From the NCBI GenBank assembly GCA_000508305.1, contig CP006977.1, positions 1,706,621-1,770,620 on the forward strand: a stretch of DNA of 64,000 nucleotides. Reading direction: 5' to 3'. How positions within the stretch are numbered: the stretch's first letter is position 1; each line of letters starts with the position of its first letter. The DNA comes from Sulfolobus acidocaldarius SUSAZ (GTDB taxonomy: Archaea > Thermoproteota > Thermoprotei_A > Sulfolobales > Sulfolobaceae). Shown here one piece after another: positions 1-64,000 of the stretch. Position numbers and translations under genes: made by a program. The notes beneath the pieces were generated by a model, which did no database searches, had not been told where the DNA came from, and was given only the letters and a program-made list of their open reading frames with translations.

Positions 1-395
1 AGCTAGCAACGTGGTTCCTATTCATGGCAAATGTCAATTTCGTTTACGTATTCGATGAAGTAGCCTATAACTACCTAATATCGGGAGTAACGTTTGTAAT
101 AGACCTAGTATTACTCGGATTGACATTTGTAGTGCCTGGTGTAGGTAATCTAATGATGTGGAGAATGTTGAGGAAAACTAACTCACATTCTCCAAGTCCT
201 TCACCTATTGACTTTCCTAACTACTTGAAAATAATAATACTTGTCGTAGCGATATTAGCTTTAGTCTCAGGATTCTTCACTAGGGAGGATATACTTTTCG
301 CTGGTCAGTACGCGTATCAAGTATCCCCACTAACGCCATTCCAATACAGTAGTAATCAGCCTACTCCTATAGGCTCATTTGGATGGAGAAGCTAA
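1..395 (+). CDS. 3' end of an integral membrane protein (partial)
   Basis: The reading frame is open from base 3 of the window and ends at 395, so the gene begins upstream. An ATG at 24 is internal to the open frame and I do not treat it as the start. The visible ~130 residues contain two or three hydrophobic segments (about residues 1-25, 30-55 and 75-95 of the visible part), a basic Ser/Pro-rich loop after MWRMLRK, and a polar tail ending in FGWRS. This is the C-terminal part of a polytopic membrane protein, perhaps a transporter or respiratory subunit. I do not recognise the family. It converges on the MFS gene that ends at 434. Confidence 0.6.
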   Translation, partial: LATWFLFMANVNFVYVFDEVAYNYLISGVTFVIDLVLLGLTFVVPGVGNLMMWRMLRKTNSHSPSPSPIDFPNYLKIIILVVAILALVSGFFTREDILFAGQYAYQVSPLTPFQYSSNQPTPIGSFGWRS

Positions 396-433
396 AAAGG
401 AAAAAAGAATGATATCTTAAAACACATACTCTT

Positions 434-1741
434 TCATTTTTTCTCTAGTTTTTCCAGTGGAACCCTGTAAGTGTCTACTCCTTTAATATACCAGATTACA
501 CTAACTATACCACCCATAAGCCAGAGAGCGAAATTGAGGATCAGATAATCTACGAGTGAAAATGATGATGTAACAACGAGAGAAATCCCATAGGCGGTAA
601 TTGGAAATATCCTTATGAGTCCTATCATGAATGCCCTCACATTACTGGGCATTAATACAGGCTCATATACAGTTCTCACTGCCCAACTGAACTCACTAAA
701 CAACATATTTACAAACAGAAGAACAAAGAAAATTTGAATGTTAAAGTTCATGGTAAGTAATACTATTGGTATCATACTCAATGTACCGCCCAGATAGGAT
801 ATCATGGAGAACATTCTTGTGTTAATCCTCCTCACAACCAGAGTTGCTAAGAAGCCTGAGACTGATGCGCCTAAATTAGCTATGAATATTATGAAAGGTG
901 TTTGTGAACTCGAGAAGTAATAATCAGCAACAGTAAACGCCATTAGACCGTAAGTGAGATATTGTGCTACACCTAAGACAACCAAAATTATGTACCTGAA
1001 GGTCAAGTTGGTGTTATCCTTAACCTGAACTTGAATATCTAATTCCCTAGTTTCTTTAGCTACCTTACTAGCCTCTTTCTCAGCTTTACCCAAATCCCCT
1101 TTAGTTACAAGCCACCTAACTGACTCAGGTAAGAGAAACCTTATTACAATAGCAAACACAATACCTAAGACAGCAACTAAGGATACAGCGAGGAGCTCAA
1201 TCATAAATGAGTTAGAAAGGCTGAATGTCAAGTAACCTATAAGAGCAGCTACAGTAGCCCCGATGTTGTCGAAATTTGGTCCTAATATTAAGATACTGTC
1301 TCTATAATTTATGGGCATCATCTCTGCACTATATGACAACATAACAGGAACCTCGCCTTCGACCCCAAATTCACCAAGTATTATGCCTATCACGATCAGT
1401 AGAATATATGGAAATTGCGCTAAACTAGTTGTGTTAAATCCAGACAGTACAGAAGCAAGAATAATTAAAATTGTCCCTACTGAGTAAAGAGTCATAGTTA
1501 TGAAGAATGTTACTTTCCTCCCTAACTTTCTGTCTGAGAAGAAGGATAGGATTAGGTTTCCTGCCAAAGCCGCAAGAGTGGGTGTGAGTAAAAACAGAAC
1601 GCTGTTTATATTGGGATAAAGTAACGGGGCTATAGAGGATATAACACCCCACATGAAATAACCTACGGCAACTGACGCAAACATTAGAGTGTGAACGGTA
1701 GTCCACTTCGAGGCATCAACTGATTTTACTATTTTTTCCAT
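434..1741 (-). CDS. MFS transporter, sugar/organic-acid type
   Basis: A 435-residue polytopic membrane protein with about 12 hydrophobic segments. After TM2 it has the MFS loop motif SFFSDRKLGRK, and after TM6 LLPESVRWLVTKGDLGKAEKE, which is the PESxRWL signature of the sugar-porter / metabolite:H+ symporter branch. It probably imports a small organic solute by proton symport, but the substrate cannot be read from sequence. It is transcribed divergently from the DHA2-type MFS gene at 1904 and shares an intergenic region of about 160 bp with it. The start is the only well-placed ATG, giving MEKIVKSVDASKW. Confidence 0.85.
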   Translation of the reverse strand: MEKIVKSVDASKWTTVHTLMFASVAVGYFMWGVISSIAPLLYPNINSVLFLLTPTLAALAGNLILSFFSDRKLGRKVTFFITMTLYSVGTILIILASVLSGFNTTSLAQFPYILLIVIGIILGEFGVEGEVPVMLSYSAEMMPINYRDSILILGPNFDNIGATVAALIGYLTFSLSNSFMIELLAVSLVAVLGIVFAIVIRFLLPESVRWLVTKGDLGKAEKEASKVAKETRELDIQVQVKDNTNLTFRYIILVVLGVAQYLTYGLMAFTVADYYFSSSQTPFIIFIANLGASVSGFLATLVVRRINTRMFSMISYLGGTLSMIPIVLLTMNFNIQIFFVLLFVNMLFSEFSWAVRTVYEPVLMPSNVRAFMIGLIRIFPITAYGISLVVTSSFSLVDYLILNFALWLMGGIVSVIWYIKGVDTYRVPLEKLEKK

Positions 1742-1903
1742 AAATTAGGTTTCATATAAGCGAGTTATAAAGTTAGTTATATTCAAATCCTATAACTTTC
1801 AATACCTCATTGATTTACAAAAATAGACGTTCTTAGTTACCTTAAGTTGCCTAAAATACTTAAGAGTTAAATATTTAAACTTTAAATGATTTGGCTTTTA
1901 CTT

Positions 1904-3583
1904 ATGCAGTATAAGTGGATAGCTCTAAGTAATACCACAATCGGAGTGTTAATGGCTTCCATAAACGGTAGTATAACCATAATTTCGTTACCGGCAATCT
2001 TCAGGGGTATCAACGTTAATCCCTTTGATTCCTTTCAGTTTCTCCTGTGGATATTGATGGGATATAACGTAGTCACAGCCACATTCCTCGTTTCCTTCGG
2101 AAAACTATCAGACATTTACGGAAGGGTGAGATTATACAACTTAGGTTTCCTAATATTTACCATAGGTTCAATACTCCTTTCAATTACACCAAATCAAGGA
2201 AGTTTGGGAGCACTAGAGCTTATAATTTTCAGAGTTATTCAAGGTATAGGTGGTGCCTTTCTATTCTCGAATAGTGCGGCAATAATAACTGATGCCTTTC
2301 CTTATAACGAAAGAGGTAAAGCGCTAGGTATTAACCAGATAGCGTTCTTAGGGGGGTCATTGATAGGCTTAATACTAGGAGGCGTACTTTCTGTAATTAA
2401 CTGGAGATTAGTGTTTCTAGTCAGTGTGCCAGTGGGAATACTGGGAACAATATGGAGTTACACTAAGTTGAAGGAGGTATCAAAGCCTAATAGAAATGAA
2501 AGTATTGATTGGGTAGGTAACTTATCTCTAGCTGTAGGTTTAATATCTATACTAGTTGCAGTCACTTATGGTCTATTGCCATATGGTAGTTCTCAGCTAG
2601 GCTGGGGAAATCCATATGTGATTACAGGACTAGTCGTTGGATTTGCTCTGATTGGTGCGTTTATATATGTGGAAAGAAAGGTTCAATACCCAATGTTTAG
2701 GTTAGAATTGTTCAAAATTAGGATGTTTGCAGCTGGAAATTTCGCTAGCCTACTGAGATCAATAGCTTATGGTGGTCTAACAATTATGTTAGTTATATTT
2801 CTCCAAGGGATATGGTTGCCTATACACGGTTATAGTTATGAGGAGACACCCTTCTGGGCTGGAATATATATGATACCACTAATGGTAGGGTTCGTATCAA
2901 TGGGACCAATAAGTGGTTGGTTGTCTGATAAATACGGTGCGAAACTGTTAGCTACACTTGGGATGGTGATTGTAGGTGTAGGGTTCCTAATGTTAACCAC
3001 TCTTCCATATAACTTCAGTTATCCTGAGTTCGCTGCAATCATATTCTTCATGGGCTTAGGAAACGGAATGTTTGCCTCTCCAAACACAGCATCTATAATG
3101 AACAGTGTACAACCTAAATATAGGGGCGTAGCATCAGGAATGAGGGCAACGATTCAGAATATAGGGCAGACTGTAAGCATAACCATATTCTTCACAATAG
3201 TTATAATAGCATTGAGCTCAAGCTTACCATCAGCCTTAGCTAATGCTGTATCTCAAGCAGGAGCACCTCAATTATCTGGTTACGTGCAAAATATACCTGT
3301 TACAGGTGCATTATTTTCAGCGTTTCTGGGATATGATCCCGTTAAAACTATATTATCCTCTTTACCTCCCCAGATCTATGCAAGTATACCCCCTCAGGCT
3401 GTAGCCATAATGGAACAGCATGCATGGTTCCCAACAGCAATAGCCCCTTCATTCTTATCAGCTTTAAGAGAAGCGTTCTACATAAGTGCTATACTGTGCT
3501 TCTTAGCTGCAATAGCCTCAGTCCTGAGGGGAAAGACAACAATAGCTGAGATTGAAAGAGATGGTGGGAAAGTTGATAAGTGA
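1904..3583 (+). CDS. MFS drug-efflux transporter, DHA2/EmrB type
   Basis: A long MFS protein (559 residues from this start) with about 14 predicted TM segments. It has the DHA2-type motifs [17 protein letters not shown] after TM2 and [19 protein letters not shown] in TM4, and [10 protein letters not shown] in the central loop. The family exports lipophilic drugs and similar compounds by proton antiport. An ATG at 1886 is in frame, but ATATTTAAAC at 1871-1880 is a TATA-like box placed 25 nt before the ATG at 1904, favouring a leaderless start there ([12 protein letters not shown]). The MarR-family gene downstream on the same strand is the obvious candidate regulator. Confidence 0.85.
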
Positions 3584-3693
3584 AAAGACACCAAGTATAA
3601 ATAAGATAGAGATTATGAAGGTTACAAGAAGTTATTCAAGTAAATTCACCTTTTATTGCATTCAAAATAATTTTAGGGGTGGTGGGTAAGAAC

Positions 3694-4134
3694 ATGGAGA
3701 TTACCATGGATGAGAGACTTCAAGTAATTGTTACCATTGCTAAGATAAATAGGGCTTTTCAGAGAGAACTTAACAAAAAGTTAGCTAAGCTAAACATATC
3801 CTACCTCGATCACCTCGTGCTAAGAGGAATAAAGGACGGTCCCAAACCTATGGTTGAGCTGGCAAATAAGTACTTGGTTACCCAAGCTTCAATAACTTCT
3901 ACAGTTGATAAACTGGAGGATATGGGTTTAGTGAGAAGGGAGAGGAGTCAAGATGATAGAAGGTTAGTGTTGATATATATAACAGAGAAAGGAAAAGAAG
4001 TGATGGAAGAAGGATTTAAGATATATAGAGAATTATCAGAAGAAATTATGAAAGAGTTAAAGGATAATCAAGTGAAGTCCCTATTGGAGGGTCTTAGCGT
4101 CCTCCTCTCTAGATTGGAAAATATAAGAAGCTAG
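3694..4134 (+). CDS. MarR family transcriptional regulator
   Basis: A 146-residue winged-helix protein. The DNA-binding helices lie around LANKYLVTQASITSTVDKLE, followed by the wing with the MarR signature RRERSQDDRRLVLIYITEKG; flanking N- and C-terminal helices would form the dimer interface. The frame is open from a GTG at 3679, but GGTGG at 3681-3685 is a good ribosome-binding site for the ATG at 3694, so I use that start. It follows the DHA2 efflux gene on the same strand after a gap of about 110 bp. MarR proteins usually repress neighbouring efflux genes until a phenolic or drug-like ligand binds; that role is inferred from position. Confidence 0.85.
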   Translation: MEITMDERLQVIVTIAKINRAFQRELNKKLAKLNISYLDHLVLRGIKDGPKPMVELANKYLVTQASITSTVDKLEDMGLVRRERSQDDRRLVLIYITEKGKEVMEEGFKIYRELSEEIMKELKDNQVKSLLEGLSVLLSRLENIRS

Positions 4135-4182
4135 TACTTTTTGGTGAAGACTTTACTGAAAAATAAGACATTTAACTTAAAA

Positions 4183-5349
4183 TTATCCAATTATAGGTTT
4201 ATCATTATCTTTGTTCTCAACGGTGGCATTTGCATAAATATTATGAAAATATATGAGGGAAAGAAGGCTTAAAGCAGAACAAAGGAAATACTCGGAATTT
4301 GGGGACAGTAATTGAAACATTGTATTCCCCAATGGAAAACCTATTAGACTCCCCAATGCAGTTGAAGACTGGGCGAAACCAAATCCGCCACTCCTACTTC
4401 CGGGCGGTAAAGTCTTACTAAGTAATGTTAAGATAGAGTTTTGGGCTATACCGTTTCCCATCGCCAATAGGACTAGGCTAACATAAGCTAGGATTTGGTT
4501 TGAGGGAAATGAGAGTAAGATATAAGCTATAAATGTTATTGAAAGTCCAATAGTAATCGCTATCCTTTCCCCCACCTTCCCTATTATCCTATATACTAAT
4601 AAGAATTGGGCTACAGCTTGGACTATTCCCACTAATCCTAATACTAATCCTATTTGGGAGGGACCCCAGTTGTAGAAATATCTCCCGTAAAAAGCAAGTG
4701 TCCCTTGAAGTACGGCAAAGCTTAAGGCTATAATAAGTGTTAATGTAAAGAACGAGCTGGACATCCTGAAAATTTCCTTAAGGGAAGCTTGCCTTATGGG
4801 AATTTCCTTATTGTCACTACTGACCAATAGGTATACTAAAATCAAGTTAAGGAAAGCCAGACCTGCAACTATCAGGAATGTGTTCCTATATCCAAGAGGA
4901 GAGAGGACACCACCAATCACAGGACCAGCTACAAAACCAACCCCAAATGTGCCAGATATTATCCCTATATTACGGGACTTATCCTTACCTAGCTCAGTTG
5001 CATAGGAGAGTATAACTGGTAAATTACTTGTCAACGCTCCTGTTATAAATCTAGCTAAAAGTAGAAGATAGAAGTATGGGGATAAGCCTATTATCAAGTA
5101 ACCTATAATCTCTGAGCCTATTCCGAGAGTCAAAACGTTCTTCCTGCCTCTTATGTCTGAGAGTCTACTGATATAAGGGGAGAAAATCAACTGAGCTATT
5201 GAGTACGTTACCGTTAATAAGCTATACTCGATAGGAGTGGCGCCTAGCTGTAAAGAGTAATATGGTAGGATTGGAATTATTATTCCGAATCCTACTGAAT
5301 CCAAGAATGCCGTTAAGGCTAAGGTAGTTAATGCGATTCTCTCATTCAT
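4183..5349 (-). CDS. MFS transporter, DHA1-like
   Basis: A 388-residue protein with about 12 hydrophobic segments and the MFS signature ISRLSDIRGRKNVLTLG after TM2. SVGFGIIIPILPYYS in TM1 and LARFITGALTSNLPVILSY in TM4 resemble the tetracycline/multidrug DHA1 branch. It probably exports a small organic molecule by proton antiport; the substrate is unknown. It converges on the MarR gene and is divergent from the Lrp-like gene at 5459, with about 110 bp between the two starts. The start is the ATG of MNERIALTTLALTAF, which runs straight into TM1. Confidence 0.82.
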   Translation of the reverse strand: MNERIALTTLALTAFLDSVGFGIIIPILPYYSLQLGATPIEYSLLTVTYSIAQLIFSPYISRLSDIRGRKNVLTLGIGSEIIGYLIIGLSPYFYLLLLARFITGALTSNLPVILSYATELGKDKSRNIGIISGTFGVGFVAGPVIGGVLSPLGYRNTFLIVAGLAFLNLILVYLLVSSDNKEIPIRQASLKEIFRMSSSFFTLTLIIALSFAVLQGTLAFYGRYFYNWGPSQIGLVLGLVGIVQAVAQFLLVYRIIGKVGERIAITIGLSITFIAYILLSFPSNQILAYVSLVLLAMGNGIAQNSILTLLSKTLPPGSRSGGFGFAQSSTALGSLIGFPLGNTMFQLLSPNSEYFLCSALSLLSLIYFHNIYANATVENKDNDKPIIG

Positions 5350-5458
5350 ATAGTGACTTCTCCATGTGACTATATTAAGACTGTTTTAGCTTAAACCTAA
5401 TGGAGATCGTGATTTTAATTTTTTTATAGCTTTTAAGCTCTAAACTAAAAGTAATAGT

Positions 5459-6247
5459 GTGGATGAAATTGACAGGCTAATAATATTCAATTTGCTCAGG
5501 GATGGAAGAATATCCCAGAACAAACTAGCTAAGATTATAAATCTGGCTCCTCCTTCTCTGAACTCAAGGTTCAGAAGACTAATCGATGAAGGAGTAATAA
5601 GAGGCTTCAAGGTTCTCATAAACCCAAACTTAATAAACAAGTACTTCGCTTATTACGCTTTTCCCAATTTGAGAGAGGCTTACTCAGATAAGATATTTGT
5701 GAAATTCAATTGCCTTGAGAACTTCAATGTTTATGGCTTTCAGGGTGAAAGCATTGAAGAGATAAAAGAGACTGTAGACGGAATCTCATCAGAGTTAGGA
5801 AAACCCATAATGGAGTATATCCCTCCTCAGAATCCCGTAAAGCTTAAAAAGCAACATCTACTACTGATAAAGACACTAGTTGAGAATCCCAGGGCTGAAA
5901 TAAGTGAAATAGCAAACAAGCTAAACTTTAAGGTATCGAAGGTTAGGAGGTTAATTGGTGAACTGAAGGGATTTGCAGTAATACCAGAGGTTGACCTAAT
6001 AAAAGCTGACTCCATGCTCCTGGCTGTCTTCACAAAGAAGCTTAATGACGTGATAACAGTCACAAACAGGTTCTCAGTTATAATAATACCTGGGGCATTA
6101 GGAGGAATCGATGTGAGCTTTGTTGGTTCGATAAGGAATGCAAAGGCAATGATCGATAATGTGAGGAGGATAGATCCAGACGCGCAGATTATGTTGGTTT
6201 ATAATTATGAGATAAAGAACGACACTAGGAATTTGGAAATTGAATGA
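5459..6247 (+). CDS. Lrp/AsnC-like regulator with two winged-helix segments
   Basis: A 262-residue protein that starts directly with an AsnC-type helix-turn-helix (IDRLIIFNLLRDGRISQNKLA through LIDEGVIRGFKV, residues 3-50). A second helix-turn-helix sits around residues 130-185 (LLLIKTLVENPRAEISEIANKL), so it is a duplicated or two-domain relative of Lrp rather than a classical ~150-residue Lrp. The start is a GTG directly before GATGAAATT; no upstream ATG fits. It is divergent from the MFS gene at 5349, which makes that gene a candidate target. No cognate ligand can be inferred. Confidence 0.75.
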   Translation: MDEIDRLIIFNLLRDGRISQNKLAKIINLAPPSLNSRFRRLIDEGVIRGFKVLINPNLINKYFAYYAFPNLREAYSDKIFVKFNCLENFNVYGFQGESIEEIKETVDGISSELGKPIMEYIPPQNPVKLKKQHLLLIKTLVENPRAEISEIANKLNFKVSKVRRLIGELKGFAVIPEVDLIKADSMLLAVFTKKLNDVITVTNRFSVIIIPGALGGIDVSFVGSIRNAKAMIDNVRRIDPDAQIMLVYNYEIKNDTRNLEIE

Positions 6248-6390
6248 ATAATTTAGCTCACAGTCAGTTAGCAAGACAAGTGATAATTATATTGATATTT
6301 CTTGAGATAATTAACGTATTTTCGATCTATGGAATTATTGCTCATAATAAGCCTAAAGCCTAATAAGCAATATGTTGTTATACAAAATAC

Positions 6391-6609
6391 ATGAAGTATG
6401 CTAATTTTTGGATCAAATTCAAAAATTGGGCTATAAACGTGGAAGATAAGGACGTTCCATTACGATTGAGAGAGGTGGTCAGGGTTATCAGGGAAAATCC
6501 TGATATTTCTGTAGTTAAGTTAGCTGCATACCTTGACAGTGACGCTTTATTTCTTGCAAGATCTATCTATTTTAATTATAAGAAAATAGTTCAGAACGGG
6601 ATAACTTAA
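6391..6609 (+). CDS. Small conserved-type protein, possible HTH
   Basis: A 72-residue ORF opening with ATG (MKYANFWIKFKNWA). The stretch LREVVRVIRENPDISVVKLA followed by SIYFNYKKIVQNG looks like the helices of a small winged-helix protein, but the match is weak. It has its own upstream AT-rich promoter-like stretch and does not overlap another gene. Its codon usage is like that of the neighbours, so I take it as a real small gene of unknown function lying between two regulator genes. Confidence 0.5.
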   Translation: MKYANFWIKFKNWAINVEDKDVPLRLREVVRVIRENPDISVVKLAAYLDSDALFLARSIYFNYKKIVQNGIT

Positions 6610-6734
6610 TTCCATTCTTAAAGAAAAACCTTCTACCGGAAATATATTTCTCCTTAACCAAGGTCTATAATTTACTCCGTCATATTTACTATTATATTAT
6701 GAAAAATGACTTAATGTGACAGAAAGAGTTTTCA

Positions 6735-7430
6735 TCAGAATGTGTTGGAGTTGTCTACGAAAACTTGCATTAATACTTTCCTAATAGCATTCCTTATATG
6801 TCTGTCCAAAGCCACCTTTGTTACCCCATACATTTTGGCTAACTCATCGAGCTTAGTCTTCTTGGGATAATCAAAGAACCCCATCTTATACGCTGTGTAT
6901 AGTATCTGTCTCTCTGTAGGTGTGAGTGATGAGAAAACAATCATCTTACTCTTAACCTCATCCATTTCTACCCTATCGAAATCAAGGTTTTCAATCTCTA
7001 CGTCGATCCTCTTTAGCTCCTCACTAATCTGGGTTTCTAATTGATCTCTCCTGTTGAATGTGTAGACTTGCCAGTCTTCAATACCATCACTTACAGTAAG
7101 ATTTGCAACAATAGCGTTACTATTCATCATAGCCTTCGTAATTGAGTTCTCAAAGTTCTTAAAGTAGTATAGTAATGCTGTCTTACTTGATTTATTCCTA
7201 TCGACCCTTATGATCTTTATGTTATTCCTATACTTTCTACTTAACACATCAATGAAGTCTGTCAGCTGAGTTTTTACATTTGAATACAACTCCACAATTT
7301 CGAAAACAGAATTCTTTGCTACTAGAGGAAAGAGGTATTTAACGTTTGCCGTAACATCATAACCTGTGGTCTCCTGTGTCCAACAAGCGTCATGTTTAAC
7401 TCGCATCCTCACCTTGTAAATTTGCATCAT
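6735..7430 (-). CDS. Bacterioopsin-activator-like (HTH_10) regulator
   Basis: A 231-residue protein. The C-terminal ~55 residues (LTPTERQILYTAYKMGFFDY, then KLDELAKMYGVTKVALDRHI) match the HTH_10 domain of archaeal bacterioopsin-activator (Bat) relatives. The N-terminal ~170 residues are a mixed alpha/beta region of the kind that precedes HTH_10 in many Sulfolobus regulators and may bind a ligand. A TATA-like CTATATATATAC (minus strand, about 7452-7463) lies about 26 nt upstream of the ATG, consistent with a leaderless mRNA. It is divergent from the molybdenum hydroxylase gene at 7825, its most likely target; that link is inferred from position only. Confidence 0.8.
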   Translation of the reverse strand: MMQIYKVRMRVKHDACWTQETTGYDVTANVKYLFPLVAKNSVFEIVELYSNVKTQLTDFIDVLSRKYRNNIKIIRVDRNKSSKTALLYYFKNFENSITKAMMNSNAIVANLTVSDGIEDWQVYTFNRRDQLETQISEELKRIDVEIENLDFDRVEMDEVKSKMIVFSSLTPTERQILYTAYKMGFFDYPKKTKLDELAKMYGVTKVALDRHIRNAIRKVLMQVFVDNSNTF

Positions 7431-7824
7431 AATTGTTTTTATATAGGGGAAGTTGTATATATATAGTTTATTATTTTCATTGATATTATTTATTTTTTAT
7501 TTTCAAATGAATGATTATATTCTAAACCTTAACTTAACATTTATTGCCTATAGATAACGTAACACTTCTTGGTTTTTACTTTGAAAGGGTTGCTGATGTC
7601 TGATCGGTAGATAGTAATACCCGATATAGAGAGATATAACAGTTTACAGAGGTCATTTAATATAACGTTATTATGGACTCTAATTTTGCTAGATTCTCGT
7701 CCTAGTACAAACTTCAATGTAGTCCATAATTATTTATTTACCCCCTGAATAATTTTCCTATAATATTTAAAATTTAAACTCTTTAAACGTAATGTTTATT
7801 AAATGATGAGGAGAAAACCACTTT
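7431..7824. other. Divergent intergenic region (394 bp)
   Basis: A very AT-rich region between the HTH_10 regulator and the molybdenum hydroxylase subunit. It holds the leaderless-type promoter of the regulator (TATA-like stretch near 7452-7463) and, for the plus-strand gene, a TTTAAAATTTAAACT block near 7767-7782 with a GAGGAG ribosome-binding candidate at 7808-7813. I found no ORF or RNA gene in it. Confidence 0.4.
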
Positions 7825-10002
7825 ATGCCTAAGTATATAGGTAAACCGCTAAAAAGAATAATAGAAGATCAGCCTCTTGTGACAGGAAGGGCTACCTTTG
7901 TATATGACTTAGACCTAAGGGGTACACTTTACGCATCCTTTGTAAGGAGTCAATATGCACATGCTAAAATAAAAAGTGTAAAATGCCCTGAGGGTTCAAT
8001 GTGCTTTACGTCCTATGATCTACCTAAGGCTATCATAGGAATAGCCAGGGACGAAGCTGTCTATCAAGATCAACCTATAGCTGTAGTATTGGCTAATGAT
8101 GAGTACAAGGCAAGAGACTTGGCAGACGAGGTCGAAGTTGAATATGAACCATTACCTAGCGTAATAGACGTTGAGGAAGCCTTGAGTAATAAGGAGAAGG
8201 CTATGAGTAAATTAGAATCAAATGTCATCTTACATGATGAAGTGAATGTTGGGGATACTCAAAACGACTTCAAAAGAGCTTATAAGATTATTGAGGGAGA
8301 ACTAATCAATCAAAGGGTTATCCCTTCCGCCATGGAACCCAGAGGAGCCTTTGCACAATTTGACGGTAAGAGGTTAACAGTATGGAGTAGCACACAGACC
8401 CCATTTGACCTTAAGAAGTCCTTATCAGAAATCCTATCTGAATACGGCATTAAAGACATAAGAGTTATACAACCTTATGTTGGTGGTGCCTTTGGTAGCA
8501 AAATAATAAACTATGCTGAGGAGTTCGTTGTAGCTTATCTCTCAGTAATAACTAAGAGACCTATAAAGTGGTTTAATTCAAGGACTGAGGACATGATGAC
8601 AACAAATCACGGTAGGGATATGAGATTGAGATTTAGGGCTGCCTTTGACTCAGAGGGAAAGTTACTGGGAATAGAGGGTACACTTATACACGATCTGGGG
8701 GCACCATTTGAAGACATAAATAAGGACTCCTTTGGGATGGCAACTATAGCAGCGAGATTGTTAATAGGTAGATACAAGGTCAATTCCCTTAAAATAAAGG
8801 TTCTCGGCGTTGCAACAAACAAAGCTTTTATCGGTGCCTACAGGGGTGCAGGGAGACCTGAGGCTACATATTTCATCGAAAGGATATTGACACTAGGTGC
8901 TAAAGAACTGGGATTAGATCAATATGAGATAAGAGAGAGAAATGTGATGGACGACGTTAATTTCACTAAATTACCTACAGGCATAACATATGATAGTGGT
9001 AGGTACAAAGAGTTACTTAGAATAGCTAAACCGTACTACAATGAACTAATAAAGAGAAGGGACCAGTTGAGGAGTAAGGGTAAACTAGCTGGTGTCGGTG
9101 TCGCAATAGTAAGCGAGATAGCATCATTTGGTCCTTATTCTACAGCTAAGGTGAAGGTTCTCCCCAATGGTAGAATTCAAGTTATAACTGGCACAACACC
9201 CCACGGTCAAGGAGATGCGACAGCCTTCACACAAATAGCTGCTGAAGTATTTGATGTTGACCCATTAAACGTGGATGTGCTTTGGGGAGATACTGACCTC
9301 ATATCAGATGGAGATCTAACTGCAGGCAGTAGAACGATAACTGTCGGTGGATCTGCAGTATATGAAGCTGCAGTGAGGCTAAAGGAAAAACTGTTGAAAG
9401 TTGTGTCAGAGAAAATGGGTGTGAAGGCTGAAGAGATTGAATACAGAGAGGGTGAGTTTATTCATGGAGACAAGACCATGAGTCTATCAGAGGCTGCAAG
9501 GACTTCCATGTTTATGGGAGTATTACCCGAGCAGGACTACTCTTATGTTATGAATCTATACACATCCCCTTATGGCGTACACATGGTTCTAGTAGAGGTT
9601 GATAAAGACACAGGCTTTACTAGAGTACTGGACTACAAGGCATTTGATGACGTAGGTGTAGTTGTAAATCCATTATTGGCTGAGGGACAAACACATGGAG
9701 GTGCGCTTCAGGGTGTAGGACAAGCCCTGTATGAGGAGGCAATTTACTCTCAAGATGGTAACTTGCTGACCTCTAATTTCTCAGATTACGTTTTACCTAC
9801 TGCTGTTGAATCATTCAATGTCGAGTGGAGGTCATTTGGATTAACAAAATCTGATACCCCAATTGGGTCTAAGGGTATCGGAGAGTTACCTACGATAGCT
9901 GGAACACCTGCTGTGGTGAGTGCTATAGAAGATGCAATAGGCAAGAAGATATACACCATGCCCGTTAAACCAGAACTAGTGCTAAAGTTACTAGGAGAAT
10001 AA
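7825..10002 (+). CDS. Xanthine dehydrogenase-family Mo-binding subunit
   Basis: A 725-residue homologue of the large molybdopterin-binding subunit of the xanthine oxidase / CO dehydrogenase / aldehyde oxidoreductase family. It has the N-terminal a/b hammerhead (GKPLKRIIEDQPLVTGRATF), then PYVGGAFGSKI, RGAGRPEATYFIERI and TTPHGQGDATAFTQIAAEVF in the Mo-cofactor region, and the C-terminal SKGIGELPTIAGTPAVVSAI containing the conserved catalytic Glu. Family members oxidise aldehydes, purines or CO. The medium FAD subunit and small [2Fe-2S] subunit that normally complete the enzyme are not adjacent, so partners must be encoded elsewhere. The length is slightly short of the usual 750-800 residues. 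The substrate is not predictable; an aldehyde is the default guess. Confidence 0.88.
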   Translation: MPKYIGKPLKRIIEDQPLVTGRATFVYDLDLRGTLYASFVRSQYAHAKIKSVKCPEGSMCFTSYDLPKAIIGIARDEAVYQDQPIAVVLANDEYKARDLADEVEVEYEPLPSVIDVEEALSNKEKAMSKLESNVILHDEVNVGDTQNDFKRAYKIIEGELINQRVIPSAMEPRGAFAQFDGKRLTVWSSTQTPFDLKKSLSEILSEYGIKDIRVIQPYVGGAFGSKIINYAEEFVVAYLSVITKRPIKWFNSRTEDMMTTNHGRDMRLRFRAAFDSEGKLLGIEGTLIHDLGAPFEDINKDSFGMATIAARLLIGRYKVNSLKIKVLGVATNKAFIGAYRGAGRPEATYFIERILTLGAKELGLDQYEIRERNVMDDVNFTKLPTGITYDSGRYKELLRIAKPYYNELIKRRDQLRSKGKLAGVGVAIVSEIASFGPYSTAKVKVLPNGRIQVITGTTPHGQGDATAFTQIAAEVFDVDPLNVDVLWGDTDLISDGDLTAGSRTITVGGSAVYEAAVRLKEKLLKVVSEKMGVKAEEIEYREGEFIHGDKTMSLSEAARTSMFMGVLPEQDYSYVMNLYTSPYGVHMVLVEVDKDTGFTRVLDYKAFDDVGVVVNPLLAEGQTHGGALQGVGQALYEEAIYSQDGNLLTSNFSDYVLPTAVESFNVEWRSFGLTKSDTPIGSKGIGELPTIAGTPAVVSAIEDAIGKKIYTMPVKPELVLKLLGE

Positions 10003-10010
10003 ATTCACGA

Positions 10011-10016
10011 TTTTTT
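10011..10016 (+). terminator. T-rich terminator candidate
   Basis: A run of six T starts eight bases after the stop codon of the molybdenum hydroxylase gene. Archaeal transcription often ends at such oligo-T runs without a hairpin. Confidence 0.35.
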
Positions 10017-10220
10017 GTTCGCAATAAACATACACATTTTATTTCCATATTTCAGTATGTTGACTCTCCTTTCTTTACAGATCCTCATATTTACTCTAAT
10101 ATTCTATAAATATTAAAAATTATCCCCTTAAATTAGTTTCGGAGAGTAGAATGAATATTTACGTAAACAAAGGAATAAAATTTTAATTCTCTATCTTATA
10201 ATAAAGTTAACTGACCATTA

Positions 10221-11369
10221 TTGAAACCACTTAAAGCGTACACTTTTTTCGCAAACCTAGCTAGCAGTCTCACGAGTCCCTTCATATCATTTTTCGTAGC
10301 CTCAAATGGAATAATAGGAAGTGTACTTGCTATAGCTACTTCAGCAGGAACTACTTTCCCTGGTATAGCCCAGTACTTTCTAATAAATCTCTCCATTAAG
10401 GCTAAGAAATTATTGTTTTGGGGCACCTTAGCTGAGGGGATAATCTGGCTATTAATAGGCTTGCTAGCACTAACAAATATTTTCTTCGTTGTTCTATATG
10501 TGGTAATAACCTTAATTATGGGAGTTACCAATTTTGGATGGCTTTTAATTCTTGATAAGATTAGCGGAACGAGTAAGGGTTTAGTCTTATCCCAATATAA
10601 TCTATATGTATATTTAGCAGGTCTCTTAGCTACACTATTCACAGGTTTTGTAGCTAGTAGTGATATAGACGTATTGAGATTCTTCTTTATAGCCTCAGGT
10701 CTACTGTATATTTATGGTGCTTACGTGAATTCAAAAATTGACGTAGATGTCGAATTTAAGAGTAAGAGTGCATCCCCTGTGAAGGTTTTTAAAAACAGTA
10801 GATTAAGGAATTTTCTTCTGGCAAACTCCCTTTTTACGTTCACGTGGGCTATGGCATGGCCATTATTTCCATTAGCTCAAGTTTATAAGTTTCACCTAGA
10901 CAGTTTTGAAATAGCCATTATTAATGTTATAGGTAACCTGTCCACAGTAATTTTGCAAAGGATTGTGGGTAGATTAATAGATAAGCACAGAGTTGCAACC
11001 ATGTTTTTCAGCAGATTTGCCCTAGCTACATTCCCCTTAGCCTATGCCTTTTCTACAACTCCTTATGAGATCTATGCATCAAGCTTAGTCTCAGGGTTCA
11101 CTAATTCCGCATCCGTATCGTTTACTGCATATATCTTAGATGTTTCAGACTATCAGCATAAAAGGACAATAATAGCGTTATACAACATGCTATCAGGATT
11201 AGCTGCACTAGGAGGATCCCTATTGACTAGCTTTATCTTTGGATTACTACTAAACTATTTCTCAAATATGGTTACTACAATAGATATAATGTTAGGCTCA
11301 ATAGGTGGATTAAGGATAATTACCTCTCTCCTCTTTCTGCGAGTAGAGGAGAAAATAGATAAGTTGTAG
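10221..11369 (+). CDS. MFS transporter
   Basis: A 382-residue polytopic membrane protein with about 11-12 hydrophobic segments. MFS motifs are weaker than in the other transporters here; VGRLIDKHRVATMFFSRFAL in the second half matches the loop motif. An in-frame TGA at 10212 and the absence of an upstream ATG make the TTG at 10221 the only usable start near TM1 (MKPLKAYTFFANLASSL). It stands alone between the molybdenum hydroxylase and coiled-coil genes. The substrate is unknown. Confidence 0.72.
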   Translation: MKPLKAYTFFANLASSLTSPFISFFVASNGIIGSVLAIATSAGTTFPGIAQYFLINLSIKAKKLLFWGTLAEGIIWLLIGLLALTNIFFVVLYVVITLIMGVTNFGWLLILDKISGTSKGLVLSQYNLYVYLAGLLATLFTGFVASSDIDVLRFFFIASGLLYIYGAYVNSKIDVDVEFKSKSASPVKVFKNSRLRNFLLANSLFTFTWAMAWPLFPLAQVYKFHLDSFEIAIINVIGNLSTVILQRIVGRLIDKHRVATMFFSRFALATFPLAYAFSTTPYEIYASSLVSGFTNSASVSFTAYILDVSDYQHKRTIIALYNMLSGLAALGGSLLTSFIFGLLLNYFSNMVTTIDIMLGSIGGLRIITSLLFLRVEEKIDKL

Positions 11370-11482
11370 CTCTCTTATTTTACAAAACTAGAATGTTAAT
11401 ATTAAATTTTTCACCTTAACACAGGAAAATGTTGTAGTCTCTCAAAAATTATATATAATCTTGAAATGAGTAAAATAATATA

Positions 11483-12457
11483 ATGGTAGTTGACGAGAAA
11501 AGGGTAAGAGAGATAGTTAGAGAGGAGTTAGAAACTTTCCTTGTTAAGTCATTAGCTGAAGGCCTAAAAGAGCTACACTCAATTACCCAAGATTTCAGAG
11601 AACAACAGAAGGATTATGATAGAAAGTTTGAAGAAATTGGAAAGGAGTTGGCAGGCTTAAGGGAAATAACACAGAACTTGGTGAAGAGTTCAGAGGAGAA
11701 CACAAAGGCTATAGCAGAACTAAGGAAAATGACAGAAGAGAACACCAAAGCCATTATTGAACTTAGGAAGCAAACAGAGGAGAACACAAAGGCTATAGCA
11801 GAACTAAGGAAAATGACAGAAGAGAACACCAAAGCCATTATTGAACTTAGGAAGCAAACAGAGGAGAACACAAAGGCTATAGCAGAACTAAGGAAAATGA
11901 CAGAAGAGAACACCAAAGCCATTATTGAACTTAGGAAGCAAACAGAGGAGAACACAAAGGCTATAGCAGAACTAAGGAAAATGACAGAAGAGAACACCAA
12001 AGCCATTTTACGTCTAACCAAAATCGTCGATAAGTTGGTAAAGACTGTTTCAGCGCTGAACGAGAGAGTAAGCGGACTGGAAAATACATTTGGTCTAATG
12101 ACAGAGGAAATAATCAGGAGGGATTTCCCTACATGGCTTAAAAATCAAGGCGTAGATGTCAGTAAAGTAAGCGGAAAAACTGTAAAATTCGGAAAAAAGA
12201 ATTTAGAGTTTGATGTATTCTTAGAGCACGGCAACAAACTTTATCTGGGAGAAGTGAAAGCAACGTTAAGGGAAAGAGACGTAAAGAGATTCTATACTAA
12301 GATTGAAATGGTTAAGAAGGTATTCAGAGACAAGGAAATTATCCCGATAATTATATTTAGACTTAGAGCGAAAGGAGAGATTCCAATAAGATTAGCTAAA
12401 AATTATGGAATCAAGGTACTCAAGTACCTAAAAGGAGGAGAGTTCGATGAACGCTAA
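11483..12457 (+). CDS. Coiled-coil repeat protein with PD-(D/E)XK-like C-terminus
   Basis: A 324-residue protein in three parts: an N-terminal coiled coil (about residues 1-70), a tandem repeat of 28 residues built from two 14-residue halves (TEENTKAIAELRKM and TEENTKAIIELRKQ, residues ~71-175), and a C-terminal alpha/beta domain with LEFDVFLEHGNKLYLGEVKA, which has the spaced Asp and ExK of PD-(D/E)XK nuclease-like folds. The arrangement resembles the DUF3782-type proteins common in Sulfolobales. The repeats would make a long heptad-based stalk. A shorter relative lies at 32429-33133. The biochemical role is unknown; DNA binding or cleavage is a guess from the fold. Confidence 0.75.
   Translation: MVVDEKRVREIVREELETFLVKSLAEGLKELHSITQDFREQQKDYDRKFEEIGKELAGLREITQNLVKSSEENTKAIAELRKMTEENTKAIIELRKQTEENTKAIAELRKMTEENTKAIIELRKQTEENTKAIAELRKMTEENTKAIIELRKQTEENTKAIAELRKMTEENTKAILRLTKIVDKLVKTVSALNERVSGLENTFGLMTEEIIRRDFPTWLKNQGVDVSKVSGKTVKFGKKNLEFDVFLEHGNKLYLGEVKATLRERDVKRFYTKIEMVKKVFRDKEIIPIIIFRLRAKGEIPIRLAKNYGIKVLKYLKGGEFDER
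11693..12007 (+). repeat. 84-bp in-frame tandem repeat, ~3.75 copies
   Basis: Copies begin at 11693, 11777, 11861 and 11945, the last truncated near 12007. They appear identical at nucleotide level where they overlap, including third codon positions. Each 84-bp unit encodes 28 residues (two 14-residue coiled-coil modules), so copy changes keep the frame. Confidence 0.9.
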
Positions 12458-12715
12458 GACGAAGGTAATAACTAAAAACTTATCTACTTTTATCACTTAT
12501 TTCGAAAATTTTCAACAAAATTTTTGAGCTACATTAGTTAATGTTATTAATTTGACAACGAAAGCAGAAAAATTTTCCCCTTACAATAACCTGAGTTCAA
12601 GATAGTTTTCGTATTACCATGAAAAGATATAGAAATCGGATAATGTCTCAGGAATTTCTTAAACTGTACCCGCTTCCATAGGTAGACTTTTAAAATATCA
12701 AAAATACAAGTTAAG

Positions 12716-13480
12716 TTATCTTTTTTCTCCTAAATTAACTTTCCCTAGGGCAAAACTTGTCATAACCTCTGTTATCTCCTCCACATTAGTCTCCTCTTTC
12801 TTCTTATGAAATATTATTTTTCCTCTATCAAGTACATAAATCCTATCAGCAACATCATATCCCTGAATTATATTGTGGGTAATTATCAAGACACCGAGAC
12901 CCTTCTTTTTTAGGTTTCGTGCTAACTCTAGTACTTTCCTAGCCTCTACGACGCTTAATGCTGCAGTGGGCTCGTCCATCAAAATCATTTTAGCAGAGAA
13001 ATAAACCGCCCTAGCAACTGCTACTGCCTGCCTTTGTCCGCCTGATAAATTTTCCACTTTCATATTTATATCAGGTATTCTTATTTGTAGAGAATCCAGT
13101 AATTTTTTAGACTCCTCCATCATTTTTTTCTTATTTAGGAAGATCTTGTTTGTTACCTCCCTGGCTAAGAATATGTTATAATAAATTGGTAAATCGGGTA
13201 TCAGGGCTAAATCCTGATATATGGTCTCTATACCTAAACTTCTCGCATCATTCGGAGAGTTAAATATGACCTTCTTTCCCTCAAATATTAGGTCTCCACG
13301 GTCAGGTTTGTGATAACCTGAAATTATCTTAATTAGCGTTGATTTTCCCGCTCCGTTATCGCCAAGCAAAGCAACCACTTCACCCTTATTGATCTCCATT
13401 GATACACCGTCTAAAGCTTTAACAGCACCAAAACTCTTATGAACATCCCTTATCTCTAGTAGGTCACTCATTTTCCTCAA
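12716..13480 (-). CDS. xylG: CUT2 sugar ABC transporter ATP-binding protein
   Basis: A 254-residue nucleotide-binding domain: Walker A LGDNGAGKSTLIKII, signature LSGGQRQAVAVARAV, Walker B MILMDEPTAALSV, and an H-loop ITHN. Bacterial CUT2 ATPases such as RbsA and XylG are tandem duplications of about 500 residues; this one has a single domain, so two copies presumably assemble per transporter. The start is a TTG (MRKMSDLLEI) overlapping the permease gene by 17 bp; the ATG at 13471 is an alternative. It is last in the xylF-xylH-xylG operon. From memory, the S. acidocaldarius CUT2 transporter (Saci_2122-2120) imports D-xylose and L-arabinose for the Weimberg pathway. Confidence 0.88.
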   Translation of the reverse strand: MRKMSDLLEIRDVHKSFGAVKALDGVSMEINKGEVVALLGDNGAGKSTLIKIISGYHKPDRGDLIFEGKKVIFNSPNDARSLGIETIYQDLALIPDLPIYYNIFLAREVTNKIFLNKKKMMEESKKLLDSLQIRIPDINMKVENLSGGQRQAVAVARAVYFSAKMILMDEPTAALSVVEARKVLELARNLKKKGLGVLIITHNIIQGYDVADRIYVLDRGKIIFHKKKEETNVEEITEVMTSFALGKVNLGEKR

Positions 13481-14534
13481 CTCTCCTATATATTTTTTGT
13501 ATTTTAAATTTTAATATTTTTGTTATTCTATCTTTGCTTTCAGGGGATGAAGACGTAGCAGTAGTAATTGACTTCAGCTTATATGATGCCCTCCTCGCGT
13601 AATACGAAAGTACCATCACAACCACTATAGCCCCTCCCAAGATCGCGTCAAACTCATAGGCATTTATGCCAAGTATGTTAAATCCGTTCAGAAGCTCAGA
13701 TATAAATACTGAACCTAAAAAGGCACCGACCAGACTACCCTTTCCTCCCACTAACGATGTCCCACCTATCACTGCAGCAGCTATACCCTCTAATACCACG
13801 TCTGCGGTGAAGTTTGTTGCACCAATGGTCAGGACTCTAGATCCCTGAATTATACCTACTAAGGCTCCAATGTTTGCCATTATTATGAAATTTATAATTT
13901 TCACCCTATCTACAGGTACACCTACCTCTGAGGCTCCGGTAGGATTACTCCCTGCCGCTATTGTCCAAACTCCTATCTTAGTATAATGTAATAGTAGTAT
14001 TAGAAAGACCAATGCCCCTAATGACCATATAAAGGGTACAGGGAGAATTGAGACAGTCCCTCCAAGGAATCTGAAATATGGAAATGACTCAGGATATCCA
14101 CCTGAGTAAATTAATGCTATACCATTGAAAAGGAAAAGTGTGCCCACAGTCGTTATTAATGAGTTCACTTTAGCCTTAGTTGTAATCAAACCATTCATAA
14201 GACCTATTAATGACGCTAGACCTAAACTCAACAGTATTGAGACCACTATGGCAGGTGTCGGTGAAATTGCCTGATATATGGAGTTATATATGGTCAAGGT
14301 TATTAATGGTACGAAATTTGCCAGTGCGGGAGGTGATAAGTCGATCTCTCCGCACAACATAAGCATAGCTTCCCCTATAGCAATAATCCCAATTTCTGCC
14401 AGATACTGAAATATTGTGGTTATGTTATTTGAGCTAAAATAGGCAGAGTTCTCGAAGTAGAAAAACAGCGCAATAATTATATTTACTAAAAAAAGCTGAA
14501 ATTCAAATCTTCTAACTACATTTAATATATTCAT
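13464..14534 (-). CDS. xylH: CUT2 sugar ABC transporter permease
   Basis: A 356-residue permease of the RbsC/XylH family with about 8-10 TM segments. Family landmarks include EIGIIAIGEAMLMLCGEIDLS near residues 45-70, and GIAAAVIGGTSLVGGKGSLVGAFLGS near residues 260-285, the typical RbsC signature. It forms the membrane channel for pentose uptake with the binding protein just upstream (gap 6 bp) and the ATPase downstream (17-bp overlap). The three genes form one operon driven from the ARA-box promoter at 15770-15820. Confidence 0.9.
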   Translation of the reverse strand: MNILNVVRRFEFQLFLVNIIIALFFYFENSAYFSSNNITTIFQYLAEIGIIAIGEAMLMLCGEIDLSPPALANFVPLITLTIYNSIYQAISPTPAIVVSILLSLGLASLIGLMNGLITTKAKVNSLITTVGTLFLFNGIALIYSGGYPESFPYFRFLGGTVSILPVPFIWSLGALVFLILLLHYTKIGVWTIAAGSNPTGASEVGVPVDRVKIINFIIMANIGALVGIIQGSRVLTIGATNFTADVVLEGIAAAVIGGTSLVGGKGSLVGAFLGSVFISELLNGFNILGINAYEFDAILGGAIVVVMVLSYYARRASYKLKSITTATSSSPESKDRITKILKFKIQKIYRRVEENE

Positions 14535-14540
14535 TGCAGG

Positions 14541-15767
14541 TTACCCACTTGAAGATGATGAACTACTTGAAGATGAGGATGATGTAGTTGATGTAGGTTT
14601 ATAAGCTGTCGACGAACCCTCATATCTTGACGCCAGTAAATAAGGCTGTATATTGCTCGTGGTTATGAACTTGGAGCCGGTGTCAATATTTAATGGATAT
14701 ACTAAAGTGTCAGATATTAAGTAAAGATATATTGCCAAAGTTGGGAGGAAACCTTGTAGGTATGGCTGCTGATCTATTGTGAAGTCCAGGTAACCATCAA
14801 CTATGTTTTGAATAGTTGCAGGTAATAGATCATATCCACCCGCAGCTATTGTACCACCATTTGATGCAGTCTTTATCCCATGTTCTCTCAGCACATTACC
14901 TACACCCTGAGTACTTCCCGCATCTACTGCAAACATTCCCTTTACATCAGGATGACTGTTAAAGTAACTCTCAATAGCAGTCTGTTCATCACTTACTAAA
15001 GCGCCAGTTGCTACAACATCAATAGTGTAGTGTCCCTGAATGACACTTTGAATTCCGTCTATTCTTGGTTGTATATTAGCTGTACCAGGTGTTGCTATAA
15101 ATAACGCAACTCTGGAACCTGAAGGAACTAAATTAAGTATTCTCTGCCCAAACAACTGACCTGAGGCATATAGTGACTGCCCAATATAGCCTAGATAGGG
15201 TGGATTATGGTATTGAGAGTAGTTTGGATCGTCTGTAGGGATATAAGCGTTATAAGCAAACACAGGAATACCAGCATTTAATGCATCTTGGGTAGGCTTA
15301 TCAAAAGCATTAGGTGATATAACAGAAACTGCTATACCATTTGCACCTTGAGATATAGCAGCCTCCATATCATTTACCATTGTAGTAGTATCTGAGGTTT
15401 CTGAACCAGTCCATTGAGAGTTGCAATCTAGTAATAAACAAGCATCTTGAATCCCGTATTGTGTTGGAACGAAGAAGGGATTTGTAGTCACATGATTGAT
15501 AAAGACAATTTTCCATGTTGGATGCTCTGGGACTTGTCCATACATAAACCCTGACTGTGGAGGAGCAATGCCTGAGGATGAAGAGCCCTTGGGTGCAGTT
15601 ACGTATCCTGACCCAAATCCTGCACCAAATGCTGCTAGAACTCCAGCAATAATACCGCCCTTTGCTAATGTAGACAGTGCTCTCCTTCTGGATAAGTCTG
15701 TTTTAGACACCTGATTAATTATAGCTTTTGCAATCTCCTCTTTAATTTCATCTTTGGATTTTGCCAT
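14541..15767 (-). CDS. xylF: CUT2 pentose-binding protein
   Basis: A 408-residue periplasmic-binding-protein type 1 (ribose/xylose-binding) protein. The N-terminus has a Tat-like motif SRRRAL (residues 26-31) followed by a hydrophobic stretch to about residue 55 and an SSSS linker, so it is exported or membrane-anchored outside the cell. WKIVFINHVTTNPFFVPTQ opens the sugar-binding fold, and GYDLLPATIQNIVDG lies in the second lobe. The C-terminus is a run of about 13 serines, an unusual place for the Ser/Thr linker of Sulfolobus binding proteins. It is the first gene of the xylFHG operon; its promoter is the arabinose/xylose-inducible one I recall for Saci_2122. Confidence 0.9.
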   Translation of the reverse strand: MAKSKDEIKEEIAKAIINQVSKTDLSRRRALSTLAKGGIIAGVLAAFGAGFGSGYVTAPKGSSSSGIAPPQSGFMYGQVPEHPTWKIVFINHVTTNPFFVPTQYGIQDACLLLDCNSQWTGSETSDTTTMVNDMEAAISQGANGIAVSVISPNAFDKPTQDALNAGIPVFAYNAYIPTDDPNYSQYHNPPYLGYIGQSLYASGQLFGQRILNLVPSGSRVALFIATPGTANIQPRIDGIQSVIQGHYTIDVVATGALVSDEQTAIESYFNSHPDVKGMFAVDAGSTQGVGNVLREHGIKTASNGGTIAAGGYDLLPATIQNIVDGYLDFTIDQQPYLQGFLPTLAIYLYLISDTLVYPLNIDTGSKFITTSNIQPYLLASRYEGSSTAYKPTSTTSSSSSSSSSSSSG

Positions 15768-16178
15768 GTTATGATAAGTAGGACGCCTATCAATTATTAG
15801 TATTTATATTAACATGTTAAACGTTATAAACGCAGAGTAATAATTATAAATATAAAATTGCAATTAGTATTTATATTTTCTTTAATCGTTTCTTACACCT
15901 AAAACATATGAGTAGTTGACATGGAGACGTTTGATATGGTTTCTTAACTTATTGCAGAATGTTAGAGAGGTCCGTTTTATTCAAAAATTTTCCTAATCTT
16001 TGATTTTTTCATAAATGGTTTTCTCAGCGATATCATAATAAATAGTTTGACCTCAGAAACCTCGCATTTTCGTTGCCTCTCACTAAAATAGGTCTAACTC
16101 ATTCACTTCATCATTAATATATAGGGTTTCAACTTGTTTATAAAAAGTCTTTTTAAATAGAAATCTTCCAATCTTTAT
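15768..16178. other. Divergent intergenic region (411 bp)
   Basis: It contains the ARA-box promoter on the xylF side. On the other side, TTTTTAAAT near 16149-16157 lies 26 nt before the ABC exporter ATG and is the likely TATA box of a leaderless transcript. I see no ORF or RNA gene in the middle. Confidence 0.45.
15796..15818 (-). promoter_or_regulatory. ARA box and TATA box of the pentose transporter operon
   Basis: The perfect palindrome AACATGTT at 15811-15818 matches the ARA box of Sulfolobus pentose-inducible promoters. On the minus strand it is followed directly by the TATA-like ATATAAATA (about 15799-15807), and the xylF ATG at 15767 lies about 35 nt further on, giving a short 5' leader. 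I saw no second AACATGTT in the window. Confidence 0.85.
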
Positions 16179-18764
16179 ATGAAAAGAGAGTTAACAGCAA
16201 CTAATTTTCATGCCATGGTCAACACTGATTTAGGAAGAGACCTTAAATTAGAACAGGAAACTGTCGAGATAACAGGGAATAAGGCTAAAGTCTATGACTC
16301 GAAACACAATGAGGTCCTGAATCTGAACGGGGTAGTTAGACTTAATGTGGAGAGCGGAATAACCATAAGTAAACTTATAGGTACAATGACAGATGGTAAG
16401 GTTGTTGAATTAGCTTACTTTACAAAGAGAAAAGAGGAAGTCTTCAAAAAATTGGCAGAGGCATTTAACTCTGGAGAGCAGATAGAGATTAAAGACGAGG
16501 TAGATGATAAGAGCCACAAGCCCGGGGTAAATACACTCAGGTGGTTATTTTCCATATCATCTAGATATAGAAAGACCATGATATTAGGTGCAATACTATC
16601 ACTTATCTCAACGGGATTAAACCTCGTACCCCCTTACTTGCTTAAGATACTGATTGACAACGTATTGATATCCAACGATCACTCTACACAACTATTCCAA
16701 TTGATAGTACTACTCCTTTTCACCTCATACGCTAGCCTAGCCTTAGTATCCTCTTTACAAACTAGAATATTAAACAATTTAGGTTCTAGAATTATAAATG
16801 ATTTGAGGGAAATATTGTATAATCATGTCATTAAGCATGACTACTCATTTATAGAGAGAATCTCGCCCAGCAGAATATTATCCAGGCTCACCACAGATGC
16901 TGGCAATACAAACTGGTTACTAGTCTGGGGATTACCTACGCTAGTAACTAACTTCTTCACTCTACTAGGGATAGGAGTGATACTCTTTACACTCAACCCA
17001 TTACTAGCCACATTTATCCTTATACCCATACCACTTATCCTATTCATGGTGGTAAGATATAGGAAGAGATCACATAGGTTATACCATAGAAACTGGAGGA
17101 GAAGCGCTGATATAACATCAAGGATAAATGACACAATACCCAACTTCTTAGTGGTCAGGTCTTTCTCGAAAGAGGAATATGAGAGTAAAAGGCTCAGAAA
17201 CATGTTAGATAAACTTTATGAGTCCAGTGTAACAATAAACAGGTTAAATTCTCTATATTGGCCTATAATAGGTCTAGTGGTTAACCTTTCCACAGTTATA
17301 ATATGGTGGGTAGGTGGTCATGAAGTCATTTCAGGAGTAATTGAACTAGGTGTCATAACAGCCTTCATTGCCTACCTATCACAGTTTTATAGCCCTATAA
17401 ATAATCTCAGTAACGTCTTACCCTTTATTCAGCAGTCTCTCACATCGGCAGAGAGGATAAGAGAAGTGCTAGAGGTAAAACCACAAATTACGAATTCTGA
17501 AGCCCCCAAAAGACCAGTTATGCCCTCAGAGATAGTGTTTGAGAACGTTTTCTTTGGTTATGATCCCCACTTCCCAGTTGTAAAGAACCTAAACATAAAC
17601 ATTAGACCAGGAGAAAAGGTTGCAATTGTGGGGAAAAGCGGGTCAGGTAAGAGCACCATTGCAAAATTGTTATTGCGGTTCTATGATGTTAATAAGGGAA
17701 AAATAACCATAGGCGGTGTTGACTTAAAGGAAATTGATATAGATTACTTGAGGAGGAAAGTTGCATACGTCCCTCAGGACGTTGTCCTGTTTGACACTAC
17801 TGTTGGTTATAACGTTGCATATGGTTCAGATAACGTGAACGAAACAGATATAGTAAGGGCTTGTAAAACAGCTAAAATACATGATGAGATAGTGAGATTG
17901 CCTTTCGCGTATGACACTATTCTAGGTGAGAGGGGGACATATCTCTCAGGAGGGCAAAGGCAAAGGCTAAGCATAGCCAGGGCGATTATAAAGAACCCGG
18001 ATGTTTTAATTTTTGATGAGGCAACGTCTAATTTAGACGTAGTTAGTGAAAGGGAAGTTTACGAGGCAATGATGGAGGTCTCAAGAAATAAGACTGTAAT
18101 ACTCATAACCCACAATATACATGAGGTAATGAACGCTGATAAGGTAATAGTCTTAGAAAATGGTGAGGTAATAGAGAGGGGAAAACCTAGAGAGCTATTA
18201 CGTAGCGAAACATACTTCCATAAGATTTTCAAAGACCAAATAAACGAGGAGAACGTGTTCTCCAAGAACGGTAATGGGAAAGAGATACATGACATAAGGA
18301 TACTAGATCCCCGGTCAACTATGATAACTCCTGCAGAGAGGAGGAGCAGGGTTACTGTTAAAGCTGAAAATGAGATATATAGGGACCTCATTCCTAAGGC
18401 ACTATTTCCCATAACGAACCCTAAGTTCATAGGATTTTATAGTGATGACGGTAAGGAGATATTTCTGCTTGAGGACTACAGTGAACTAGATAACGAATCG
18501 TTGAAGGTATTAGAAAATGCTCTGTTATACAATAACCTCGTATTTAAGGTTGTTAAGATAAATAATATCAACATAAAGGGAGATCAGTTAGAATGGGATC
18601 TTGTAACAGATAAAGGAGTTTCTAAGACATTTACTTTGGGGAGGAGGAATGTAGTTGTTTTCGAGAAAAAGGTTGTGCTAATAGACCGTAATGATAACCT
18701 ATATGAAATAAATATGGAAAGTATTGATAGGAGAAGCTTAAGATTATTACTGGAGACCATCTGA
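16179..18764 (+). CDS. ABC exporter half-transporter with C-terminal DUF1854-type domain
   Basis: An 861-residue fusion. Residues 1-115 are a soluble beta-rich region. Residues ~120-430 are an exporter-type transmembrane domain with about six helices (RKTMILGAILSLISTGL onward). Residues ~455-690 are the ATPase, with Walker A GKSGSGKST (about 484-493), LSGGQRQRLSIARA and VLIFDEATSNLD. Residues ~710-861 match what I know as DUF1854 (FPITNPKFIGFY, then LYEINMESIDRRSLRLLLE). In bacteria such fusions occur beside cyanophycin genes; here there is no such context. It probably works as a homodimer exporting an unknown substrate. The promoter is leaderless-type. Confidence 0.82.
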   Translation: MKRELTATNFHAMVNTDLGRDLKLEQETVEITGNKAKVYDSKHNEVLNLNGVVRLNVESGITISKLIGTMTDGKVVELAYFTKRKEEVFKKLAEAFNSGEQIEIKDEVDDKSHKPGVNTLRWLFSISSRYRKTMILGAILSLISTGLNLVPPYLLKILIDNVLISNDHSTQLFQLIVLLLFTSYASLALVSSLQTRILNNLGSRIINDLREILYNHVIKHDYSFIERISPSRILSRLTTDAGNTNWLLVWGLPTLVTNFFTLLGIGVILFTLNPLLATFILIPIPLILFMVVRYRKRSHRLYHRNWRRSADITSRINDTIPNFLVVRSFSKEEYESKRLRNMLDKLYESSVTINRLNSLYWPIIGLVVNLSTVIIWWVGGHEVISGVIELGVITAFIAYLSQFYSPINNLSNVLPFIQQSLTSAERIREVLEVKPQITNSEAPKRPVMPSEIVFENVFFGYDPHFPVVKNLNINIRPGEKVAIVGKSGSGKSTIAKLLLRFYDVNKGKITIGGVDLKEIDIDYLRRKVAYVPQDVVLFDTTVGYNVAYGSDNVNETDIVRACKTAKIHDEIVRLPFAYDTILGERGTYLSGGQRQRLSIARAIIKNPDVLIFDEATSNLDVVSEREVYEAMMEVSRNKTVILITHNIHEVMNADKVIVLENGEVIERGKPRELLRSETYFHKIFKDQINEENVFSKNGNGKEIHDIRILDPRSTMITPAERRSRVTVKAENEIYRDLIPKALFPITNPKFIGFYSDDGKEIFLLEDYSELDNESLKVLENALLYNNLVFKVVKINNINIKGDQLEWDLVTDKGVSKTFTLGRRNVVVFEKKVVLIDRNDNLYEINMESIDRRSLRLLLETI

Positions 18765-19306
18765 ACTATGATTTGCAGATGCCTTTTTATGGTCTTAGAA
18801 CTTCAGCAGTGACGTTGATTTTCAGTATTTCTTAGTTCGCCCATCTCCTCAGATTCAAATACGTACTCTCCTTTAATCACCGTGTTATTTCTATATGATC
18901 TTTAAGATAGGGGAGAGAACAAAGATAGGAAAAACGAAACTGCGTTCAACGACGGTACTAAAAAAGAGGAGTAACTTAAGTTAAAAAAGGTTTACCTTGA
19001 TGTCGGTGTTGGCGTTACAGTTATCTTCTCTCTCTTTGTTCTCCTCTGCTTTATCATAGTTTTCTCGTATTTTTCGTAGCACATACTAGCTAACATCATT
19101 TTATTAAAATATAAGCTTTCTTTAATAAAAAATAAAGTCATACTAATACATTTGAAGAATTACTTATACCAAGAAAATAGTAAGAACCAAAACCTAAAGA
19201 TCTTAAATTTACCTTTATATTTAATAATTTATTATTTCTATATTAATGCATTATAATCAAACCAATAAAAATTTTTATATAAACAAATTATATTAGTAAA
19301 AAATAG
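18765..19306. other. Intergenic region (542 bp)
   Basis: It holds one credible small ORF on the minus strand (18992-19099, listed separately) and the promoter of the amidohydrolase operon: TTTTTATATAAAC near 19271-19282, about 26-30 nt before the GTG at 19307. The rest is AT-rich with no structure I can support. Confidence 0.4.
18992..19099 (-). CDS. Possible basic mini-protein
   Basis: A 35-codon ORF opening with two ATGs and ending in TAA. The product is strongly basic in the middle (MIKQRRTKREK) with a Thr/Pro tail (TVTPTPTSR). CTTATATTTT on the minus strand, about 15 nt before the first ATG, would serve best as TATA box for a leaderless start at the third ATG (residue 6). No homologue is known to me. 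It is too short to be sure; it could be a DNA- or RNA-binding peptide or chance. Confidence 0.3.
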   Translation of the reverse strand: MMLASMCYEKYEKTMIKQRRTKREKITVTPTPTSR

Positions 19307-20398
19307 GTGGTAAATTTGATTGTAATTGAGTATAAAAGTGGTAGAAGGGAGGAAATTCCTGTAATAGACTACCACGCTCATATTTGGAAAGCTGACGAAA
19401 GTAACTGGTTAAGACCAGAGCTAGCAAAGGGTTGGATAAGTTGTTTTTATGATTATCAGACCGCCTTAACCCCTGATGAGTATAGAATGGATTTCGAGAC
19501 CTTTGAGTACTATGGTCATGAGAAGTTCATTGAGGACGTAATGATAAATGGATATGTTGACGTTGCAATAACTCAACCTCAATATCTACTTTACTTTTAT
19601 AAGAAACCTTTCGGGAACACAGAGGAATTTGGTAAATTAGCAGTAGAGAATCCATATCGTTTCGTTATAGGTACTAGATTTGACCCAAGGGATGGGGAGG
19701 AAGGAAAGAGACAATTGGAGGAAGATGTTAGGAAGTACAGGGTCAAACCATGGCAAATGAGACATGTTAAGTTGTATACAGCTGAATGGAAAGAGGTTGA
19801 CGGAAAGCTATCAAGGGGGTGGAGACTAGACTCAAAGGAGGCTTATGAATTCCTTGAGTTCAGTAAATCTTTAGGTATAAACATCTTCGTCGCCCATAAG
19901 GGTCCCACAGTTTGGCCATTAGACAAAGACTCATTTGACGTAAAGGATGTAGACGCAGTAGCCTCATCGTTCCCTGAACTTAAGTTTGTTGTAACTCATG
20001 TTGGACTACCTAGACTAGACGACTTTTGCTGGATAGCAACACAAGAGAAGAACGTATATGGAGGATTAGCAGTAGCCTCAGCTTTCATAAGGAAAAGACC
20101 CAAATATTTCGCTAGTATTATTGGGGAGTTGTTGTTCTGGTTGGGAGAAGACAGGGTTTTGTGGGGTAGTGATTATGCTATTTGGAACCCTAAATGGCTA
20201 ATAGAGGACTTCATGAAATTTGAATTACCAGAGGAGATCAAGAGGGAGTATGGCGTTGAGTTAACAATCAACACCAAGAAGAAGCTACTATACCAGAATG
20301 CCTCAAAACTATGGGGTATACCTATAGAGGAAGTAATGAGAAGGGAAGATGAGATAACGAGGAGGAGGAACTTACTTCATGTAAAGATGGAGGGGTAA
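19307..20398 (+). CDS. Amidohydrolase-family (amidohydrolase_2) TIM-barrel hydrolase
   Basis: A 363-residue metal-dependent hydrolase or decarboxylase. The N-terminal IDYHAHIW gives the HxH metal-binding pair, FVAHKGP and FVVTHVGLP supply later His ligands, and VLWGSDYAIW near the end provides the catalytic Asp (SD motif). The family includes ACMSD-type decarboxylases and lactone or amide hydrolases; the substrate is unknown. The GTG start sits 26-30 nt after a TATA-like box, suggesting a leaderless mRNA. It heads an operon with a DUF59 protein and a zinc alcohol dehydrogenase. Confidence 0.83.
   Translation: MVNLIVIEYKSGRREEIPVIDYHAHIWKADESNWLRPELAKGWISCFYDYQTALTPDEYRMDFETFEYYGHEKFIEDVMINGYVDVAITQPQYLLYFYKKPFGNTEEFGKLAVENPYRFVIGTRFDPRDGEEGKRQLEEDVRKYRVKPWQMRHVKLYTAEWKEVDGKLSRGWRLDSKEAYEFLEFSKSLGINIFVAHKGPTVWPLDKDSFDVKDVDAVASSFPELKFVVTHVGLPRLDDFCWIATQEKNVYGGLAVASAFIRKRPKYFASIIGELLFWLGEDRVLWGSDYAIWNPKWLIEDFMKFELPEEIKREYGVELTINTKKKLLYQNASKLWGIPIEEVMRREDEITRRRNLLHVKMEG
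20389..20395 (+). promoter_or_regulatory. Shine-Dalgarno site for the DUF59 gene
   Basis: GGAGGGG lies inside the last codons of the amidohydrolase gene. It stands 6 nt before the in-frame ACG at 20402, while the first in-frame ATG is 60 nt away at 20456. This supports translation starting upstream of that ATG. Confidence 0.45.
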
Positions 20399-20401
20399 GA
20401 T

Positions 20402-20830
20402 ACGGATGTAGAGAAAATCCTAGATAGTGTATTTGATCCAGAGACTAACTACTCAATGTATAAGATGAAATTCCTAAAGGGATATTATGAAGACGATAAG
20501 GGAAACTTACACCTGATAATATCTCCTCCCACCTTTTGGTGCCCCCCACTTTTCCTCTACATTATGTTAGAGGAGATTAGAAATAGACTACCTGACGCTA
20601 TCATTGAGGTTAGGGACCATCATGACTCTAAGAAACTCTCAGAATGTATTAATAACGGTCTTAAGTTTCATGAGTGTTACAGTAACGAATCACTGAATGG
20701 TGATGAATACGATAAAGTTAAGAGGTCATTTGAGGAGAAGAGGAGTAATAAATACGGTAAATTGGTACAACTTTCTTTAAATATGAATGGAGAATTATGT
20801 AAATTAATAGCTGAGGCGAAGGAAAGATGA
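20402..20830 (+). CDS. MIP18/PaaD-like (DUF59) protein, probable non-AUG start
   Basis: From the ATG at 20456 the product is 124 residues, but DUF59 homology clearly begins upstream: the same frame reads VEKILDSVFDPETNYSM, which contains the DPE motif that opens this family, before MYKMKFLKGYY. ISPPTFWCPP matches the family's conserved Cys region. Between the amidohydrolase TAA (20396-20398, same frame) and 20456 there is no ATG, GTG or TTG; ACG at 20402 behind GGAGGGG is the best candidate start. DUF59 proteins act in Fe-S assembly or in phenylacetate oxygenase complexes. The gene overlaps the next by the ATGA at 20827. Function in this operon is unknown. Confidence 0.65.
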   Translation, partial: TDVEKILDSVFDPETNYSMYKMKFLKGYYEDDKGNLHLIISPPTFWCPPLFLYIMLEEIRNRLPDAIIEVRDHHDSKKLSECINNGLKFHECYSNESLNGDEYDKVKRSFEEKRSNKYGKLVQLSLNMNGELCKLIAEAKER

Positions 20831-21852
20831 AAGCTGTGAGAATTCATGAGTATAACAAACCATTAAAGTTAGATGATGTACCTGAACCTAAGATATCTTC
20901 ACCTTACGACATAATTGTTAAGATTAAGGGAGCAGGAGTTTGCAGAACTGACCTACACATTCAAGAGGGAGTTTGGAAGGACATATTCAATCCAAAACTT
21001 CCTTTCACGATAGGTCATGAGAACGTGGGAGTTGTGGAGGCTAAAGGAGATAATGTAGACTGGTTGAACGTCGGAGACCAGGTAATTCTGCATCCCTATA
21101 CAACATGTAGGAGATGTAAAGCTTGCAGGTCTGGGAATGATATGCATTGCCCCAATGGAAAATTTCCTGGTTTGGACGGCACTGATGGGGGATATGCTGA
21201 ATACTTGAGAACATCAGCCTACTCAGCAATAATAGTACCTAAGGGTGTCGACCTAATATCAATGGCTCCACTTGCAGATGCAGGCTTAACAGCTTACCAC
21301 GCAGTTAAGAAGGTGTCTAAGGAACTTACCCCAGGTACATTTTTAGTAATAATTGGCGTAGGTGGTCTGGGACACATAGGAATTCAAGTTGCTAAAGCAA
21401 TCACGTCAGCTAAAATTATAGCAGTAGATCTGGATGAGGATAAACTCAAGATGGCTAAGGAGTTAGGAGCTGACTACATAGTTAATGGCAAGGACGCTAT
21501 TCAGGAGATAATAAAGATCACCGATAACGTGGGAGCCGATGTGGTCATTGACTTTGTTGGAGAGCACAATACGCCCAAAGACGCTGTGTCCATGATTAAG
21601 AAGGGAGGTATTTACTCGATAGTGGGATATGGTGGTGAATTTAGAGATCCAACTGTAGACTTCATCAGCAGGGAAATAAGCGTGTTAGGGAATTTAGTGG
21701 GAACCTATAACGAGTTAAGTGAATTGGTCCAATTATACGTGGAAGGTAAAGTGAAAGTAAGAGTTAAAACTTTCTCCCTAGATGAAGCAAATAAAGCCTT
21801 AGAGGAGTTAAGTAAAGGTTTAATTCCAGGGAGAGGTATCCTGAAGCCATAA
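20827..21852 (+). CDS. Zinc-dependent, NAD-type alcohol dehydrogenase
   Basis: A 341-residue medium-chain dehydrogenase. Catalytic zinc ligands are the Cys of GVCRTD and the GHE motif. Structural zinc is bound by CRRCKACRSGNDMHC. The Rossmann motif is GVGGLGHIG, and the second strand ends in VDLDEDK, whose Asp favours NAD over NADP. The start ATG overlaps the stop of the DUF59 gene (ATGA), so the two are translationally coupled. With the amidohydrolase upstream it may process an aldehyde or alcohol released by that hydrolase; the substrate is not evident. Confidence 0.9.
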   Translation: MKAVRIHEYNKPLKLDDVPEPKISSPYDIIVKIKGAGVCRTDLHIQEGVWKDIFNPKLPFTIGHENVGVVEAKGDNVDWLNVGDQVILHPYTTCRRCKACRSGNDMHCPNGKFPGLDGTDGGYAEYLRTSAYSAIIVPKGVDLISMAPLADAGLTAYHAVKKVSKELTPGTFLVIIGVGGLGHIGIQVAKAITSAKIIAVDLDEDKLKMAKELGADYIVNGKDAIQEIIKITDNVGADVVIDFVGEHNTPKDAVSMIKKGGIYSIVGYGGEFRDPTVDFISREISVLGNLVGTYNELSELVQLYVEGKVKVRVKTFSLDEANKALEELSKGLIPGRGILKP

Positions 21853-21855
21853 TAG

Positions 21856-21861
21856 TTTTTT
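21856..21861 (+). terminator. T-rich terminator candidate
   Basis: TTTTTT begins four bases after the stop codon of the alcohol dehydrogenase gene, the end of the amidohydrolase-DUF59-ADH operon. Confidence 0.35.
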
Positions 21862-22071
21862 ACCTCTTATTGAACTGTAGTCGGTTATAACAAGAAAACT
21901 TGTTTGCAGATCTTCAAATGACCAGTGTAAAGAGGGAGACGACAACAACTGCCTTTTCTTCTGAACCGCTCTAGACTTTCACAGTTAGTCCACGATCTGG
22001 AACCTGAAAATATCACGCCCCAGACTTCTTATACATAAGATATAAAAGTTTGGTATCAATCAAATTCTGAG

Positions 22072-23310
22072 ATGTCTAAAGAGGACAGACTTACAGCGAA
22101 CCACATAAAACTGATCATATTTAACGTTATAAGTTACACATTTCTAGTGTATAACGCAAGCAGTGTTATAGCATACACTTCCCAAAATCTCGCTCAAGAG
22201 ATCTTTCATGGTCTCTATCCGTTTTCAGTTATAGGAATTTACACAAGCTTAGTCCTATCCTATGGCCTCAGAATTGCCGGAGCTAGCCTATTAGGACCAC
22301 TATCAGACAAGCTTGGAAGAAGAGTTGCTACAATTATAGGTGGAATTGGCTCCTCTACTGCAACAGCCCTAATCGGGTTTCTTCCTCCTTATACTTCTAT
22401 AGGAATATTTTCAATCATTTTGTACTTCCTACTGGTTTCAATTCAAGGTTTATTCACAGGACCATTAAGTGCAGGAGTTCAGGTGATAGGTGTGGAAAAC
22501 TTACCTGAGAGGCACAGAGGTTGGTTTAGTGGTATAGGAATTGCAGTTAGTGGTACGGCATATTTAGTTGCAGTAGGTCTCTCACTTATATCAGGGAGTA
22601 ATTGGAGGTTTCTATTCTGGGGATCCTTAATCATGGTCCCCATATCCCTTTTAGCTCCAGAGTCGTCTAGGTTCAGGAAATTAAAGGAAAAAGTGAAAAG
22701 CCCTAGGAAGATTATCCTGGAGAAATATGGTAATTATCTGAAGTTTGCGTTTCTACTAAGTTTTCTGTGGGCTAGTGTTAACTTTGTCATAGGCATAATA
22801 CTCCCCACATTTTTGTCCTTCGTCAATAACTTTACAGAGAGTGAAATTAGGGAGGTCATACTAGTATATTCACTAGTTAGTATAGTATCTGCCTTTGTAG
22901 GAGGAGAATTAAGTGAAATCTTTGGTAGAAAAAGACTTTCACTGGTGGGAGGAACTCTTGGAATCCTGGTTAGCCCGACTTACTTCCTCATAGCCTCATT
23001 AAATAGTTTGTATTATGTTATTTTATATATTAGTTTGTTAACATTTTTGGGTTTTTTAGGAGCGGGAGGTATACTGGCACTTGTTAACGAGAGTTTTCCT
23101 ACTAATGTGAGAGGAACAGGAGTATCCATGAGTTGGAATATGGGTTTCTTTGGTGCTACTCTAGTAGCGTTGACTGTTGTATCACCGTCTTCTTACTTTA
23201 ATGTTTTACCATTGGGAGAATTTCTCGCACTTCTAATTTTGGGCTCATCCATAATTGCGGTCAGTTTATTTGCGATGGAGACAAGGGGCATGATAGATAA
23301 GGAAAAATAA
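22072..23310 (+). CDS. MFS transporter, metabolite:H+ symporter type
   Basis: A 412-residue membrane protein with about 12 TM segments. GPLSDKLGRRVATIIGG is the MFS loop motif after TM2, LAPESSRFRKLKEK is a PESxR motif after TM6, and GELSEIFGRKRLSLVGG repeats the loop motif in the second half. It probably imports an organic acid or sugar with protons. GATATAAAAG at 22039-22048 lies 24-33 nt before the ATG, a leaderless-type promoter. It ends just before the structured non-coding region. Confidence 0.85.
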   Translation: MSKEDRLTANHIKLIIFNVISYTFLVYNASSVIAYTSQNLAQEIFHGLYPFSVIGIYTSLVLSYGLRIAGASLLGPLSDKLGRRVATIIGGIGSSTATALIGFLPPYTSIGIFSIILYFLLVSIQGLFTGPLSAGVQVIGVENLPERHRGWFSGIGIAVSGTAYLVAVGLSLISGSNWRFLFWGSLIMVPISLLAPESSRFRKLKEKVKSPRKIILEKYGNYLKFAFLLSFLWASVNFVIGIILPTFLSFVNNFTESEIREVILVYSLVSIVSAFVGGELSEIFGRKRLSLVGGTLGILVSPTYFLIASLNSLYYVILYISLLTFLGFLGAGGILALVNESFPTNVRGTGVSMSWNMGFFGATLVALTVVSPSSYFNVLPLGEFLALLILGSSIIAVSLFAMETRGMIDKEK

Positions 23311-23337
23311 AAAAATATGATAGTAACCTGAAGAAAA

Positions 23338-23413
23338 AACCTACGAGCCCTAGAGGCTAGGTCTCTGTTGGGAGAGGCACTTTCAATAAGCAGAGTGCTT
23401 TCTCCAACAGATG
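23338..23413 (+). ncRNA. Candidate structured RNA
   Basis: The arms 23365-23381 and 23394-23410 form a 17-bp stem around a 12-nt loop. As plus-strand RNA it has three G-U wobbles and one A-C mismatch; on the minus strand the wobble positions become mismatches, so plus-strand RNA is favoured. A smaller hairpin (AGCC/GGCT) precedes it near 23346-23358, and CAGATG/CATCTG (23408-23413 with 23431-23436) can form an alternative pairing. It starts about 30 nt after the MFS stop, so it could be a structured 3' UTR or an RNA linked to the IS605-like remnant. Confidence 0.4.
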
Positions 23414-23446
23414 TAAAAAGAAGGACTGTGCATCTGACCTCCTCCC

Positions 23447-23471
23447 CGCCCTAAAGGGTTCCTTTAGAGCG
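23447..23471. repeat. IS200/IS605-like terminal hairpin
   Basis: CTAAAGG (23451-23457) and CCTTTAG (23461-23467) are a perfect inverted repeat with a 3-nt loop, extended by CGC/GCG across one mismatch. The preceding CTGACCTCCTCCCCGCC is the sort of sequence seen at IS605-family ends in Sulfolobus. Confidence 0.5.
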
Positions 23472-23700
23472 ATTCACAGGTTTATGATTTACCGCCTTCA
23501 CCCTCATCGTCTCATAACTAGTGAGTATCACCCACCCCACTCCACCCATCCAGCGGTAAACCAAAGGCTAGGTCTTCAACCACTTTACCCCTATCCCTCT
23601 GGTCAAACCCTCATTCCACCCTCCTTGAGACTCAGGAATATTGTTTTTCAGCATGAGGACACTTAATTGAACTAATATACCCATTTCCTTGGGTTTCCTC
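23453..23700 (-). pseudogene. Broken tnpB-like 3' fragment
   Basis: On the minus strand a reading frame of about 75 codons runs into the terminal hairpin and stops there with TAG. Its last part reads YRWMGGVGWVILTSYETMRV then KAVNHKPVNRSKGTL, in the style of Sulfolobus TnpB C-termini as I remember them. One internal TAG interrupts it and nothing resembling the TnpB catalytic core remains. This makes it a dead IS200/IS605-type remnant; the family call needs a search. Confidence 0.45.
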
Positions 23701-23744
23701 ACGCATCATTTTAACCAAATTTAACATCTTAACGATACTATAAA

Positions 23745-23785
23745 AACCTCACCCCGCCTTAAAAGACAAGGCTTGCCGATTCTTT
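23745..23785. repeat. Second IS605-like end
   Basis: CCTCACCCCGCCTTAAAAGACAAGGC contains a decayed inverted repeat (GCCTT/AAGGC) of the same type as the hairpin at 23447-23471, and would mark the other border of a ~350-bp remnant. Confidence 0.35.
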
Positions 23786-23946
23786 GTCACGTAATAACTT
23801 TAAATATTCTGACCATGATAAATCATTGTGCCATTTATGTCAGCTTAATTTGAGATAAGTATATTTACTATTCCCATCAAGCCTCGATTTAGACATGGAT
23901 ATAAAGTCTTTATATGACCTATAAGCTCTAATTATCTTGTGGGTTT

Positions 23947-24804
23947 ATGTCAAAGGAAATTAGCGTTGAGGGAATTCTTGTTGGTGGTTACACCGATGAA
24001 AAAGCTAAATCAGGTTTAACTGTCATAGTCACTGAAGGGGATAACGTAGCCGGTATATCACAAAGAGGGGGCTCACCAGCTACTTTGAACACTGATCTTT
24101 TGAGACCAGGTCATAGACAAGATCAATCAGTTAATGCCATTGCCCTAACTGGAAGGAGTGTATTTGGATTTAAGGCTGTACAAGGTGTTGTTCAAGAGCT
24201 ATTTAATAAAAAAGTGGGGTTTAAGATAGTAAATCTACGAATTCCCATAGTGTCAGCAGCTGCAATATATGACCTATATGAAAATTCTATCCTTCCAACA
24301 GAGGAGTGGGGATTCAAGGCTCTCGAATCACTATCAACTGAGATTCCCATAGGAAGATATTGGGCAGGAAGAGGAGGTACAGTAGGTAAGGTAGTTGGTC
24401 TAAAATATGCTAAACCTGGAGGTCAGGGTTACCACGAGCTTAAAAAGGGGAATATCAAAGTCGGAGTTATCGCTGTACTTAATAGTGTAGGCAATATATA
24501 TGACGAGAGTGGAAAATTAATCGCTGGAAATGAATTCACATCTATAGACGAAAATACTTTGGGGACAACTTTAGGAGTGGTAATTACAAATGCTAAACTA
24601 TCGAACTCTGACGCCTGTAGATTAGCTAGCATAGTTGAGAATGGCTTTTCCTCGGTTATAAGACCATATAACCTCTCCTTGGATGGTGATACTGTTTTCG
24701 CCATAGCTACAAACAGAGTCGAAGTTAAATTCGATGAGCTGAACGCAATGGCTTATGAAGCAGCTAGGAAGTCTGTAATATCTGTGTACTCAGAGGGACA
24801 ATGA
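23947..24804 (+). CDS. P1 family peptidase (DmpA-type, S58)
   Basis: A 285-residue homologue of L-aminopeptidase D-Ala-esterase/amidase (DmpA), an Ntn-hydrolase-like fold that cleaves itself into two chains. GISQRGGSPATLNTDLLRPG near residues 36-55 and LTGRSVFGFKAVQGV at 67-81 are family landmarks. The probable self-cleavage site is before Thr207 or Thr208 in GTTLGVVITNAKLS, where the new N-terminal residue would be the nucleophile. Family members release N-terminal amino acids or beta-amino acids (BapA-like), which is notable near a beta-alanine locus. It is close upstream of an MFS gene and may share its transcript. Confidence 0.85.
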   Translation: MSKEISVEGILVGGYTDEKAKSGLTVIVTEGDNVAGISQRGGSPATLNTDLLRPGHRQDQSVNAIALTGRSVFGFKAVQGVVQELFNKKVGFKIVNLRIPIVSAAAIYDLYENSILPTEEWGFKALESLSTEIPIGRYWAGRGGTVGKVVGLKYAKPGGQGYHELKKGNIKVGVIAVLNSVGNIYDESGKLIAGNEFTSIDENTLGTTLGVVITNAKLSNSDACRLASIVENGFSSVIRPYNLSLDGDTVFAIATNRVEVKFDELNAMAYEAARKSVISVYSEGQ

Positions 24805-24875
24805 GCTCTACAGAACCATGTAAAACGTAACTGTACTGTTTGAAAGTTAAATACCTATTTTGCCTAAATGTATAC

Positions 24876-26168
24876 ATGCCTTTTTATGGCTTAAGTAGGG
24901 AACAGTGGTTAGCCGTACTGGGGGCGTGGGCAGGATGGCTTATGGATGGCTATACCAGCATAGCTTATGCATTGGCTGCTGTAACCCTATCTCACCTCTT
25001 CTTTCCTGTATCAAACCAAGTCATAAGTCTCATAGCCACGTTTGGAGGTTTAGCCACTGGTGCAATTGCAAGACCCATAGGCTCTCTAATATTCGGTAAT
25101 TTCATCGGGGATAAACTAGGAAGAAGAAGTATGCTTACTGTTACCATATTAGGCTTTTCCATATTCGGAGCCTCTAAGGGTTTACTTCCTACTTATTCTC
25201 AAGTTGGTATTTTAGCTCCCATCCTAATCTACTTAATCCTTTTTATTGAGGGAATGTTTGCAGGAGCGGAATATGGGGGAGGTACGTCTTTAGCTCTTGA
25301 AAATGTGCCAATCGATAAGAGAGCTTTTATCGGTGCATTCATTCAGAGCGGATTTGGAACTGGATACTTCATAATAAGTCTTGTTTACTCTGGTATTTAC
25401 AACCTGTTCTTGAACAATTTTCAAATGATAGGCTGGAGGATATTCTTCCTGACATGCCTTGCACCTGGTATTCTAACTCTCGTCATTAGATTGATATCAA
25501 AAGAGACTCCCGTCTTTGAGGAAATGAGAAATAGGGAGGAAATATTGAAGGTTCCTATAAAGACTCTATTTAAGGACTCGTATATTCAAATACTGATTGG
25601 TCTACTGATAACCAGCGGATTGCTTTACATCAATAACGCCACCTTTAACATATATCCAACAGTTATGAGTCTCAGCAATATTCAAGGAGGACTGATAGGG
25701 ATTGGAGTTGCTATAATAAACCTTATCTCGCTTTTCGGTGTTTGGACAGGAGGACTTTTGGCTAACTTGATCTCTGGTAGAAAGAGACCAATGTTAATTT
25801 ACGCCATATTGTTCACAGTGTCTATTTATCCAATTTTATACTTTGGTATTACTAACAATTTTACAACGGCAACTACGGTGTTTAGTATACAGGCTTTTCT
25901 AGAGGCAATGATATTCTCCACTTTACCATCCTTCCTCAGTGAACAATTCAGCAAAAAATATAGGACAACCGGTGTCGGTTTCACTTACAATGGAGGTGCT
26001 ATAATTGGAGGGTTTTCCATTAGTATAATATTCGCAATTTCCACCTATATAGGACTCTTCAATTCATGGTTCATTAACTTGACCATTGCATCAATAGCTA
26101 TGATCATAGGTATTTTGATATCCAAAGAGACATATTATATTGGCAAAGAGGATCCAATAAGGAAGTGA
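24876..26168 (+). CDS. MFS transporter, metabolite:H+ symporter type
   Basis: Polytopic protein of 430 residues from this start. SREQWLAVLGAWAGWLMDGY followed by ALAAVTLSHLFFP is the typical N-terminus of the MHS family, GNFIGDKLGRRSMLTVT is the MFS loop motif, and ISKETPVFEEMRNREEI is the post-TM6 ETPxF motif. The frame is open from a TTG at 24840, but the protein alignment and a TTAAATA box near 24848 favour the ATG at 24876. It probably imports a carboxylate or amino-acid-like compound. It follows the P1 peptidase by about 70 bp, so uptake of the peptidase's substrate is a reasonable guess. Confidence 0.83.
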   Translation: MPFYGLSREQWLAVLGAWAGWLMDGYTSIAYALAAVTLSHLFFPVSNQVISLIATFGGLATGAIARPIGSLIFGNFIGDKLGRRSMLTVTILGFSIFGASKGLLPTYSQVGILAPILIYLILFIEGMFAGAEYGGGTSLALENVPIDKRAFIGAFIQSGFGTGYFIISLVYSGIYNLFLNNFQMIGWRIFFLTCLAPGILTLVIRLISKETPVFEEMRNREEILKVPIKTLFKDSYIQILIGLLITSGLLYINNATFNIYPTVMSLSNIQGGLIGIGVAIINLISLFGVWTGGLLANLISGRKRPMLIYAILFTVSIYPILYFGITNNFTTATTVFSIQAFLEAMIFSTLPSFLSEQFSKKYRTTGVGFTYNGGAIIGGFSISIIFAISTYIGLFNSWFINLTIASIAMIIGILISKETYYIGKEDPIRK

Positions 26169-26294
26169 TATTTCCCAAATGACTTAAAAGTAGGATAAGA
26201 GCAAATGCACAACTGGGAGATGTTCACTCCACTCAATAGTATCTGCACTAGTGTAAATATATTTTTGGCTACATAAATTATAAATTGAACAAAA

Positions 26295-27089
26295 ATGGAC
26301 ATTGATAGACTCTTTTCAGTAAAAGGTATGAACGCTGTTGTTTTAGGAGCATCGAGTGGTATAGGAAAAGCCATAGCTGAGATGTTCTCGGAAATGGGAG
26401 GCAAAGTCGTACTGAGCGATATTGATGAAGAAGGATTAAAGAGGCTCTCTGACTCCCTGAAGTCTAGAGGTCATGAAGTAAACCACATGAAATGTGACAT
26501 AACTGATCTCGATCAGGTAAAGGAATTAGTCAATTTATCTTTGTCCGTTTACGGAAATGTAGATGCTCTGTACGTTACACCTTCAATTAATGTTAGAAAA
26601 TCTATTGAGAATTACACTTATGAGGACTTTGAAAAGGTTATAAACGTTAACCTCAAGGGAAATTTTATGGTTGTAAAGGAATTTCTCCCCGTTATGAAAA
26701 ATAATAAGCGAGGGGGTAGTGTGGTTCTCTTCTCGTCCATTAGGGGAACCGTTGTGGAGCCTGGACAGAGTGTTTATGCTATGACCAAGGCAGGAATAAT
26801 ACAGTTAGCTAAAGTGGCAGCAGCTGAATACGGTAAGTACAACATTAGAGTAAATGTGATAGCTCCAGGTGTCGTAGATACACCACTGACCAGACAAATA
26901 AAGAGTGATCCAGAATGGTTTAAGGCATATACCGAAAAGACCATATTGAAGAGATGGGCAACACCAGAAGAACTTGCTAGTGTGGCACTTTTCCTAGCCA
27001 TGCCTGCCTCCTCATATATTACAGGAACCGTAATATACGTTGATGGGGGATGGACTGCAATAGATGGTAGATATGATCCAAAGGTGTAA
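26295..27089 (+). CDS. Short-chain dehydrogenase/reductase (SDR)
   Basis: A 264-residue classical SDR: glycine-rich cofactor motif GASSGIGKAIAEMF (about residues 18-31), an acidic residue at the end of strand 2 (LSDIDEEG) favouring NAD(H), the catalytic YxxxK in YAMTKAGI, and VIAPGVVDTPL after the active site. The ending YITGTVIYVDGGW is typical. The Asn-Asn-Ala-Gly motif is altered to VTPSINVR. It oxidises an unknown alcohol or keto compound in the cytoplasm. The M20 peptidase gene begins 17 bp downstream, so the two are co-transcribed. Confidence 0.88.
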   Translation: MDIDRLFSVKGMNAVVLGASSGIGKAIAEMFSEMGGKVVLSDIDEEGLKRLSDSLKSRGHEVNHMKCDITDLDQVKELVNLSLSVYGNVDALYVTPSINVRKSIENYTYEDFEKVINVNLKGNFMVVKEFLPVMKNNKRGGSVVLFSSIRGTVVEPGQSVYAMTKAGIIQLAKVAAAEYGKYNIRVNVIAPGVVDTPLTRQIKSDPEWFKAYTEKTILKRWATPEELASVALFLAMPASSYITGTVIYVDGGWTAIDGRYDPKV

Positions 27090-27105
27090 TTAAGGGGTGT
27101 AGGTA

Positions 27106-28347
27106 ATGGACTTGTTAGAGGATAAATTTGAGGAGATCGAGAAGGAGGCTTTAGATCGTTTAAAGGAGATTATTAAGATACCGACCGAGAACCCTCCAGG
27201 GATAAACTACCAAAAGATTGTGGATAAACTTGATGAGATCTTAAGAGATTTAGGCTACAAGACAGAGATCTTTAACCCCTCTGAAGAGGAATTAAAGAGA
27301 CTGGTTAGGTTTGGAGAAGGGGATAGACCAAACCTAGTTGGATATATAGGTAATGGAGGAACTAGGATTGCGTTCAATGGTCATTATGACGTAGTTCCCG
27401 CAGGATATGGTTGGACTGTAAGTCCTTATTTAGCTATTGTAAAGGATGGTAAATTATATGGCAGAGGCTCAGCTGACATGAAGTCAGGGATCATTGCAGG
27501 GATATATGCCGTTGAGTTGTTAAAAAGAGCAAAATCATTACCTTCCAATTTGCAGGTAATACAGACATTTGTTCCAGATGAGGAGACTGTTGGAAACGTA
27601 AATGCTGGATCCCATTACCTTGTGGAAAAAGGTGTTTTAAAGAGAGGTAAAGTGGATTACGTCATATTCACGGAGCCTACAGGTTCTGATAATATATGTT
27701 ATGGTCATAGGGGAGCTATATGGGCAATTGTGAAAATATATGGAAAGAAAAGCCATGGGGGGTTTCCTCAACTAGGAGTAGACGCTGTGAAAGTATCCAT
27801 GAAAATAATACAAGAATTATACAATTCCATTCCAGACACAGTCTCTAGATACAATATCATACCAGAGGTTTCCAAGAGACCTTCAGTACTAGTTGGAACT
27901 ATAAGATGTGGGAGTTGGATGAATACGGTAGCTGATTATTGTGAATTGAGTATAGTGAGAAGACTAATTCCAGAGGAAAATCTTTATGACGTGAGAGGTA
28001 AAATTATCAACGTCATAGAGAGGGTTACAATGGACTATAAGGCTAAGTACGATTATGATGAGTTTTATTCAGTGGAGACAATCACCTCAGATGTGAAAAA
28101 CGAAATATATGAAGTAATGAGGAGGAAAATCAAGGAGGTCAGGCAAAGGGAACCAGAGCTAGTGTTATCCCCTGGAACTTTTGATATGAGATTTACCGTC
28201 AAGGAGGGGATTCCATCAATAAACTATGGACCAGGAAAAATAGAACAGGCTCATGTCACAGATGAGTATGTGGAAATAAAAGACTTCTTCGATAGTATCA
28301 AAGTGTTGAGCTTAACGCTATTAGAACTAAGTAAGACCATCAAGTAA
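27106..28347 (+). CDS. M20 family peptidase/deacylase (ArgE/DapE/ACY1 type)
   Basis: A 413-residue di-zinc hydrolase. Metal ligands are visible in FNGHYDVVPAG (His), GRGSADMKSG (bridging Asp), PDEETVG (catalytic and ligand Glu), FTEPTGSD (Glu) and EQAHVTDEYV (His). The family removes acyl groups from amino acids or cleaves dipeptides. It forms an operon with the SDR gene and overlaps the convergent carbamoylase-like gene by 21 bp at the 3' end. GGTGTAGG just upstream of the ATG could be its ribosome-binding site. The substrate is not predictable. Confidence 0.88.
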   Translation: MDLLEDKFEEIEKEALDRLKEIIKIPTENPPGINYQKIVDKLDEILRDLGYKTEIFNPSEEELKRLVRFGEGDRPNLVGYIGNGGTRIAFNGHYDVVPAGYGWTVSPYLAIVKDGKLYGRGSADMKSGIIAGIYAVELLKRAKSLPSNLQVIQTFVPDEETVGNVNAGSHYLVEKGVLKRGKVDYVIFTEPTGSDNICYGHRGAIWAIVKIYGKKSHGGFPQLGVDAVKVSMKIIQELYNSIPDTVSRYNIIPEVSKRPSVLVGTIRCGSWMNTVADYCELSIVRRLIPEENLYDVRGKIINVIERVTMDYKAKYDYDEFYSVETITSDVKNEIYEVMRRKIKEVRQREPELVLSPGTFDMRFTVKEGIPSINYGPGKIEQAHVTDEYVEIKDFFDSIKVLSLTLLELSKTIK

Positions 28348-29550
28348 TTCCACAGTCTTCGCTAGTACTCTTAAACCGTTGACCATGTCCCTATCAGACG
28401 AATACTCCTCTTTGGAATGGCTTATACCGAGGTGAGATGGTATGAATATCATGCCCACCCTTGAGACTCTTATCATGTATTGAGCATCATGACCAGCCCA
28501 ACTGTATAAGAACTTGTACTTTAACCCAAGTTGATTACAAGCCTTCTCGATAATGCTTACAACTTCCTTATCAAATTTAACCTGCTCAGCAGTCCACAAA
28601 TGTTTCTCCTCTATCTCTAGGTTCTCTTGATTTGCAATCTCTTCAGCTAGCCTCTTAGCCTCTCTTACTGCTCTCTCCCTATCCTCCTTTTCTATACTTC
28701 TCAGGTCAAGAGTTAATGTCACTTCGCCAGGTATGGCATTATAAATATTGGGTTTCAGGTTCATTATACCTACAGTTGCTCTTAGATCTCTGGTACTTCT
28801 GGCATAATCCCTTATACTCGTGATAAATTTTGAAGCACCTACTAGTGCATCCCTTCTCCGACCCATTGGTGTTGGTCCTGCCTGACTAGATTGACCTTTA
28901 AACTTGAATTCATATACACTTAATCCAGCTATTCCTAAGGGGATGCCTATCTGGAATCCTTCCTCCTCTAGGACCGGTCCTTGTTCAATATGTAACTCAA
29001 GGTAAAATTTAGGCTTATTGTGAACTATTCTGTTACTCTCATTGCCTAAAAAACCCGATCTCTCTAGGGCTTTTTCAAACGTTATACCATCTTTATCAAC
29101 TACAGAGTATACGTACTCCCTGTTGAAGACTCCTGTTGTCAGACCTGAACCCATGAGTGAGGGTTTAAACCTTGATCCCTCCTCATTTGTGAAATCGATA
29201 AGCGAAATGGTGTGATTGGTGTGAACTCCATGTCCTCGTAATCCTCTTAATATTTCTAAACCTGCCATTACTCCATAAAATCCATCATATTTTCCTCCAT
29301 AGGGTACAGAGTCCATATGTGAACCTATAGCTATCTTGTCCTCACTTTCACCTGCTATATTTGCTATTATATTGCCTGCATCATCAACGTTAATTTCAGC
29401 CCCTAAAGAGGAAAGAATTTTGGTAAGTTCAATCCTTGCCTGTATGTCATGTTCAGTCAGAGCTACCCTCATGGCTCCGTCTTCAGTCCATCCAATGTTA
29501 CTCAGTTTATGGAATGTTTCTACGAAGCGATTCTCGTCTATAAAGCTCAT
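28327..29550 (-). CDS. M20 amidase, carbamoylase/allantoate amidohydrolase type
   Basis: A 407-residue Zn-dependent hydrolase of the hydantoinase/carbamoylase branch. Key motifs are GSHMDSVPYGGKYDGFYGVM (His and Asp ligands), FTNEEGSRFKPSLMGSG (Glu-Glu), ELHIEQGPVLEEEG (His ligand region) and FKGQSSQAGPTPMGRRRDAL (substrate-binding region). Such enzymes hydrolyse N-carbamoyl amino acids, ureidopropionate (to beta-alanine) or allantoate. A beta-ureidopropionase role would fit the beta-alanine aminotransferase locus 5 kb away, but the sequence cannot decide this. Its 3' end overlaps the convergent M20 gene by 21 bp. Confidence 0.87.
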   Translation of the reverse strand: MSFIDENRFVETFHKLSNIGWTEDGAMRVALTEHDIQARIELTKILSSLGAEINVDDAGNIIANIAGESEDKIAIGSHMDSVPYGGKYDGFYGVMAGLEILRGLRGHGVHTNHTISLIDFTNEEGSRFKPSLMGSGLTTGVFNREYVYSVVDKDGITFEKALERSGFLGNESNRIVHNKPKFYLELHIEQGPVLEEEGFQIGIPLGIAGLSVYEFKFKGQSSQAGPTPMGRRRDALVGASKFITSIRDYARSTRDLRATVGIMNLKPNIYNAIPGEVTLTLDLRSIEKEDRERAVREAKRLAEEIANQENLEIEEKHLWTAEQVKFDKEVVSIIEKACNQLGLKYKFLYSWAGHDAQYMIRVSRVGMIFIPSHLGISHSKEEYSSDRDMVNGLRVLAKTVELLDGLT

Positions 29551-30003
29551 ACTTATATCTATCTTTACATGAATTATTTAACCTTTTTAACCTCATTTAA
29601 CAAATAACTTTTCAGGTCAGTTGGGAGAAAATAGAGGAGTGTCTAGTTGTGTGAGTGAAATGTTACATCTCTCTGAGTCTGAATTACTAAGTTAAAATAG
29701 ACTCTTTTCCCCTTACTGTCCCATATCTTAGAGATTAAATGAGGGAGCCATCCTATTACGCCTAAACATGACTGCCTTGATTTCTCTTTCTTTTAAGCTT
29801 TCCTTAATTAAAGTTAAAAAGAAAAGGGTCTTGGATCATCTTATACGAAGGATTTAAACTCCGTATCTGCACTTTTCGTTCTTGTTTAAGGTGGACAAGG
29901 AGACTAAACAGACAATACTCTTTCATTACTTTCATTCTTAACTAATTTCATTTAGTTTCATAATGGTAGACTAGAACGCGTATAAGTCTAAAGCTTAAAA
30001 TGT
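29551..30003. other. Divergent intergenic region (453 bp)
   Basis: AT-rich spacer between the carbamoylase-like and MFS genes. I see no ORF, RNA gene or repeat in it beyond promoter-like A/T runs close to both start codons. Confidence 0.35.
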
Positions 30004-31158
30004 ATGATTTTTAAAATGTATTTCATTATGCGTAAGAGTGTTTTTATAGGCTGGTTAGGGACTTTCATGCAACTTCTCATAAGACTTAGCTGGGGAGTTA
30101 TCGCCCTACCTATATCTATTTTACTTAACTTGAATCCTGTAGAAGTAGGCTTTGTAGCCTCCTCTTTCTATATAGGATATATCTTATTTTCCATTCCCTG
30201 GGGGCTGATAATTGACAAAATTGGTCCTAACAAGGCTATGGCTACGTCATCTGCTATTTTAGTTCCACTTAATCTCATACTGTTCTTGTTTCTAAGATCG
30301 TATGTGCTAATAGTGATAATTTACTTTATGGAAGGAATTATTACGTCTTCAATATTTCCATCTGCAATGAAAATAATAGCTATTACCTATGCGGGAAGTT
30401 CCCATCTCACATTTTATGTAGCTTTACTAGAAAGTGCAGGACCAATTACTATCTTGCTTCTTGGAGCAGTCTCGTCGTTTATGCTAGATTCATGGAAATT
30501 CTTGTTCTTATTCTTTGCCACAGGTTTTAGTGTGTTATGTCTTCTCAGTTTAAAGTTAAAGGTTGATTCGAAGTCCACCGAGGTTAAAAGATCATTTAGT
30601 GTTCTCTTCAATAGGAAAATCATATTAGCCACCTTGATAAGGCTAGGTGAACTGTGGGCTACGTGGGGAACAACTACATGGATATTCTCTATGTTAGTGG
30701 TTTATAGAGACATTCCTGTAACTCTATCTGCATCATTTCTATTCCTTTTTGGATTAGGTCAACTGATAGGTATATTAAGTGTGGAAAGGTTAGTAGCAGT
30801 AATAGGAGATAAGAATGTAATACTGATTAATTTAATAGGATTTATCTTAGTCACTTTACTCATTATAATAACATTTAATCCCTACCTAGTAGTAGCTGAG
30901 GCATTTCTTTTAGGGGTGTTCTCGTTCTCTTATAGACCCCCTACAGACTCCATCATAATGAAGATAGGGGGAGAAAGTAGGGCAGGTACTTCAATTGGGT
31001 TCGCTAATGCAGTGTCCCAATTGGGAACTATGATAGCTCCAAGCTTAGTGGGATTCGTCCTGTTTATAACCAAGAGTTTTGCATTCTCCATGTTTGCCTT
31101 AGATCTTGGCTGTGTAATTTCGATCATAAGCTTGTTTCTTCTCTCAAAACTTAAATGA
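30004..31158 (+). CDS. MFS transporter
   Basis: A 384-residue membrane protein with about 12 hydrophobic segments. IPWGLIIDKIGPNKAMATSS carries a weak form of the MFS loop motif after TM2, and SIIMKIGGESRAGTSIGFAN lies in the second half. Three in-frame ATGs (30004, 30016, 30028) are possible starts; the third, MRKSVFIGWLG, leads directly into TM1. It precedes the ureohydrolase gene by about 110 bp on the same strand and may supply its substrate; that link is a guess. Confidence 0.78.
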   Translation: MIFKMYFIMRKSVFIGWLGTFMQLLIRLSWGVIALPISILLNLNPVEVGFVASSFYIGYILFSIPWGLIIDKIGPNKAMATSSAILVPLNLILFLFLRSYVLIVIIYFMEGIITSSIFPSAMKIIAITYAGSSHLTFYVALLESAGPITILLLGAVSSFMLDSWKFLFLFFATGFSVLCLLSLKLKVDSKSTEVKRSFSVLFNRKIILATLIRLGELWATWGTTTWIFSMLVVYRDIPVTLSASFLFLFGLGQLIGILSVERLVAVIGDKNVILINLIGFILVTLLIIITFNPYLVVAEAFLLGVFSFSYRPPTDSIIMKIGGESRAGTSIGFANAVSQLGTMIAPSLVGFVLFITKSFAFSMFALDLGCVISIISLFLLSKLK

Positions 31159-31266
31159 AATCCCAGACCAAATAGTCCATGATGAGTACTTGTTTTTTAA
31201 AAGGTCGTCATAAATTGACCGTGAAATAATAATTAATTTTTATAATCAACGCTCCTATTATTTCAT

Positions 31267-32184
31267 ATGAGGCAGATCGATGCTCTTAAATCCCCAAGAT
31301 TTACCCAAGTTTCCACTTTTGGAAGACTTCCAATATGTTTACCACAGGAAGAGGTTAAAGCGGCTTTCCTTGGAATACCCTTCGATGATGCCGTAACATA
31401 TAGAACAGGAACTAGATTTGGACCAATGGCTGTAAGACAAGGTTCAAGGTTACTAAGACCTTACAATCAGTTTCTGGATACATATCCGTTTGACAAACTT
31501 AATGCTTGTGACCTTGGAGATGTGAATATAATACCGGGGTATATTGAGGACACCATAAAGATAATAGAGAAAGACGTATACGACATTATATCATCTAAAA
31601 AGTTGATTCCCTTCATAACTGGAGGGGACCACTCCATAACACTTCCCATACTGAGAGCTATGCATAAGCAATATGGTAAGATCAACTTGATTCATTTAGA
31701 CTCCCATTATGACTTCTGGGACACTTACTGGGGTAAAAAATATACACATGGGAGTTGGTTAAGAAGAGCACTCGAGGAGGGTTTAATCAAAGACGTTATT
31801 CAGGCTGGCATAAGGGCATCTACATTTTCAAAGGAGGACTTAAGTGACAAAGTGAAGCTAGGAATAAAGAGTTTCACCATTAGAGAGTTAAAACTTAATC
31901 CCAAAGATATATTAAAGGAGATCGAATCACTCAAAGGACCCACTTACGTCTCACTTGATATAGATGTAGTTGATCCTGCATTTGCACCTGGAACAGGGAC
32001 TCCTGAAGTTGGAGGTCTATCGAGCTTTGAGATAATAGAGTTCATAAGGCAATGGAGATTTGACAAATTAGTTGGATTTGATGTCGTAGAGGTGTCCCCA
32101 CCATACGATGTCAGTGAGATAACCTCAATGCTAGCAGCTAACATAATATATGAGGGACTAAGTATCTTATCATTGTCCTTTTAG
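31267..32184 (+). CDS. Agmatinase/arginase-family ureohydrolase
   Basis: A 305-residue manganese-dependent ureohydrolase. Metal-binding motifs are GGDHSITLP, LIHLDSHYDFWD (family consensus DAHxD, here DSHYD) and SLDIDVVDPAFAPGTGTPE. The family cleaves agmatine, arginine, guanidinobutyrate or similar guanidines to urea and an amine. TTTTTATAATC at 31236-31246 is the TATA box of a leaderless transcript starting at the ATG. Neighbours (amidases, beta-alanine aminotransferase, glutamine synthetase-like ligase) suggest amine or guanidine catabolism. The exact substrate is open; the DSHYD change may or may not matter. Confidence 0.87.
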   Translation: MRQIDALKSPRFTQVSTFGRLPICLPQEEVKAAFLGIPFDDAVTYRTGTRFGPMAVRQGSRLLRPYNQFLDTYPFDKLNACDLGDVNIIPGYIEDTIKIIEKDVYDIISSKKLIPFITGGDHSITLPILRAMHKQYGKINLIHLDSHYDFWDTYWGKKYTHGSWLRRALEEGLIKDVIQAGIRASTFSKEDLSDKVKLGIKSFTIRELKLNPKDILKEIESLKGPTYVSLDIDVVDPAFAPGTGTPEVGGLSSFEIIEFIRQWRFDKLVGFDVVEVSPPYDVSEITSMLAANIIYEGLSILSLSF

Positions 32185-32217
32185 ATCTTCTTGGTTCGAG
32201 TTATTGTATCAGTAGAC

Positions 32218-32223
32218 TTTTTT
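32218..32223 (+). terminator. T-rich terminator candidate
   Basis: TTTTTT about 34 bases after the stop codon of the ureohydrolase gene. Confidence 0.3.
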
Positions 32224-32428
32224 ATGGGAACTTCCTTGGAAAAACTGAAAAACTAATAAATTTCTATCTAACTTATAGATTAATAATCCGTGAATTCCAA
32301 AACTTAACCTAAGATTAGAGCCGAGAGCAAATCTATACAAAATAGACAAAAGCTATTTGTCTGAAGTAGCAGGAAGAGGTGTCAACAACCACTTAATCTC
32401 TTTCGTTTAGTTCTTAATTCATAATTTT

Positions 32429-33133
32429 TTATATTATTTCCTCAAATTTTGTCAAATCTCTACTTCCCGTAGTCAAATATACTTTGTTCTCCTTACATAG
32501 GTCTAACAAATCTTTAGTGACGCTTAGGGAGAATATTACCAAGATTAGTTTCTTATCTTTAAATAATTCAGGTTTGACTGTTTTTAGTTTCTCTACCTTT
32601 CTCATTAGTTCCAGGTATACTGACTTATTAGCCCTACTCTTAACTTCACCAATTAATAAATAATTTCCAAATTGTGAAAATATGTCAATTTCAACTACAT
32701 TGTCAATTTCTAACCTAGTTATCTCTGCCTTGTAACCTAACTTCTTTTCAATAAGCCATTGTAAATAATACTGGGCATCGTCCTCTATACTTGTCGTTAA
32801 GTTCTCCACAAACCTGGCAATCTGTTTATAGTTATCATTCATCTCCTGCCTCAACTTGATGATTTCACTGTTAAAGTCCTTCCTCATATCATTCATCTCC
32901 TGCCTCAACTTCACTAATTCCTCATGAATTTTGTTAAATTTTATGTCGTTTTCAGCGAGTTTCTCCCATATCAAGACTAAGTTATCGTTAATGAACCTGG
33001 ACTGTCTTTCAAATTCATCTAATTTCTTAACCACTACGGTTTCTACGACTACCTCTGCGATTCTCTGTATGAACTCTTTATCACTCTTTAATTTTACGTA
33101 AATCTCCTCAGTACTCACAAGATAAAATCTCAT
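32429..33133 (-). CDS. Coiled-coil protein with PD-(D/E)XK-like C-terminus
   Basis: A 234-residue relative of the repeat protein at 11483. The N-terminal ~115 residues are a predicted coiled coil with a short imperfect repeat (KLRQEMND twice). The C-terminal ~100 residues contain VVEIDIFSQFGNYLLIGEVK, with the spaced Asp and ExK of a PD-(D/E)XK nuclease-like fold, then LILVIFSLSVTKDLLDLCKE. Function is unknown; the Sulfolobales have many such paralogues. It stands alone between the ureohydrolase and barR. Confidence 0.72.
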   Translation of the reverse strand: MRFYLVSTEEIYVKLKSDKEFIQRIAEVVVETVVVKKLDEFERQSRFINDNLVLIWEKLAENDIKFNKIHEELVKLRQEMNDMRKDFNSEIIKLRQEMNDNYKQIARFVENLTTSIEDDAQYYLQWLIEKKLGYKAEITRLEIDNVVEIDIFSQFGNYLLIGEVKSRANKSVYLELMRKVEKLKTVKPELFKDKKLILVIFSLSVTKDLLDLCKENKVYLTTGSRDLTKFEEII

Positions 33134-33444
33134 CTACTGATAATAAGCTTACCTATAATTTTAGGTTGATTTCATGACTATATTTGCAGAGACATTCGAC
33201 ATTTTATAGCAATCAAATATACTTAAAACATAGATCTCCCAAACTGTATTTAACATGGTATAGTATAGTCTTACATGTATTTATCGAAGGTTTCACTTGG
33301 CGAGAGTTATTAATCTAACTTGACATAGTTCTGAAAAAATCAACAAACAAAGAGGATAAAGACTTCATTCCCTAAAAATAAGGAGAATAAGGTCTTAACT
33401 TTAATTGGATCATATTTCTCCTCTTCTTCATAATTTTCATCACC
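33134..33444. other. Intergenic region (311 bp)
   Basis: AT-rich spacer between the ends of the coiled-coil gene promoter and barR. A 22-codon minus-strand ORF near 33375-33440 is too short to support. Nothing else was seen. Confidence 0.3.
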
Positions 33445-33903
33445 TTAATAAATTACTATATTTGGAGTCTCCTTTATCGTCTTTACCACAATTTGTGTAC
33501 TAGTCCTCTCTATCTCTGGCATACTCATAAGTTTCTCAAGAAAATTTTTCATAAACTCCTCCCTGTTTTTATACCTAGCCATTACTACGAAGTCTGTATC
33601 ACCTAAAACAAAATAAACTCCCCAGACCCCCGGTATCTCGGCTAATTTTGAGCCTAAGTTCAGATGGTAATCCTTTCCATACTTCGCCCTAACAAATGTT
33701 ATTACTATGTAATCTTGATCTAGTGCATAGGGATCTATATGCGCATAATAACCCTTTATTATACCCTGAGATTCGAGTCTCTTAATCCTATATGCGATAG
33801 TTGACTTGGGAAGTTTGAGCATTTTGCTCATGTCTTCTAAAGACTGTCTGGCGTTTTCCTGAAGTATCTTGAGAATTTTTATATCTATTTCGTCTAACTC
33901 CAT
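33445..33903 (-). CDS. barR: BarR, beta-alanine-responsive Lrp-family regulator
   Basis: A 152-residue Lrp/AsnC protein from this start: helix-turn-helix at ~5-50 (IDIKILKILQENARQSLEDM, KLPKSTIAYRIKRLE) and a RAM ligand-binding domain (VWGVYFVLGDTDFVVMARYK). The frame is open to an ATG at 33939, but a minus-strand CTTATATATTT near 33928-33938 places a leaderless start at 33903 (MELDEIDIK). That leaves a 171-bp intergenic region to the divergent aminotransferase, matching the ~170 bp I recall from the BarR publication. BarR is reported to be an octamer that activates the aminotransferase gene when beta-alanine is present and to activate itself without it. Confidence 0.92.
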   Translation of the reverse strand: MELDEIDIKILKILQENARQSLEDMSKMLKLPKSTIAYRIKRLESQGIIKGYYAHIDPYALDQDYIVITFVRAKYGKDYHLNLGSKLAEIPGVWGVYFVLGDTDFVVMARYKNREEFMKNFLEKLMSMPEIERTSTQIVVKTIKETPNIVIY

Positions 33904-34030
33904 TTGTATATAATACATTTTTTCCAAATATATAAGCATAGATATAAAATTTTGTATAAATCTCTATCATCTATTTTAAAATTGTACGTATAGTATATTA
34001 AGGGAATATCAGTTTGTATATAATCCAAAT
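33903..34030. promoter_or_regulatory. Repeated BarR operator candidates
   Basis: The motif TTTGTATA occurs at 33903, 33951 and 34013. The first (TTTGTATATAATACATTT) contains the palindrome GTAT-ATA-ATAC at 33906-33916 and touches the barR start; the third (TTTGTATATAATCCAAAT) lies just upstream of the aminotransferase TATA box GTTTATAAT (34044-34052). Multiple BarR sites in this region have been reported; assigning them to these repeats is my inference. Confidence 0.6.
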
Positions 34031-34074
34031 TACTCTCAAAGAGGTTTATAATCTGTTTAAGAAGAATATTACTT

Positions 34075-35409
34075 ATGGAAGAAGATGTCTTAACTAAGAA
34101 CTTAATAAAGCAACATACATTTAGGACATGGGGAAAACAGAAAAACTGGGATCCTCTAGTAATCAAAGAGGGTAAGGGTGCATATTTTTCTGATTCCAAA
34201 GGTAATAAGTACCTGGACTTCTCCTCCCAGTTCATAAATGTTAATTTGGGCTATGGTAATGAAAACGTAATTAAGGCTATAGAAAAACAGTTGGAAACAT
34301 TACAATACATAAATCCTTCATTAGGGGTCAGTATTAGGGCTGAGGCATCAAGGGCATTACTAGAAGTGATGCCAAAAAACATAACTAAATTCTTCTTTTC
34401 AACCTCAGGCACAGAAGCCAATGAAGCTGCGATAAAGATCATAAGGCTGATTAAGAGACCTTCTTTCAAGATTCTATCTAGATACAGATCTTATCATGGC
34501 TCCACAGAGGGATCCATATCTCTGACTGGAGACTACAGGAGATGGTTTGTTGAGCCTAACATAATGCCAGGAGTTGTAAGATTTCCAGAGCCTTACTGCT
34601 TCAGATGTCCCTTGAAACTGAAATATCCAGATTGCGGTATAGCATGCGCAAATTACGTAGAGTACATCATAAAACAGGAAAAGCATGTCGCAGGAATTAT
34701 AGTTGAACCCATAACAGGTACAAATGGTGTGATCGTCCCGCCGAAGGAGTACATGCCCTTATTAAGGAAGATCGCCATGGAAAATGATGTCATATTTATT
34801 GTAGATGAAGTTATGACTGGATGGGGTAGAGTAGGGGAATGGTTTGCTGTAAATCTGTGGGGTATTGAACCTGATATTTTAACCACTGCCAAGGGGGCTT
34901 CAGCATCATATGTTCCTATTGGTATTACAGGAGTTTCTAAGGAGATCGTAGATTTCTTTGAGGATAATGTTTTTGCTCATGGTCATACGTTTGAAGCTCA
35001 TCCTGTCTCCTTAGCTGCCATTCCTGCTGTTATCAGTGAGTACAAAAGGCTCAATCTACTTCCACACGTCAGAGAGATAGGAGAATATTTAGGGCAGAGA
35101 TTAAATGAGCTCAAGGGAAGGCACATAAGCATAGGAGATATAAGGGGAGTCGGTCTGTTCTGGGCTGTAGAGTTGGTGAAGGATAGTAAAAACACTCCCT
35201 TTGCAGACTATGATGATAAATATGAAGGTAAACCAATTTTACTTGATCTATTAGCCAGAAAAGCCTTAGAAAGTGGAGTATTTGTATACAATGGACCTTC
35301 GTGGTTCATAATAGCCCCACCCTTAGTTGTTGAAAAGGAAGATATTGATAAAGGCATAGAGGTATTGGACAAAGTGATAAGAGAGGCTGACAATCAGTAC
35401 AGAAATTGA
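34075..35409 (+). CDS. Class III aminotransferase (beta-alanine aminotransferase)
   Basis: A 444-residue PLP enzyme of the omega-amino acid:pyruvate / 4-aminobutyrate aminotransferase class. Landmarks are FFSTSGTEANEAAIK (PLP phosphate region), SRYRSYHGSTEGSIS, DEVMTGWGRVGEW (Asp contacting the PLP nitrogen) and TTAKGASASYVPIG, whose Lys forms the Schiff base. It also has a Cys-rich insertion (YCFRCPLKLKYPDCGIAC). It would convert beta-alanine to malonate semialdehyde. The TATA box at 34044-34052 gives a leaderless mRNA. It is divergent from barR, its reported activator. Identity with Saci_2137 is from memory of the BarR work. Confidence 0.9.
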   Translation: MEEDVLTKNLIKQHTFRTWGKQKNWDPLVIKEGKGAYFSDSKGNKYLDFSSQFINVNLGYGNENVIKAIEKQLETLQYINPSLGVSIRAEASRALLEVMPKNITKFFFSTSGTEANEAAIKIIRLIKRPSFKILSRYRSYHGSTEGSISLTGDYRRWFVEPNIMPGVVRFPEPYCFRCPLKLKYPDCGIACANYVEYIIKQEKHVAGIIVEPITGTNGVIVPPKEYMPLLRKIAMENDVIFIVDEVMTGWGRVGEWFAVNLWGIEPDILTTAKGASASYVPIGITGVSKEIVDFFEDNVFAHGHTFEAHPVSLAAIPAVISEYKRLNLLPHVREIGEYLGQRLNELKGRHISIGDIRGVGLFWAVELVKDSKNTPFADYDDKYEGKPILLDLLARKALESGVFVYNGPSWFIIAPPLVVEKEDIDKGIEVLDKVIREADNQYRN

Positions 35410-35486
35410 TTAGGTGTTGACGTTAAGAAGTTTAATCTAAACGTAGTTTAGTAGTTGAGAGTTGATGAGGTTTTCCGCATTACATA

Positions 35487-36314
35487 TTATTTTACTTTGA
35501 CGAAATCTCTAATCCTTGATAATATTATGCCTATAAATATTATTGCTATTCCGGCTATTTGGATTAAGAACACGCCTGCATTAAATACCACAACCTGAAT
35601 TATTGTTGTAAGGATAGGTATTGAGAAACTGAAAATTGTAACTCTTGGCACTCTCTCTAATTTGACCATCATGTTCCACAGGAAGAAAGATAGAGCCCCT
35701 CCCATTGTTGCAGTATATGCTGTTCCTTCGATAAAACTATCATTAATTGTTACATCGTGGTCTATGGGTAACAGAAAGGCAAGTATAACAGAACCGATGG
35801 AGAATTGACTTGCATTTACTACTATTGGGTCTTCATTCCTTAATTTCCTATAATATACTGAGAATAAAGCCCAAAATACAGCGTTTATAATGGTCAGAGT
35901 TGCTCCTAAAAGACTGAATCCATGAACTAAGGGTAGACCGTAAAGTGTTACCCCTAAAAATCCTATGCCCACACCTAACGTCTCAATAACCGTGGGTCTC
36001 TCTGAGAGGATTAGAAAGGCTATGGGTATAGAAAATAAGGGCATAGTGTAGCTTAAAACAGCGGACTCAGAAGGTGAAACGTATTTTAATCCTAAACTCC
36101 ACGTTAAGGAGCTCATTGTAGTATACAGTGCAAGAAGAAATACGTCCCTGTTAAACACTATTCTCCTACGAATAGATAAGAAAATTGCCGAAGATATTAT
36201 GTATCTCAGTAAGTTGAAAACTACAGGGGAAGAATAAGTTATTGCGTCCTTTGCAAAGTAGTATTGAAGAGAGCCAACTATGATGTACGGGATAAGGTAT
36301 TTTAGTATTTTCAC
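35487..36314 (-). CDS. EamA/DMT-family transporter
   Basis: A 275-residue membrane protein with ten hydrophobic segments arranged as two five-helix EamA repeats (first SPVVFNLLRYIISSAIF, second VYYRKLRNEDPIVVNASQFS). SAVLSYTMPLFSIPIAFLIL is the typical TM4 region. The family (RhaT/YdcZ/RarD relatives) exports or imports amino acids and other small metabolites. It converges on the beta-alanine aminotransferase. The substrate is unknown. Confidence 0.82.
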   Translation of the reverse strand: MKILKYLIPYIIVGSLQYYFAKDAITYSSPVVFNLLRYIISSAIFLSIRRRIVFNRDVFLLALYTTMSSLTWSLGLKYVSPSESAVLSYTMPLFSIPIAFLILSERPTVIETLGVGIGFLGVTLYGLPLVHGFSLLGATLTIINAVFWALFSVYYRKLRNEDPIVVNASQFSIGSVILAFLLPIDHDVTINDSFIEGTAYTATMGGALSFFLWNMMVKLERVPRVTIFSFSIPILTTIIQVVVFNAGVFLIQIAGIAIIFIGIILSRIRDFVKVK

Positions 36315-36550
36315 AAAACTAACGCAAACGCCGATGAGACTTTAAATTTATCGCTAAAGATAAGAGATACATGATATGGTTTGAAGAGAAAACAAATAAT
36401 AAAAACTCCTTACCATAAATAGTGCGAAATTGCACATTTGATAAATTTTTCACCTTCACTTTCAAAAACTAATTAAACTACTATATGCTTAAAATCAGCT
36501 TTGAATATAATCAGCACAATGAAGCCAGTGACCCTCTTTTCTAATGGCGT

Positions 36551-36910
36551 TTAATCTGTGCCAGTATTACAACAACAATATCCTTGTTCATCTACTTCCA
36601 TTCCACAGAATGGACATACATGTCCAACGTATTTTACTTCGTGAGCCCTCTTACCGTATAACAAGAGATGTGTATCGAAAACTAGCTCCTTTAAATCTGG
36701 CAGCTTTTTCTCCTCGTCTCTGTTTAATTTTACTTGAACAGCCTCCTTAATTCTGAACCTCAATGTCTTTTCCTCTAATGCTTTCTTAACTATTTGTTTA
36801 GTTGATACTTTACTTATATGTTGCCCTTTAGGATCTACTAATAATATCTCGTCCTCTTCAAGGGTCAGACCAATTTTCTCTACCTCTTCGTTTTCATTAA
36901 CAACTTTCAT
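36551..36910 (-). CDS. Hypothetical protein with C-terminal zinc ribbon
   Basis: A 119-residue protein. The N-terminal ~90 residues are charged and alpha/beta-like without a family I recognise. The C-terminal part, CPFCGMEVDEQGYCCC, has paired cysteines of a zinc ribbon. No membrane segments. It is probably a soluble protein that binds nucleic acid or protein through the zinc site. It stands alone, preceded by about 600 bp without a well-supported gene. Confidence 0.65.
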   Translation of the reverse strand: MKVVNENEEVEKIGLTLEEDEILLVDPKGQHISKVSTKQIVKKALEEKTLRFRIKEAVQVKLNRDEEKKLPDLKELVFDTHLLLYGKRAHEVKYVGHVCPFCGMEVDEQGYCCCNTGTD

Positions 36911-37522
36911 ATATTATTTTAGACTATTAAACATCATTTAAACTTTTACCTAATGATAAATTTATACTATTAAATTCCAAGCATGGATTAATAAAAAGTA
37001 AAATTATAAGAGAGTTTATTCACGTTAAAAAATAGCTATCAAATACGTTATTAATTTATAATTACTAAAAACTGTTAAATTAATAAAAAGATCATTTAGT
37101 GAGACCAAATGAAAATTAAGTTAATTTGTATCTCTCTCCTATAATGTCTATTTTTGTTGTCGAGAATAGTTGATCGCTGAGATTAAAGCTTAAGTAAATG
37201 GTACATACATGACAACTATATACATGGAAGAACGTGTAGAATTACAGAGATATACTACTAAGGGATCTAATTTAAGGAATAATGGAAATTATTGAAAATA
37301 CATCAAGTGATATAACCTTAAATGAAGACATTAGCGTCGCTCTAAAAATTACGTCATGTGCGATTCCTCATATTTCTAAGAAAAATTGGTTTTGTGAAAC
37401 TAAATTAGCTCAGAGCATAATTAGAAATTCTTACGGCAGATGGACAGGAATAGTTTAGCTAGTGCATTAAACTAAAAAATACCAAAAATCTGGATCTAGA
37501 GAAGAATAAGAGAGACTGTAAA
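36911..37522. other. Intergenic region (612 bp)
   Basis: A long AT-rich stretch between the zinc-ribbon gene and the end of the lactonase gene. It contains two short plus-strand ORFs: 37224-37295 (23 codons) and 37282-37458 (58 codons, listed separately). They overlap in different frames, so this could be the trace of a broken gene. No repeat or RNA structure was seen. Confidence 0.35.
37282..37458 (+). CDS. Possible small ORF or gene remnant
   Basis: A 58-residue ORF from ATG to TAG (MEIIENTSSDITLNEDISVA onward, with two cysteines in the middle and ending YGRWTGIV). I recognise no family, and no clear promoter or ribosome-binding site precedes it. It may be a real small protein or the decayed end of a lost gene. 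Confidence 0.22.
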   Translation: MEIIENTSSDITLNEDISVALKITSCAIPHISKKNWFCETKLAQSIIRNSYGRWTGIV

Positions 37523-38470
37523 CTAACTAAATAGTTTTGCTGGATTCTTTACAAATATTACATCCAACTGCTCATCAGTTACTCCTGCCCTCTTAATTGA
37601 TGGTATAACGTCTGTAAATATCAAACTCATACTCCATTTTGGAGCTAGTTTAGGTTTGTACTCTGGCTTAGCTATTCCCCAGTCAATTGTACAACAGTAA
37701 TCTTGGGACACCATAATCCTGTCCAAGTATCCATCTCTAATTAATTTCAACAACACCTCGTTCCTCTTATCCACAGGCAAGAATAGATCTAAACCATATC
37801 TATCTAAACCTACAAAAGAGCCTTTATCTGCTATTTTCTTTATGTAATCCACGTTATCAGTGTCCCCTAAGTGACCTATGAGTACTCTCCCTGGGTCTAC
37901 ACCCTCCTCCATTAGAATCCTTTGTTGCTCCAGACCTGTCCCGTTATGAGCATTTGAATGTGTTATTATAGGTACTTTAGTCTCTTTCTGAGCTATGGCA
38001 GCTGCTCTTATTGCCCTCTCTACATCCCTCGTTATGCCTGGCTCATCTGCTGCAACCTTGATGAAGCCTGCTCTATTATTTGTCCCTTGTATTCCCTTTT
38101 TTATATCATTTATTAATAATTCTGCAATCTCTTCCAACGATCTTCCATTGAAGAAAAAAGGTAAATCAGTGTAAGTATATAACCCTGTTGCAGCAATCAC
38201 ATTTATACCTGTTTCTTTCACGACCTTCTCACTGAATCTGATGTCTCTCCCTAAACCCATAACAGTGGGGTCCACAATGGTCTTAACACCATATGACATT
38301 ATAGTCTTTACTTCATTTACTGCATTTTTCAACTCCTCATCTTCGTTATAAAGATGTGGCCATTGATATCTCACTGGTTCACTGAATACCCTTAAATGCT
38401 CATGTATCAAAGTAAAACCCATTTCTCTAGGTGATATTTCGCCTTTTCCTACAAGAGGAATTTTTGTCAT
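37523..38470 (-). CDS. Phosphotriesterase-like lactonase (SacPox)
   Basis: A 315-residue amidohydrolase-fold enzyme with the full binuclear metal site: His23 and His25 (HEHL), a Lys138 to be carboxylated (FIKVAADEPG), His171 (ITHSNAH), His200 (IGHLGD) and Asp257 (VSQDYC). These positions match those I recall for SacPox, the S. acidocaldarius homologue of SsoPox. The enzymes hydrolyse lactones, including acyl-homoserine lactones, with weak side activity on organophosphates. The native lactone substrate is not established. It is divergent from the glutamine synthetase-like gene, 374 bp apart. Confidence 0.93.
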   Translation of the reverse strand: MTKIPLVGKGEISPREMGFTLIHEHLRVFSEPVRYQWPHLYNEDEELKNAVNEVKTIMSYGVKTIVDPTVMGLGRDIRFSEKVVKETGINVIAATGLYTYTDLPFFFNGRSLEEIAELLINDIKKGIQGTNNRAGFIKVAADEPGITRDVERAIRAAAIAQKETKVPIITHSNAHNGTGLEQQRILMEEGVDPGRVLIGHLGDTDNVDYIKKIADKGSFVGLDRYGLDLFLPVDKRNEVLLKLIRDGYLDRIMVSQDYCCTIDWGIAKPEYKPKLAPKWSMSLIFTDVIPSIKRAGVTDEQLDVIFVKNPAKLFS

Positions 38471-38844
38471 TTAAGTATATTATAATTTGATAGAATAAAT
38501 TTTTTGATATCTCAAATTGGGTTAGTGCCATTTCATACTGTGTGGTCACAGCTAAACATTTGGGCAAGAGGATATGGCAACATCACTCTTATTTCATATA
38601 GACTTCTACAATATTCAATCTCTAAATTAGAACGTTAATATATCTCTGCAAATACCATTTATTTATATAGTGAAGTTGAAAGTGACAATTCATATCTTCT
38701 TTGTCCCAGTGAAAATCCTCTCATATATTACTACTATATAAAAATTAATCGAACTCACATCCAAATACATAATATAAAGATAATTTATTAGTTTATTTAA
38801 TTAATAACCTAAAGGCTTATAATTTCACACTTAAAATCTAACTC
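38471..38844. other. Divergent intergenic region (374 bp)
   Basis: It holds the promoters of the lactonase and of the glutamine synthetase-like gene. For the latter, CTTATAATTT at 38814-38823 is well placed for a leaderless start at 38845. No other feature was recognised. Confidence 0.4.
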
Positions 38845-40140
38845 ATGTCACAATCCATAAAGGATAAGCTGAGAAGTTACAATGTCGAGATGCTTAGGTT
38901 TACATGGGTCGGGTTGGATGGAGTTATCAGGTCCAAAGGAGCCCAAGTGAGCCATGTGGAAGAGCTAATAAGAACTGGTATTGGCGTCACCAAAGCCCTG
39001 TTCAGCTTTACCCCGATGGACATAATATCTCCTTATGGTTCCTTTGGTCCTCAGGATGAGGATGTCTTTATAGTCCCAGACTTATCGACTTTGACCGTGT
39101 TTCCACCCTCAGCTATTGTAATATGTGAAGTTAGAGATAAGGGAAAGCCTTGGGAGTTTGATATGAGAAGTAAGTTAAATGCGAGATTAGAGAAACTTAA
39201 GGAGGAAGAAGGTTACGACGTGAGATCGTCCTTTGAGATGGAATTCTACCTTGTGAAGGATAGGAAACCATATGATGACGCAAGATGCTTCGACTCCTCT
39301 GCTTTTTACAATAATCCAGTAATAAGTGAGATGATAAAAGTACTCACAAACTCAGGGATAGATATTATAAGGGTTATCAAGGAGTACGGACCTGGTCAAT
39401 ACGAGTTTGATATAGTTCACAAGAACTCATTGAGGAGTGCTGATGAGGTGGTAATATTCAAGGAGATAACAAAACAGATTGCCCTCTCAAAGGGTATTGA
39501 GGCTAACTTCATGCCTAAACCGTTCAACAAACTACCAGGGTCAGGTATGCATTTGAACATAAGCCTTTGGAGAGAAGGAAAAAACGTATTTTATGATCCC
39601 AAGGACAAATATGGACTGAGTGAACTAGGATATAATTTCATTGCCGGACTGCTGGAGCATGCAAAGGCTCTCACTGCATTAGTTGCACCTACAGTTAATT
39701 CATATAAGCGATTAATACCAGGCTCATGGGCACCGACTAAGATATCTTATGGGTATAACAACAAATCTACCATGATAAGAATACCAACCCCTTATCCTAC
39801 AATGGAATCACATGACAGGAGAGTTGAGTACAGGGTTCCTGACGCTTCTGCCAATCCTTACCTAGTTATATTAGCTGTCTTGGAGGCTGGACTTGATGGT
39901 ATTGAGAGGGGACTAAAACCCGGTAATCCTGTAAACGAAAATGCTTACCTTAGAAAAGACATAGAGGATATTCCAAGAAATCTAAGGGAGGCTTTACGTG
40001 AGCTAGATAAAGACAAAAGATTGAAGGAGAGAATAGGGGAACAGGTTGTGAGGGAGTTCATAAACATCAAAAGTGCTGAGGTTGAAGAGTTCGAATCTAT
40101 TGTAACGGACTGGGAGTACGAGGTTTACAGGAAGATCTAG
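38845..40140 (+). CDS. Glutamine synthetase-like amine ligase
   Basis: A 431-residue member of the type I glutamine synthetase family. Conserved parts include FEMEFYLV and YGPGQYEFDIVHKN (metal/glutamate site), GSGMHLNISLW (ATP/ammonia region) and the NSYKRLIPGS loop. In true glutamine synthetases that loop continues as GYEAP, with the Glu that closes over ammonia; here it reads GSWAP, so the Glu is replaced by Trp. RIPTPYPTMESHDRRVEYR also differs from the usual NRS-type segment. It therefore probably joins glutamate to a larger amine rather than making glutamine. It is coupled (1-nt gap) to an amidohydrolase gene. Confidence 0.85.
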   Translation: MSQSIKDKLRSYNVEMLRFTWVGLDGVIRSKGAQVSHVEELIRTGIGVTKALFSFTPMDIISPYGSFGPQDEDVFIVPDLSTLTVFPPSAIVICEVRDKGKPWEFDMRSKLNARLEKLKEEEGYDVRSSFEMEFYLVKDRKPYDDARCFDSSAFYNNPVISEMIKVLTNSGIDIIRVIKEYGPGQYEFDIVHKNSLRSADEVVIFKEITKQIALSKGIEANFMPKPFNKLPGSGMHLNISLWREGKNVFYDPKDKYGLSELGYNFIAGLLEHAKALTALVAPTVNSYKRLIPGSWAPTKISYGYNNKSTMIRIPTPYPTMESHDRRVEYRVPDASANPYLVILAVLEAGLDGIERGLKPGNPVNENAYLRKDIEDIPRNLREALRELDKDKRLKERIGEQVVREFINIKSAEVEEFESIVTDWEYEVYRKI

Positions 40141-40141
40141 C

Positions 40142-41194
40142 ATGATGATAGATTCTCATTGCCATTGGTTTTCTGCCAAAGTTATGGACGAAAAGGAATT
40201 TATGATGGCATCAGCTGAGTCGTGGGGGGAAAAGGAGATAAATACTGACGTAATTGAAATGAACAAGTGGAGACCATTTTACCTCATGCTAAAAAAAGAG
40301 ATGAAGAGACTTTTAGGAGATGACTTCATCAAAGAGAGGAATAGGTTAATAAGGGACGACCCTGTAAGTTACATGAAATTCCTAATTGATGATGCTAAGA
40401 TTAGAGCTTTTGTGATTGATGAGGGATTTGGAAGCAAAGAGATGGAAATACCTGCACCGTATAAGCGTCTCTTTAGGATAGAGAGCATAATTAATTCAAG
40501 TCTCTTCTCTTTATCCTTTGATAAGGCAACAGAGTTCTTTGAGGAGACATTGAGGAATAAAGTAAGGGAAGGATATGTGGGGTTCAAGAGCATAATAGCT
40601 TACAGAACTGGTCTAAATATAACCTGCAATGAGTTGAAAGCGTTAGAGGACTTCTTGTCAAGAGATGAGGATTGGTATGGGGAGAAGAAAAAGGGCTTCA
40701 GGGACTATCTGTTATGCAAGACTATGGAGATAGCTAAAGAGTTAGATGTACCACTGCAGGTTCACACGGGTGCTGGTGACAGGGATATAAAGCTTGAACT
40801 GTCGAGACCAGCTTACTTGACTAATGTTGTGAGAAGGTATGAAGGAAAAATAGTGTTTGTTCATTCAGGATACCCTTACCATAGGGAGACTGCATGGATG
40901 AGTTATATATTTCCTTCAGTATACTTAGACCTGTCTCAAGTCTGTCCATTTGCCCCTTTGGGGGCTTTAAATACTTTAGAGGAGATAGTGGAGGTTGCGC
41001 CTTTTAACAAAATAATGTATGGGAGTGATGGGTTTAATATACCTGAAATATCTTGGATTTCAGCTAAGATATTTCCAAGATATTTAGACATAGTCCTGAA
41101 CAAAATGGTCTCATTAGGAATAATTGAAGAGGAGGAAGAGATAAGGCAAATGATATTATCTCGGAATGCCTCACGTTTATACAAGCTTGATTAA
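40142..41194 (+). CDS. Amidohydrolase-family hydrolase (FluG N-terminal type)
   Basis: A 350-residue TIM-barrel metal hydrolase. DSHCHWF supplies the HxH pair, VPLQVHTGAGD and KIVFVHSGYP further His ligands, and IMYGSDGFNIPE the late catalytic Asp. The start is ATGATG one nucleotide after the stop of the glutamine synthetase-like gene. In fungi and some bacteria the same two domains are fused (FluG), so this pair looks like the split form. It probably hydrolyses an amide or gamma-glutamyl product related to the ligase. There is no obvious signal peptide. Confidence 0.82.
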   Translation: MMIDSHCHWFSAKVMDEKEFMMASAESWGEKEINTDVIEMNKWRPFYLMLKKEMKRLLGDDFIKERNRLIRDDPVSYMKFLIDDAKIRAFVIDEGFGSKEMEIPAPYKRLFRIESIINSSLFSLSFDKATEFFEETLRNKVREGYVGFKSIIAYRTGLNITCNELKALEDFLSRDEDWYGEKKKGFRDYLLCKTMEIAKELDVPLQVHTGAGDRDIKLELSRPAYLTNVVRRYEGKIVFVHSGYPYHRETAWMSYIFPSVYLDLSQVCPFAPLGALNTLEEIVEVAPFNKIMYGSDGFNIPEISWISAKIFPRYLDIVLNKMVSLGIIEEEEEIRQMILSRNASRLYKLD

Positions 41195-41421
41195 GTAATG
41201 TAAAGTAAGTCCACACTCAGTAGTTTAAACCAAATCTGAAGTTGTTTTGTAATTGTTTGTCTATACTTTTGATAATTTTTCCTAGTGGAGAGTAGTGTTT
41301 ATTACATATATACTTAAAAAGTCTGTCAGAATTATTTGACTTGTAAGAAGCTGAATAGAGTGTAAATACCAATTTGTTGCCTATATGTGATATTATTATT
41401 CAAGTGATATGAAATTATACT

Positions 41422-41437
41422 AAAGTTTAAAAACTTT
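41422..41437. promoter_or_regulatory. Palindrome over the TATA box of the dehydratase gene
   Basis: AAAGTTT-AA-AAACTTT is a perfect 7-bp inverted repeat at -33 to -18 from the ATG at 41455, covering the TATA box. Similar AGTTT/AAACT palindromes lie before 44328 and 45629. It is a candidate for the HHC box I recall from Sulfolobales carbon-fixation genes; I do not remember that consensus. Confidence 0.4.
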
Positions 41438-41454
41438 AAACATTATTATACAGT

Positions 41455-42972
41455 ATGGTAATTAGAACAGGAGATCAATACGTCTCGTCTATAAGTAACC
41501 GCTCTAAGGTGGAAATATACGTTCTGGGAAAAGAGGTCAAGGATGTAACGAGACATCCATTCCTTAAGCCATCTGTGATGTCCTTTAAGGCAACATTTGA
41601 TGCTGCATGGGATGAGGACACAAAGGAGCTAGGAAGAGCCTGGAGTCCATACCTTGAGGAAGAGATAAACAGGTTTAATCACATTCATAGGTCACCAGAG
41701 GATTTAGCTGCTAAGGTTAAACTACTGAGAAAACTTAGTCATAAGACGGGAGCATGTTTTCAGAGATGTGTTGGTTGGGACTCTCTAAATACACTGAATA
41801 TAGTGACCAAGATTATGGCAAATAAGGGTAAAACTGAGTCTAGAGACAGGTTTGTAGAGTATCTAAAATACGTGCAGAAGAACGATTTAGCACTTGCAGG
41901 AGCCATGACAGATGTTAAGGGTGTTAGGACATTGAAGCCCAGCCAACAGCCAAATAAGAACGCTTACCTTAGGGTCACTGAAGTAACAAAGGACGGAATT
42001 TATGTGTCCGGAGCAAAGGCAAACATAACAGGAGTAGCTGCAACCGAGGAGATGGTCGTCTTACCTACTAGGGCTATGGGACCAGAGGATAAGGATTACG
42101 CTGTAGCCTTTGCAATACCTACGGACACTGAGGGTATTAAGATTGTGGTCGGGAGGCAAATTAACGATGCAAGGAGAATGGAAGAGGGTGAAATTGACGG
42201 TTTGCCATATTTCTACAACCATGAAGGGTTGGTAATATTCGACAACGTATTTGTCCCTATGAACAGAGTTTTTCTAGCTGGAGAATGGGAGTACACTGGT
42301 ACATTAGTGGAGATATTTGCTGCTTATCACAGGCAGGGTTATGGGGGGTGTAAAGCAGGCTTAGGAGATGTGATAATCGGAGCAAGTGCTGACTTAGCCA
42401 AGCAGATTGGCGTTGAAAAAGCTCCTCATGTACAAGACAAGTTAACTGAAATGATATTCCTGACTGAAACCATGTACTCTGCAGGGATTGCGGCAAGTCT
42501 TAATGCGGTTAAAATGTGTGATAATTGCTGGTGGGTTAATCCAATGCACGCTAATGTGACTAAGCATTTAGTTGCTAGATTTCCTGCACAGATCAGCCAG
42601 TTAGCTATAGATATAGCAGGTGGAATGGTGGGAACTGCACCGAGCGAATGGGATTTGAAGAATCCCAAATTAAAAGAATATATAATGAGATATTTACAGG
42701 GAGTTGAGGACTTCACCGCAGAGGACAGACTTAGAATGATTAGGTTAGTAGAGAATGTAAGCATGGGAGTTGCATTCCAAATCGAATCTATTCACGGCGC
42801 GGGAAGTCCTGCTGCACAAAGAATAATGTTTTCAAGACTTTATGATCTCGATCTGGCTAGAGAAATATCGAAGAAATTGGCTGGTAGAAAGGCTGATCTG
42901 AAGATGACTACCAAGCCAGAGCCATGGAGAGAGACACAGTCGGAACAAGAAGCAAAGGAACATGGTAAGTAG
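41455..42972 (+). CDS. 4-hydroxybutyryl-CoA dehydratase
   Basis: A 505-residue flavoprotein with a [4Fe-4S] centre. Cluster ligands are present: Cys101 and Cys105 (ACFQRC), His292 and Cys299 ([10 protein letters not shown]). Tyr296, Lys300 and Glu257 match the active-site residues of the Clostridium enzyme at identical numbers for the 257-300 block, and a late Glu ([10 protein letters not shown]) is also kept. It converts 4-hydroxybutyryl-CoA to crotonyl-CoA, the key radical step of the 3HP/4HB cycle. Sulfolobales also carry a second, degenerate paralogue; this copy has the complete ligand set. A palindrome overlaps its TATA box. Confidence 0.92.
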
Positions 42973-43208
42973 TATTAAAAAATCAAGCCAACTTAATACA
43001 ACAAATTTTCTGGGATTTCTGGCTTGAATAGAAAAACTATTATTTTAATCTAGATATTTTTCCGTTAAATCCAAAAGAGCATAGAAATAGATACCAGAGC
43101 ATATAATTTAATGAGTTATTATGCACCCCTAATTATAGTACTCTGAACTTACAAATACATGAAAACTGGTAGTATAGATCAATTGTCAGAAGCCACTTCT
43201 GATCTCGA

Positions 43209-44207
43209 TTAACTTTTGGACTTCATTATCTCTGAACTATGTCCGCCAAATATGGACACATTTGGATCTATATACTTCTTTGCTATACTTGTAGCTATAG
43301 CAGCCTGACTAAAACCTATAGCAATTAAAGCCATCTTTGGCACCCCTTCTTGGCTTGCAATATCGCCGGCAGCATATACGCCAGGTAAATTCGTTTCCAT
43401 CTTCGCATTCACTAAAATATCCCTTCCCTTCATGTTTAAACCCCATCTGGGAACATTTCCTAGATCTCCCTTATGTCCAATACTTATTATTACAGCATCA
43501 ACATCTAGCGTTTTCTCCTCCTTTGTCCTATTATCAAATATTACAGCCTGGGTAACCCTACTTCCATCCCCCTTTACTTCCTTCAACTCATGCCAAGTGT
43601 GAACTGAAGCTATGTTATACAACTGTTTTACACTGCTCTCATGTGCTCTAAACTGATCTCTCCTGTGAATTAATGTGATTGACTTTGCAACTGGAGCTAG
43701 GTTAATAGCCCAATCTACAGCTGAATCTCCTCCTCCGACAATCAAAATTCTCTTCTCCTCAAAATCCTTCTTCCTTTTAACTGTGTAGTATACCCCCCTA
43801 TTTTCATACTCGATCTCTCCTCCTGCACCTAGCCTTGATGGTGTGATCTTCCCTATACCTAATGCTAGTAGTACTGTTTTTCCCTTAAACTCATTTCCCT
43901 TATCAGTTTTTACCATCCAAAGATTATCCTGCGTCCTTGTAATCCAATCTACCCACTCCTTAAGTCTTATATCAGGTGAAAACATCTTTGCTTGTTCTAT
44001 GAGGTTCTGGGCTAGGTCATATGCCAAAATGCCAGGATACCCTCCAACATCATAAACCATCTTCTCAGGATATATTGTGACCAGCTGTCCACCTAGCTCA
44101 TCTTGTGCGTCAATTAGTAAAGCACTCATATCTCTTAGACCGGAATAAAACGTTGCAAATAATCCTATAGGTCCTCCACCGACGATTATTATATCATATT
44201 CCTTCAA
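43209..44207 (-). CDS. Ferredoxin--NADP reductase (thioredoxin reductase-like)
   Basis: A 332-residue FAD/NAD(P)-binding protein: [18 protein letters not shown] near the N-terminus (FAD), [17 protein letters not shown] near residue 155 (NADPH), and [14 protein letters not shown] near 280 (FAD). The CxxC redox pair of thioredoxin reductases is absent, which identifies the YumC/TrxR-like ferredoxin-NADP reductase group. [11 protein letters not shown] favours NADPH. It could supply reduced ferredoxin or NADPH for the surrounding carbon metabolism. It is divergent from the NADP-type alcohol dehydrogenase, with 120 bp between. Confidence 0.88.
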
Positions 44208-44306
44208 TATAGGTACCCAATAATTGATTATGTTTATATTATTTAAATTTTTTGATTATGGAACAATAAATCACTATGAATTAATGATAATATAAACTTT
44301 TTAAGT

Positions 44307-44316
44307 AGTTTAAACT
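44307..44316. promoter_or_regulatory. AGTTTAAACT palindrome in the ADH promoter
   Basis: A perfect 10-bp palindrome at -21 to -12 from the ATG at 44328, flanked by AGTAG/CTACT arms (44304-44308 and 44318-44322). It shares AGTTT...AAACT halves with the palindromes before 41455 and 45629. Confidence 0.35.
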
Positions 44317-44327
44317 TCTACTATATT

Positions 44328-45419
44328 ATGCTAGCAGGAGTGCTTCATAACTATAAGGAACCTATAATTGTGGAGGAAGTGGAGATAGAGGAGCCTAAGG
44401 AAAATGAGGTAATGATTGAGGTTAAGGCTACTGGAATGTGTCACTCTGATGTAAATGTTTTTTTAGGGTCAACACCAGTCCCTACACCTGTAATTGCAGG
44501 ACATGAGATAGCCGGCAGAGTAGTGAAAGTGGGACACAATGTAAGCAGAGTAAAAGAGGGTGATAGGGTTATATCAACTTTCATTCAACCTTGTGGAAAG
44601 TGTAAGAATTGTATATCTGGTATTGAAAATCTTTGTGAAACTTTTGCATCAGTTAGACTGAAAGGTACAATGTTTGACGGTACAACTAGAGTTAAATATA
44701 AGGACGGAAGATCTATAAGGACATTTTTAGGTGGAGGATTCGCAGAGTATTCTATAGTACATGAAAATGCATTGACTAAGATAGAGGACAACAACGTAAA
44801 TATAGAGGAACTGGCTGTGTTAGGATGTTCTGGTATAACTGCTTATGGTGCAATTAGCTCTGCCAACATAAGACCTGGGGATAGTGTAGCTGTAATAGGA
44901 GTTGGTGGTGTTGGGCTTTCAGTTATACAAATGCTGAGAGCAGTGGGGGCAGGGAGAATAATTGCTCTAGGAACAAAGAAGTGGAAATTGGAAAAAGCTC
45001 TGGAGCTTGGAGCAACAGATTTCATAAACACCAAGGAATCTGAGCCAGTAAAAACCCTGAAGGAAATGACCAATGGTGGTCCAGATATAGTAATTGAGGC
45101 TGGGGGAACCCAAGAGACCATACAAATGGCTTTAGAAGGGGTTAGAATCGGTGGGAAAGTGGTTTTGATAGGCTTACCACCTACATCAGCATTAATTCCC
45201 GTAAGAGTCTCAATGATAGTGCGAAATGGAATCACTATAATAGGTAATTATGGCAGTAAACCTAGGGTTGATATGCCGAAACTAATAGAGTTAGTTAGGA
45301 CAAAGAGATATGACCCACAGAAACTCATTACAGGAAAATTCAAGTTAGAGGAGATCAATGAGGCTGTAAAATTGTTAGAAGAGGGGCTTGCAATAAGGAG
45401 TTTAATTATTCCTCACTAG
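44328..45419 (+). CDS. Zinc alcohol dehydrogenase, NADP type (possible succinate semialdehyde reductase)
   Basis: A 363-residue medium-chain dehydrogenase. Catalytic zinc ligands lie in GMCHSDVN and AGHEIAG; structural zinc is bound by [15 protein letters not shown]; the Rossmann motif is [11 protein letters not shown]. The second strand ends in ALGTKKWK, with Thr/Lys instead of Asp, pointing to NADPH. Its overall form resembles my memory of the Metallosphaera succinate semialdehyde reductase. Neighbours encoding 4-hydroxybutyryl-CoA dehydratase and malonyl/succinyl-CoA reductase support a role in reducing succinate semialdehyde to 4-hydroxybutyrate, or malonate semialdehyde to 3-hydroxypropionate. 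The substrate call is inference. Confidence 0.8.
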
Positions 45420-45594
45420 CCTCTCCACGTAAATCTAGTAATTACCTTAAATAGATAGTAAGTTATTCCCTTCATGACTGAAATAACATGATCAGTTTTT
45501 AGCACAGAATAAGATGTCACGTTTACATTTCATAGTGATACATCATTTAAATACATTTATGACATGTTTCATATAATTTATCATGAGAAACGTA

Positions 45595-45609
45595 AAGTTT
45601 TTTAAACTT
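45595..45609. promoter_or_regulatory. AAGTTT-TTT-AAACTT palindrome over TATA box
   Basis: A perfect 6-bp inverted repeat with a 3-nt spacer at -34 to -20 from the ATG at 45629, covering the TATA position. Same type of element as at 41422-41437. Confidence 0.4.
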
Positions 45610-45628
45610 CTTATACAACTTAAATAAG

Positions 45629-47056
45629 ATGAACGTAGATAGTTTACATGAATATGAAAGAATCCACAAGGAACTTGTAGAAGAAGGATTCATAAGAAGA
45701 GATTTTCCCCCAAATCCCTCCATCAAACTATGGAATGAAAGAGTAATGAAGATGCCTAGAAATGAGTTAGATAAGTTAAAGACAGTCAGGCTAAAGAGAT
45801 TGGTTAAATGGGCATGGGAAAATGTTGAATTCTACAAGAGGTTTTGGAAGAACAGGGGATTCTATCCTGAGTACATCAAGGACTGGAGAGATATTGTGAA
45901 AATTCCTGTACTTAGGAAAGAGGATATAAGGACTGACTTACAGACACACCCACCTTTCGGAACCATATTTCATCCAGACTTAGCCAAAAGGATAAGGTTT
46001 GTTGGTGCAACTTCAGGTTCCACAGGAATGCCCACATTTCAAGGATGGGGAAAACTGGAATTAGACTGTTTTCAGGAAGCTCAGGCTAGGTATCTATGGA
46101 GTTTCGCTGGAGTAAGACCAGGTATAACGTACGCCAACTACCTAAACATGAGCGGGTTTTACAGTTGGGGTCCTCCGGTAGTTGAGACGGCAATGTGGAG
46201 ATGTGGGGCTACTACCATTGCTGGGGGAGGAGAAACGTTTTTCTCTTGGAAGCAGAGACATATGTTAATATTCAAACTGTGGAAGATAGACGTCTTTGCA
46301 ACTACACCTTGGTTACACAGATTAATAGGAGAAATGGCAATAGAGGAAGGATGGGAGACTCCCTTCAAGGTTCTGTTATTACATGGAGGTGCAGCTGCTG
46401 ATAATACGAAGAAGAGACTTTTTAAGGTACATCCCAATGCTGAGATGGCAATAAACGTCTGGGGAACTACAGATGGACATATGGCTGTAGAATTACCCAA
46501 CTCAAGAGGAGAGCTTGTGATATGGGAGGATATGGAGATCTTTGATGTAATAGACCCGAAGACCAATGAACCGGTTTCTGAAGGGGAGAGGGGTGAATTG
46601 ATAGCAACTCTACTTAATCACTTTACCATGCCACTGATTAGGTACAGTTTAGGGGATTACGTTAAAAATGAGTTTATAACCGAACCAGATCCAAACTTTG
46701 GTATAACTCATGCCAGATTTGTAGAGCCTATACCAGGGAGAGTCGAGTGGATGTTCAGAGTAAAGGGAAAATTACTGTTGCCAATATATATTGAAGATGC
46801 AATAAATGAAATACCTGACACGACTGGAATGTTCAACATAATGGTTTATGCAGAGGAGATGGAGAAGCTGAGGATAAAGATAGAGAGTAAGAGAGACAGA
46901 GTAGATGAGGCTTACGATAAGTCAGCTAAAGCTTTGCTAGCGAATAAGATAGGATTGGACGAAAATGACGTTGAGATAGAATGGATTAGACCAGGAGAGG
47001 CTGTCTGGACTGGTTATAAATTACAAGTCTTCGTGGATCAAAGAAAGAAGAGGTAG
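45629..47056 (+). CDS. Phenylacetate-CoA ligase-like acyl-CoA ligase
   Basis: A 475-residue AMP-forming ligase of the PaaK branch. The AMP-binding motif is [15 protein letters not shown] (around residues 130-145), followed by [14 protein letters not shown] and [29 protein letters not shown], the usual late PaaK motifs. It activates an organic acid to its CoA thioester with ATP. In this cluster, candidates are 4-hydroxybutyrate or 3-hydroxypropionate, but PaaK-like enzymes also use aromatic acids. Its promoter has an AAGTTT/AAACTT palindrome on the TATA box. Confidence 0.83.
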
Positions 47057-48468
<1,412 letters not shown>

Positions 48469-48627
48469 TTGAAGAAGGACCAATCTAATGTATTTTTACA
48501 CAAGGAGGATATACTCCTTCATTTTTAATTACTTTATAGTAGAGTAAAGATATGTTTTCTAAATGTTTTAGAATTTTCTACTTGATCGATATATTTATTA
48601 TTTATTATTGCTTAAATTTATTTTGAT

Positions 48628-50295
48628 ATGAAAGAAGATAGACCTTGGTTTAAATATTGGCCTCCCAAACTACCAAAGAGTTTAGATTACCCTAAGGCTC
48701 CTCTGTTCAATATATTAGAGGTCTCAGCTAACAGATACCCTGATAAGGATGCAATAATTTACTATGGAACAAGGATAAAGTATGAAAAATTGTGGAGCGA
48801 TACACTGAAATTTTCCTCCTTCTTGTATAATGAGCTTAACATAAAGAAGGGAGATAGAGTGGCAATATTTATGCCTAACTCTGTCCAGTGGATAATGGCT
48901 TACTTTGGAACACTTAGGGCTAATGCTGTAATAGTTCCGATAAATCCATTAATAGCTGAAGACGAGCTTAACTATATTCTTAAGGATTCAGGTTCAGTGG
49001 CTGTTGTGACTCTCTCCTCTCAATTACCTAAAGTTACAAAGGCTATCCAGGGAACTGAAGTGAGGAGCATTATCTCCGGAATGTTCAGAGACTACCTACC
49101 CTCATCCCCTGAAATTAGGGTTCATCCCCTAATGCTAAAGGAACCTGAGATTCAAGGTGATGTGATAAAGTGGAGGGAGTCAATAAGTAGTAACAGACCT
49201 TTACCGGAAGTAAGTGTAACTAATGAGGACATAGCCCTTATACCCTATACCTCAGGTACTACAGGGTTTCCTAAGGGGTGTGTTCATACCCATTCAACAA
49301 TATGGCCAACAGTTGTGGGCTCATCTTTCTGGAATATGGTCACACCTTCCGCAATTGGTCTTGCATCATTGCCTCTCTTCCATGTTACGGGGTTTATTCA
49401 CAGTCTCAACACTCCAATGTACGTGGGGGGAACTATAGTTTTAATGTCCATATGGGACAGGGAAGCTGCTCTTGACACCATAGAGAAGTATAAGGTAACT
49501 CATTGGACTAATATATCCACGATGGTAATAGATCTACTTTCAACCCCCGGAATCGAGAAGAGGGATCTAAGTTCATTAGTGATGATAGGAGGAGGTGGAG
49601 CTGCTATGCCTGAGGCTGTTGCTAAGAAATTAAGGGAACTAACTGGACTCGATTATGTAGAGGGTTATGGATTGACAGAGACTATGTCTCAAATACATGT
49701 AAATCCACCACATAGACCAAAACTTCAGTGTTTAGGAATTCCTCACTTCGGTGTGGATGCCTTAGTTGTGGATGCCTCATCTGGAGAAGTCCTTCCACCA
49801 AATAAGGAAGGAGAAATTGTGGTCAAATGTCCTAGTCTCTTTAAAGGTTATTGGAGAAAAGAAGAAGAGACTAGAAAATCCTTTATCATAATAAATGGTA
49901 CTGAATATTTTAGAACGGGAGACCTAGGCTACATGGATGACGAGGGTTATTTCTTTATTGTTGATAGAGTGAAAAGAATGATAAATAGAGCAGGTTTTAA
50001 GGTGTGGCCTACAAAGGTAGAGAACAAGTTATACCAACATCCAGCAATATTGGAGGCATGCGTAGTATCGACGCCTGACCCTAGAGTAGGTGAGGAAGTA
50101 AAGGCTTATGTAGTATTGAGACCTGAGTTTAGAGGTAAAGTTACTGAGGAGGACATTATAAACTGGAGTAAGGAGCATATGAGTGCTTATGAGTATCCTA
50201 GAATCGTAGAGTTTGTGGACTCATTGCCTAAAAGCGGTTCTGGAAAGATATTATGGAGGGTCCTGCAGGACAAGGAGAAGAATAAGTCCCACTGA
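48628..50295 (+). CDS. AMP-forming acyl-CoA synthetase
   Basis: A 555-residue ANL-superfamily ligase. The phosphate-binding loop is PYTSGTTGFPKGCVHTH, followed by GYGLTETMSQIH, FRTGDLGYMDDEGYFFIVDR, and the C-terminal catalytic Lys in PKSGSGKILWR. It resembles medium/long-chain fatty-acid CoA ligases but also the 4-hydroxybutyrate and 3-hydroxypropionate CoA synthetases of Sulfolobales. The position after malonyl-CoA reductase favours a 3HP/4HB-related acid. It is the last gene of the cluster on this strand. Confidence 0.88.
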   Translation: MKEDRPWFKYWPPKLPKSLDYPKAPLFNILEVSANRYPDKDAIIYYGTRIKYEKLWSDTLKFSSFLYNELNIKKGDRVAIFMPNSVQWIMAYFGTLRANAVIVPINPLIAEDELNYILKDSGSVAVVTLSSQLPKVTKAIQGTEVRSIISGMFRDYLPSSPEIRVHPLMLKEPEIQGDVIKWRESISSNRPLPEVSVTNEDIALIPYTSGTTGFPKGCVHTHSTIWPTVVGSSFWNMVTPSAIGLASLPLFHVTGFIHSLNTPMYVGGTIVLMSIWDREAALDTIEKYKVTHWTNISTMVIDLLSTPGIEKRDLSSLVMIGGGGAAMPEAVAKKLRELTGLDYVEGYGLTETMSQIHVNPPHRPKLQCLGIPHFGVDALVVDASSGEVLPPNKEGEIVVKCPSLFKGYWRKEEETRKSFIIINGTEYFRTGDLGYMDDEGYFFIVDRVKRMINRAGFKVWPTKVENKLYQHPAILEACVVSTPDPRVGEEVKAYVVLRPEFRGKVTEEDIINWSKEHMSAYEYPRIVEFVDSLPKSGSGKILWRVLQDKEKNKSH

Positions 50296-50329
50296 GGAGT
50301 GGTCTTATGCAGGCTAAAAAATAATCTTA

Positions 50330-51505
50330 TCATGACATATGTCCCTTTCTTGCCACTATGTTAAACGCTACTGCACCTATGAGAGTCGTAAAGAGTGACA
50401 TGAAAATTATACCCTGCAATTCCACCTGATCTAATGCGTTAAGAGATAATCCAATTGTAGCTACGACAAGCCCTGTTTCTCCCCTGGGGATCATTCCCAG
50501 TGCAACAGCATTAGCAGTCTTCAAGTTCTTAATGAAAAGGTAGGCAAATGGAAATACACCTAAGTATTTGAATAGTGAGGAGATTCCGGTGAGCTCTAAG
50601 GAGAGTAACAGGACATTGATATTAAACATCCTCAAATCCACTTGCGCCCCAGTAACTACAAAGAAAAGAGAACCGAAGATACTTAGTAATACATTACTTA
50701 TCTCCTTTATCTTGTTACTCTTTGTACTATTTGCTATTGACATTCCAGCTACAAAGGCTGAAATTATCGGCTAATATCCTAAAGAGACCATAATTAACGA
50801 CAGACCGAACAGTATGACTAAAGGTGCCTCTTGTATGTATTTGTCGCTTAACCTGTCTAGTATTCTTGGTATAATGTATACGGAGACAGCTAATATAACC
50901 ATCCAGATAATTACGAGACTAGAGACAGTTATTCCTAAGGAGGTTATGCTTACTGAAGAACTCTGAATAACAGCTATTGCCGTGGATAGTAATAATAAGT
51001 CAACTATATCATCCACTGCAGATGCTGACACCAGGAAGTTTACTCCTTTTCCTTTAAGCTTGAGTTCATCAAGAATAGATGCTACTGCAGCTAAGCTTGT
51101 AGCACCCATAGACACACCTAAAATCAACGCTGAGTTAAAGCCGAAAGATGGTGTATAGATGTAGAACGTTAAGATGAATGGCAAAAAAGCTCCAAAAAAG
51201 GCTCCTAAAAATCCTAAAACGCCAGCTGACCGTATTGGTGCTAATCCGTGTTCGAGACCAGCTGCGAATATTAATAATATTACTGCAAACTCGGAAAGGA
51301 ATATAACGTATTCATTTATCTCTATTATAGAAAATCCAAACAAATCATTTATTATGTAACCTAAAAGGTAAGGACTTATAAGTATTCCAGCTATCAGCTC
51401 GCCAATAAGATAGGGGAAGCCGTATCTTGCTAAAGCAGATCTCACTACTTCAGCGATAAATATGAAAAGGGATATATCAAATAAGGCAATAATCAGTATG
51501 TCCAT
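50330..51505 (-). pseudogene. CPA2 Na+/H+ antiporter interrupted by in-frame TAG
   Basis: Two minus-strand segments (50771-51505 and 50330-50743) lie in the same frame and together make one 391-codon CPA2 (NapA/KefB-like) antiporter, broken only by TAG at 50771-50773. The reading is SLIMVSLGY-stop-PIISAFVAGMSIANS; family members have a residue such as Ser there, so one base change (TCG to TAG) would explain it. The first half holds the ion-binding SAVDDIVDL pair of Asp; the second half holds FGSLFFVVTGAQVDL. It could be a recent pseudogene, a strain-specific mutation, an assembly error or a suppressed stop. Confidence 0.85.
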
Positions 51506-51692
51506 GAGGCTGTTTTAATATTGTCTGATTTAAAGTTTTTACATCAACATTTATAAACCTGAAATAAGTTGTATTGCCATTAGTCATGATAAAACTATAT
51601 GTTGTAGGATACAGACTTGATCACATACCTTAAGTCTTCAAAGTTATTCGCATTTGTAAAAGATGAGTTTTCTTCTTTGTCGAGGTCTTTCA

Positions 51693-52979
51693 TCAATGTT
51701 CCTCTTCAGGTTCCTTATATTTTCCTAAGATCTCTAATATTTCTGCATATAGGAATCCAATGATGATCCAACTAAAGAATATGTAATTTATTGCAGGGAT
51801 ATTCTCTTGGATAGCGTATATTAAAACAACAAGTGACATAATACTAGCCAATACTCCTAATGTGATCTCTTTTTTCCTTTTCCTTATTTTCTTGATAGAT
51901 ATCCTGACTAGCGAAAAGCTGGCTGAGACTGAAATTAAGAGATAGCTTAGTACTGTAAGACCACCTAGGAATAGGAAAGTTGAATATGTACCGAAAAAGT
52001 GTATGGAGATGATAAGGAGAATAGAATAAATTATAAGGGAAGAGACTTCAGCGTTAAATGGTCTATTATCACGACTTTTGGCTAGGAAACTGGGCATAAA
52101 ATTGTTTTGAGACATAGAGAACATAGCTCTTGACATTGCTATTATATAAGCAATACCACCCAAAACACCTCCGTTCAGTGCCGAGAAAATAAGGTAAATG
52201 AATATAAATGGCGAGGAGTCCCTTATCAATTGCAGGAGATCACTGTTTCCATAAAGTGAAGAGCCATAGAATAAGAGGGCAGATAACAGCCCACCAGCTA
52301 GTATCACGGCAACTGTAATTATACCCACAACTCTTCTAGCATTTTTGACCTCTCCTGACATCGGATTAAGATTTTCGTAACCGATAGGCATGCCTATAGC
52401 GTATAGAATGACTAAGAAAGGATTAACTGGGATAGTTAGCGAGAAACTCGAGTTAGCTTTTATCAGCAAAATGAGAGAGGCTACTATTATAGCAGTGATT
52501 TCAGCTAACGATATGAACTCAGCATATTTCACAGAGAGATCTAGCCCCCTCACTATGAAGAAGGCAGAGACTAGGATGATAATTATGGTAAAAATATCCT
52601 CACTTAAAAAAGGATATTTCACATAAGTCGACAGTATGTATATTGATCCTGCCAATAGAGTCCCACCATAGGCAAAGGCGTATAAAGTGAACATCCAACC
52701 ACTAAGTAATCCTAATCTCTCTGTCAAGGAGTAAAAGGCATAGGTGAAATATCCTCCCTGTTGAGGATATCTTATCGATAAGCTGTAAATGACTAAACCG
52801 TTAACCAATACTAGTATCGTTCCTATTATGGTTGCTGGGACCAAGAAGGAACCTCCCAGTTGAAGTCCTACAGTACCGAACGTGATGATGGAAGTGAGTG
52901 GTGCCTGACCACCAAACGAGAGTGAAAATGCCTCAAACACCGATAGAGCTTTTTTATTACTCACAATACCTAACCACAT
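51693..52979 (-). CDS. APC-family amino acid permease
   Basis: A 428-residue membrane protein with about 12 TM segments. The opening SFGGQAPLTSIITFGTVG and IRYPQQGGYFTYAFYSLTER match the APC signature around TM1-TM3, and PIGYENLNPMSGEVKNARR is typical of TM6 and its following loop. It probably imports an amino acid or amine with protons. It stands alone on the minus strand, next to the broken antiporter. Confidence 0.85.
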   Translation of the reverse strand: MWLGIVSNKKALSVFEAFSLSFGGQAPLTSIITFGTVGLQLGGSFLVPATIIGTILVLVNGLVIYSLSIRYPQQGGYFTYAFYSLTERLGLLSGWMFTLYAFAYGGTLLAGSIYILSTYVKYPFLSEDIFTIIIILVSAFFIVRGLDLSVKYAEFISLAEITAIIVASLILLIKANSSFSLTIPVNPFLVILYAIGMPIGYENLNPMSGEVKNARRVVGIITVAVILAGGLLSALLFYGSSLYGNSDLLQLIRDSSPFIFIYLIFSALNGGVLGGIAYIIAMSRAMFSMSQNNFMPSFLAKSRDNRPFNAEVSSLIIYSILLIISIHFFGTYSTFLFLGGLTVLSYLLISVSASFSLVRISIKKIRKRKKEITLGVLASIMSLVVLIYAIQENIPAINYIFFSWIIIGFLYAEILEILGKYKEPEEEH

Positions 52980-53090
52980 TAAAGGCTAATACAAAATTAT
53001 CTGGTTTTTTCAAGAAAAATCTGTTATTCAAACCGTGTAATTCTATTATTCACGACAATTGAGCTAGAATAAAAAAGCGAAAATATAGTA

Positions 53091-54038
53091 TCATTTAACT
53101 ACTCTGTTAACTAATATTCCTATTTTTTCTACATAAAGTTCGACTAAACTTCCAGGTCTCAACACTCTTCCATTGTCAAGCCCACAACAACCAGATATGG
53201 TCCCAGACCCAAATACATCTCCTGGTCTAATGTACTCGTCTTGAGATACGTATGAAATCATTTCCTCAAAGCTCCATTGCATATCTTCAGCCCTAGTATC
53301 ACACCACTTCTCCCCATCAACACTGGCATATGCCCTAAGCCCCTTAATCTCGCCCACTTCGTCTTTAGTTACAATCCACGGTCCTAGACCATTTGCAAAA
53401 TCCTTCCCTTTCGCAGGACCTAATAGACATGTCATTTCCCTCATCTGAATATCCCTAGCACTGAAGTCATTAAAGATAGTATAGCCTAAAATATAGTCTC
53501 TTGCCTTCCTCTTCTCAATATTTACTCCTTTCCTGTAGACTATAGCTCCAATCTCCAGTTCAAAATCCAGTGCATTTGAGTAAGAAGGCCAGGGTACATT
53601 CTCCTTGTGACCATAAAATACAGCAGGGTCACCTTTGTAATATATTGGAATCTTGAACCACTCTTCAGGAATTTGTTGACCTTTCCTTTTATAACTCGCC
53701 TCAACATGACCTTTAAAAGCTAAGAAATCTCTAACCGTATTAGCCCTTTGTAATGGTGCCTTCAGTCTAACTTCATTGATCTTTACCAGGAGCTCTTCTC
53801 TATTCCTAACCCAGCCAAGCAAGTTACTAATCAATTCTATTGCCCTTTCTCCGGCTTGAATAACACCCAACATATCAGATGGGACTAGGGCATTGCAGAA
53901 TCTCTCCACAAAAATTTCCTCTTCTCCTCTCTCTAAGTAGAACTCGTAGCATGAATTATTGAGATCAGCAATGTATTTATCATCAACAACTACACCACTC
54001 CTTACCCTACCTTGACTTAAATAACTAACGAGTTTCAT
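53091..54038 (-). CDS. Fumarylacetoacetate hydrolase (FAH) family protein
   Basis: A 315-residue FAH-family protein. Metal-binding and catalytic parts are visible in LDFELEIGAIVYRKG (Glu ligands), GYTIFNDFSARDIQMRE (Asp ligand and conserved SARD) and KDFANGLGPWIVT. GDVFGSGTISGCCG is the usual C-terminal loop. The family cleaves or hydrates acyl-pyruvates and also includes sugar-acid dehydratases; in Sulfolobus pentose degradation, 2-keto-3-deoxyarabinonate dehydratase is a FAH member. The reaction here is unknown. It is divergent from an MBL-fold hydrolase 55 bp away. Confidence 0.86.
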   Translation of the reverse strand: MKLVSYLSQGRVRSGVVVDDKYIADLNNSCYEFYLERGEEEIFVERFCNALVPSDMLGVIQAGERAIELISNLLGWVRNREELLVKINEVRLKAPLQRANTVRDFLAFKGHVEASYKRKGQQIPEEWFKIPIYYKGDPAVFYGHKENVPWPSYSNALDFELEIGAIVYRKGVNIEKRKARDYILGYTIFNDFSARDIQMREMTCLLGPAKGKDFANGLGPWIVTKDEVGEIKGLRAYASVDGEKWCDTRAEDMQWSFEEMISYVSQDEYIRPGDVFGSGTISGCCGLDNGRVLRPGSLVELYVEKIGILVNRVVK

Positions 54039-54093
54039 AGTAAATTAATAAGTCTAAATAAATAATAAATATTGTCATTTTATACTATAAATT

Positions 54094-55011
54094 ATGATTG
54101 AATATAAATTAGAAAGGGTGAGCGATAATGCTTATGCATTTATACAAGGTAATGGCGACTGGTTTTTAAGTAATGCAGGATTTATAGTAGGTAAGGACTT
54201 CGTAGTAGTTATTGATTCCTTAACGAGTGAAAAACCCACCAAGGTATTTAAGGAAGAGATGAGGAAAACAGTAGGAGATAAACCCGTAAAGTATTTAATA
54301 AATACGCATGAACACGGAGACCACATTTGGACTAACCATCTGTTTAGTGCCACAACAATATCTCATAAAAATTGTAGACAGACCACTATAGAAGGTATGA
54401 AAAGTGGAGTAAATCCCTATGAACATGTATTTAAGGAAGTAGATTTCACGGGTTGGAAATATACTCCCCAAGACATAACAGTTGAAAGTGAAATGAGTCT
54501 ATGGGTGGACAAGGATAGGGAGCTCAAGATAATTCATCCTGGATTTGCCCACACGAGAAGTGATCTATTCATCTACTTTCCTGACGAAAAGGTAGTATTC
54601 ACGGGAGATCTTCTGTTTTCTCCTCCATGTACACCTTTCGCCTTAATGGGTTACTTACAGGGTTACATTAAAACTCTCGAAGATTTGGCTAGTTTAGATG
54701 CTGACGTTTACGTACCTGGACACGGAGGAATTGTGTATGACAGAAAACCCCTTTATGAGGCTAGAGATTACCTAATATTTGTGAGAGATGAGGCTAGAAA
54801 GCTAATGAAACGAGGTATTGAGGATCCAGTAGTAGCGTCAAAGGAGGTTAGCCTTGGGAAATATGACTCTTGGCTGTCAAAAGAGAGGATAATCGGAAAT
54901 ATGGCTAGAGCCTATAGTGAGCTAAAAGGTGGGTTACCGGCATCTCCGCTCAATGACATGGAGAGGATAATCATGGAGATGATGAAGCTTAGACAGGGTA
55001 AAACTTCTTGA
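54094..55011 (+). CDS. Metallo-beta-lactamase fold hydrolase
   Basis: A 305-residue MBL protein with the complete HxHxDH motif (THEHGDHIW, His72-x-His74-x-Asp76-His77), a later His in HPGFAHTRSD and the Asp/His in FTGDLLFS and VPGHGG. It is a zinc hydrolase, with lactones, thioesters or similar as possible substrates. The start lies 55 bp from the divergent FAH gene, so the two probably share a control region and act in one pathway. There is no signal peptide. Confidence 0.87.
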   Translation: MIEYKLERVSDNAYAFIQGNGDWFLSNAGFIVGKDFVVVIDSLTSEKPTKVFKEEMRKTVGDKPVKYLINTHEHGDHIWTNHLFSATTISHKNCRQTTIEGMKSGVNPYEHVFKEVDFTGWKYTPQDITVESEMSLWVDKDRELKIIHPGFAHTRSDLFIYFPDEKVVFTGDLLFSPPCTPFALMGYLQGYIKTLEDLASLDADVYVPGHGGIVYDRKPLYEARDYLIFVRDEARKLMKRGIEDPVVASKEVSLGKYDSWLSKERIIGNMARAYSELKGGLPASPLNDMERIIMEMMKLRQGKTS

Positions 55012-55360
55012 TAACAAAAGAAGACGATAGAATATATTAACTGGCTGTACCTTGCTTTTGACGTAATTCTTTGGTTGTACTCTGTGTAAACATGTGATTT
55101 TAGAATTATATTTAAGAACTTAGACCTACTATGTTTAGACTAATAGAAAAGTTAGCTATAACCATCCCTATTCACGTAAATTCAATTACACTTGAATTCC
55201 TCACAGATTCTCTTGATAAAATTACAAAATAGTTTAACGTCACCCTCCCTTTTCCAGGGCTAAGATCAGTGGCTTTTAAAAACTTTCGAAAGATGCATTT
55301 TTTGCATTTATATCAATAATTTAAATCAATTGACTAGTAATAACTTTACTGATAATAAAA
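55012..55360. other. Intergenic region (349 bp)
   Basis: AT-rich spacer between the MBL hydrolase and the TauE-like gene. Apart from promoter-like A/T runs near 55310-55350, I see nothing in it. Confidence 0.3.
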
Positions 55361-56248
55361 ATGGTGATAAATTTAGACCCTTTATTTCTCGGAATAGTAT
55401 TCTTGATTGCGTCTATACCTACAGGAGGTTTAGGATATGGGTTTTCTGCAGTGTCCACACCCATTCTCTTGATCGATTACTCACCTAAACAAATTTCCCC
55501 TATACTTAACTTTATCGAGCTCTTTCAGAATTCTTCAAATGCTATAATAAATTCTAGGAAACACACACTTAAGAGAGAAATAATCTTTTTTGTACTCTTC
55601 GCCAGTCCTGGTCTGGTCGTGGGATCAATTCTAGGTTCCTATATACTTAAAACCTTAGGAGGGACAAGTCCTCAGCTAAAAATATTGATATATGTAATCT
55701 TGATTCCCTTAATTCTATTACAGGCTTACGGTTTTAGAAAGTCTTTTACATTAAAATCGTGGAAGTATTTAGGCTCCATCATCACCCTACCAATCGGATG
55801 TCTTTATGGAATAACCACAATAAGCGGTCCGCCTCTAGCGTTGATAGTTAACAATCAGGGTTTAAGTAAGGACGAATTCAGATTTGCTATCGCATTACTT
55901 AGAGTGGTAGAGAGTTATACAACATTCACCTCATATCTTGCCTTAGGAGTATTTTCCCCAACAGTGATTTATTATTCCGCCCTGACTTCTCCAGCAATCA
56001 TAGGAGGGATGGCTATTGGATACTTTCTGAGCTCAAAAGTCAGAATAAAGGAGGACTTCAGGAGAGTGGCTATGAGTTTTGACGCGTATGTAACAGGCTT
56101 TGGCCTATCTAATAACTTAGCTGGAATACTCTCTAACAGTCTCGTTATATGCTATATACCCTTCTTCATAACGGTTTTAATAGACTTAATATTATTACGC
56201 AGGTATGTGAAAGTTCAGAGACCTAAGTACAAAACTCAAAATTCATAA
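55361..56248 (+). CDS. TauE/SafE-family permease
   Basis: A 295-residue membrane protein with about eight TM segments and the two-repeat layout of TauE/SafE. LIASIPTGGLGYGFSAVSTP near the N-terminus and LPIGCLYGITTISGPPLALIV in the second repeat are the conserved glycine-rich segments. The family exports sulfonates, sulfite or organic acids. The C-terminus is short and basic (RRYVKVQRPKYK), probably cytoplasmic. The substrate is unknown. Confidence 0.8.
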   Translation: MVINLDPLFLGIVFLIASIPTGGLGYGFSAVSTPILLIDYSPKQISPILNFIELFQNSSNAIINSRKHTLKREIIFFVLFASPGLVVGSILGSYILKTLGGTSPQLKILIYVILIPLILLQAYGFRKSFTLKSWKYLGSIITLPIGCLYGITTISGPPLALIVNNQGLSKDEFRFAIALLRVVESYTTFTSYLALGVFSPTVIYYSALTSPAIIGGMAIGYFLSSKVRIKEDFRRVAMSFDAYVTGFGLSNNLAGILSNSLVICYIPFFITVLIDLILLRRYVKVQRPKYKTQNS

Positions 56249-56409
56249 CAATAAACCTATATATCTAAGTGAACTTTAATTTTTTAGTAGATAGTCACAC
56301 CCCCCACTTCTTTATGCGCACACCTATAAAACTTGTCACATCATTTAATGGAAAAGGATTATCGAAATAATGAATTTATTAATGTTATTAATAAAAGTAT
56401 ATAGGTACT

Positions 56410-57366
56410 ATGCAGTACACAATACATGCGATAACTCACAATAAGTGGGATAACTCATTACAACCCGTTCTTAAGGTCTCTGATGGGGATGTGATCACGT
56501 TAGAGACTAAAGAGGCATCTGACGGACAAGTGACTCTGTCCTCTAGTGTCCAGGACTTACTGAAATTAGATTTTTCTAGGATACACCCCCTCACTGGACC
56601 AATAGAGGTCGTAGGAGCTGAGCCTGGGGACGCATTAGAGATAGAGTTTCTGGACTTCCGAAATAAGGGATGGGGGTGGACAGGAGTACTTCCTGGGTTT
56701 GGGTTTTTGGCTGATGAACAGTACACCTCTCCAATAGATGTTTTAGGTCCTGCCCTTAAAATATGGAAAGCAGATGATAAGTACGCTTATGCAAAATTTG
56801 GTGATTTAGAGGTTTCAGTCCCATTACACCCATTCCCTGGAGTAATAGGTGTAGCTTTACCTCAAAGGGGAAAGTTCAGTACTATCCCGCCAAGGGAAAA
56901 TGGAGGAAATATGGACATAAGGCACCTGACGATTGGCACAAAACTCTACCTTCCGGTATTCGTTAATGGGGCGTTACTCTCGGTGGGTGATACTCATCTA
57001 GCTCAAGGAGATGGAGAGGTATGTGGAACTGCTATTGAAGGTCCGATGGAGGTTACAATTAAGATCAGACTACTGAAAAACGTGGGTCTCGGTCAACCTG
57101 TGTTTATTACAAAAAGGGTAAAGGAAATGGAGTTTAGTGAATATATCGCATTTCCGGGTATAGATCGAGATCTTTGGAGCGCATCAAAAAAGGCAGTAAG
57201 GGGGATTATATCCATACTATCTAAATATATGACACCTGTAGAGGCATATATGTTAGCTAGTGCAGTTGTGAATTTAAGGGTGAGCGAAGTAGTTGATGTT
57301 CCCAATTGGATAGTAACAGCCTACCTACCCAAAGACGTACTAGGGAGGGATATACAGTTGGTTTAA
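56410..57366 (+). CDS. Acetamidase/formamidase family amidase
   Basis: A 318-residue FmdA/AmdA-family protein. HPLTGPIEVVGAEPGDALEI at ~55-75 is the family signature, HPFPGVIGVALP and NGGNMDIRHLTIG follow, and SVGDTHLAQGDGEVCGTAIE carries the metal/active-site residues. It hydrolyses formamide, acetamide or another short amide to ammonia and an acid in the cytoplasm. It is a single gene with its own promoter region and fits the amide-scavenging theme of the window. Confidence 0.9.
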   Translation: MQYTIHAITHNKWDNSLQPVLKVSDGDVITLETKEASDGQVTLSSSVQDLLKLDFSRIHPLTGPIEVVGAEPGDALEIEFLDFRNKGWGWTGVLPGFGFLADEQYTSPIDVLGPALKIWKADDKYAYAKFGDLEVSVPLHPFPGVIGVALPQRGKFSTIPPRENGGNMDIRHLTIGTKLYLPVFVNGALLSVGDTHLAQGDGEVCGTAIEGPMEVTIKIRLLKNVGLGQPVFITKRVKEMEFSEYIAFPGIDRDLWSASKKAVRGIISILSKYMTPVEAYMLASAVVNLRVSEVVDVPNWIVTAYLPKDVLGRDIQLV

Positions 57367-57480
57367 ACCAACTTATTAAGCGAAGATCTAGTGCATTAGT
57401 CCTCTCAAAAAAATTTCTGAACAGGAGAACAATAAACTAAAAATTTTTCTCTTGACTTCCCTAATCTCCCACATTTATTT

Positions 57481-57948
57481 CTAATATATTCTTTTTACGT
57501 ACTTAGAATGAATTTCTCTAAATCCCATTTTCTTGTAGAAGGATGACGCGATTACGTTTCTTGAAGGGAAATTAGCTGATAGTAATTGGATTCCTCTCTT
57601 CTCTAACTCCTCTTCAATGAAACTAATTATATCCTTTCCCACTCCTTGCCTCCTGTATGCAGGATGAACGTAAAACTCCTCTATTATTGCCTCCCTATCA
57701 GGGAAGTAAAAGCTCCTCTCATGCACTATAACCCTTGCAGTACCGACAATTTTACCATTGTCCTCAGCTACTACAATAATTTCGTCTGGATTTTCAAGGC
57801 TCTTGTCTACACTCTTTGACACTCTCTCCTCTAGATTCTCTGGATTATTCAACAGGGGGTCAAATTCACTATTCAACCTATACATCCTGCTGAAGAAGTC
57901 CACAATGTTTTTTGTATCTTCTTTTTTAGCCAGTCTTATGCTGACCAT
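57481..57948 (-). CDS. GNAT N-acetyltransferase
   Basis: A 155-residue GNAT-fold protein. Motif A with the acetyl-CoA pyrophosphate loop is [20 protein letters not shown] (RRQGVG), and the C-terminal [12 protein letters not shown] is motif B. The acceptor is unknown: a protein N-terminus, lysine or small amine. Its start lies inside the 3' end of the malic enzyme gene (13-bp overlap), so the two are co-transcribed from upstream of malic enzyme. This coupling could hint at regulation of metabolism by acetylation, but that is speculation. Confidence 0.85.
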
Positions 57949-59219
57949 ATTGTTACCACCAAACCCATTATTTTCCTAGCCCTTAATATTCTCTGCTTCG
58001 CTATTTCCCTAAATTCCTCCCTACTCTTGTTATTTCTTGCTAAGCCCAACTCCACTGCTTTACTTGCTATTGCAGAGGCTACCTCATAGTAAGCCTCCCA
58101 TTCGTCCATCCTTGGAATAATGTAGTTTTCATTGATACCTTTTCTCCTTGCAAACTCAGCCAAAGCTTCTGATGCTGAAATTACCATTTTGTCTGTCACA
58201 CTCTTGGCTCTACTGTCTAAGACTCCCCTAAACACAGCTGGAAATATTAATGAGTTATTCACCTGATTTGGGAAATCACTCCTGCCTGTGGCTACTATTT
58301 TTGCTCCTGCCTCTTTAGCATCTTGAGGTAAGATCTCGGGTATTGGATTTGCCAGAGCAAAGACTATCGCGTTCTTATTCATTACGCTTACCCACTCTTT
58401 CTTTATAACGTTTGGACCTGGAGTTGAAGCCGAAATAACTACATCAGCCCCACTGAACGCGTCTTTAATCTCCTTGACCTCATAACCATTTGTCTTTACA
58501 GCTAACTCGTATTTCCATCTATGATGTAACATTAAGTGGTCAATGTCTTCCCTGGTCGAGTATAATGGTCCCTTACTGTCTATCATTATCATGTTCTCTA
58601 GCTTAAAACCGTACTCAGCTAATATTCTAGCCGTAGCTATATTTGAAGCCCCCGCACCGTATAATACCACTTTGCTTTCCTTTGGATCCTTATTTGTCAG
58701 TATCATCGCGTTTATTAGCCCAGCTAAGATTGCACCGGCTGTGCCCTGTTGGTCATCATGCCAAACGGGTATTTCTAACATTGATTGCAACTTTTCAAGG
58801 ATGTAGAAACACTTTGGAGATTCTATATCCTCTAGGTTTATACCACCAAATGAGGTTTCTAGTGCTTTAACCACTGAAATGAATTCATCAGCACTCTTTA
58901 CGTTTATTGGCAATGGTATTGCATCCACTCCGCCTAAATATTTGAACAGTAGTGATTTTCCTTCCATAACAGGCATTGCTGCTGTGGGACCAATCCTACC
59001 TAAGCCCAATACCCTAGTACCGTCTGTAACTACAGCAATTGTATTCCATCTGCTTGTCAGCTCAAAGCTCTTCTCAGGATCTTTATATATAGCCTTGGAT
59101 ACCTCAGCTACGCCAGGAGTGTAAATAAGGGAAAAGTCATCATACGAAGTTATCGGAATCTTTGGATATATTTCAATTTTTCCCTCGTACTTTTTAGATA
59201 ATTCTACAGGATCTTTCAT
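57936..59219 (-). CDS. Malic enzyme (decarboxylating malate dehydrogenase)
   Basis: A 427-residue malic enzyme of the short archaeal/bacterial type. [13 protein letters not shown] holds the conserved Tyr region, [13 protein letters not shown] the substrate Lys region, [15 protein letters not shown] the metal-binding Asp pair, and [15 protein letters not shown] the cofactor-binding Rossmann motif. It converts malate to pyruvate and CO2 with NAD(P)+, linking the C4 intermediates of the 3HP/4HB or citric acid cycles to pyruvate. It is the first gene of a two-gene operon with the GNAT protein. Confidence 0.92.
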
Positions 59220-59616
59220 GTTGTAGATTATTGCTAAAGGATTATAAATAGATTGTTCTTAACATTTTAGACATTAGGAAATTTAATATGTTTGAAACTT
59301 TAATTATCTCTCATTCCTTACTCTGTATACTTTTAAACCCACCATACCATCAAAATTCCAAAAGAAAAGCCGAATAGAGTACACAATGGACGTCTACTGA
59401 CTATTTTTCAATCCAATTAGGTCTACCTAAAACCTCAGTCCATTCCACGTATAATGTGTTGCTAAGTCTCAACGCACACTAAGGGAATTTAATAGCCTAG
59501 TTTTCACGATCCTACTCTTTTACAGACTATATGTCTGATACCTAAAATATTAGGTTAAAACGTGACTATTTTGGAATGGAATCAATTTTATATATTTATT
59601 TAAAATTAATTAAAAC
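59220..59616. other. Divergent intergenic region (397 bp)
   Basis: AT-rich spacer between malic enzyme and the S9 peptidase gene. TATATATTTATTTAAA near 59590-59605 is the likely TATA region of the peptidase gene. I see no ORF or RNA. Confidence 0.35.
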
Positions 59617-61341
59617 ATGAATTACACAGAAATTATAAAAGGACTAGAGAGACTTATAAAGATACCCGAATACCATGTGCTAGGAAAACTCAGGGATAAT
59701 TTAGTCTTCTTCTCCACAGCTCAAGGTGTAACTAATATCTCAGCACTAGTCGGCACAAGAGTTGTTAGACTCACAAAGGAGCCCATAAGCTCTACATCTA
59801 CCCCCAAGTCGCATCTTGATTTCTTAGTTTTTGCCAGAGATATTGAGAAAGGGAAGGAAAAACATGCAGTCTATGCCTGTAATTTAAAGGGGGAGGAGTA
59901 TGAAATAGCATCGCCAAGAGTAAGGATAATGAGTCTTGCTTATGATGATAAAAATGTTGCTTTTGTGGGCTCAAGTGAAGACGGGACATATCTCTATGTG
60001 ATTGAGGAAGGAAAACTAAAGAAACTAAATAACGTTCCACCTTTTTCGTTTGTGATAGACATTGAAGCTAACCATATAACAGGCGTATCAGTAGTTAACC
60101 CTAGATCTCAAGATTTCTTCATTGCTGACCTAAGTGGAGAGCTGAAGATCTTAACACCTAAGCAGGGTAGTGTAAATCAACCGTATCGGATAAAAGGGAA
60201 TAAAGTTTACTTAGCAAGCGACTATGAGAACATTGGTGAGAGTTACTGGATATATACGTATGATTTAACTTCCAGTACTTATGAGAGAGTGGATTTTCCG
60301 GAAAGAGATATCTATCAGTACAAGCCTGTGGAGATATTTTATGACCCTGAGGATAAGCTAATAATTAGTAAGAGGGATGGAAGAGAAAATTTGTTTTTGA
60401 ATGGTAAAATGATTAATACTATTCCTGGAACCCTGACTGGAGCTACAGTAATTGATAATTACATTTACTTTTCACACTCTTCATTGGTTTCACCACATAA
60501 AATATACAGGGTAGATAAGGAGGATGGTAAGGAGGATGTTGTGGTTGATAATGAAGAGCATATAGATCTGGGACAGGTGGAATATGTGAAAATACAGAGT
60601 TATGATAAAGTAGAAGTCCCTACATACATTATAAAGTCTAAAGTGGGAAAAGTTCCTAGCACAGCAGTAGTGTATGTACATGGTGGACCATGGGGAGAAA
60701 TTGATGATAGGTGGAATTCAATAATTTCCTCATTACTTCTATTTGGATATCATGTGGTAGCACCTAACTTCAGAGGGTCAACTGGATATGGGAGTAAGTT
60801 TTACTTAATGGATATTGGAGATCCAGGAGGTGGCGATTTGATGGATCTGGTTAAGGTAAGGGATTACACTGTAGAAAAAAAGATAGCCGAGAAAGTGGGA
60901 ATAATGGGTTATAGTTACGGCGGTTATATGACCTTATTGGCACTGGGAAGGGAACCTGATAAATGGGATTTTGGTGTCGCAGGAGCCTCAGTAGCGGATT
61001 GGAGCGAGATGTATGAATTATCTGATTCTACATTTAAAGGATTTATAGAGTTACTCTTCAATGGAAAGAATTTAGACTTAATGAAAGAGAGATCTCCTAT
61101 CACTTACGTTAATAACGTTAAGGCTCCTGTATGTATTATACACTCACAAAACGATAGTAGAACCTTTCTCAGTCCTGTAATAAGGTATGTCCAAGAGCTA
61201 CATAAGGCTGGGAAGAGTTTTGAGTTTCACGTTGTCCCCGATGCAGGTCATGCAGACTACACGGTGGACGGTCTCATAAATTTTACACTGCCTGCAATTA
61301 TGTTCCTAGAGAAGTTGGGTAAAAAGTGGGAGAAAAACTAG
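59617..61341 (+). CDS. S9 family peptidase (acylaminoacyl-peptidase/prolyl oligopeptidase type)
   Basis: A 574-residue protein with an N-terminal beta-propeller (~1-320) and a C-terminal alpha/beta-hydrolase domain. The oxyanion region is VYVHGGPWGEIDD, the nucleophile is Ser433 in GYSYGGYM, the catalytic Asp is in HSQNDSRTFL and the His in PDAGHADY. The family cleaves short peptides or acylated amino acids; the length fits archaeal acylaminoacyl-peptidases. No signal peptide, so it probably works in the cytoplasm. It precedes the PolB2 operon by about 150 bp with no evident link. Confidence 0.92.
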   Translation: MNYTEIIKGLERLIKIPEYHVLGKLRDNLVFFSTAQGVTNISALVGTRVVRLTKEPISSTSTPKSHLDFLVFARDIEKGKEKHAVYACNLKGEEYEIASPRVRIMSLAYDDKNVAFVGSSEDGTYLYVIEEGKLKKLNNVPPFSFVIDIEANHITGVSVVNPRSQDFFIADLSGELKILTPKQGSVNQPYRIKGNKVYLASDYENIGESYWIYTYDLTSSTYERVDFPERDIYQYKPVEIFYDPEDKLIISKRDGRENLFLNGKMINTIPGTLTGATVIDNYIYFSHSSLVSPHKIYRVDKEDGKEDVVVDNEEHIDLGQVEYVKIQSYDKVEVPTYIIKSKVGKVPSTAVVYVHGGPWGEIDDRWNSIISSLLLFGYHVVAPNFRGSTGYGSKFYLMDIGDPGGGDLMDLVKVRDYTVEKKIAEKVGIMGYSYGGYMTLLALGREPDKWDFGVAGASVADWSEMYELSDSTFKGFIELLFNGKNLDLMKERSPITYVNNVKAPVCIIHSQNDSRTFLSPVIRYVQELHKAGKSFEFHVVPDAGHADYTVDGLINFTLPAIMFLEKLGKKWEKN

Positions 61342-61488
61342 TAATGAAGGGAGAACTATATACTGAAGGAGAGAAGCTTTTATATTTTATAATGATAATA
61401 CCTTAATAGTAATTTAGATCGTATTACTTTTTAAGTATTATACAAAAAGTTTAAAAGAATAATTTCGATTACCTCTCTAAAATCTTAT

Positions 61489-61752
61489 TTGGTTAGTACT
61501 AGAGATTATCATATGGGTAGGACGCAACCATCATTTACCAGAGCAGTTGATGCAGAGTTAGCAAAGCTCCTCAGACTTAGTGAGAGAATTGGTTATCCGT
61601 GTTTCAGAGAGGTGATAGTAGAGGCTACGAAGAGGGTCAGGGATTTTCAGAGTGCTTTATACGATGAAGTGACAGACCCACAGGAGATTGTCTTTCTTGC
61701 GGTAATTTCTGTGTTAGCTGAAGGTGCTTGTAATGGAAGGATATCTCGTTGA
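61489..61752 (+). CDS. Small helical protein of the PolB2 operon
   Basis: An 87-residue ORF from a TTG; the ATG at 61513 (MGRTQPSFTRAVDAELAKLL) is an equally good start. It is rich in helices, with no motif I can name. A TATA-like AGTTTAAAAG near 61449-61458 precedes it, so it is the first gene of the operon. Its end overlaps the polymerase gene by about 20 bp, implying translational coupling. A regulatory or accessory role for the polymerase is inferred from this arrangement only; it might be a small DNA-binding protein. Confidence 0.65.
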   Translation: MVSTRDYHMGRTQPSFTRAVDAELAKLLRLSERIGYPCFREVIVEATKRVRDFQSALYDEVTDPQEIVFLAVISVLAEGACNGRISR

Positions 61753-63478
61753 TGCATTACCATCTTACAACAGTGTAGTCCTAGTCTTAGATGGATTCAG
61801 AAAGGTGAAAGTGAGGACAACATTTCCTATTTACGTTATCACTGATAGACCTGAAATGATAGCCCAACACCCCTCAGTGGTAAATTATAATGAGGAAGTA
61901 TGGAGGGACTTAGATGGCAGACAGATAAGGCTATACAGATTTGAGCTAACTGACATAAATGCGTATTATTACATAAAGAAGAGAGTTAAGACTGTAAATG
62001 AGTTACCCACTGTTATGTCGCAAGTCTTACATAGGCTAAATGCGTTACCATTTAGAAAGATCACTGTAGAGGAGAGTGGAAAAGAAAAGAGGAGTAGCGC
62101 AGAGAGGGTGGGTAACAGTAGTGCTAGGATAGAGCTCCACCCGGAGGAATTTCCAAAAGTATCCTTTGCAACAGTTACAAGTATTGACTGGTATGGACCA
62201 TCGCCCTATGGTAAGAGATATGTTGCAAACATCAATGGGGAGGAAGAACAGGAGGGGAAGATAGATGATTTAGACCTGAAAGTTGATGTGGCTGAGTGTT
62301 TCGGCATTGCCTGTGACAAGGTTAAAGCCTCGGTGAAGATAAGGAGTAAGAAGGCACCAGTATCTATCAAGGGATTAATAGAGTGGTCTCTACTGAGTAA
62401 GACTTTGATAAGGGAGTTGGAGAATTCGACAATAGGTAAAGCCTTAACTACGAATGAGGCGTGGATTGCTTTCCAGAGAAAGGTCATCATACCAAATGTT
62501 GTTCCAAGGGTAGAAAAAATGAGAACATTGGATGAATTAAAGGCTGTGGATAAGGGTGGGCTAGTTATTTTTCCTAGAGTAGGTTGTTATAATAACGTAT
62601 ACCAAGTTGATTTCTCCTCCATGTATCCATCATTAATAGTTAAATACAATATATCTGCTGAGACAGTGGATAAGTGTAATGATGTGGAGACTGAAATAGG
62701 TCATATGATTTGCCTAAAGGAGAAGGGAATAGTGCCAGAAGCATTGGAGTGGTTAGTTAATAGAAAAGAGGAGTTAAAGAAAGTCGATAAGGAGAGAGCA
62801 GAGGCGATAAAGTGGATTCTTGTTGCCTCATTCGGTTACCTAGGGTATAGGAACTCTAAATTTGGTAAAATAGAGGCTTATGAGTTAGTTACATATTTTG
62901 CACGGAAGACATTAAGGAGAACAATAGACTTAGCTGGGGAACATGGGCTGGAGGTTTTACATGGAATTATAGACTCATTGATAGTTAGAGGAGATAGGAT
63001 TAGGGAATTTATTGACCACACACAGCAAGTTACAGGGTTAAAACTGAAAGAAGAGAAAATGAAATGGGTAATCCTATTTAATGCTAAAGACGGAACCCCA
63101 TATCCAATGAGGTATTTGGGAAAATTAGAGAACGGAGAGATGAAGGTTAAGGGGTTAATCAGGAAAAATATGCCAAACATTGTTAAGGAATTTCTTGAGG
63201 ACGTGGTTGAGGTAACGGGTAAAGCTGACACATGTGAGCAGATTGATGTAGGTGAAATTGACGTTATTTACAGGAGATACAGACAACGGGTTGCTCATGC
63301 AGAACCAAAGGATTATGTATTATGGGTCAAGAGAAAACCTTATGTGAGGGGGGTAAGGGGATTTTATGACGCGAGGAAGGGTTATAAAGGAAGAGATGTC
63401 TTCTATTATCTAGACTATTTAGAGAGAAGTTATGAGGTGATACTCTCTGCTCTCAACGGGATTCTCGACCTTAGATAG
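61733..63478 (+). CDS. dpo2: Inactivated B-family DNA polymerase PolB2 (Dpo2)
   Basis: 581 residues from the ATG at 61733, chosen because GGTG at 61723-61726 is 6 nt upstream; a GTG at 61724 is also in frame. Motif A is VDFSSMYPS (about 293-300), motif B KWILVASFGYLGY (about 360-372). Motif C is HGIIDS (about 410-415) instead of YxDTDS, so the first catalytic Asp is lost. The exonuclease domain is degenerate: the ExoI DIE position reads SIDW. These are known features of crenarchaeal Dpo2, which, as I recall, is damage-induced and needed for error-prone tolerance in S. islandicus. The next gene overlaps by 32 bp. Confidence 0.92.
   Translation: MEGYLVDALPSYNSVVLVLDGFRKVKVRTTFPIYVITDRPEMIAQHPSVVNYNEEVWRDLDGRQIRLYRFELTDINAYYYIKKRVKTVNELPTVMSQVLHRLNALPFRKITVEESGKEKRSSAERVGNSSARIELHPEEFPKVSFATVTSIDWYGPSPYGKRYVANINGEEEQEGKIDDLDLKVDVAECFGIACDKVKASVKIRSKKAPVSIKGLIEWSLLSKTLIRELENSTIGKALTTNEAWIAFQRKVIIPNVVPRVEKMRTLDELKAVDKGGLVIFPRVGCYNNVYQVDFSSMYPSLIVKYNISAETVDKCNDVETEIGHMICLKEKGIVPEALEWLVNRKEELKKVDKERAEAIKWILVASFGYLGYRNSKFGKIEAYELVTYFARKTLRRTIDLAGEHGLEVLHGIIDSLIVRGDRIREFIDHTQQVTGLKLKEEKMKWVILFNAKDGTPYPMRYLGKLENGEMKVKGLIRKNMPNIVKEFLEDVVEVTGKADTCEQIDVGEIDVIYRRYRQRVAHAEPKDYVLWVKRKPYVRGVRGFYDARKGYKGRDVFYYLDYLERSYEVILSALNGILDLR
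63434..63441 (+). promoter_or_regulatory. Strong Shine-Dalgarno site before a CTG start
   Basis: GAGGTGAT matches the complement of the archaeal 16S rRNA 3' end over eight bases. It lies within the end of the polymerase gene, 5-6 nt before the CTG at 63447 that opens the RecA-like frame. Confidence 0.65.
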
Positions 63479-64000
63479 GATAATACAAAGAGACGAGATA
63501 GTTGAGTTCTACTCTACAGACCACAATTTACTCTATGAGTTCTATCATAGGGTAATAGTCGTCTCCTCTCCCGTGAAAGTGATCATAGTAGGGGAAAGAG
63601 GAGGGCTAAATCCCTTACTAATAGAGAGATTTAAGAGAATATTTCAGAGAGACGGAGATATTTATATCAGAAGAGCATTTAAGGTAGAGGATGTTAGACC
63701 AACCATTGAGGAGATGGGAGACGAGTTTATACTAATTAACCCTTATCATCACGGTAAGAACTACACAGAGATTGTGGCAGGGATAAGAAAGACTAAGGGC
63801 AGAAAATTCTTGTTCAGTAGTATGGATAGAGAGGTTAATGGATCATTATTTGGCTCCCATTCTGTACACTCTATGATTAGACTTGAAAGAGGCGAAAGAG
63901 GATTTAAGGCTATAGTGGTCAAGAGTGTTATACTAAAAGAGGTGGAAATACCCTTCGGATACTGGGAAATTTTCGGCAAAGATGAGGGAGAGGGCTTAAT
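63447..64000 (+). CDS. RecA/RadA-fold protein lacking Walker A, partial, CTG start
   Basis: The frame begins after a TGA at 63438 and runs off the window. It reads LLSTGFSTLDRII then DEIVEFYSTDHNLLYEFYHR, aligning with the RadA start (STGFxxLD...EIVExYGxxGSGKT), but the Walker A GKT is replaced by DHNLL. FILINP sits at the Walker B position, and SHSVHSMIRLERGERGFKAI matches the RadA C-terminal core. There is no ATG, GTG or TTG before 63573, which would delete the domain start; CTG at 63447 behind GAGGTGAT is the best start. It overlaps the polymerase gene by 32 bp. A non-ATPase RecA-like partner of PolB2 is inferred. Confidence 0.72.
   Translation, partial: MLSTGFSTLDRIIQRDEIVEFYSTDHNLLYEFYHRVIVVSSPVKVIIVGERGGLNPLLIERFKRIFQRDGDIYIRRAFKVEDVRPTIEEMGDEFILINPYHHGKNYTEIVAGIRKTKGRKFLFSSMDREVNGSLFGSHSVHSMIRLERGERGFKAIVVKSVILKEVEIPFGYWEIFGKDEGEGL

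Follow-up and report, generated by a model that had tools for sequence, protein, structure and literature searches.

Genes for 4-hydroxybutyryl-CoA dehydratase (4HBD) and malonyl-CoA/succinyl-CoA reductase (MCR) are often taken as a sign of autotrophy. PMC7078158 describes Sulfolobus acidocaldarius as an obligate heterotroph despite its genes for the 3-hydroxypropionate/4-hydroxybutyrate (3HP/4HB) cycle. What these genes do in such an organism was asked in a sequence-only reading of strain SUSAZ; the question holds and had already been raised in that source. The locus lies in a window of 64,000 bp (contig CP006977.1, positions 1,706,621 to 1,770,620), to which positions refer unless a genome is named.

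Gene content of the locus

The following genes were considered.

38845..41194, plus strand: glutamine-synthetase-like gene (Saci_2141, glnA-3) and an amidohydrolase, adjoining 4HBD
41455..42972, plus strand: 4HBD, type 1 4-hydroxybutyryl-CoA dehydratase (PDB matches, active-site residues, tree and AU test)
43209..44207, minus strand: FNR, thioredoxin-reductase-like, putative ferredoxin-NADP reductase, diverged second copy (NCBIfam TRX_reduct, well under cut-off)
44328..45419, plus strand: SSR, Zn-alcohol dehydrogenase, predicted succinic semialdehyde reductase, Msed_1424 ortholog (orthology, synteny, tree)
45629..47056, plus strand: PaaK-type AMP-forming CoA ligase, Msed_1422 ortholog, putative 4HB-CoA ligase (orthology, PDB 6hdw)
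47401..48468, plus strand: MCR, predicted malonyl-CoA/succinyl-CoA reductase, fast-diverged duplicate (PDB 4dpk)
48628..50295, plus strand: FadD-type acyl-CoA ligase, probably outside the cycle
G000:C1:2053211-2054269: second MCR copy, duplicate of the cluster MCR

The six genes that the sequence-only reading had placed within 9 kb were all present, each with an open frame at the listed coordinates in an ORF check of the window, and their enzyme assignments held. For MCR the ATG at 47410 is a more likely start than 47401. The 4HBD gene is presumably Saci_2143, a tag taken from the inferred gene order, and the name FNR, a putative ferredoxin-NADP reductase, follows the earlier reading. No paper naming the tags Saci_2143-2147 or saci_2370 was found in a literature search; the glnA-3 tag for Saci_2141 is from PMC3584215. 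Gaps of 120-344 bp separated the cluster genes, which look like separate transcription units with no single operon. Transporter genes downstream were decaying.

Four genes (MCR, SSR, PaaK-type ligase and 4HBD) are predicted to encode cycle steps 10-13, from succinyl-CoA to crotonyl-CoA. Metallosphaera sedula uses the same four enzyme families for this conversion in its 3HP/4HB cycle (Msed_0709, 1321, 1422-1426). The locus had been called a partial 3HP/4HB cluster; its genes are cycle genes, but of the 4HB half alone and not a sample of both halves.

The best PDB matches of 4HBD were the Clostridium aminobutyricum enzyme 1u8v (415 bits) and 6vjr (413 bits). Cys101, Cys105, Glu257, His292, Tyr296, Cys299 and Lys300 were all identical in 1u8v (7/7), bearing out the claim that the Fe-S ligands and the Tyr, Lys and Glu residues are complete. 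We take Cys, Cys, His and Cys to be the ligands and Tyr, Lys and Glu the active site. Two other HpaB_N proteins in the genome retained just two and none of the seven. In a residue audit with the rows of G004, G021 and G022 excluded, 4HBD kept 221 of the 222 columns invariant across 25 relatives.

SSR had 70% identity to a gene of genome G009 at the syntenic place, beside the Msed_1423 and Msed_1426 orthologs (HBCDH and acryloyl-CoA reductase). Its Zn-binding motifs were retained, as was the cofactor loop GTKKWKL, which has no acidic residue, like the loops of G009 and G030. One match each was found in 25 of the 29 genomes having a match. SSR is predicted to be a succinic semialdehyde reductase of the Msed_1424 type.

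The PaaK-type ligase had an ortholog in 26 of 31 genomes and 74% identity to the G009 gene adjoining HBCDH; its best PDB match was 2-hydroxyisobutyryl-CoA synthetase 6hdw. It appears conserved alongside the cycle as a predicted ortholog of Msed_1422, whose 4HB-CoA ligase activity is marked ND in Table 1 of PMC7078158. The FadD-type ligase was present in nine of 31 Sulfolobaceae genomes from two genera only (G000, G023 and seven genomes of genus g7), so the two ligases need separate treatment. Both acyl-CoA ligases of the earlier reading exist, but probably only the PaaK-type belongs to the cycle. As a 4HB-CoA synthetase the FadD-type candidate was rejected, with just 26-30% identity to three full-length FadD-like ligases in two G009 regions fetched. 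Its promoter score was 1.1, equivalent to no element, and saci_2148 sits among lipid genes in Table 3 of PMC11486757.

The cluster MCR scored 565 bits against the Sulfolobus tokodaii malonyl-/succinyl-CoA reductase 4dpk compared to 261 bits against the top-scoring aspartate-semialdehyde dehydrogenase. As had been claimed, the catalytic Cys was retained, in PLCTAQG. It is predicted to be a malonyl-CoA/succinyl-CoA reductase of the Sulfolobales type.

Clustering, exchange and duplication

Steps 10-13 were contiguous in G000, the genome of the window, and G023, and in none of 19 other regions fetched (the regions came from 20 of the 26 other genomes with 4HBD, one within the genus and 19 beyond it); match positions agreed for the remaining genomes. 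The compact cluster is confined to these two Sulfolobus genomes. In Metallosphaera the cycle genes are scattered, HBCDH is present and MCR and FNR are single, whereas in Sulfolobus the genes are clustered, HBCDH is missing and both are double.

The 4HBD was 98% identical to that of G023 and about 90% to those of Metallosphaera. It grouped in the tree with Metallosphaera and not with its own relatives, nested inside Metallosphaera with a branch support of 96/95. The AU test did not reject a tree holding the Metallosphaera rows together alone (p 0.279), so the exchange may have gone in either direction. Sulfolobus and Metallosphaera share 4HBD through gene exchange. The glutamine-synthetase-like gene and amidohydrolase lie beside 4HBD both here and in genus g3.

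Among the 31 Sulfolobaceae genomes, MCR and FNR were each in two copies in G000 and G023 alone. Of 180 otherwise invariant MCR columns 22 were changed in the cluster copy compared to five in the second copy, and the tree likewise made the cluster copy the faster diverged. AU tests rejected none of three alternative placements of the two copies (p 0.136-0.223), which leaves a weak branch (67/93), three shared derived residues and a look-alike promoter as the evidence for where the duplicate came from.

An Msed_1423 ortholog (64-100% identity) was present in all 25 other genomes with 4HBD. None was found in G000 or G023, where the best matches were 678-aa ORFs at 50-51% identity and a 398-aa ORF at 48%. 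A tblastn search of the window for an HBCDH remnant gave one chance-level match (E 0.17), far from the gap between SSR and the PaaK-type ligase. PMC7078158 lists S. acidocaldarius as non-autotrophic, encoding key cycle genes without Msed_1423 and Msed_0566. Cycle genes in a heterotroph lacking Msed_1423 were thus already published, and the gap is confirmed here.

Between G000 and G023 the dN/dS was 0.038 for 4HBD, 0.050 for FNR, 0.045 for SSR, 0.032 for the PaaK-type ligase and 0.033 for MCR. All five are under the mean of 0.053 given for the S. acidocaldarius core in PMC8267890, and the frames were intact in both genomes. New with respect to the literature searched were the genus-only cluster, the 4HBD grouping, the MCR and FNR duplication, the faster divergence of the cluster MCR, the long SSR and ligase stems described below and the low dN/dS.

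Promoter elements

An HHC-box regulon, with an 18-bp palindrome upstream of cycle genes, was reportedly described by Leyn in 2015. The regulator proposed for it is disputed in PMC12529230. Three elements were found with a motif derived de novo from other genera, with Sulfolobus kept out of the training set.

41425..41442, plus strand: palindromic HHC-box-like element GTTTAAAAACTTTAAACA upstream of 4HBD, score 19.9
44231..44248, minus strand: HHC-box-like element upstream of FNR, score 11.8
44299..44316, plus strand: HHC-box-like element upstream of SSR, score 13.7

By this motif of our own the element appears HHC-box-like. Scores as high were reached in none of 2000 Markov shuffles at 4HBD, none of 2000 at SSR and six of 2000 at FNR. 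G000 had just two exact matches to the pattern, the 4HBD element being one; this count is not above that of the reversed control (three), so it is where the element lies, not how often it occurs, that argues for it. The highest of 41 other window genes used as controls scored 11.3. This was a molybdopterin oxidoreductase (7825-10002), and G023 has an exact element that is probably at the same gene. The oxidoreductase gene may thus itself be a true member, which would make the control maximum too high.

The element was weak at the PaaK-type ligase, lost upstream of both MCR copies by motif scoring and shuffles, and absent at the acryloyl-CoA reductase in G000 (that of G009 itself scored just 5.2). 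Sulfolobus and its autotrophic relatives share the element, which partly survives here. The loss at MCR and the weak ligase score weaken the case for a single common regulon of the cluster.

Role of the 4HB genes

What the enzymes act on, which way the flux runs and what purpose it serves we infer as follows. The cluster MCR would convert succinyl-CoA to succinic semialdehyde, SSR would reduce this to 4-hydroxybutyrate, the PaaK-type ligase would form 4HB-CoA and 4HBD would dehydrate it to crotonyl-CoA. General beta-oxidation enzymes could then carry crotonyl-CoA on to acetyl-CoA; a long 3HCDH-containing ORF like Msed_0399 is present. FNR would balance NADPH and ferredoxin. The genes would most likely drain succinyl-CoA (e.g., from glutamate) or 4HB to acetyl-CoA with no closed CO2-fixing cycle. 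That the locus is a Sulfolobus-specific, rebuilt, stand-alone 4HB module in heterotrophic succinyl-CoA/4HB conversion is a reading we regard as evenly balanced. Of the roles first proposed, 4HB and succinyl-CoA processing fits best, autotrophy is weakened by the missing HBCDH and lost MCR element, and beta-alanine use found no supporting gene in the cluster.

A working but silent cycle, off or electron-starved in the laboratory with a beta-oxidation hydratase/dehydrogenase standing in for Msed_1423, seems rather unlikely. PMC7078158 and PMC5127849 report all key genes in DSM 639 and 17 Sulfolobus genomes, and the former points to a regulatory cause, with reference to Zeldes 2019. It also lists four autotrophic species without Msed_0399, the cycle being shown in one, so enzyme use is flexible. 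An acryloyl-CoA reductase ortholog (72%) in G000, the one further enzyme of the complete cycle sought besides HBCDH, and the strong purifying selection agree with a silent cycle. The dedicated dehydrogenase is missing, however, the element is lost at both MCR copies and absent at the acryloyl-CoA reductase, and an MCR that has duplicated and diverged fast is unexpected of a merely idle cycle.

Catabolism of GABA, polyamines or 4HB is about equally doubtful. An arginase-family gene (31267-32184) and a class III aminotransferase (34075-35409), within 11 kb, and the glutamine-synthetase-like gene would feed succinic semialdehyde or 4HB into 4HBD. In the GABA/4HB fermentation of C. aminobutyricum, with the same 4HBD chemistry and active-site residues, 4HB derives from GABA and CoA comes by transfer from acetyl-CoA; the Sulfolobus cluster has an AMP-forming ligase and MCR. 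The glutamine-synthetase-like gene resembles gamma-glutamylputrescine synthetase, and its pairing with the amidohydrolase beside 4HBD recurs in g3. Its match is far under cut-off (364.8 bits against 650), the adjacency is physical only, and MCR would be superfluous for GABA or 4HB use.

Less probable still is a shift of SSR, the PaaK-type ligase and the cluster MCR to other substrates, with 4HBD alone keeping the old chemistry. Their tree stems were 0.36-0.42 compared to 0.12 for RpoB (in a tree without G005, G021 and G025) and 0.15 for the second MCR. Such stems could come from a shift in substrate or from genes acquired from a lineage outside the sample, but the MCR catalytic Cys and the SSR cofactor loop and Zn-binding motifs were retained. 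A relic of lost autotrophy heading for gene loss would account for the lost Msed_1423, the two lost or weak elements and the decaying transporter genes, but is very improbable given the dN/dS of 0.03-0.05, intact frames and a single 4HBD change among 222 otherwise invariant columns.

Within the stand-alone reading it is possible, though less likely than not, that Sulfolobus lost the dedicated dehydrogenase and autotrophy, and then duplicated the two-substrate MCR and placed the fast copy with SSR, the ligase and 4HBD. Malonyl- and succinyl-CoA reduction would then be split and a stand-alone pathway from succinyl-CoA to acetyl-CoA would result. In Pyrobaculum neutrophilum the same half-cycle is clustered and some described heterotrophs retain it, according to PMC12794621; that cluster belongs to a different cycle, the dicarboxylate/4HB cycle, and is linked to autotrophy. 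S. acidocaldarius is genetically tractable. The strong selection, exchange, duplication and re-clustering of these genes without CO2 fixation in culture suggest a way in which half of a carbon-fixation cycle could be retained for another use.

A gene cluster for the 4-hydroxybutyrate half of the cycle

All six genes proposed by the sequence-only reading were found in place, with open reading frames as described, in a genome of one contig (2,061,920 bp).

Genes of the cluster (window position, strand, product) and score of the palindromic promoter motif upstream of each
41455-42972, plus, 4-hydroxybutyryl-CoA dehydratase (4HBD), 19.9
43209-44207, minus, putative ferredoxin-NADP reductase (FNR), 11.8
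44328-45419, plus, alcohol dehydrogenase/succinic semialdehyde reductase (SSR), 13.7
45629-47056, plus, PaaK-type ligase, 6.7
47401-48468, plus, malonyl/succinyl-CoA reductase (MCR), 4.8
48628-50295, plus, FadD-type ligase, 1.1

A complete 4HBD active site had been claimed, and 7/7 of the active-site and Fe-S residues checked were kept. The best structural matches of 4HBD in the PDB were the C. aminobutyricum enzyme 1u8v (415 bits) and 6vjr (413 bits). The other two HpaB_N proteins of the genome lacked most of these residues, keeping 2/7 and 0/7. A 463-aa paralog of 4HBD that lacks the Fe-S cysteines was located at 2423-3814 of locus L345 (G000:C1:858428 region), near one 3HCDH-type gene and two genes named by eye, one TetR-like and one acyl-CoA dehydrogenase-like. 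MCR scored 565 bits to 4dpk compared to 261 to an aspartate-semialdehyde dehydrogenase (PDB). The alcohol dehydrogenase is the ortholog of a gene adjoining the dedicated 3-hydroxybutyryl-CoA dehydrogenase (HBCDH, Msed_1423) and acryloyl-CoA reductase in G009, taken as Metallosphaera sedula. By the gene order in PMC7078158 this gene corresponds to Msed_1424, succinic semialdehyde reductase, and the window gene was therefore classed as SSR. The PaaK-type ligase is the Msed_1422 ortholog, its best solved relative being 2-hydroxyisobutyryl-CoA synthetase (132 bits, PDB). Of the proposed partial 3HP/4HB cluster the cycle enzymes stand; based on the identities of 4HBD, MCR, SSR and the PaaK-type ligase the cluster is narrowed to predicted steps 10-13, the 4HB half. 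Saci_2141 is glnA-3 (PMC3584215); by gene order from there 4HBD would be Saci_2143 and the FadD-type ligase Saci_2148.

Distribution and divergence in the Sulfolobaceae

4HBD was present in 27 of the 31 family genomes. Among 20 fetched 4HBD regions the gene order of the window recurred only in G023, the other Sulfolobus genome (taken as DSM 639). The PaaK-type ligase lay near 4HBD in four of the remaining 19 (G001, G016, G019, G020) and orthologous SSR, FNR or MCR in none. SSR and ligase are also neighbours elsewhere, with HBCDH between them in genera g3 and g6 (Metallosphaera) and without it in genus g10. Their adjacency is partly old. A glutamine-synthetase-like gene and an amidohydrolase gene (38845-41194) adjoin 4HBD in the window, and in both g3 genomes the distance between the amidohydrolase gene and 4HBD is 1,457 bp. 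The amidohydrolases were most alike among genera g1, g3 and g5 (71-73% compared to 60-66%), contrary to the species tree.

The RpoB tree placed Sulfolobus with genera g8 and g11 (support 98/97) and a Sulfolobus-Metallosphaera clade was rejected (AU test, p 9e-8). The 4HBD tree placed Sulfolobus with Metallosphaera (support 100/100) and grouping with g8 and g11 was rejected (AU test, p 5e-52). Mean identity of Sulfolobus 4HBD was 90.0% to Metallosphaera compared to 82.7% to g11. As the two trees and their tests disagree on the placement of Sulfolobus, exchange of the 4HBD gene between the two lineages, in either direction, is well supported. A 4HBD tree with Metallosphaera as a single clade was not rejected (AU test, p 0.279), in keeping with either direction.

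Two MCR copies were present in G000 (the window's genome; second copy at G000:C1:2053211-2054269) and in G023; the remaining 25 genomes with MCR have one copy apiece. Otherwise invariant columns were changed at 22/180 in the cluster copy and 5/180 in the second copy, with 19 and 2 unique changes, respectively (binomial p 0.0002). Three changes were common to both Sulfolobus copies and to no other genome, which favours a duplication inside the genus. FNR was double only in G000 and G023, with 9 and 2 unique changes (p 0.065). Tree stems were 0.36 for SSR and 0.39 for the ligase compared to 0.12 for RpoB.

Between G000 and G023 dN/dS was 0.032-0.050 for 4HBD, FNR, SSR, PaaK-type ligase and MCR, 0.093 for the FadD-type ligase and 0.038 to 0.19 for neighbouring window genes. 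The mean for S. acidocaldarius core genes is 0.053 (PMC8267890). By this measure the five cluster genes are still maintained. The highest value among the 12 window genes compared (0.19) was that of a TauE-family exporter (55361-56248). One internal stop splits a Na+/H+ exchanger gene (50330-51505, minus strand), of which G023 retains only C-terminal remnants. The adjoining amino-acid permease gene (51693-52979) is truncated in G023.

Promoters and the FadD-type ligase

Intergenic gaps of 120-344 bp and A+T-rich elements upstream of the cluster genes suggest separate promoters. A motif trained de novo on promoters from five other genera (4HBD, SSR, ligase, HBCDH and MCR) was an 18-bp palindrome near GYTTAWANNNTWTAARC. 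By the description in PMC5461723 it resembles the 18-bp HHC box. The proposed HHC-box regulator is disputed (PMC12529230). The 41 other window genes had a mean score of 1.5 and a maximum of 11.3. An HHC-box-like element scoring 11.3 precedes a molybdopterin-binding aldehyde/xanthine-type oxidoreductase gene (7825-10002); an exact match in G023 is probably at the same gene.

FNR promoters were left out of the training set and 28/32 FNR rows still scored at least 9.8 (misses G001, G004, G021, G022), tying FNR to the genes of the cycle. MCR rows of other genera scored at least 8.6 in 24/25 cases (exception G017, 2.0), and all four Sulfolobus MCR rows only 4.8-6.6. An exact scan of G000 gave two matches, one upstream of the cluster 4HBD and one upstream of the other FNR copy, compared to three in the reversed control. 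The 4HBD promoters of 7/7 genomes of genus g7 (L103, L105-L110) lacked the element (-4.3 to 2.8), and several g7 genomes keep it at FNR and ligase.

The FadD-type ligase is the odd member of the set. It occurred in 9/31 genomes, two Sulfolobus and seven g7. Table 3 of PMC11486757, a selected table, includes saci_2148 as a lipid-metabolism gene raised on overfeeding (log2 2.1 and 1.1) and does not include Saci_2143-2147.

The missing dehydrogenase and the role of the cluster

An Msed_1423 ortholog was present at 64-100% in 25/25 other 4HBD genomes, with one flagged stop in three rows. None was found in G000 or G023, where homologs reached only 48-51%. This HBCDH gap was reported for DSM 639 in PMC7078158 and now extends to the window's genome. 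The 4HBD exchange, the two MCR copies and the genus cluster were not found reported in the portions of main texts searched; Table S3 of PMC7078158 may list both MCR copies.

Dormant autotrophy is a doubtful explanation of the set, and use of GABA, polyamines or 4HB is considered similarly unlikely. PMC11486757 describes, for elevated nutrient supply, a saturated TCA cycle and additional cataplerotic routes; this picture is compatible with a route from succinyl-CoA to crotonyl-CoA and is not evidence for it. On the simplest reading, the 4HB half was retained in this lineage and rebuilt into such a route, which would convert succinyl-CoA (or 4HB) to crotonyl-CoA, with crotonyl-CoA leaving via beta-oxidation enzymes.
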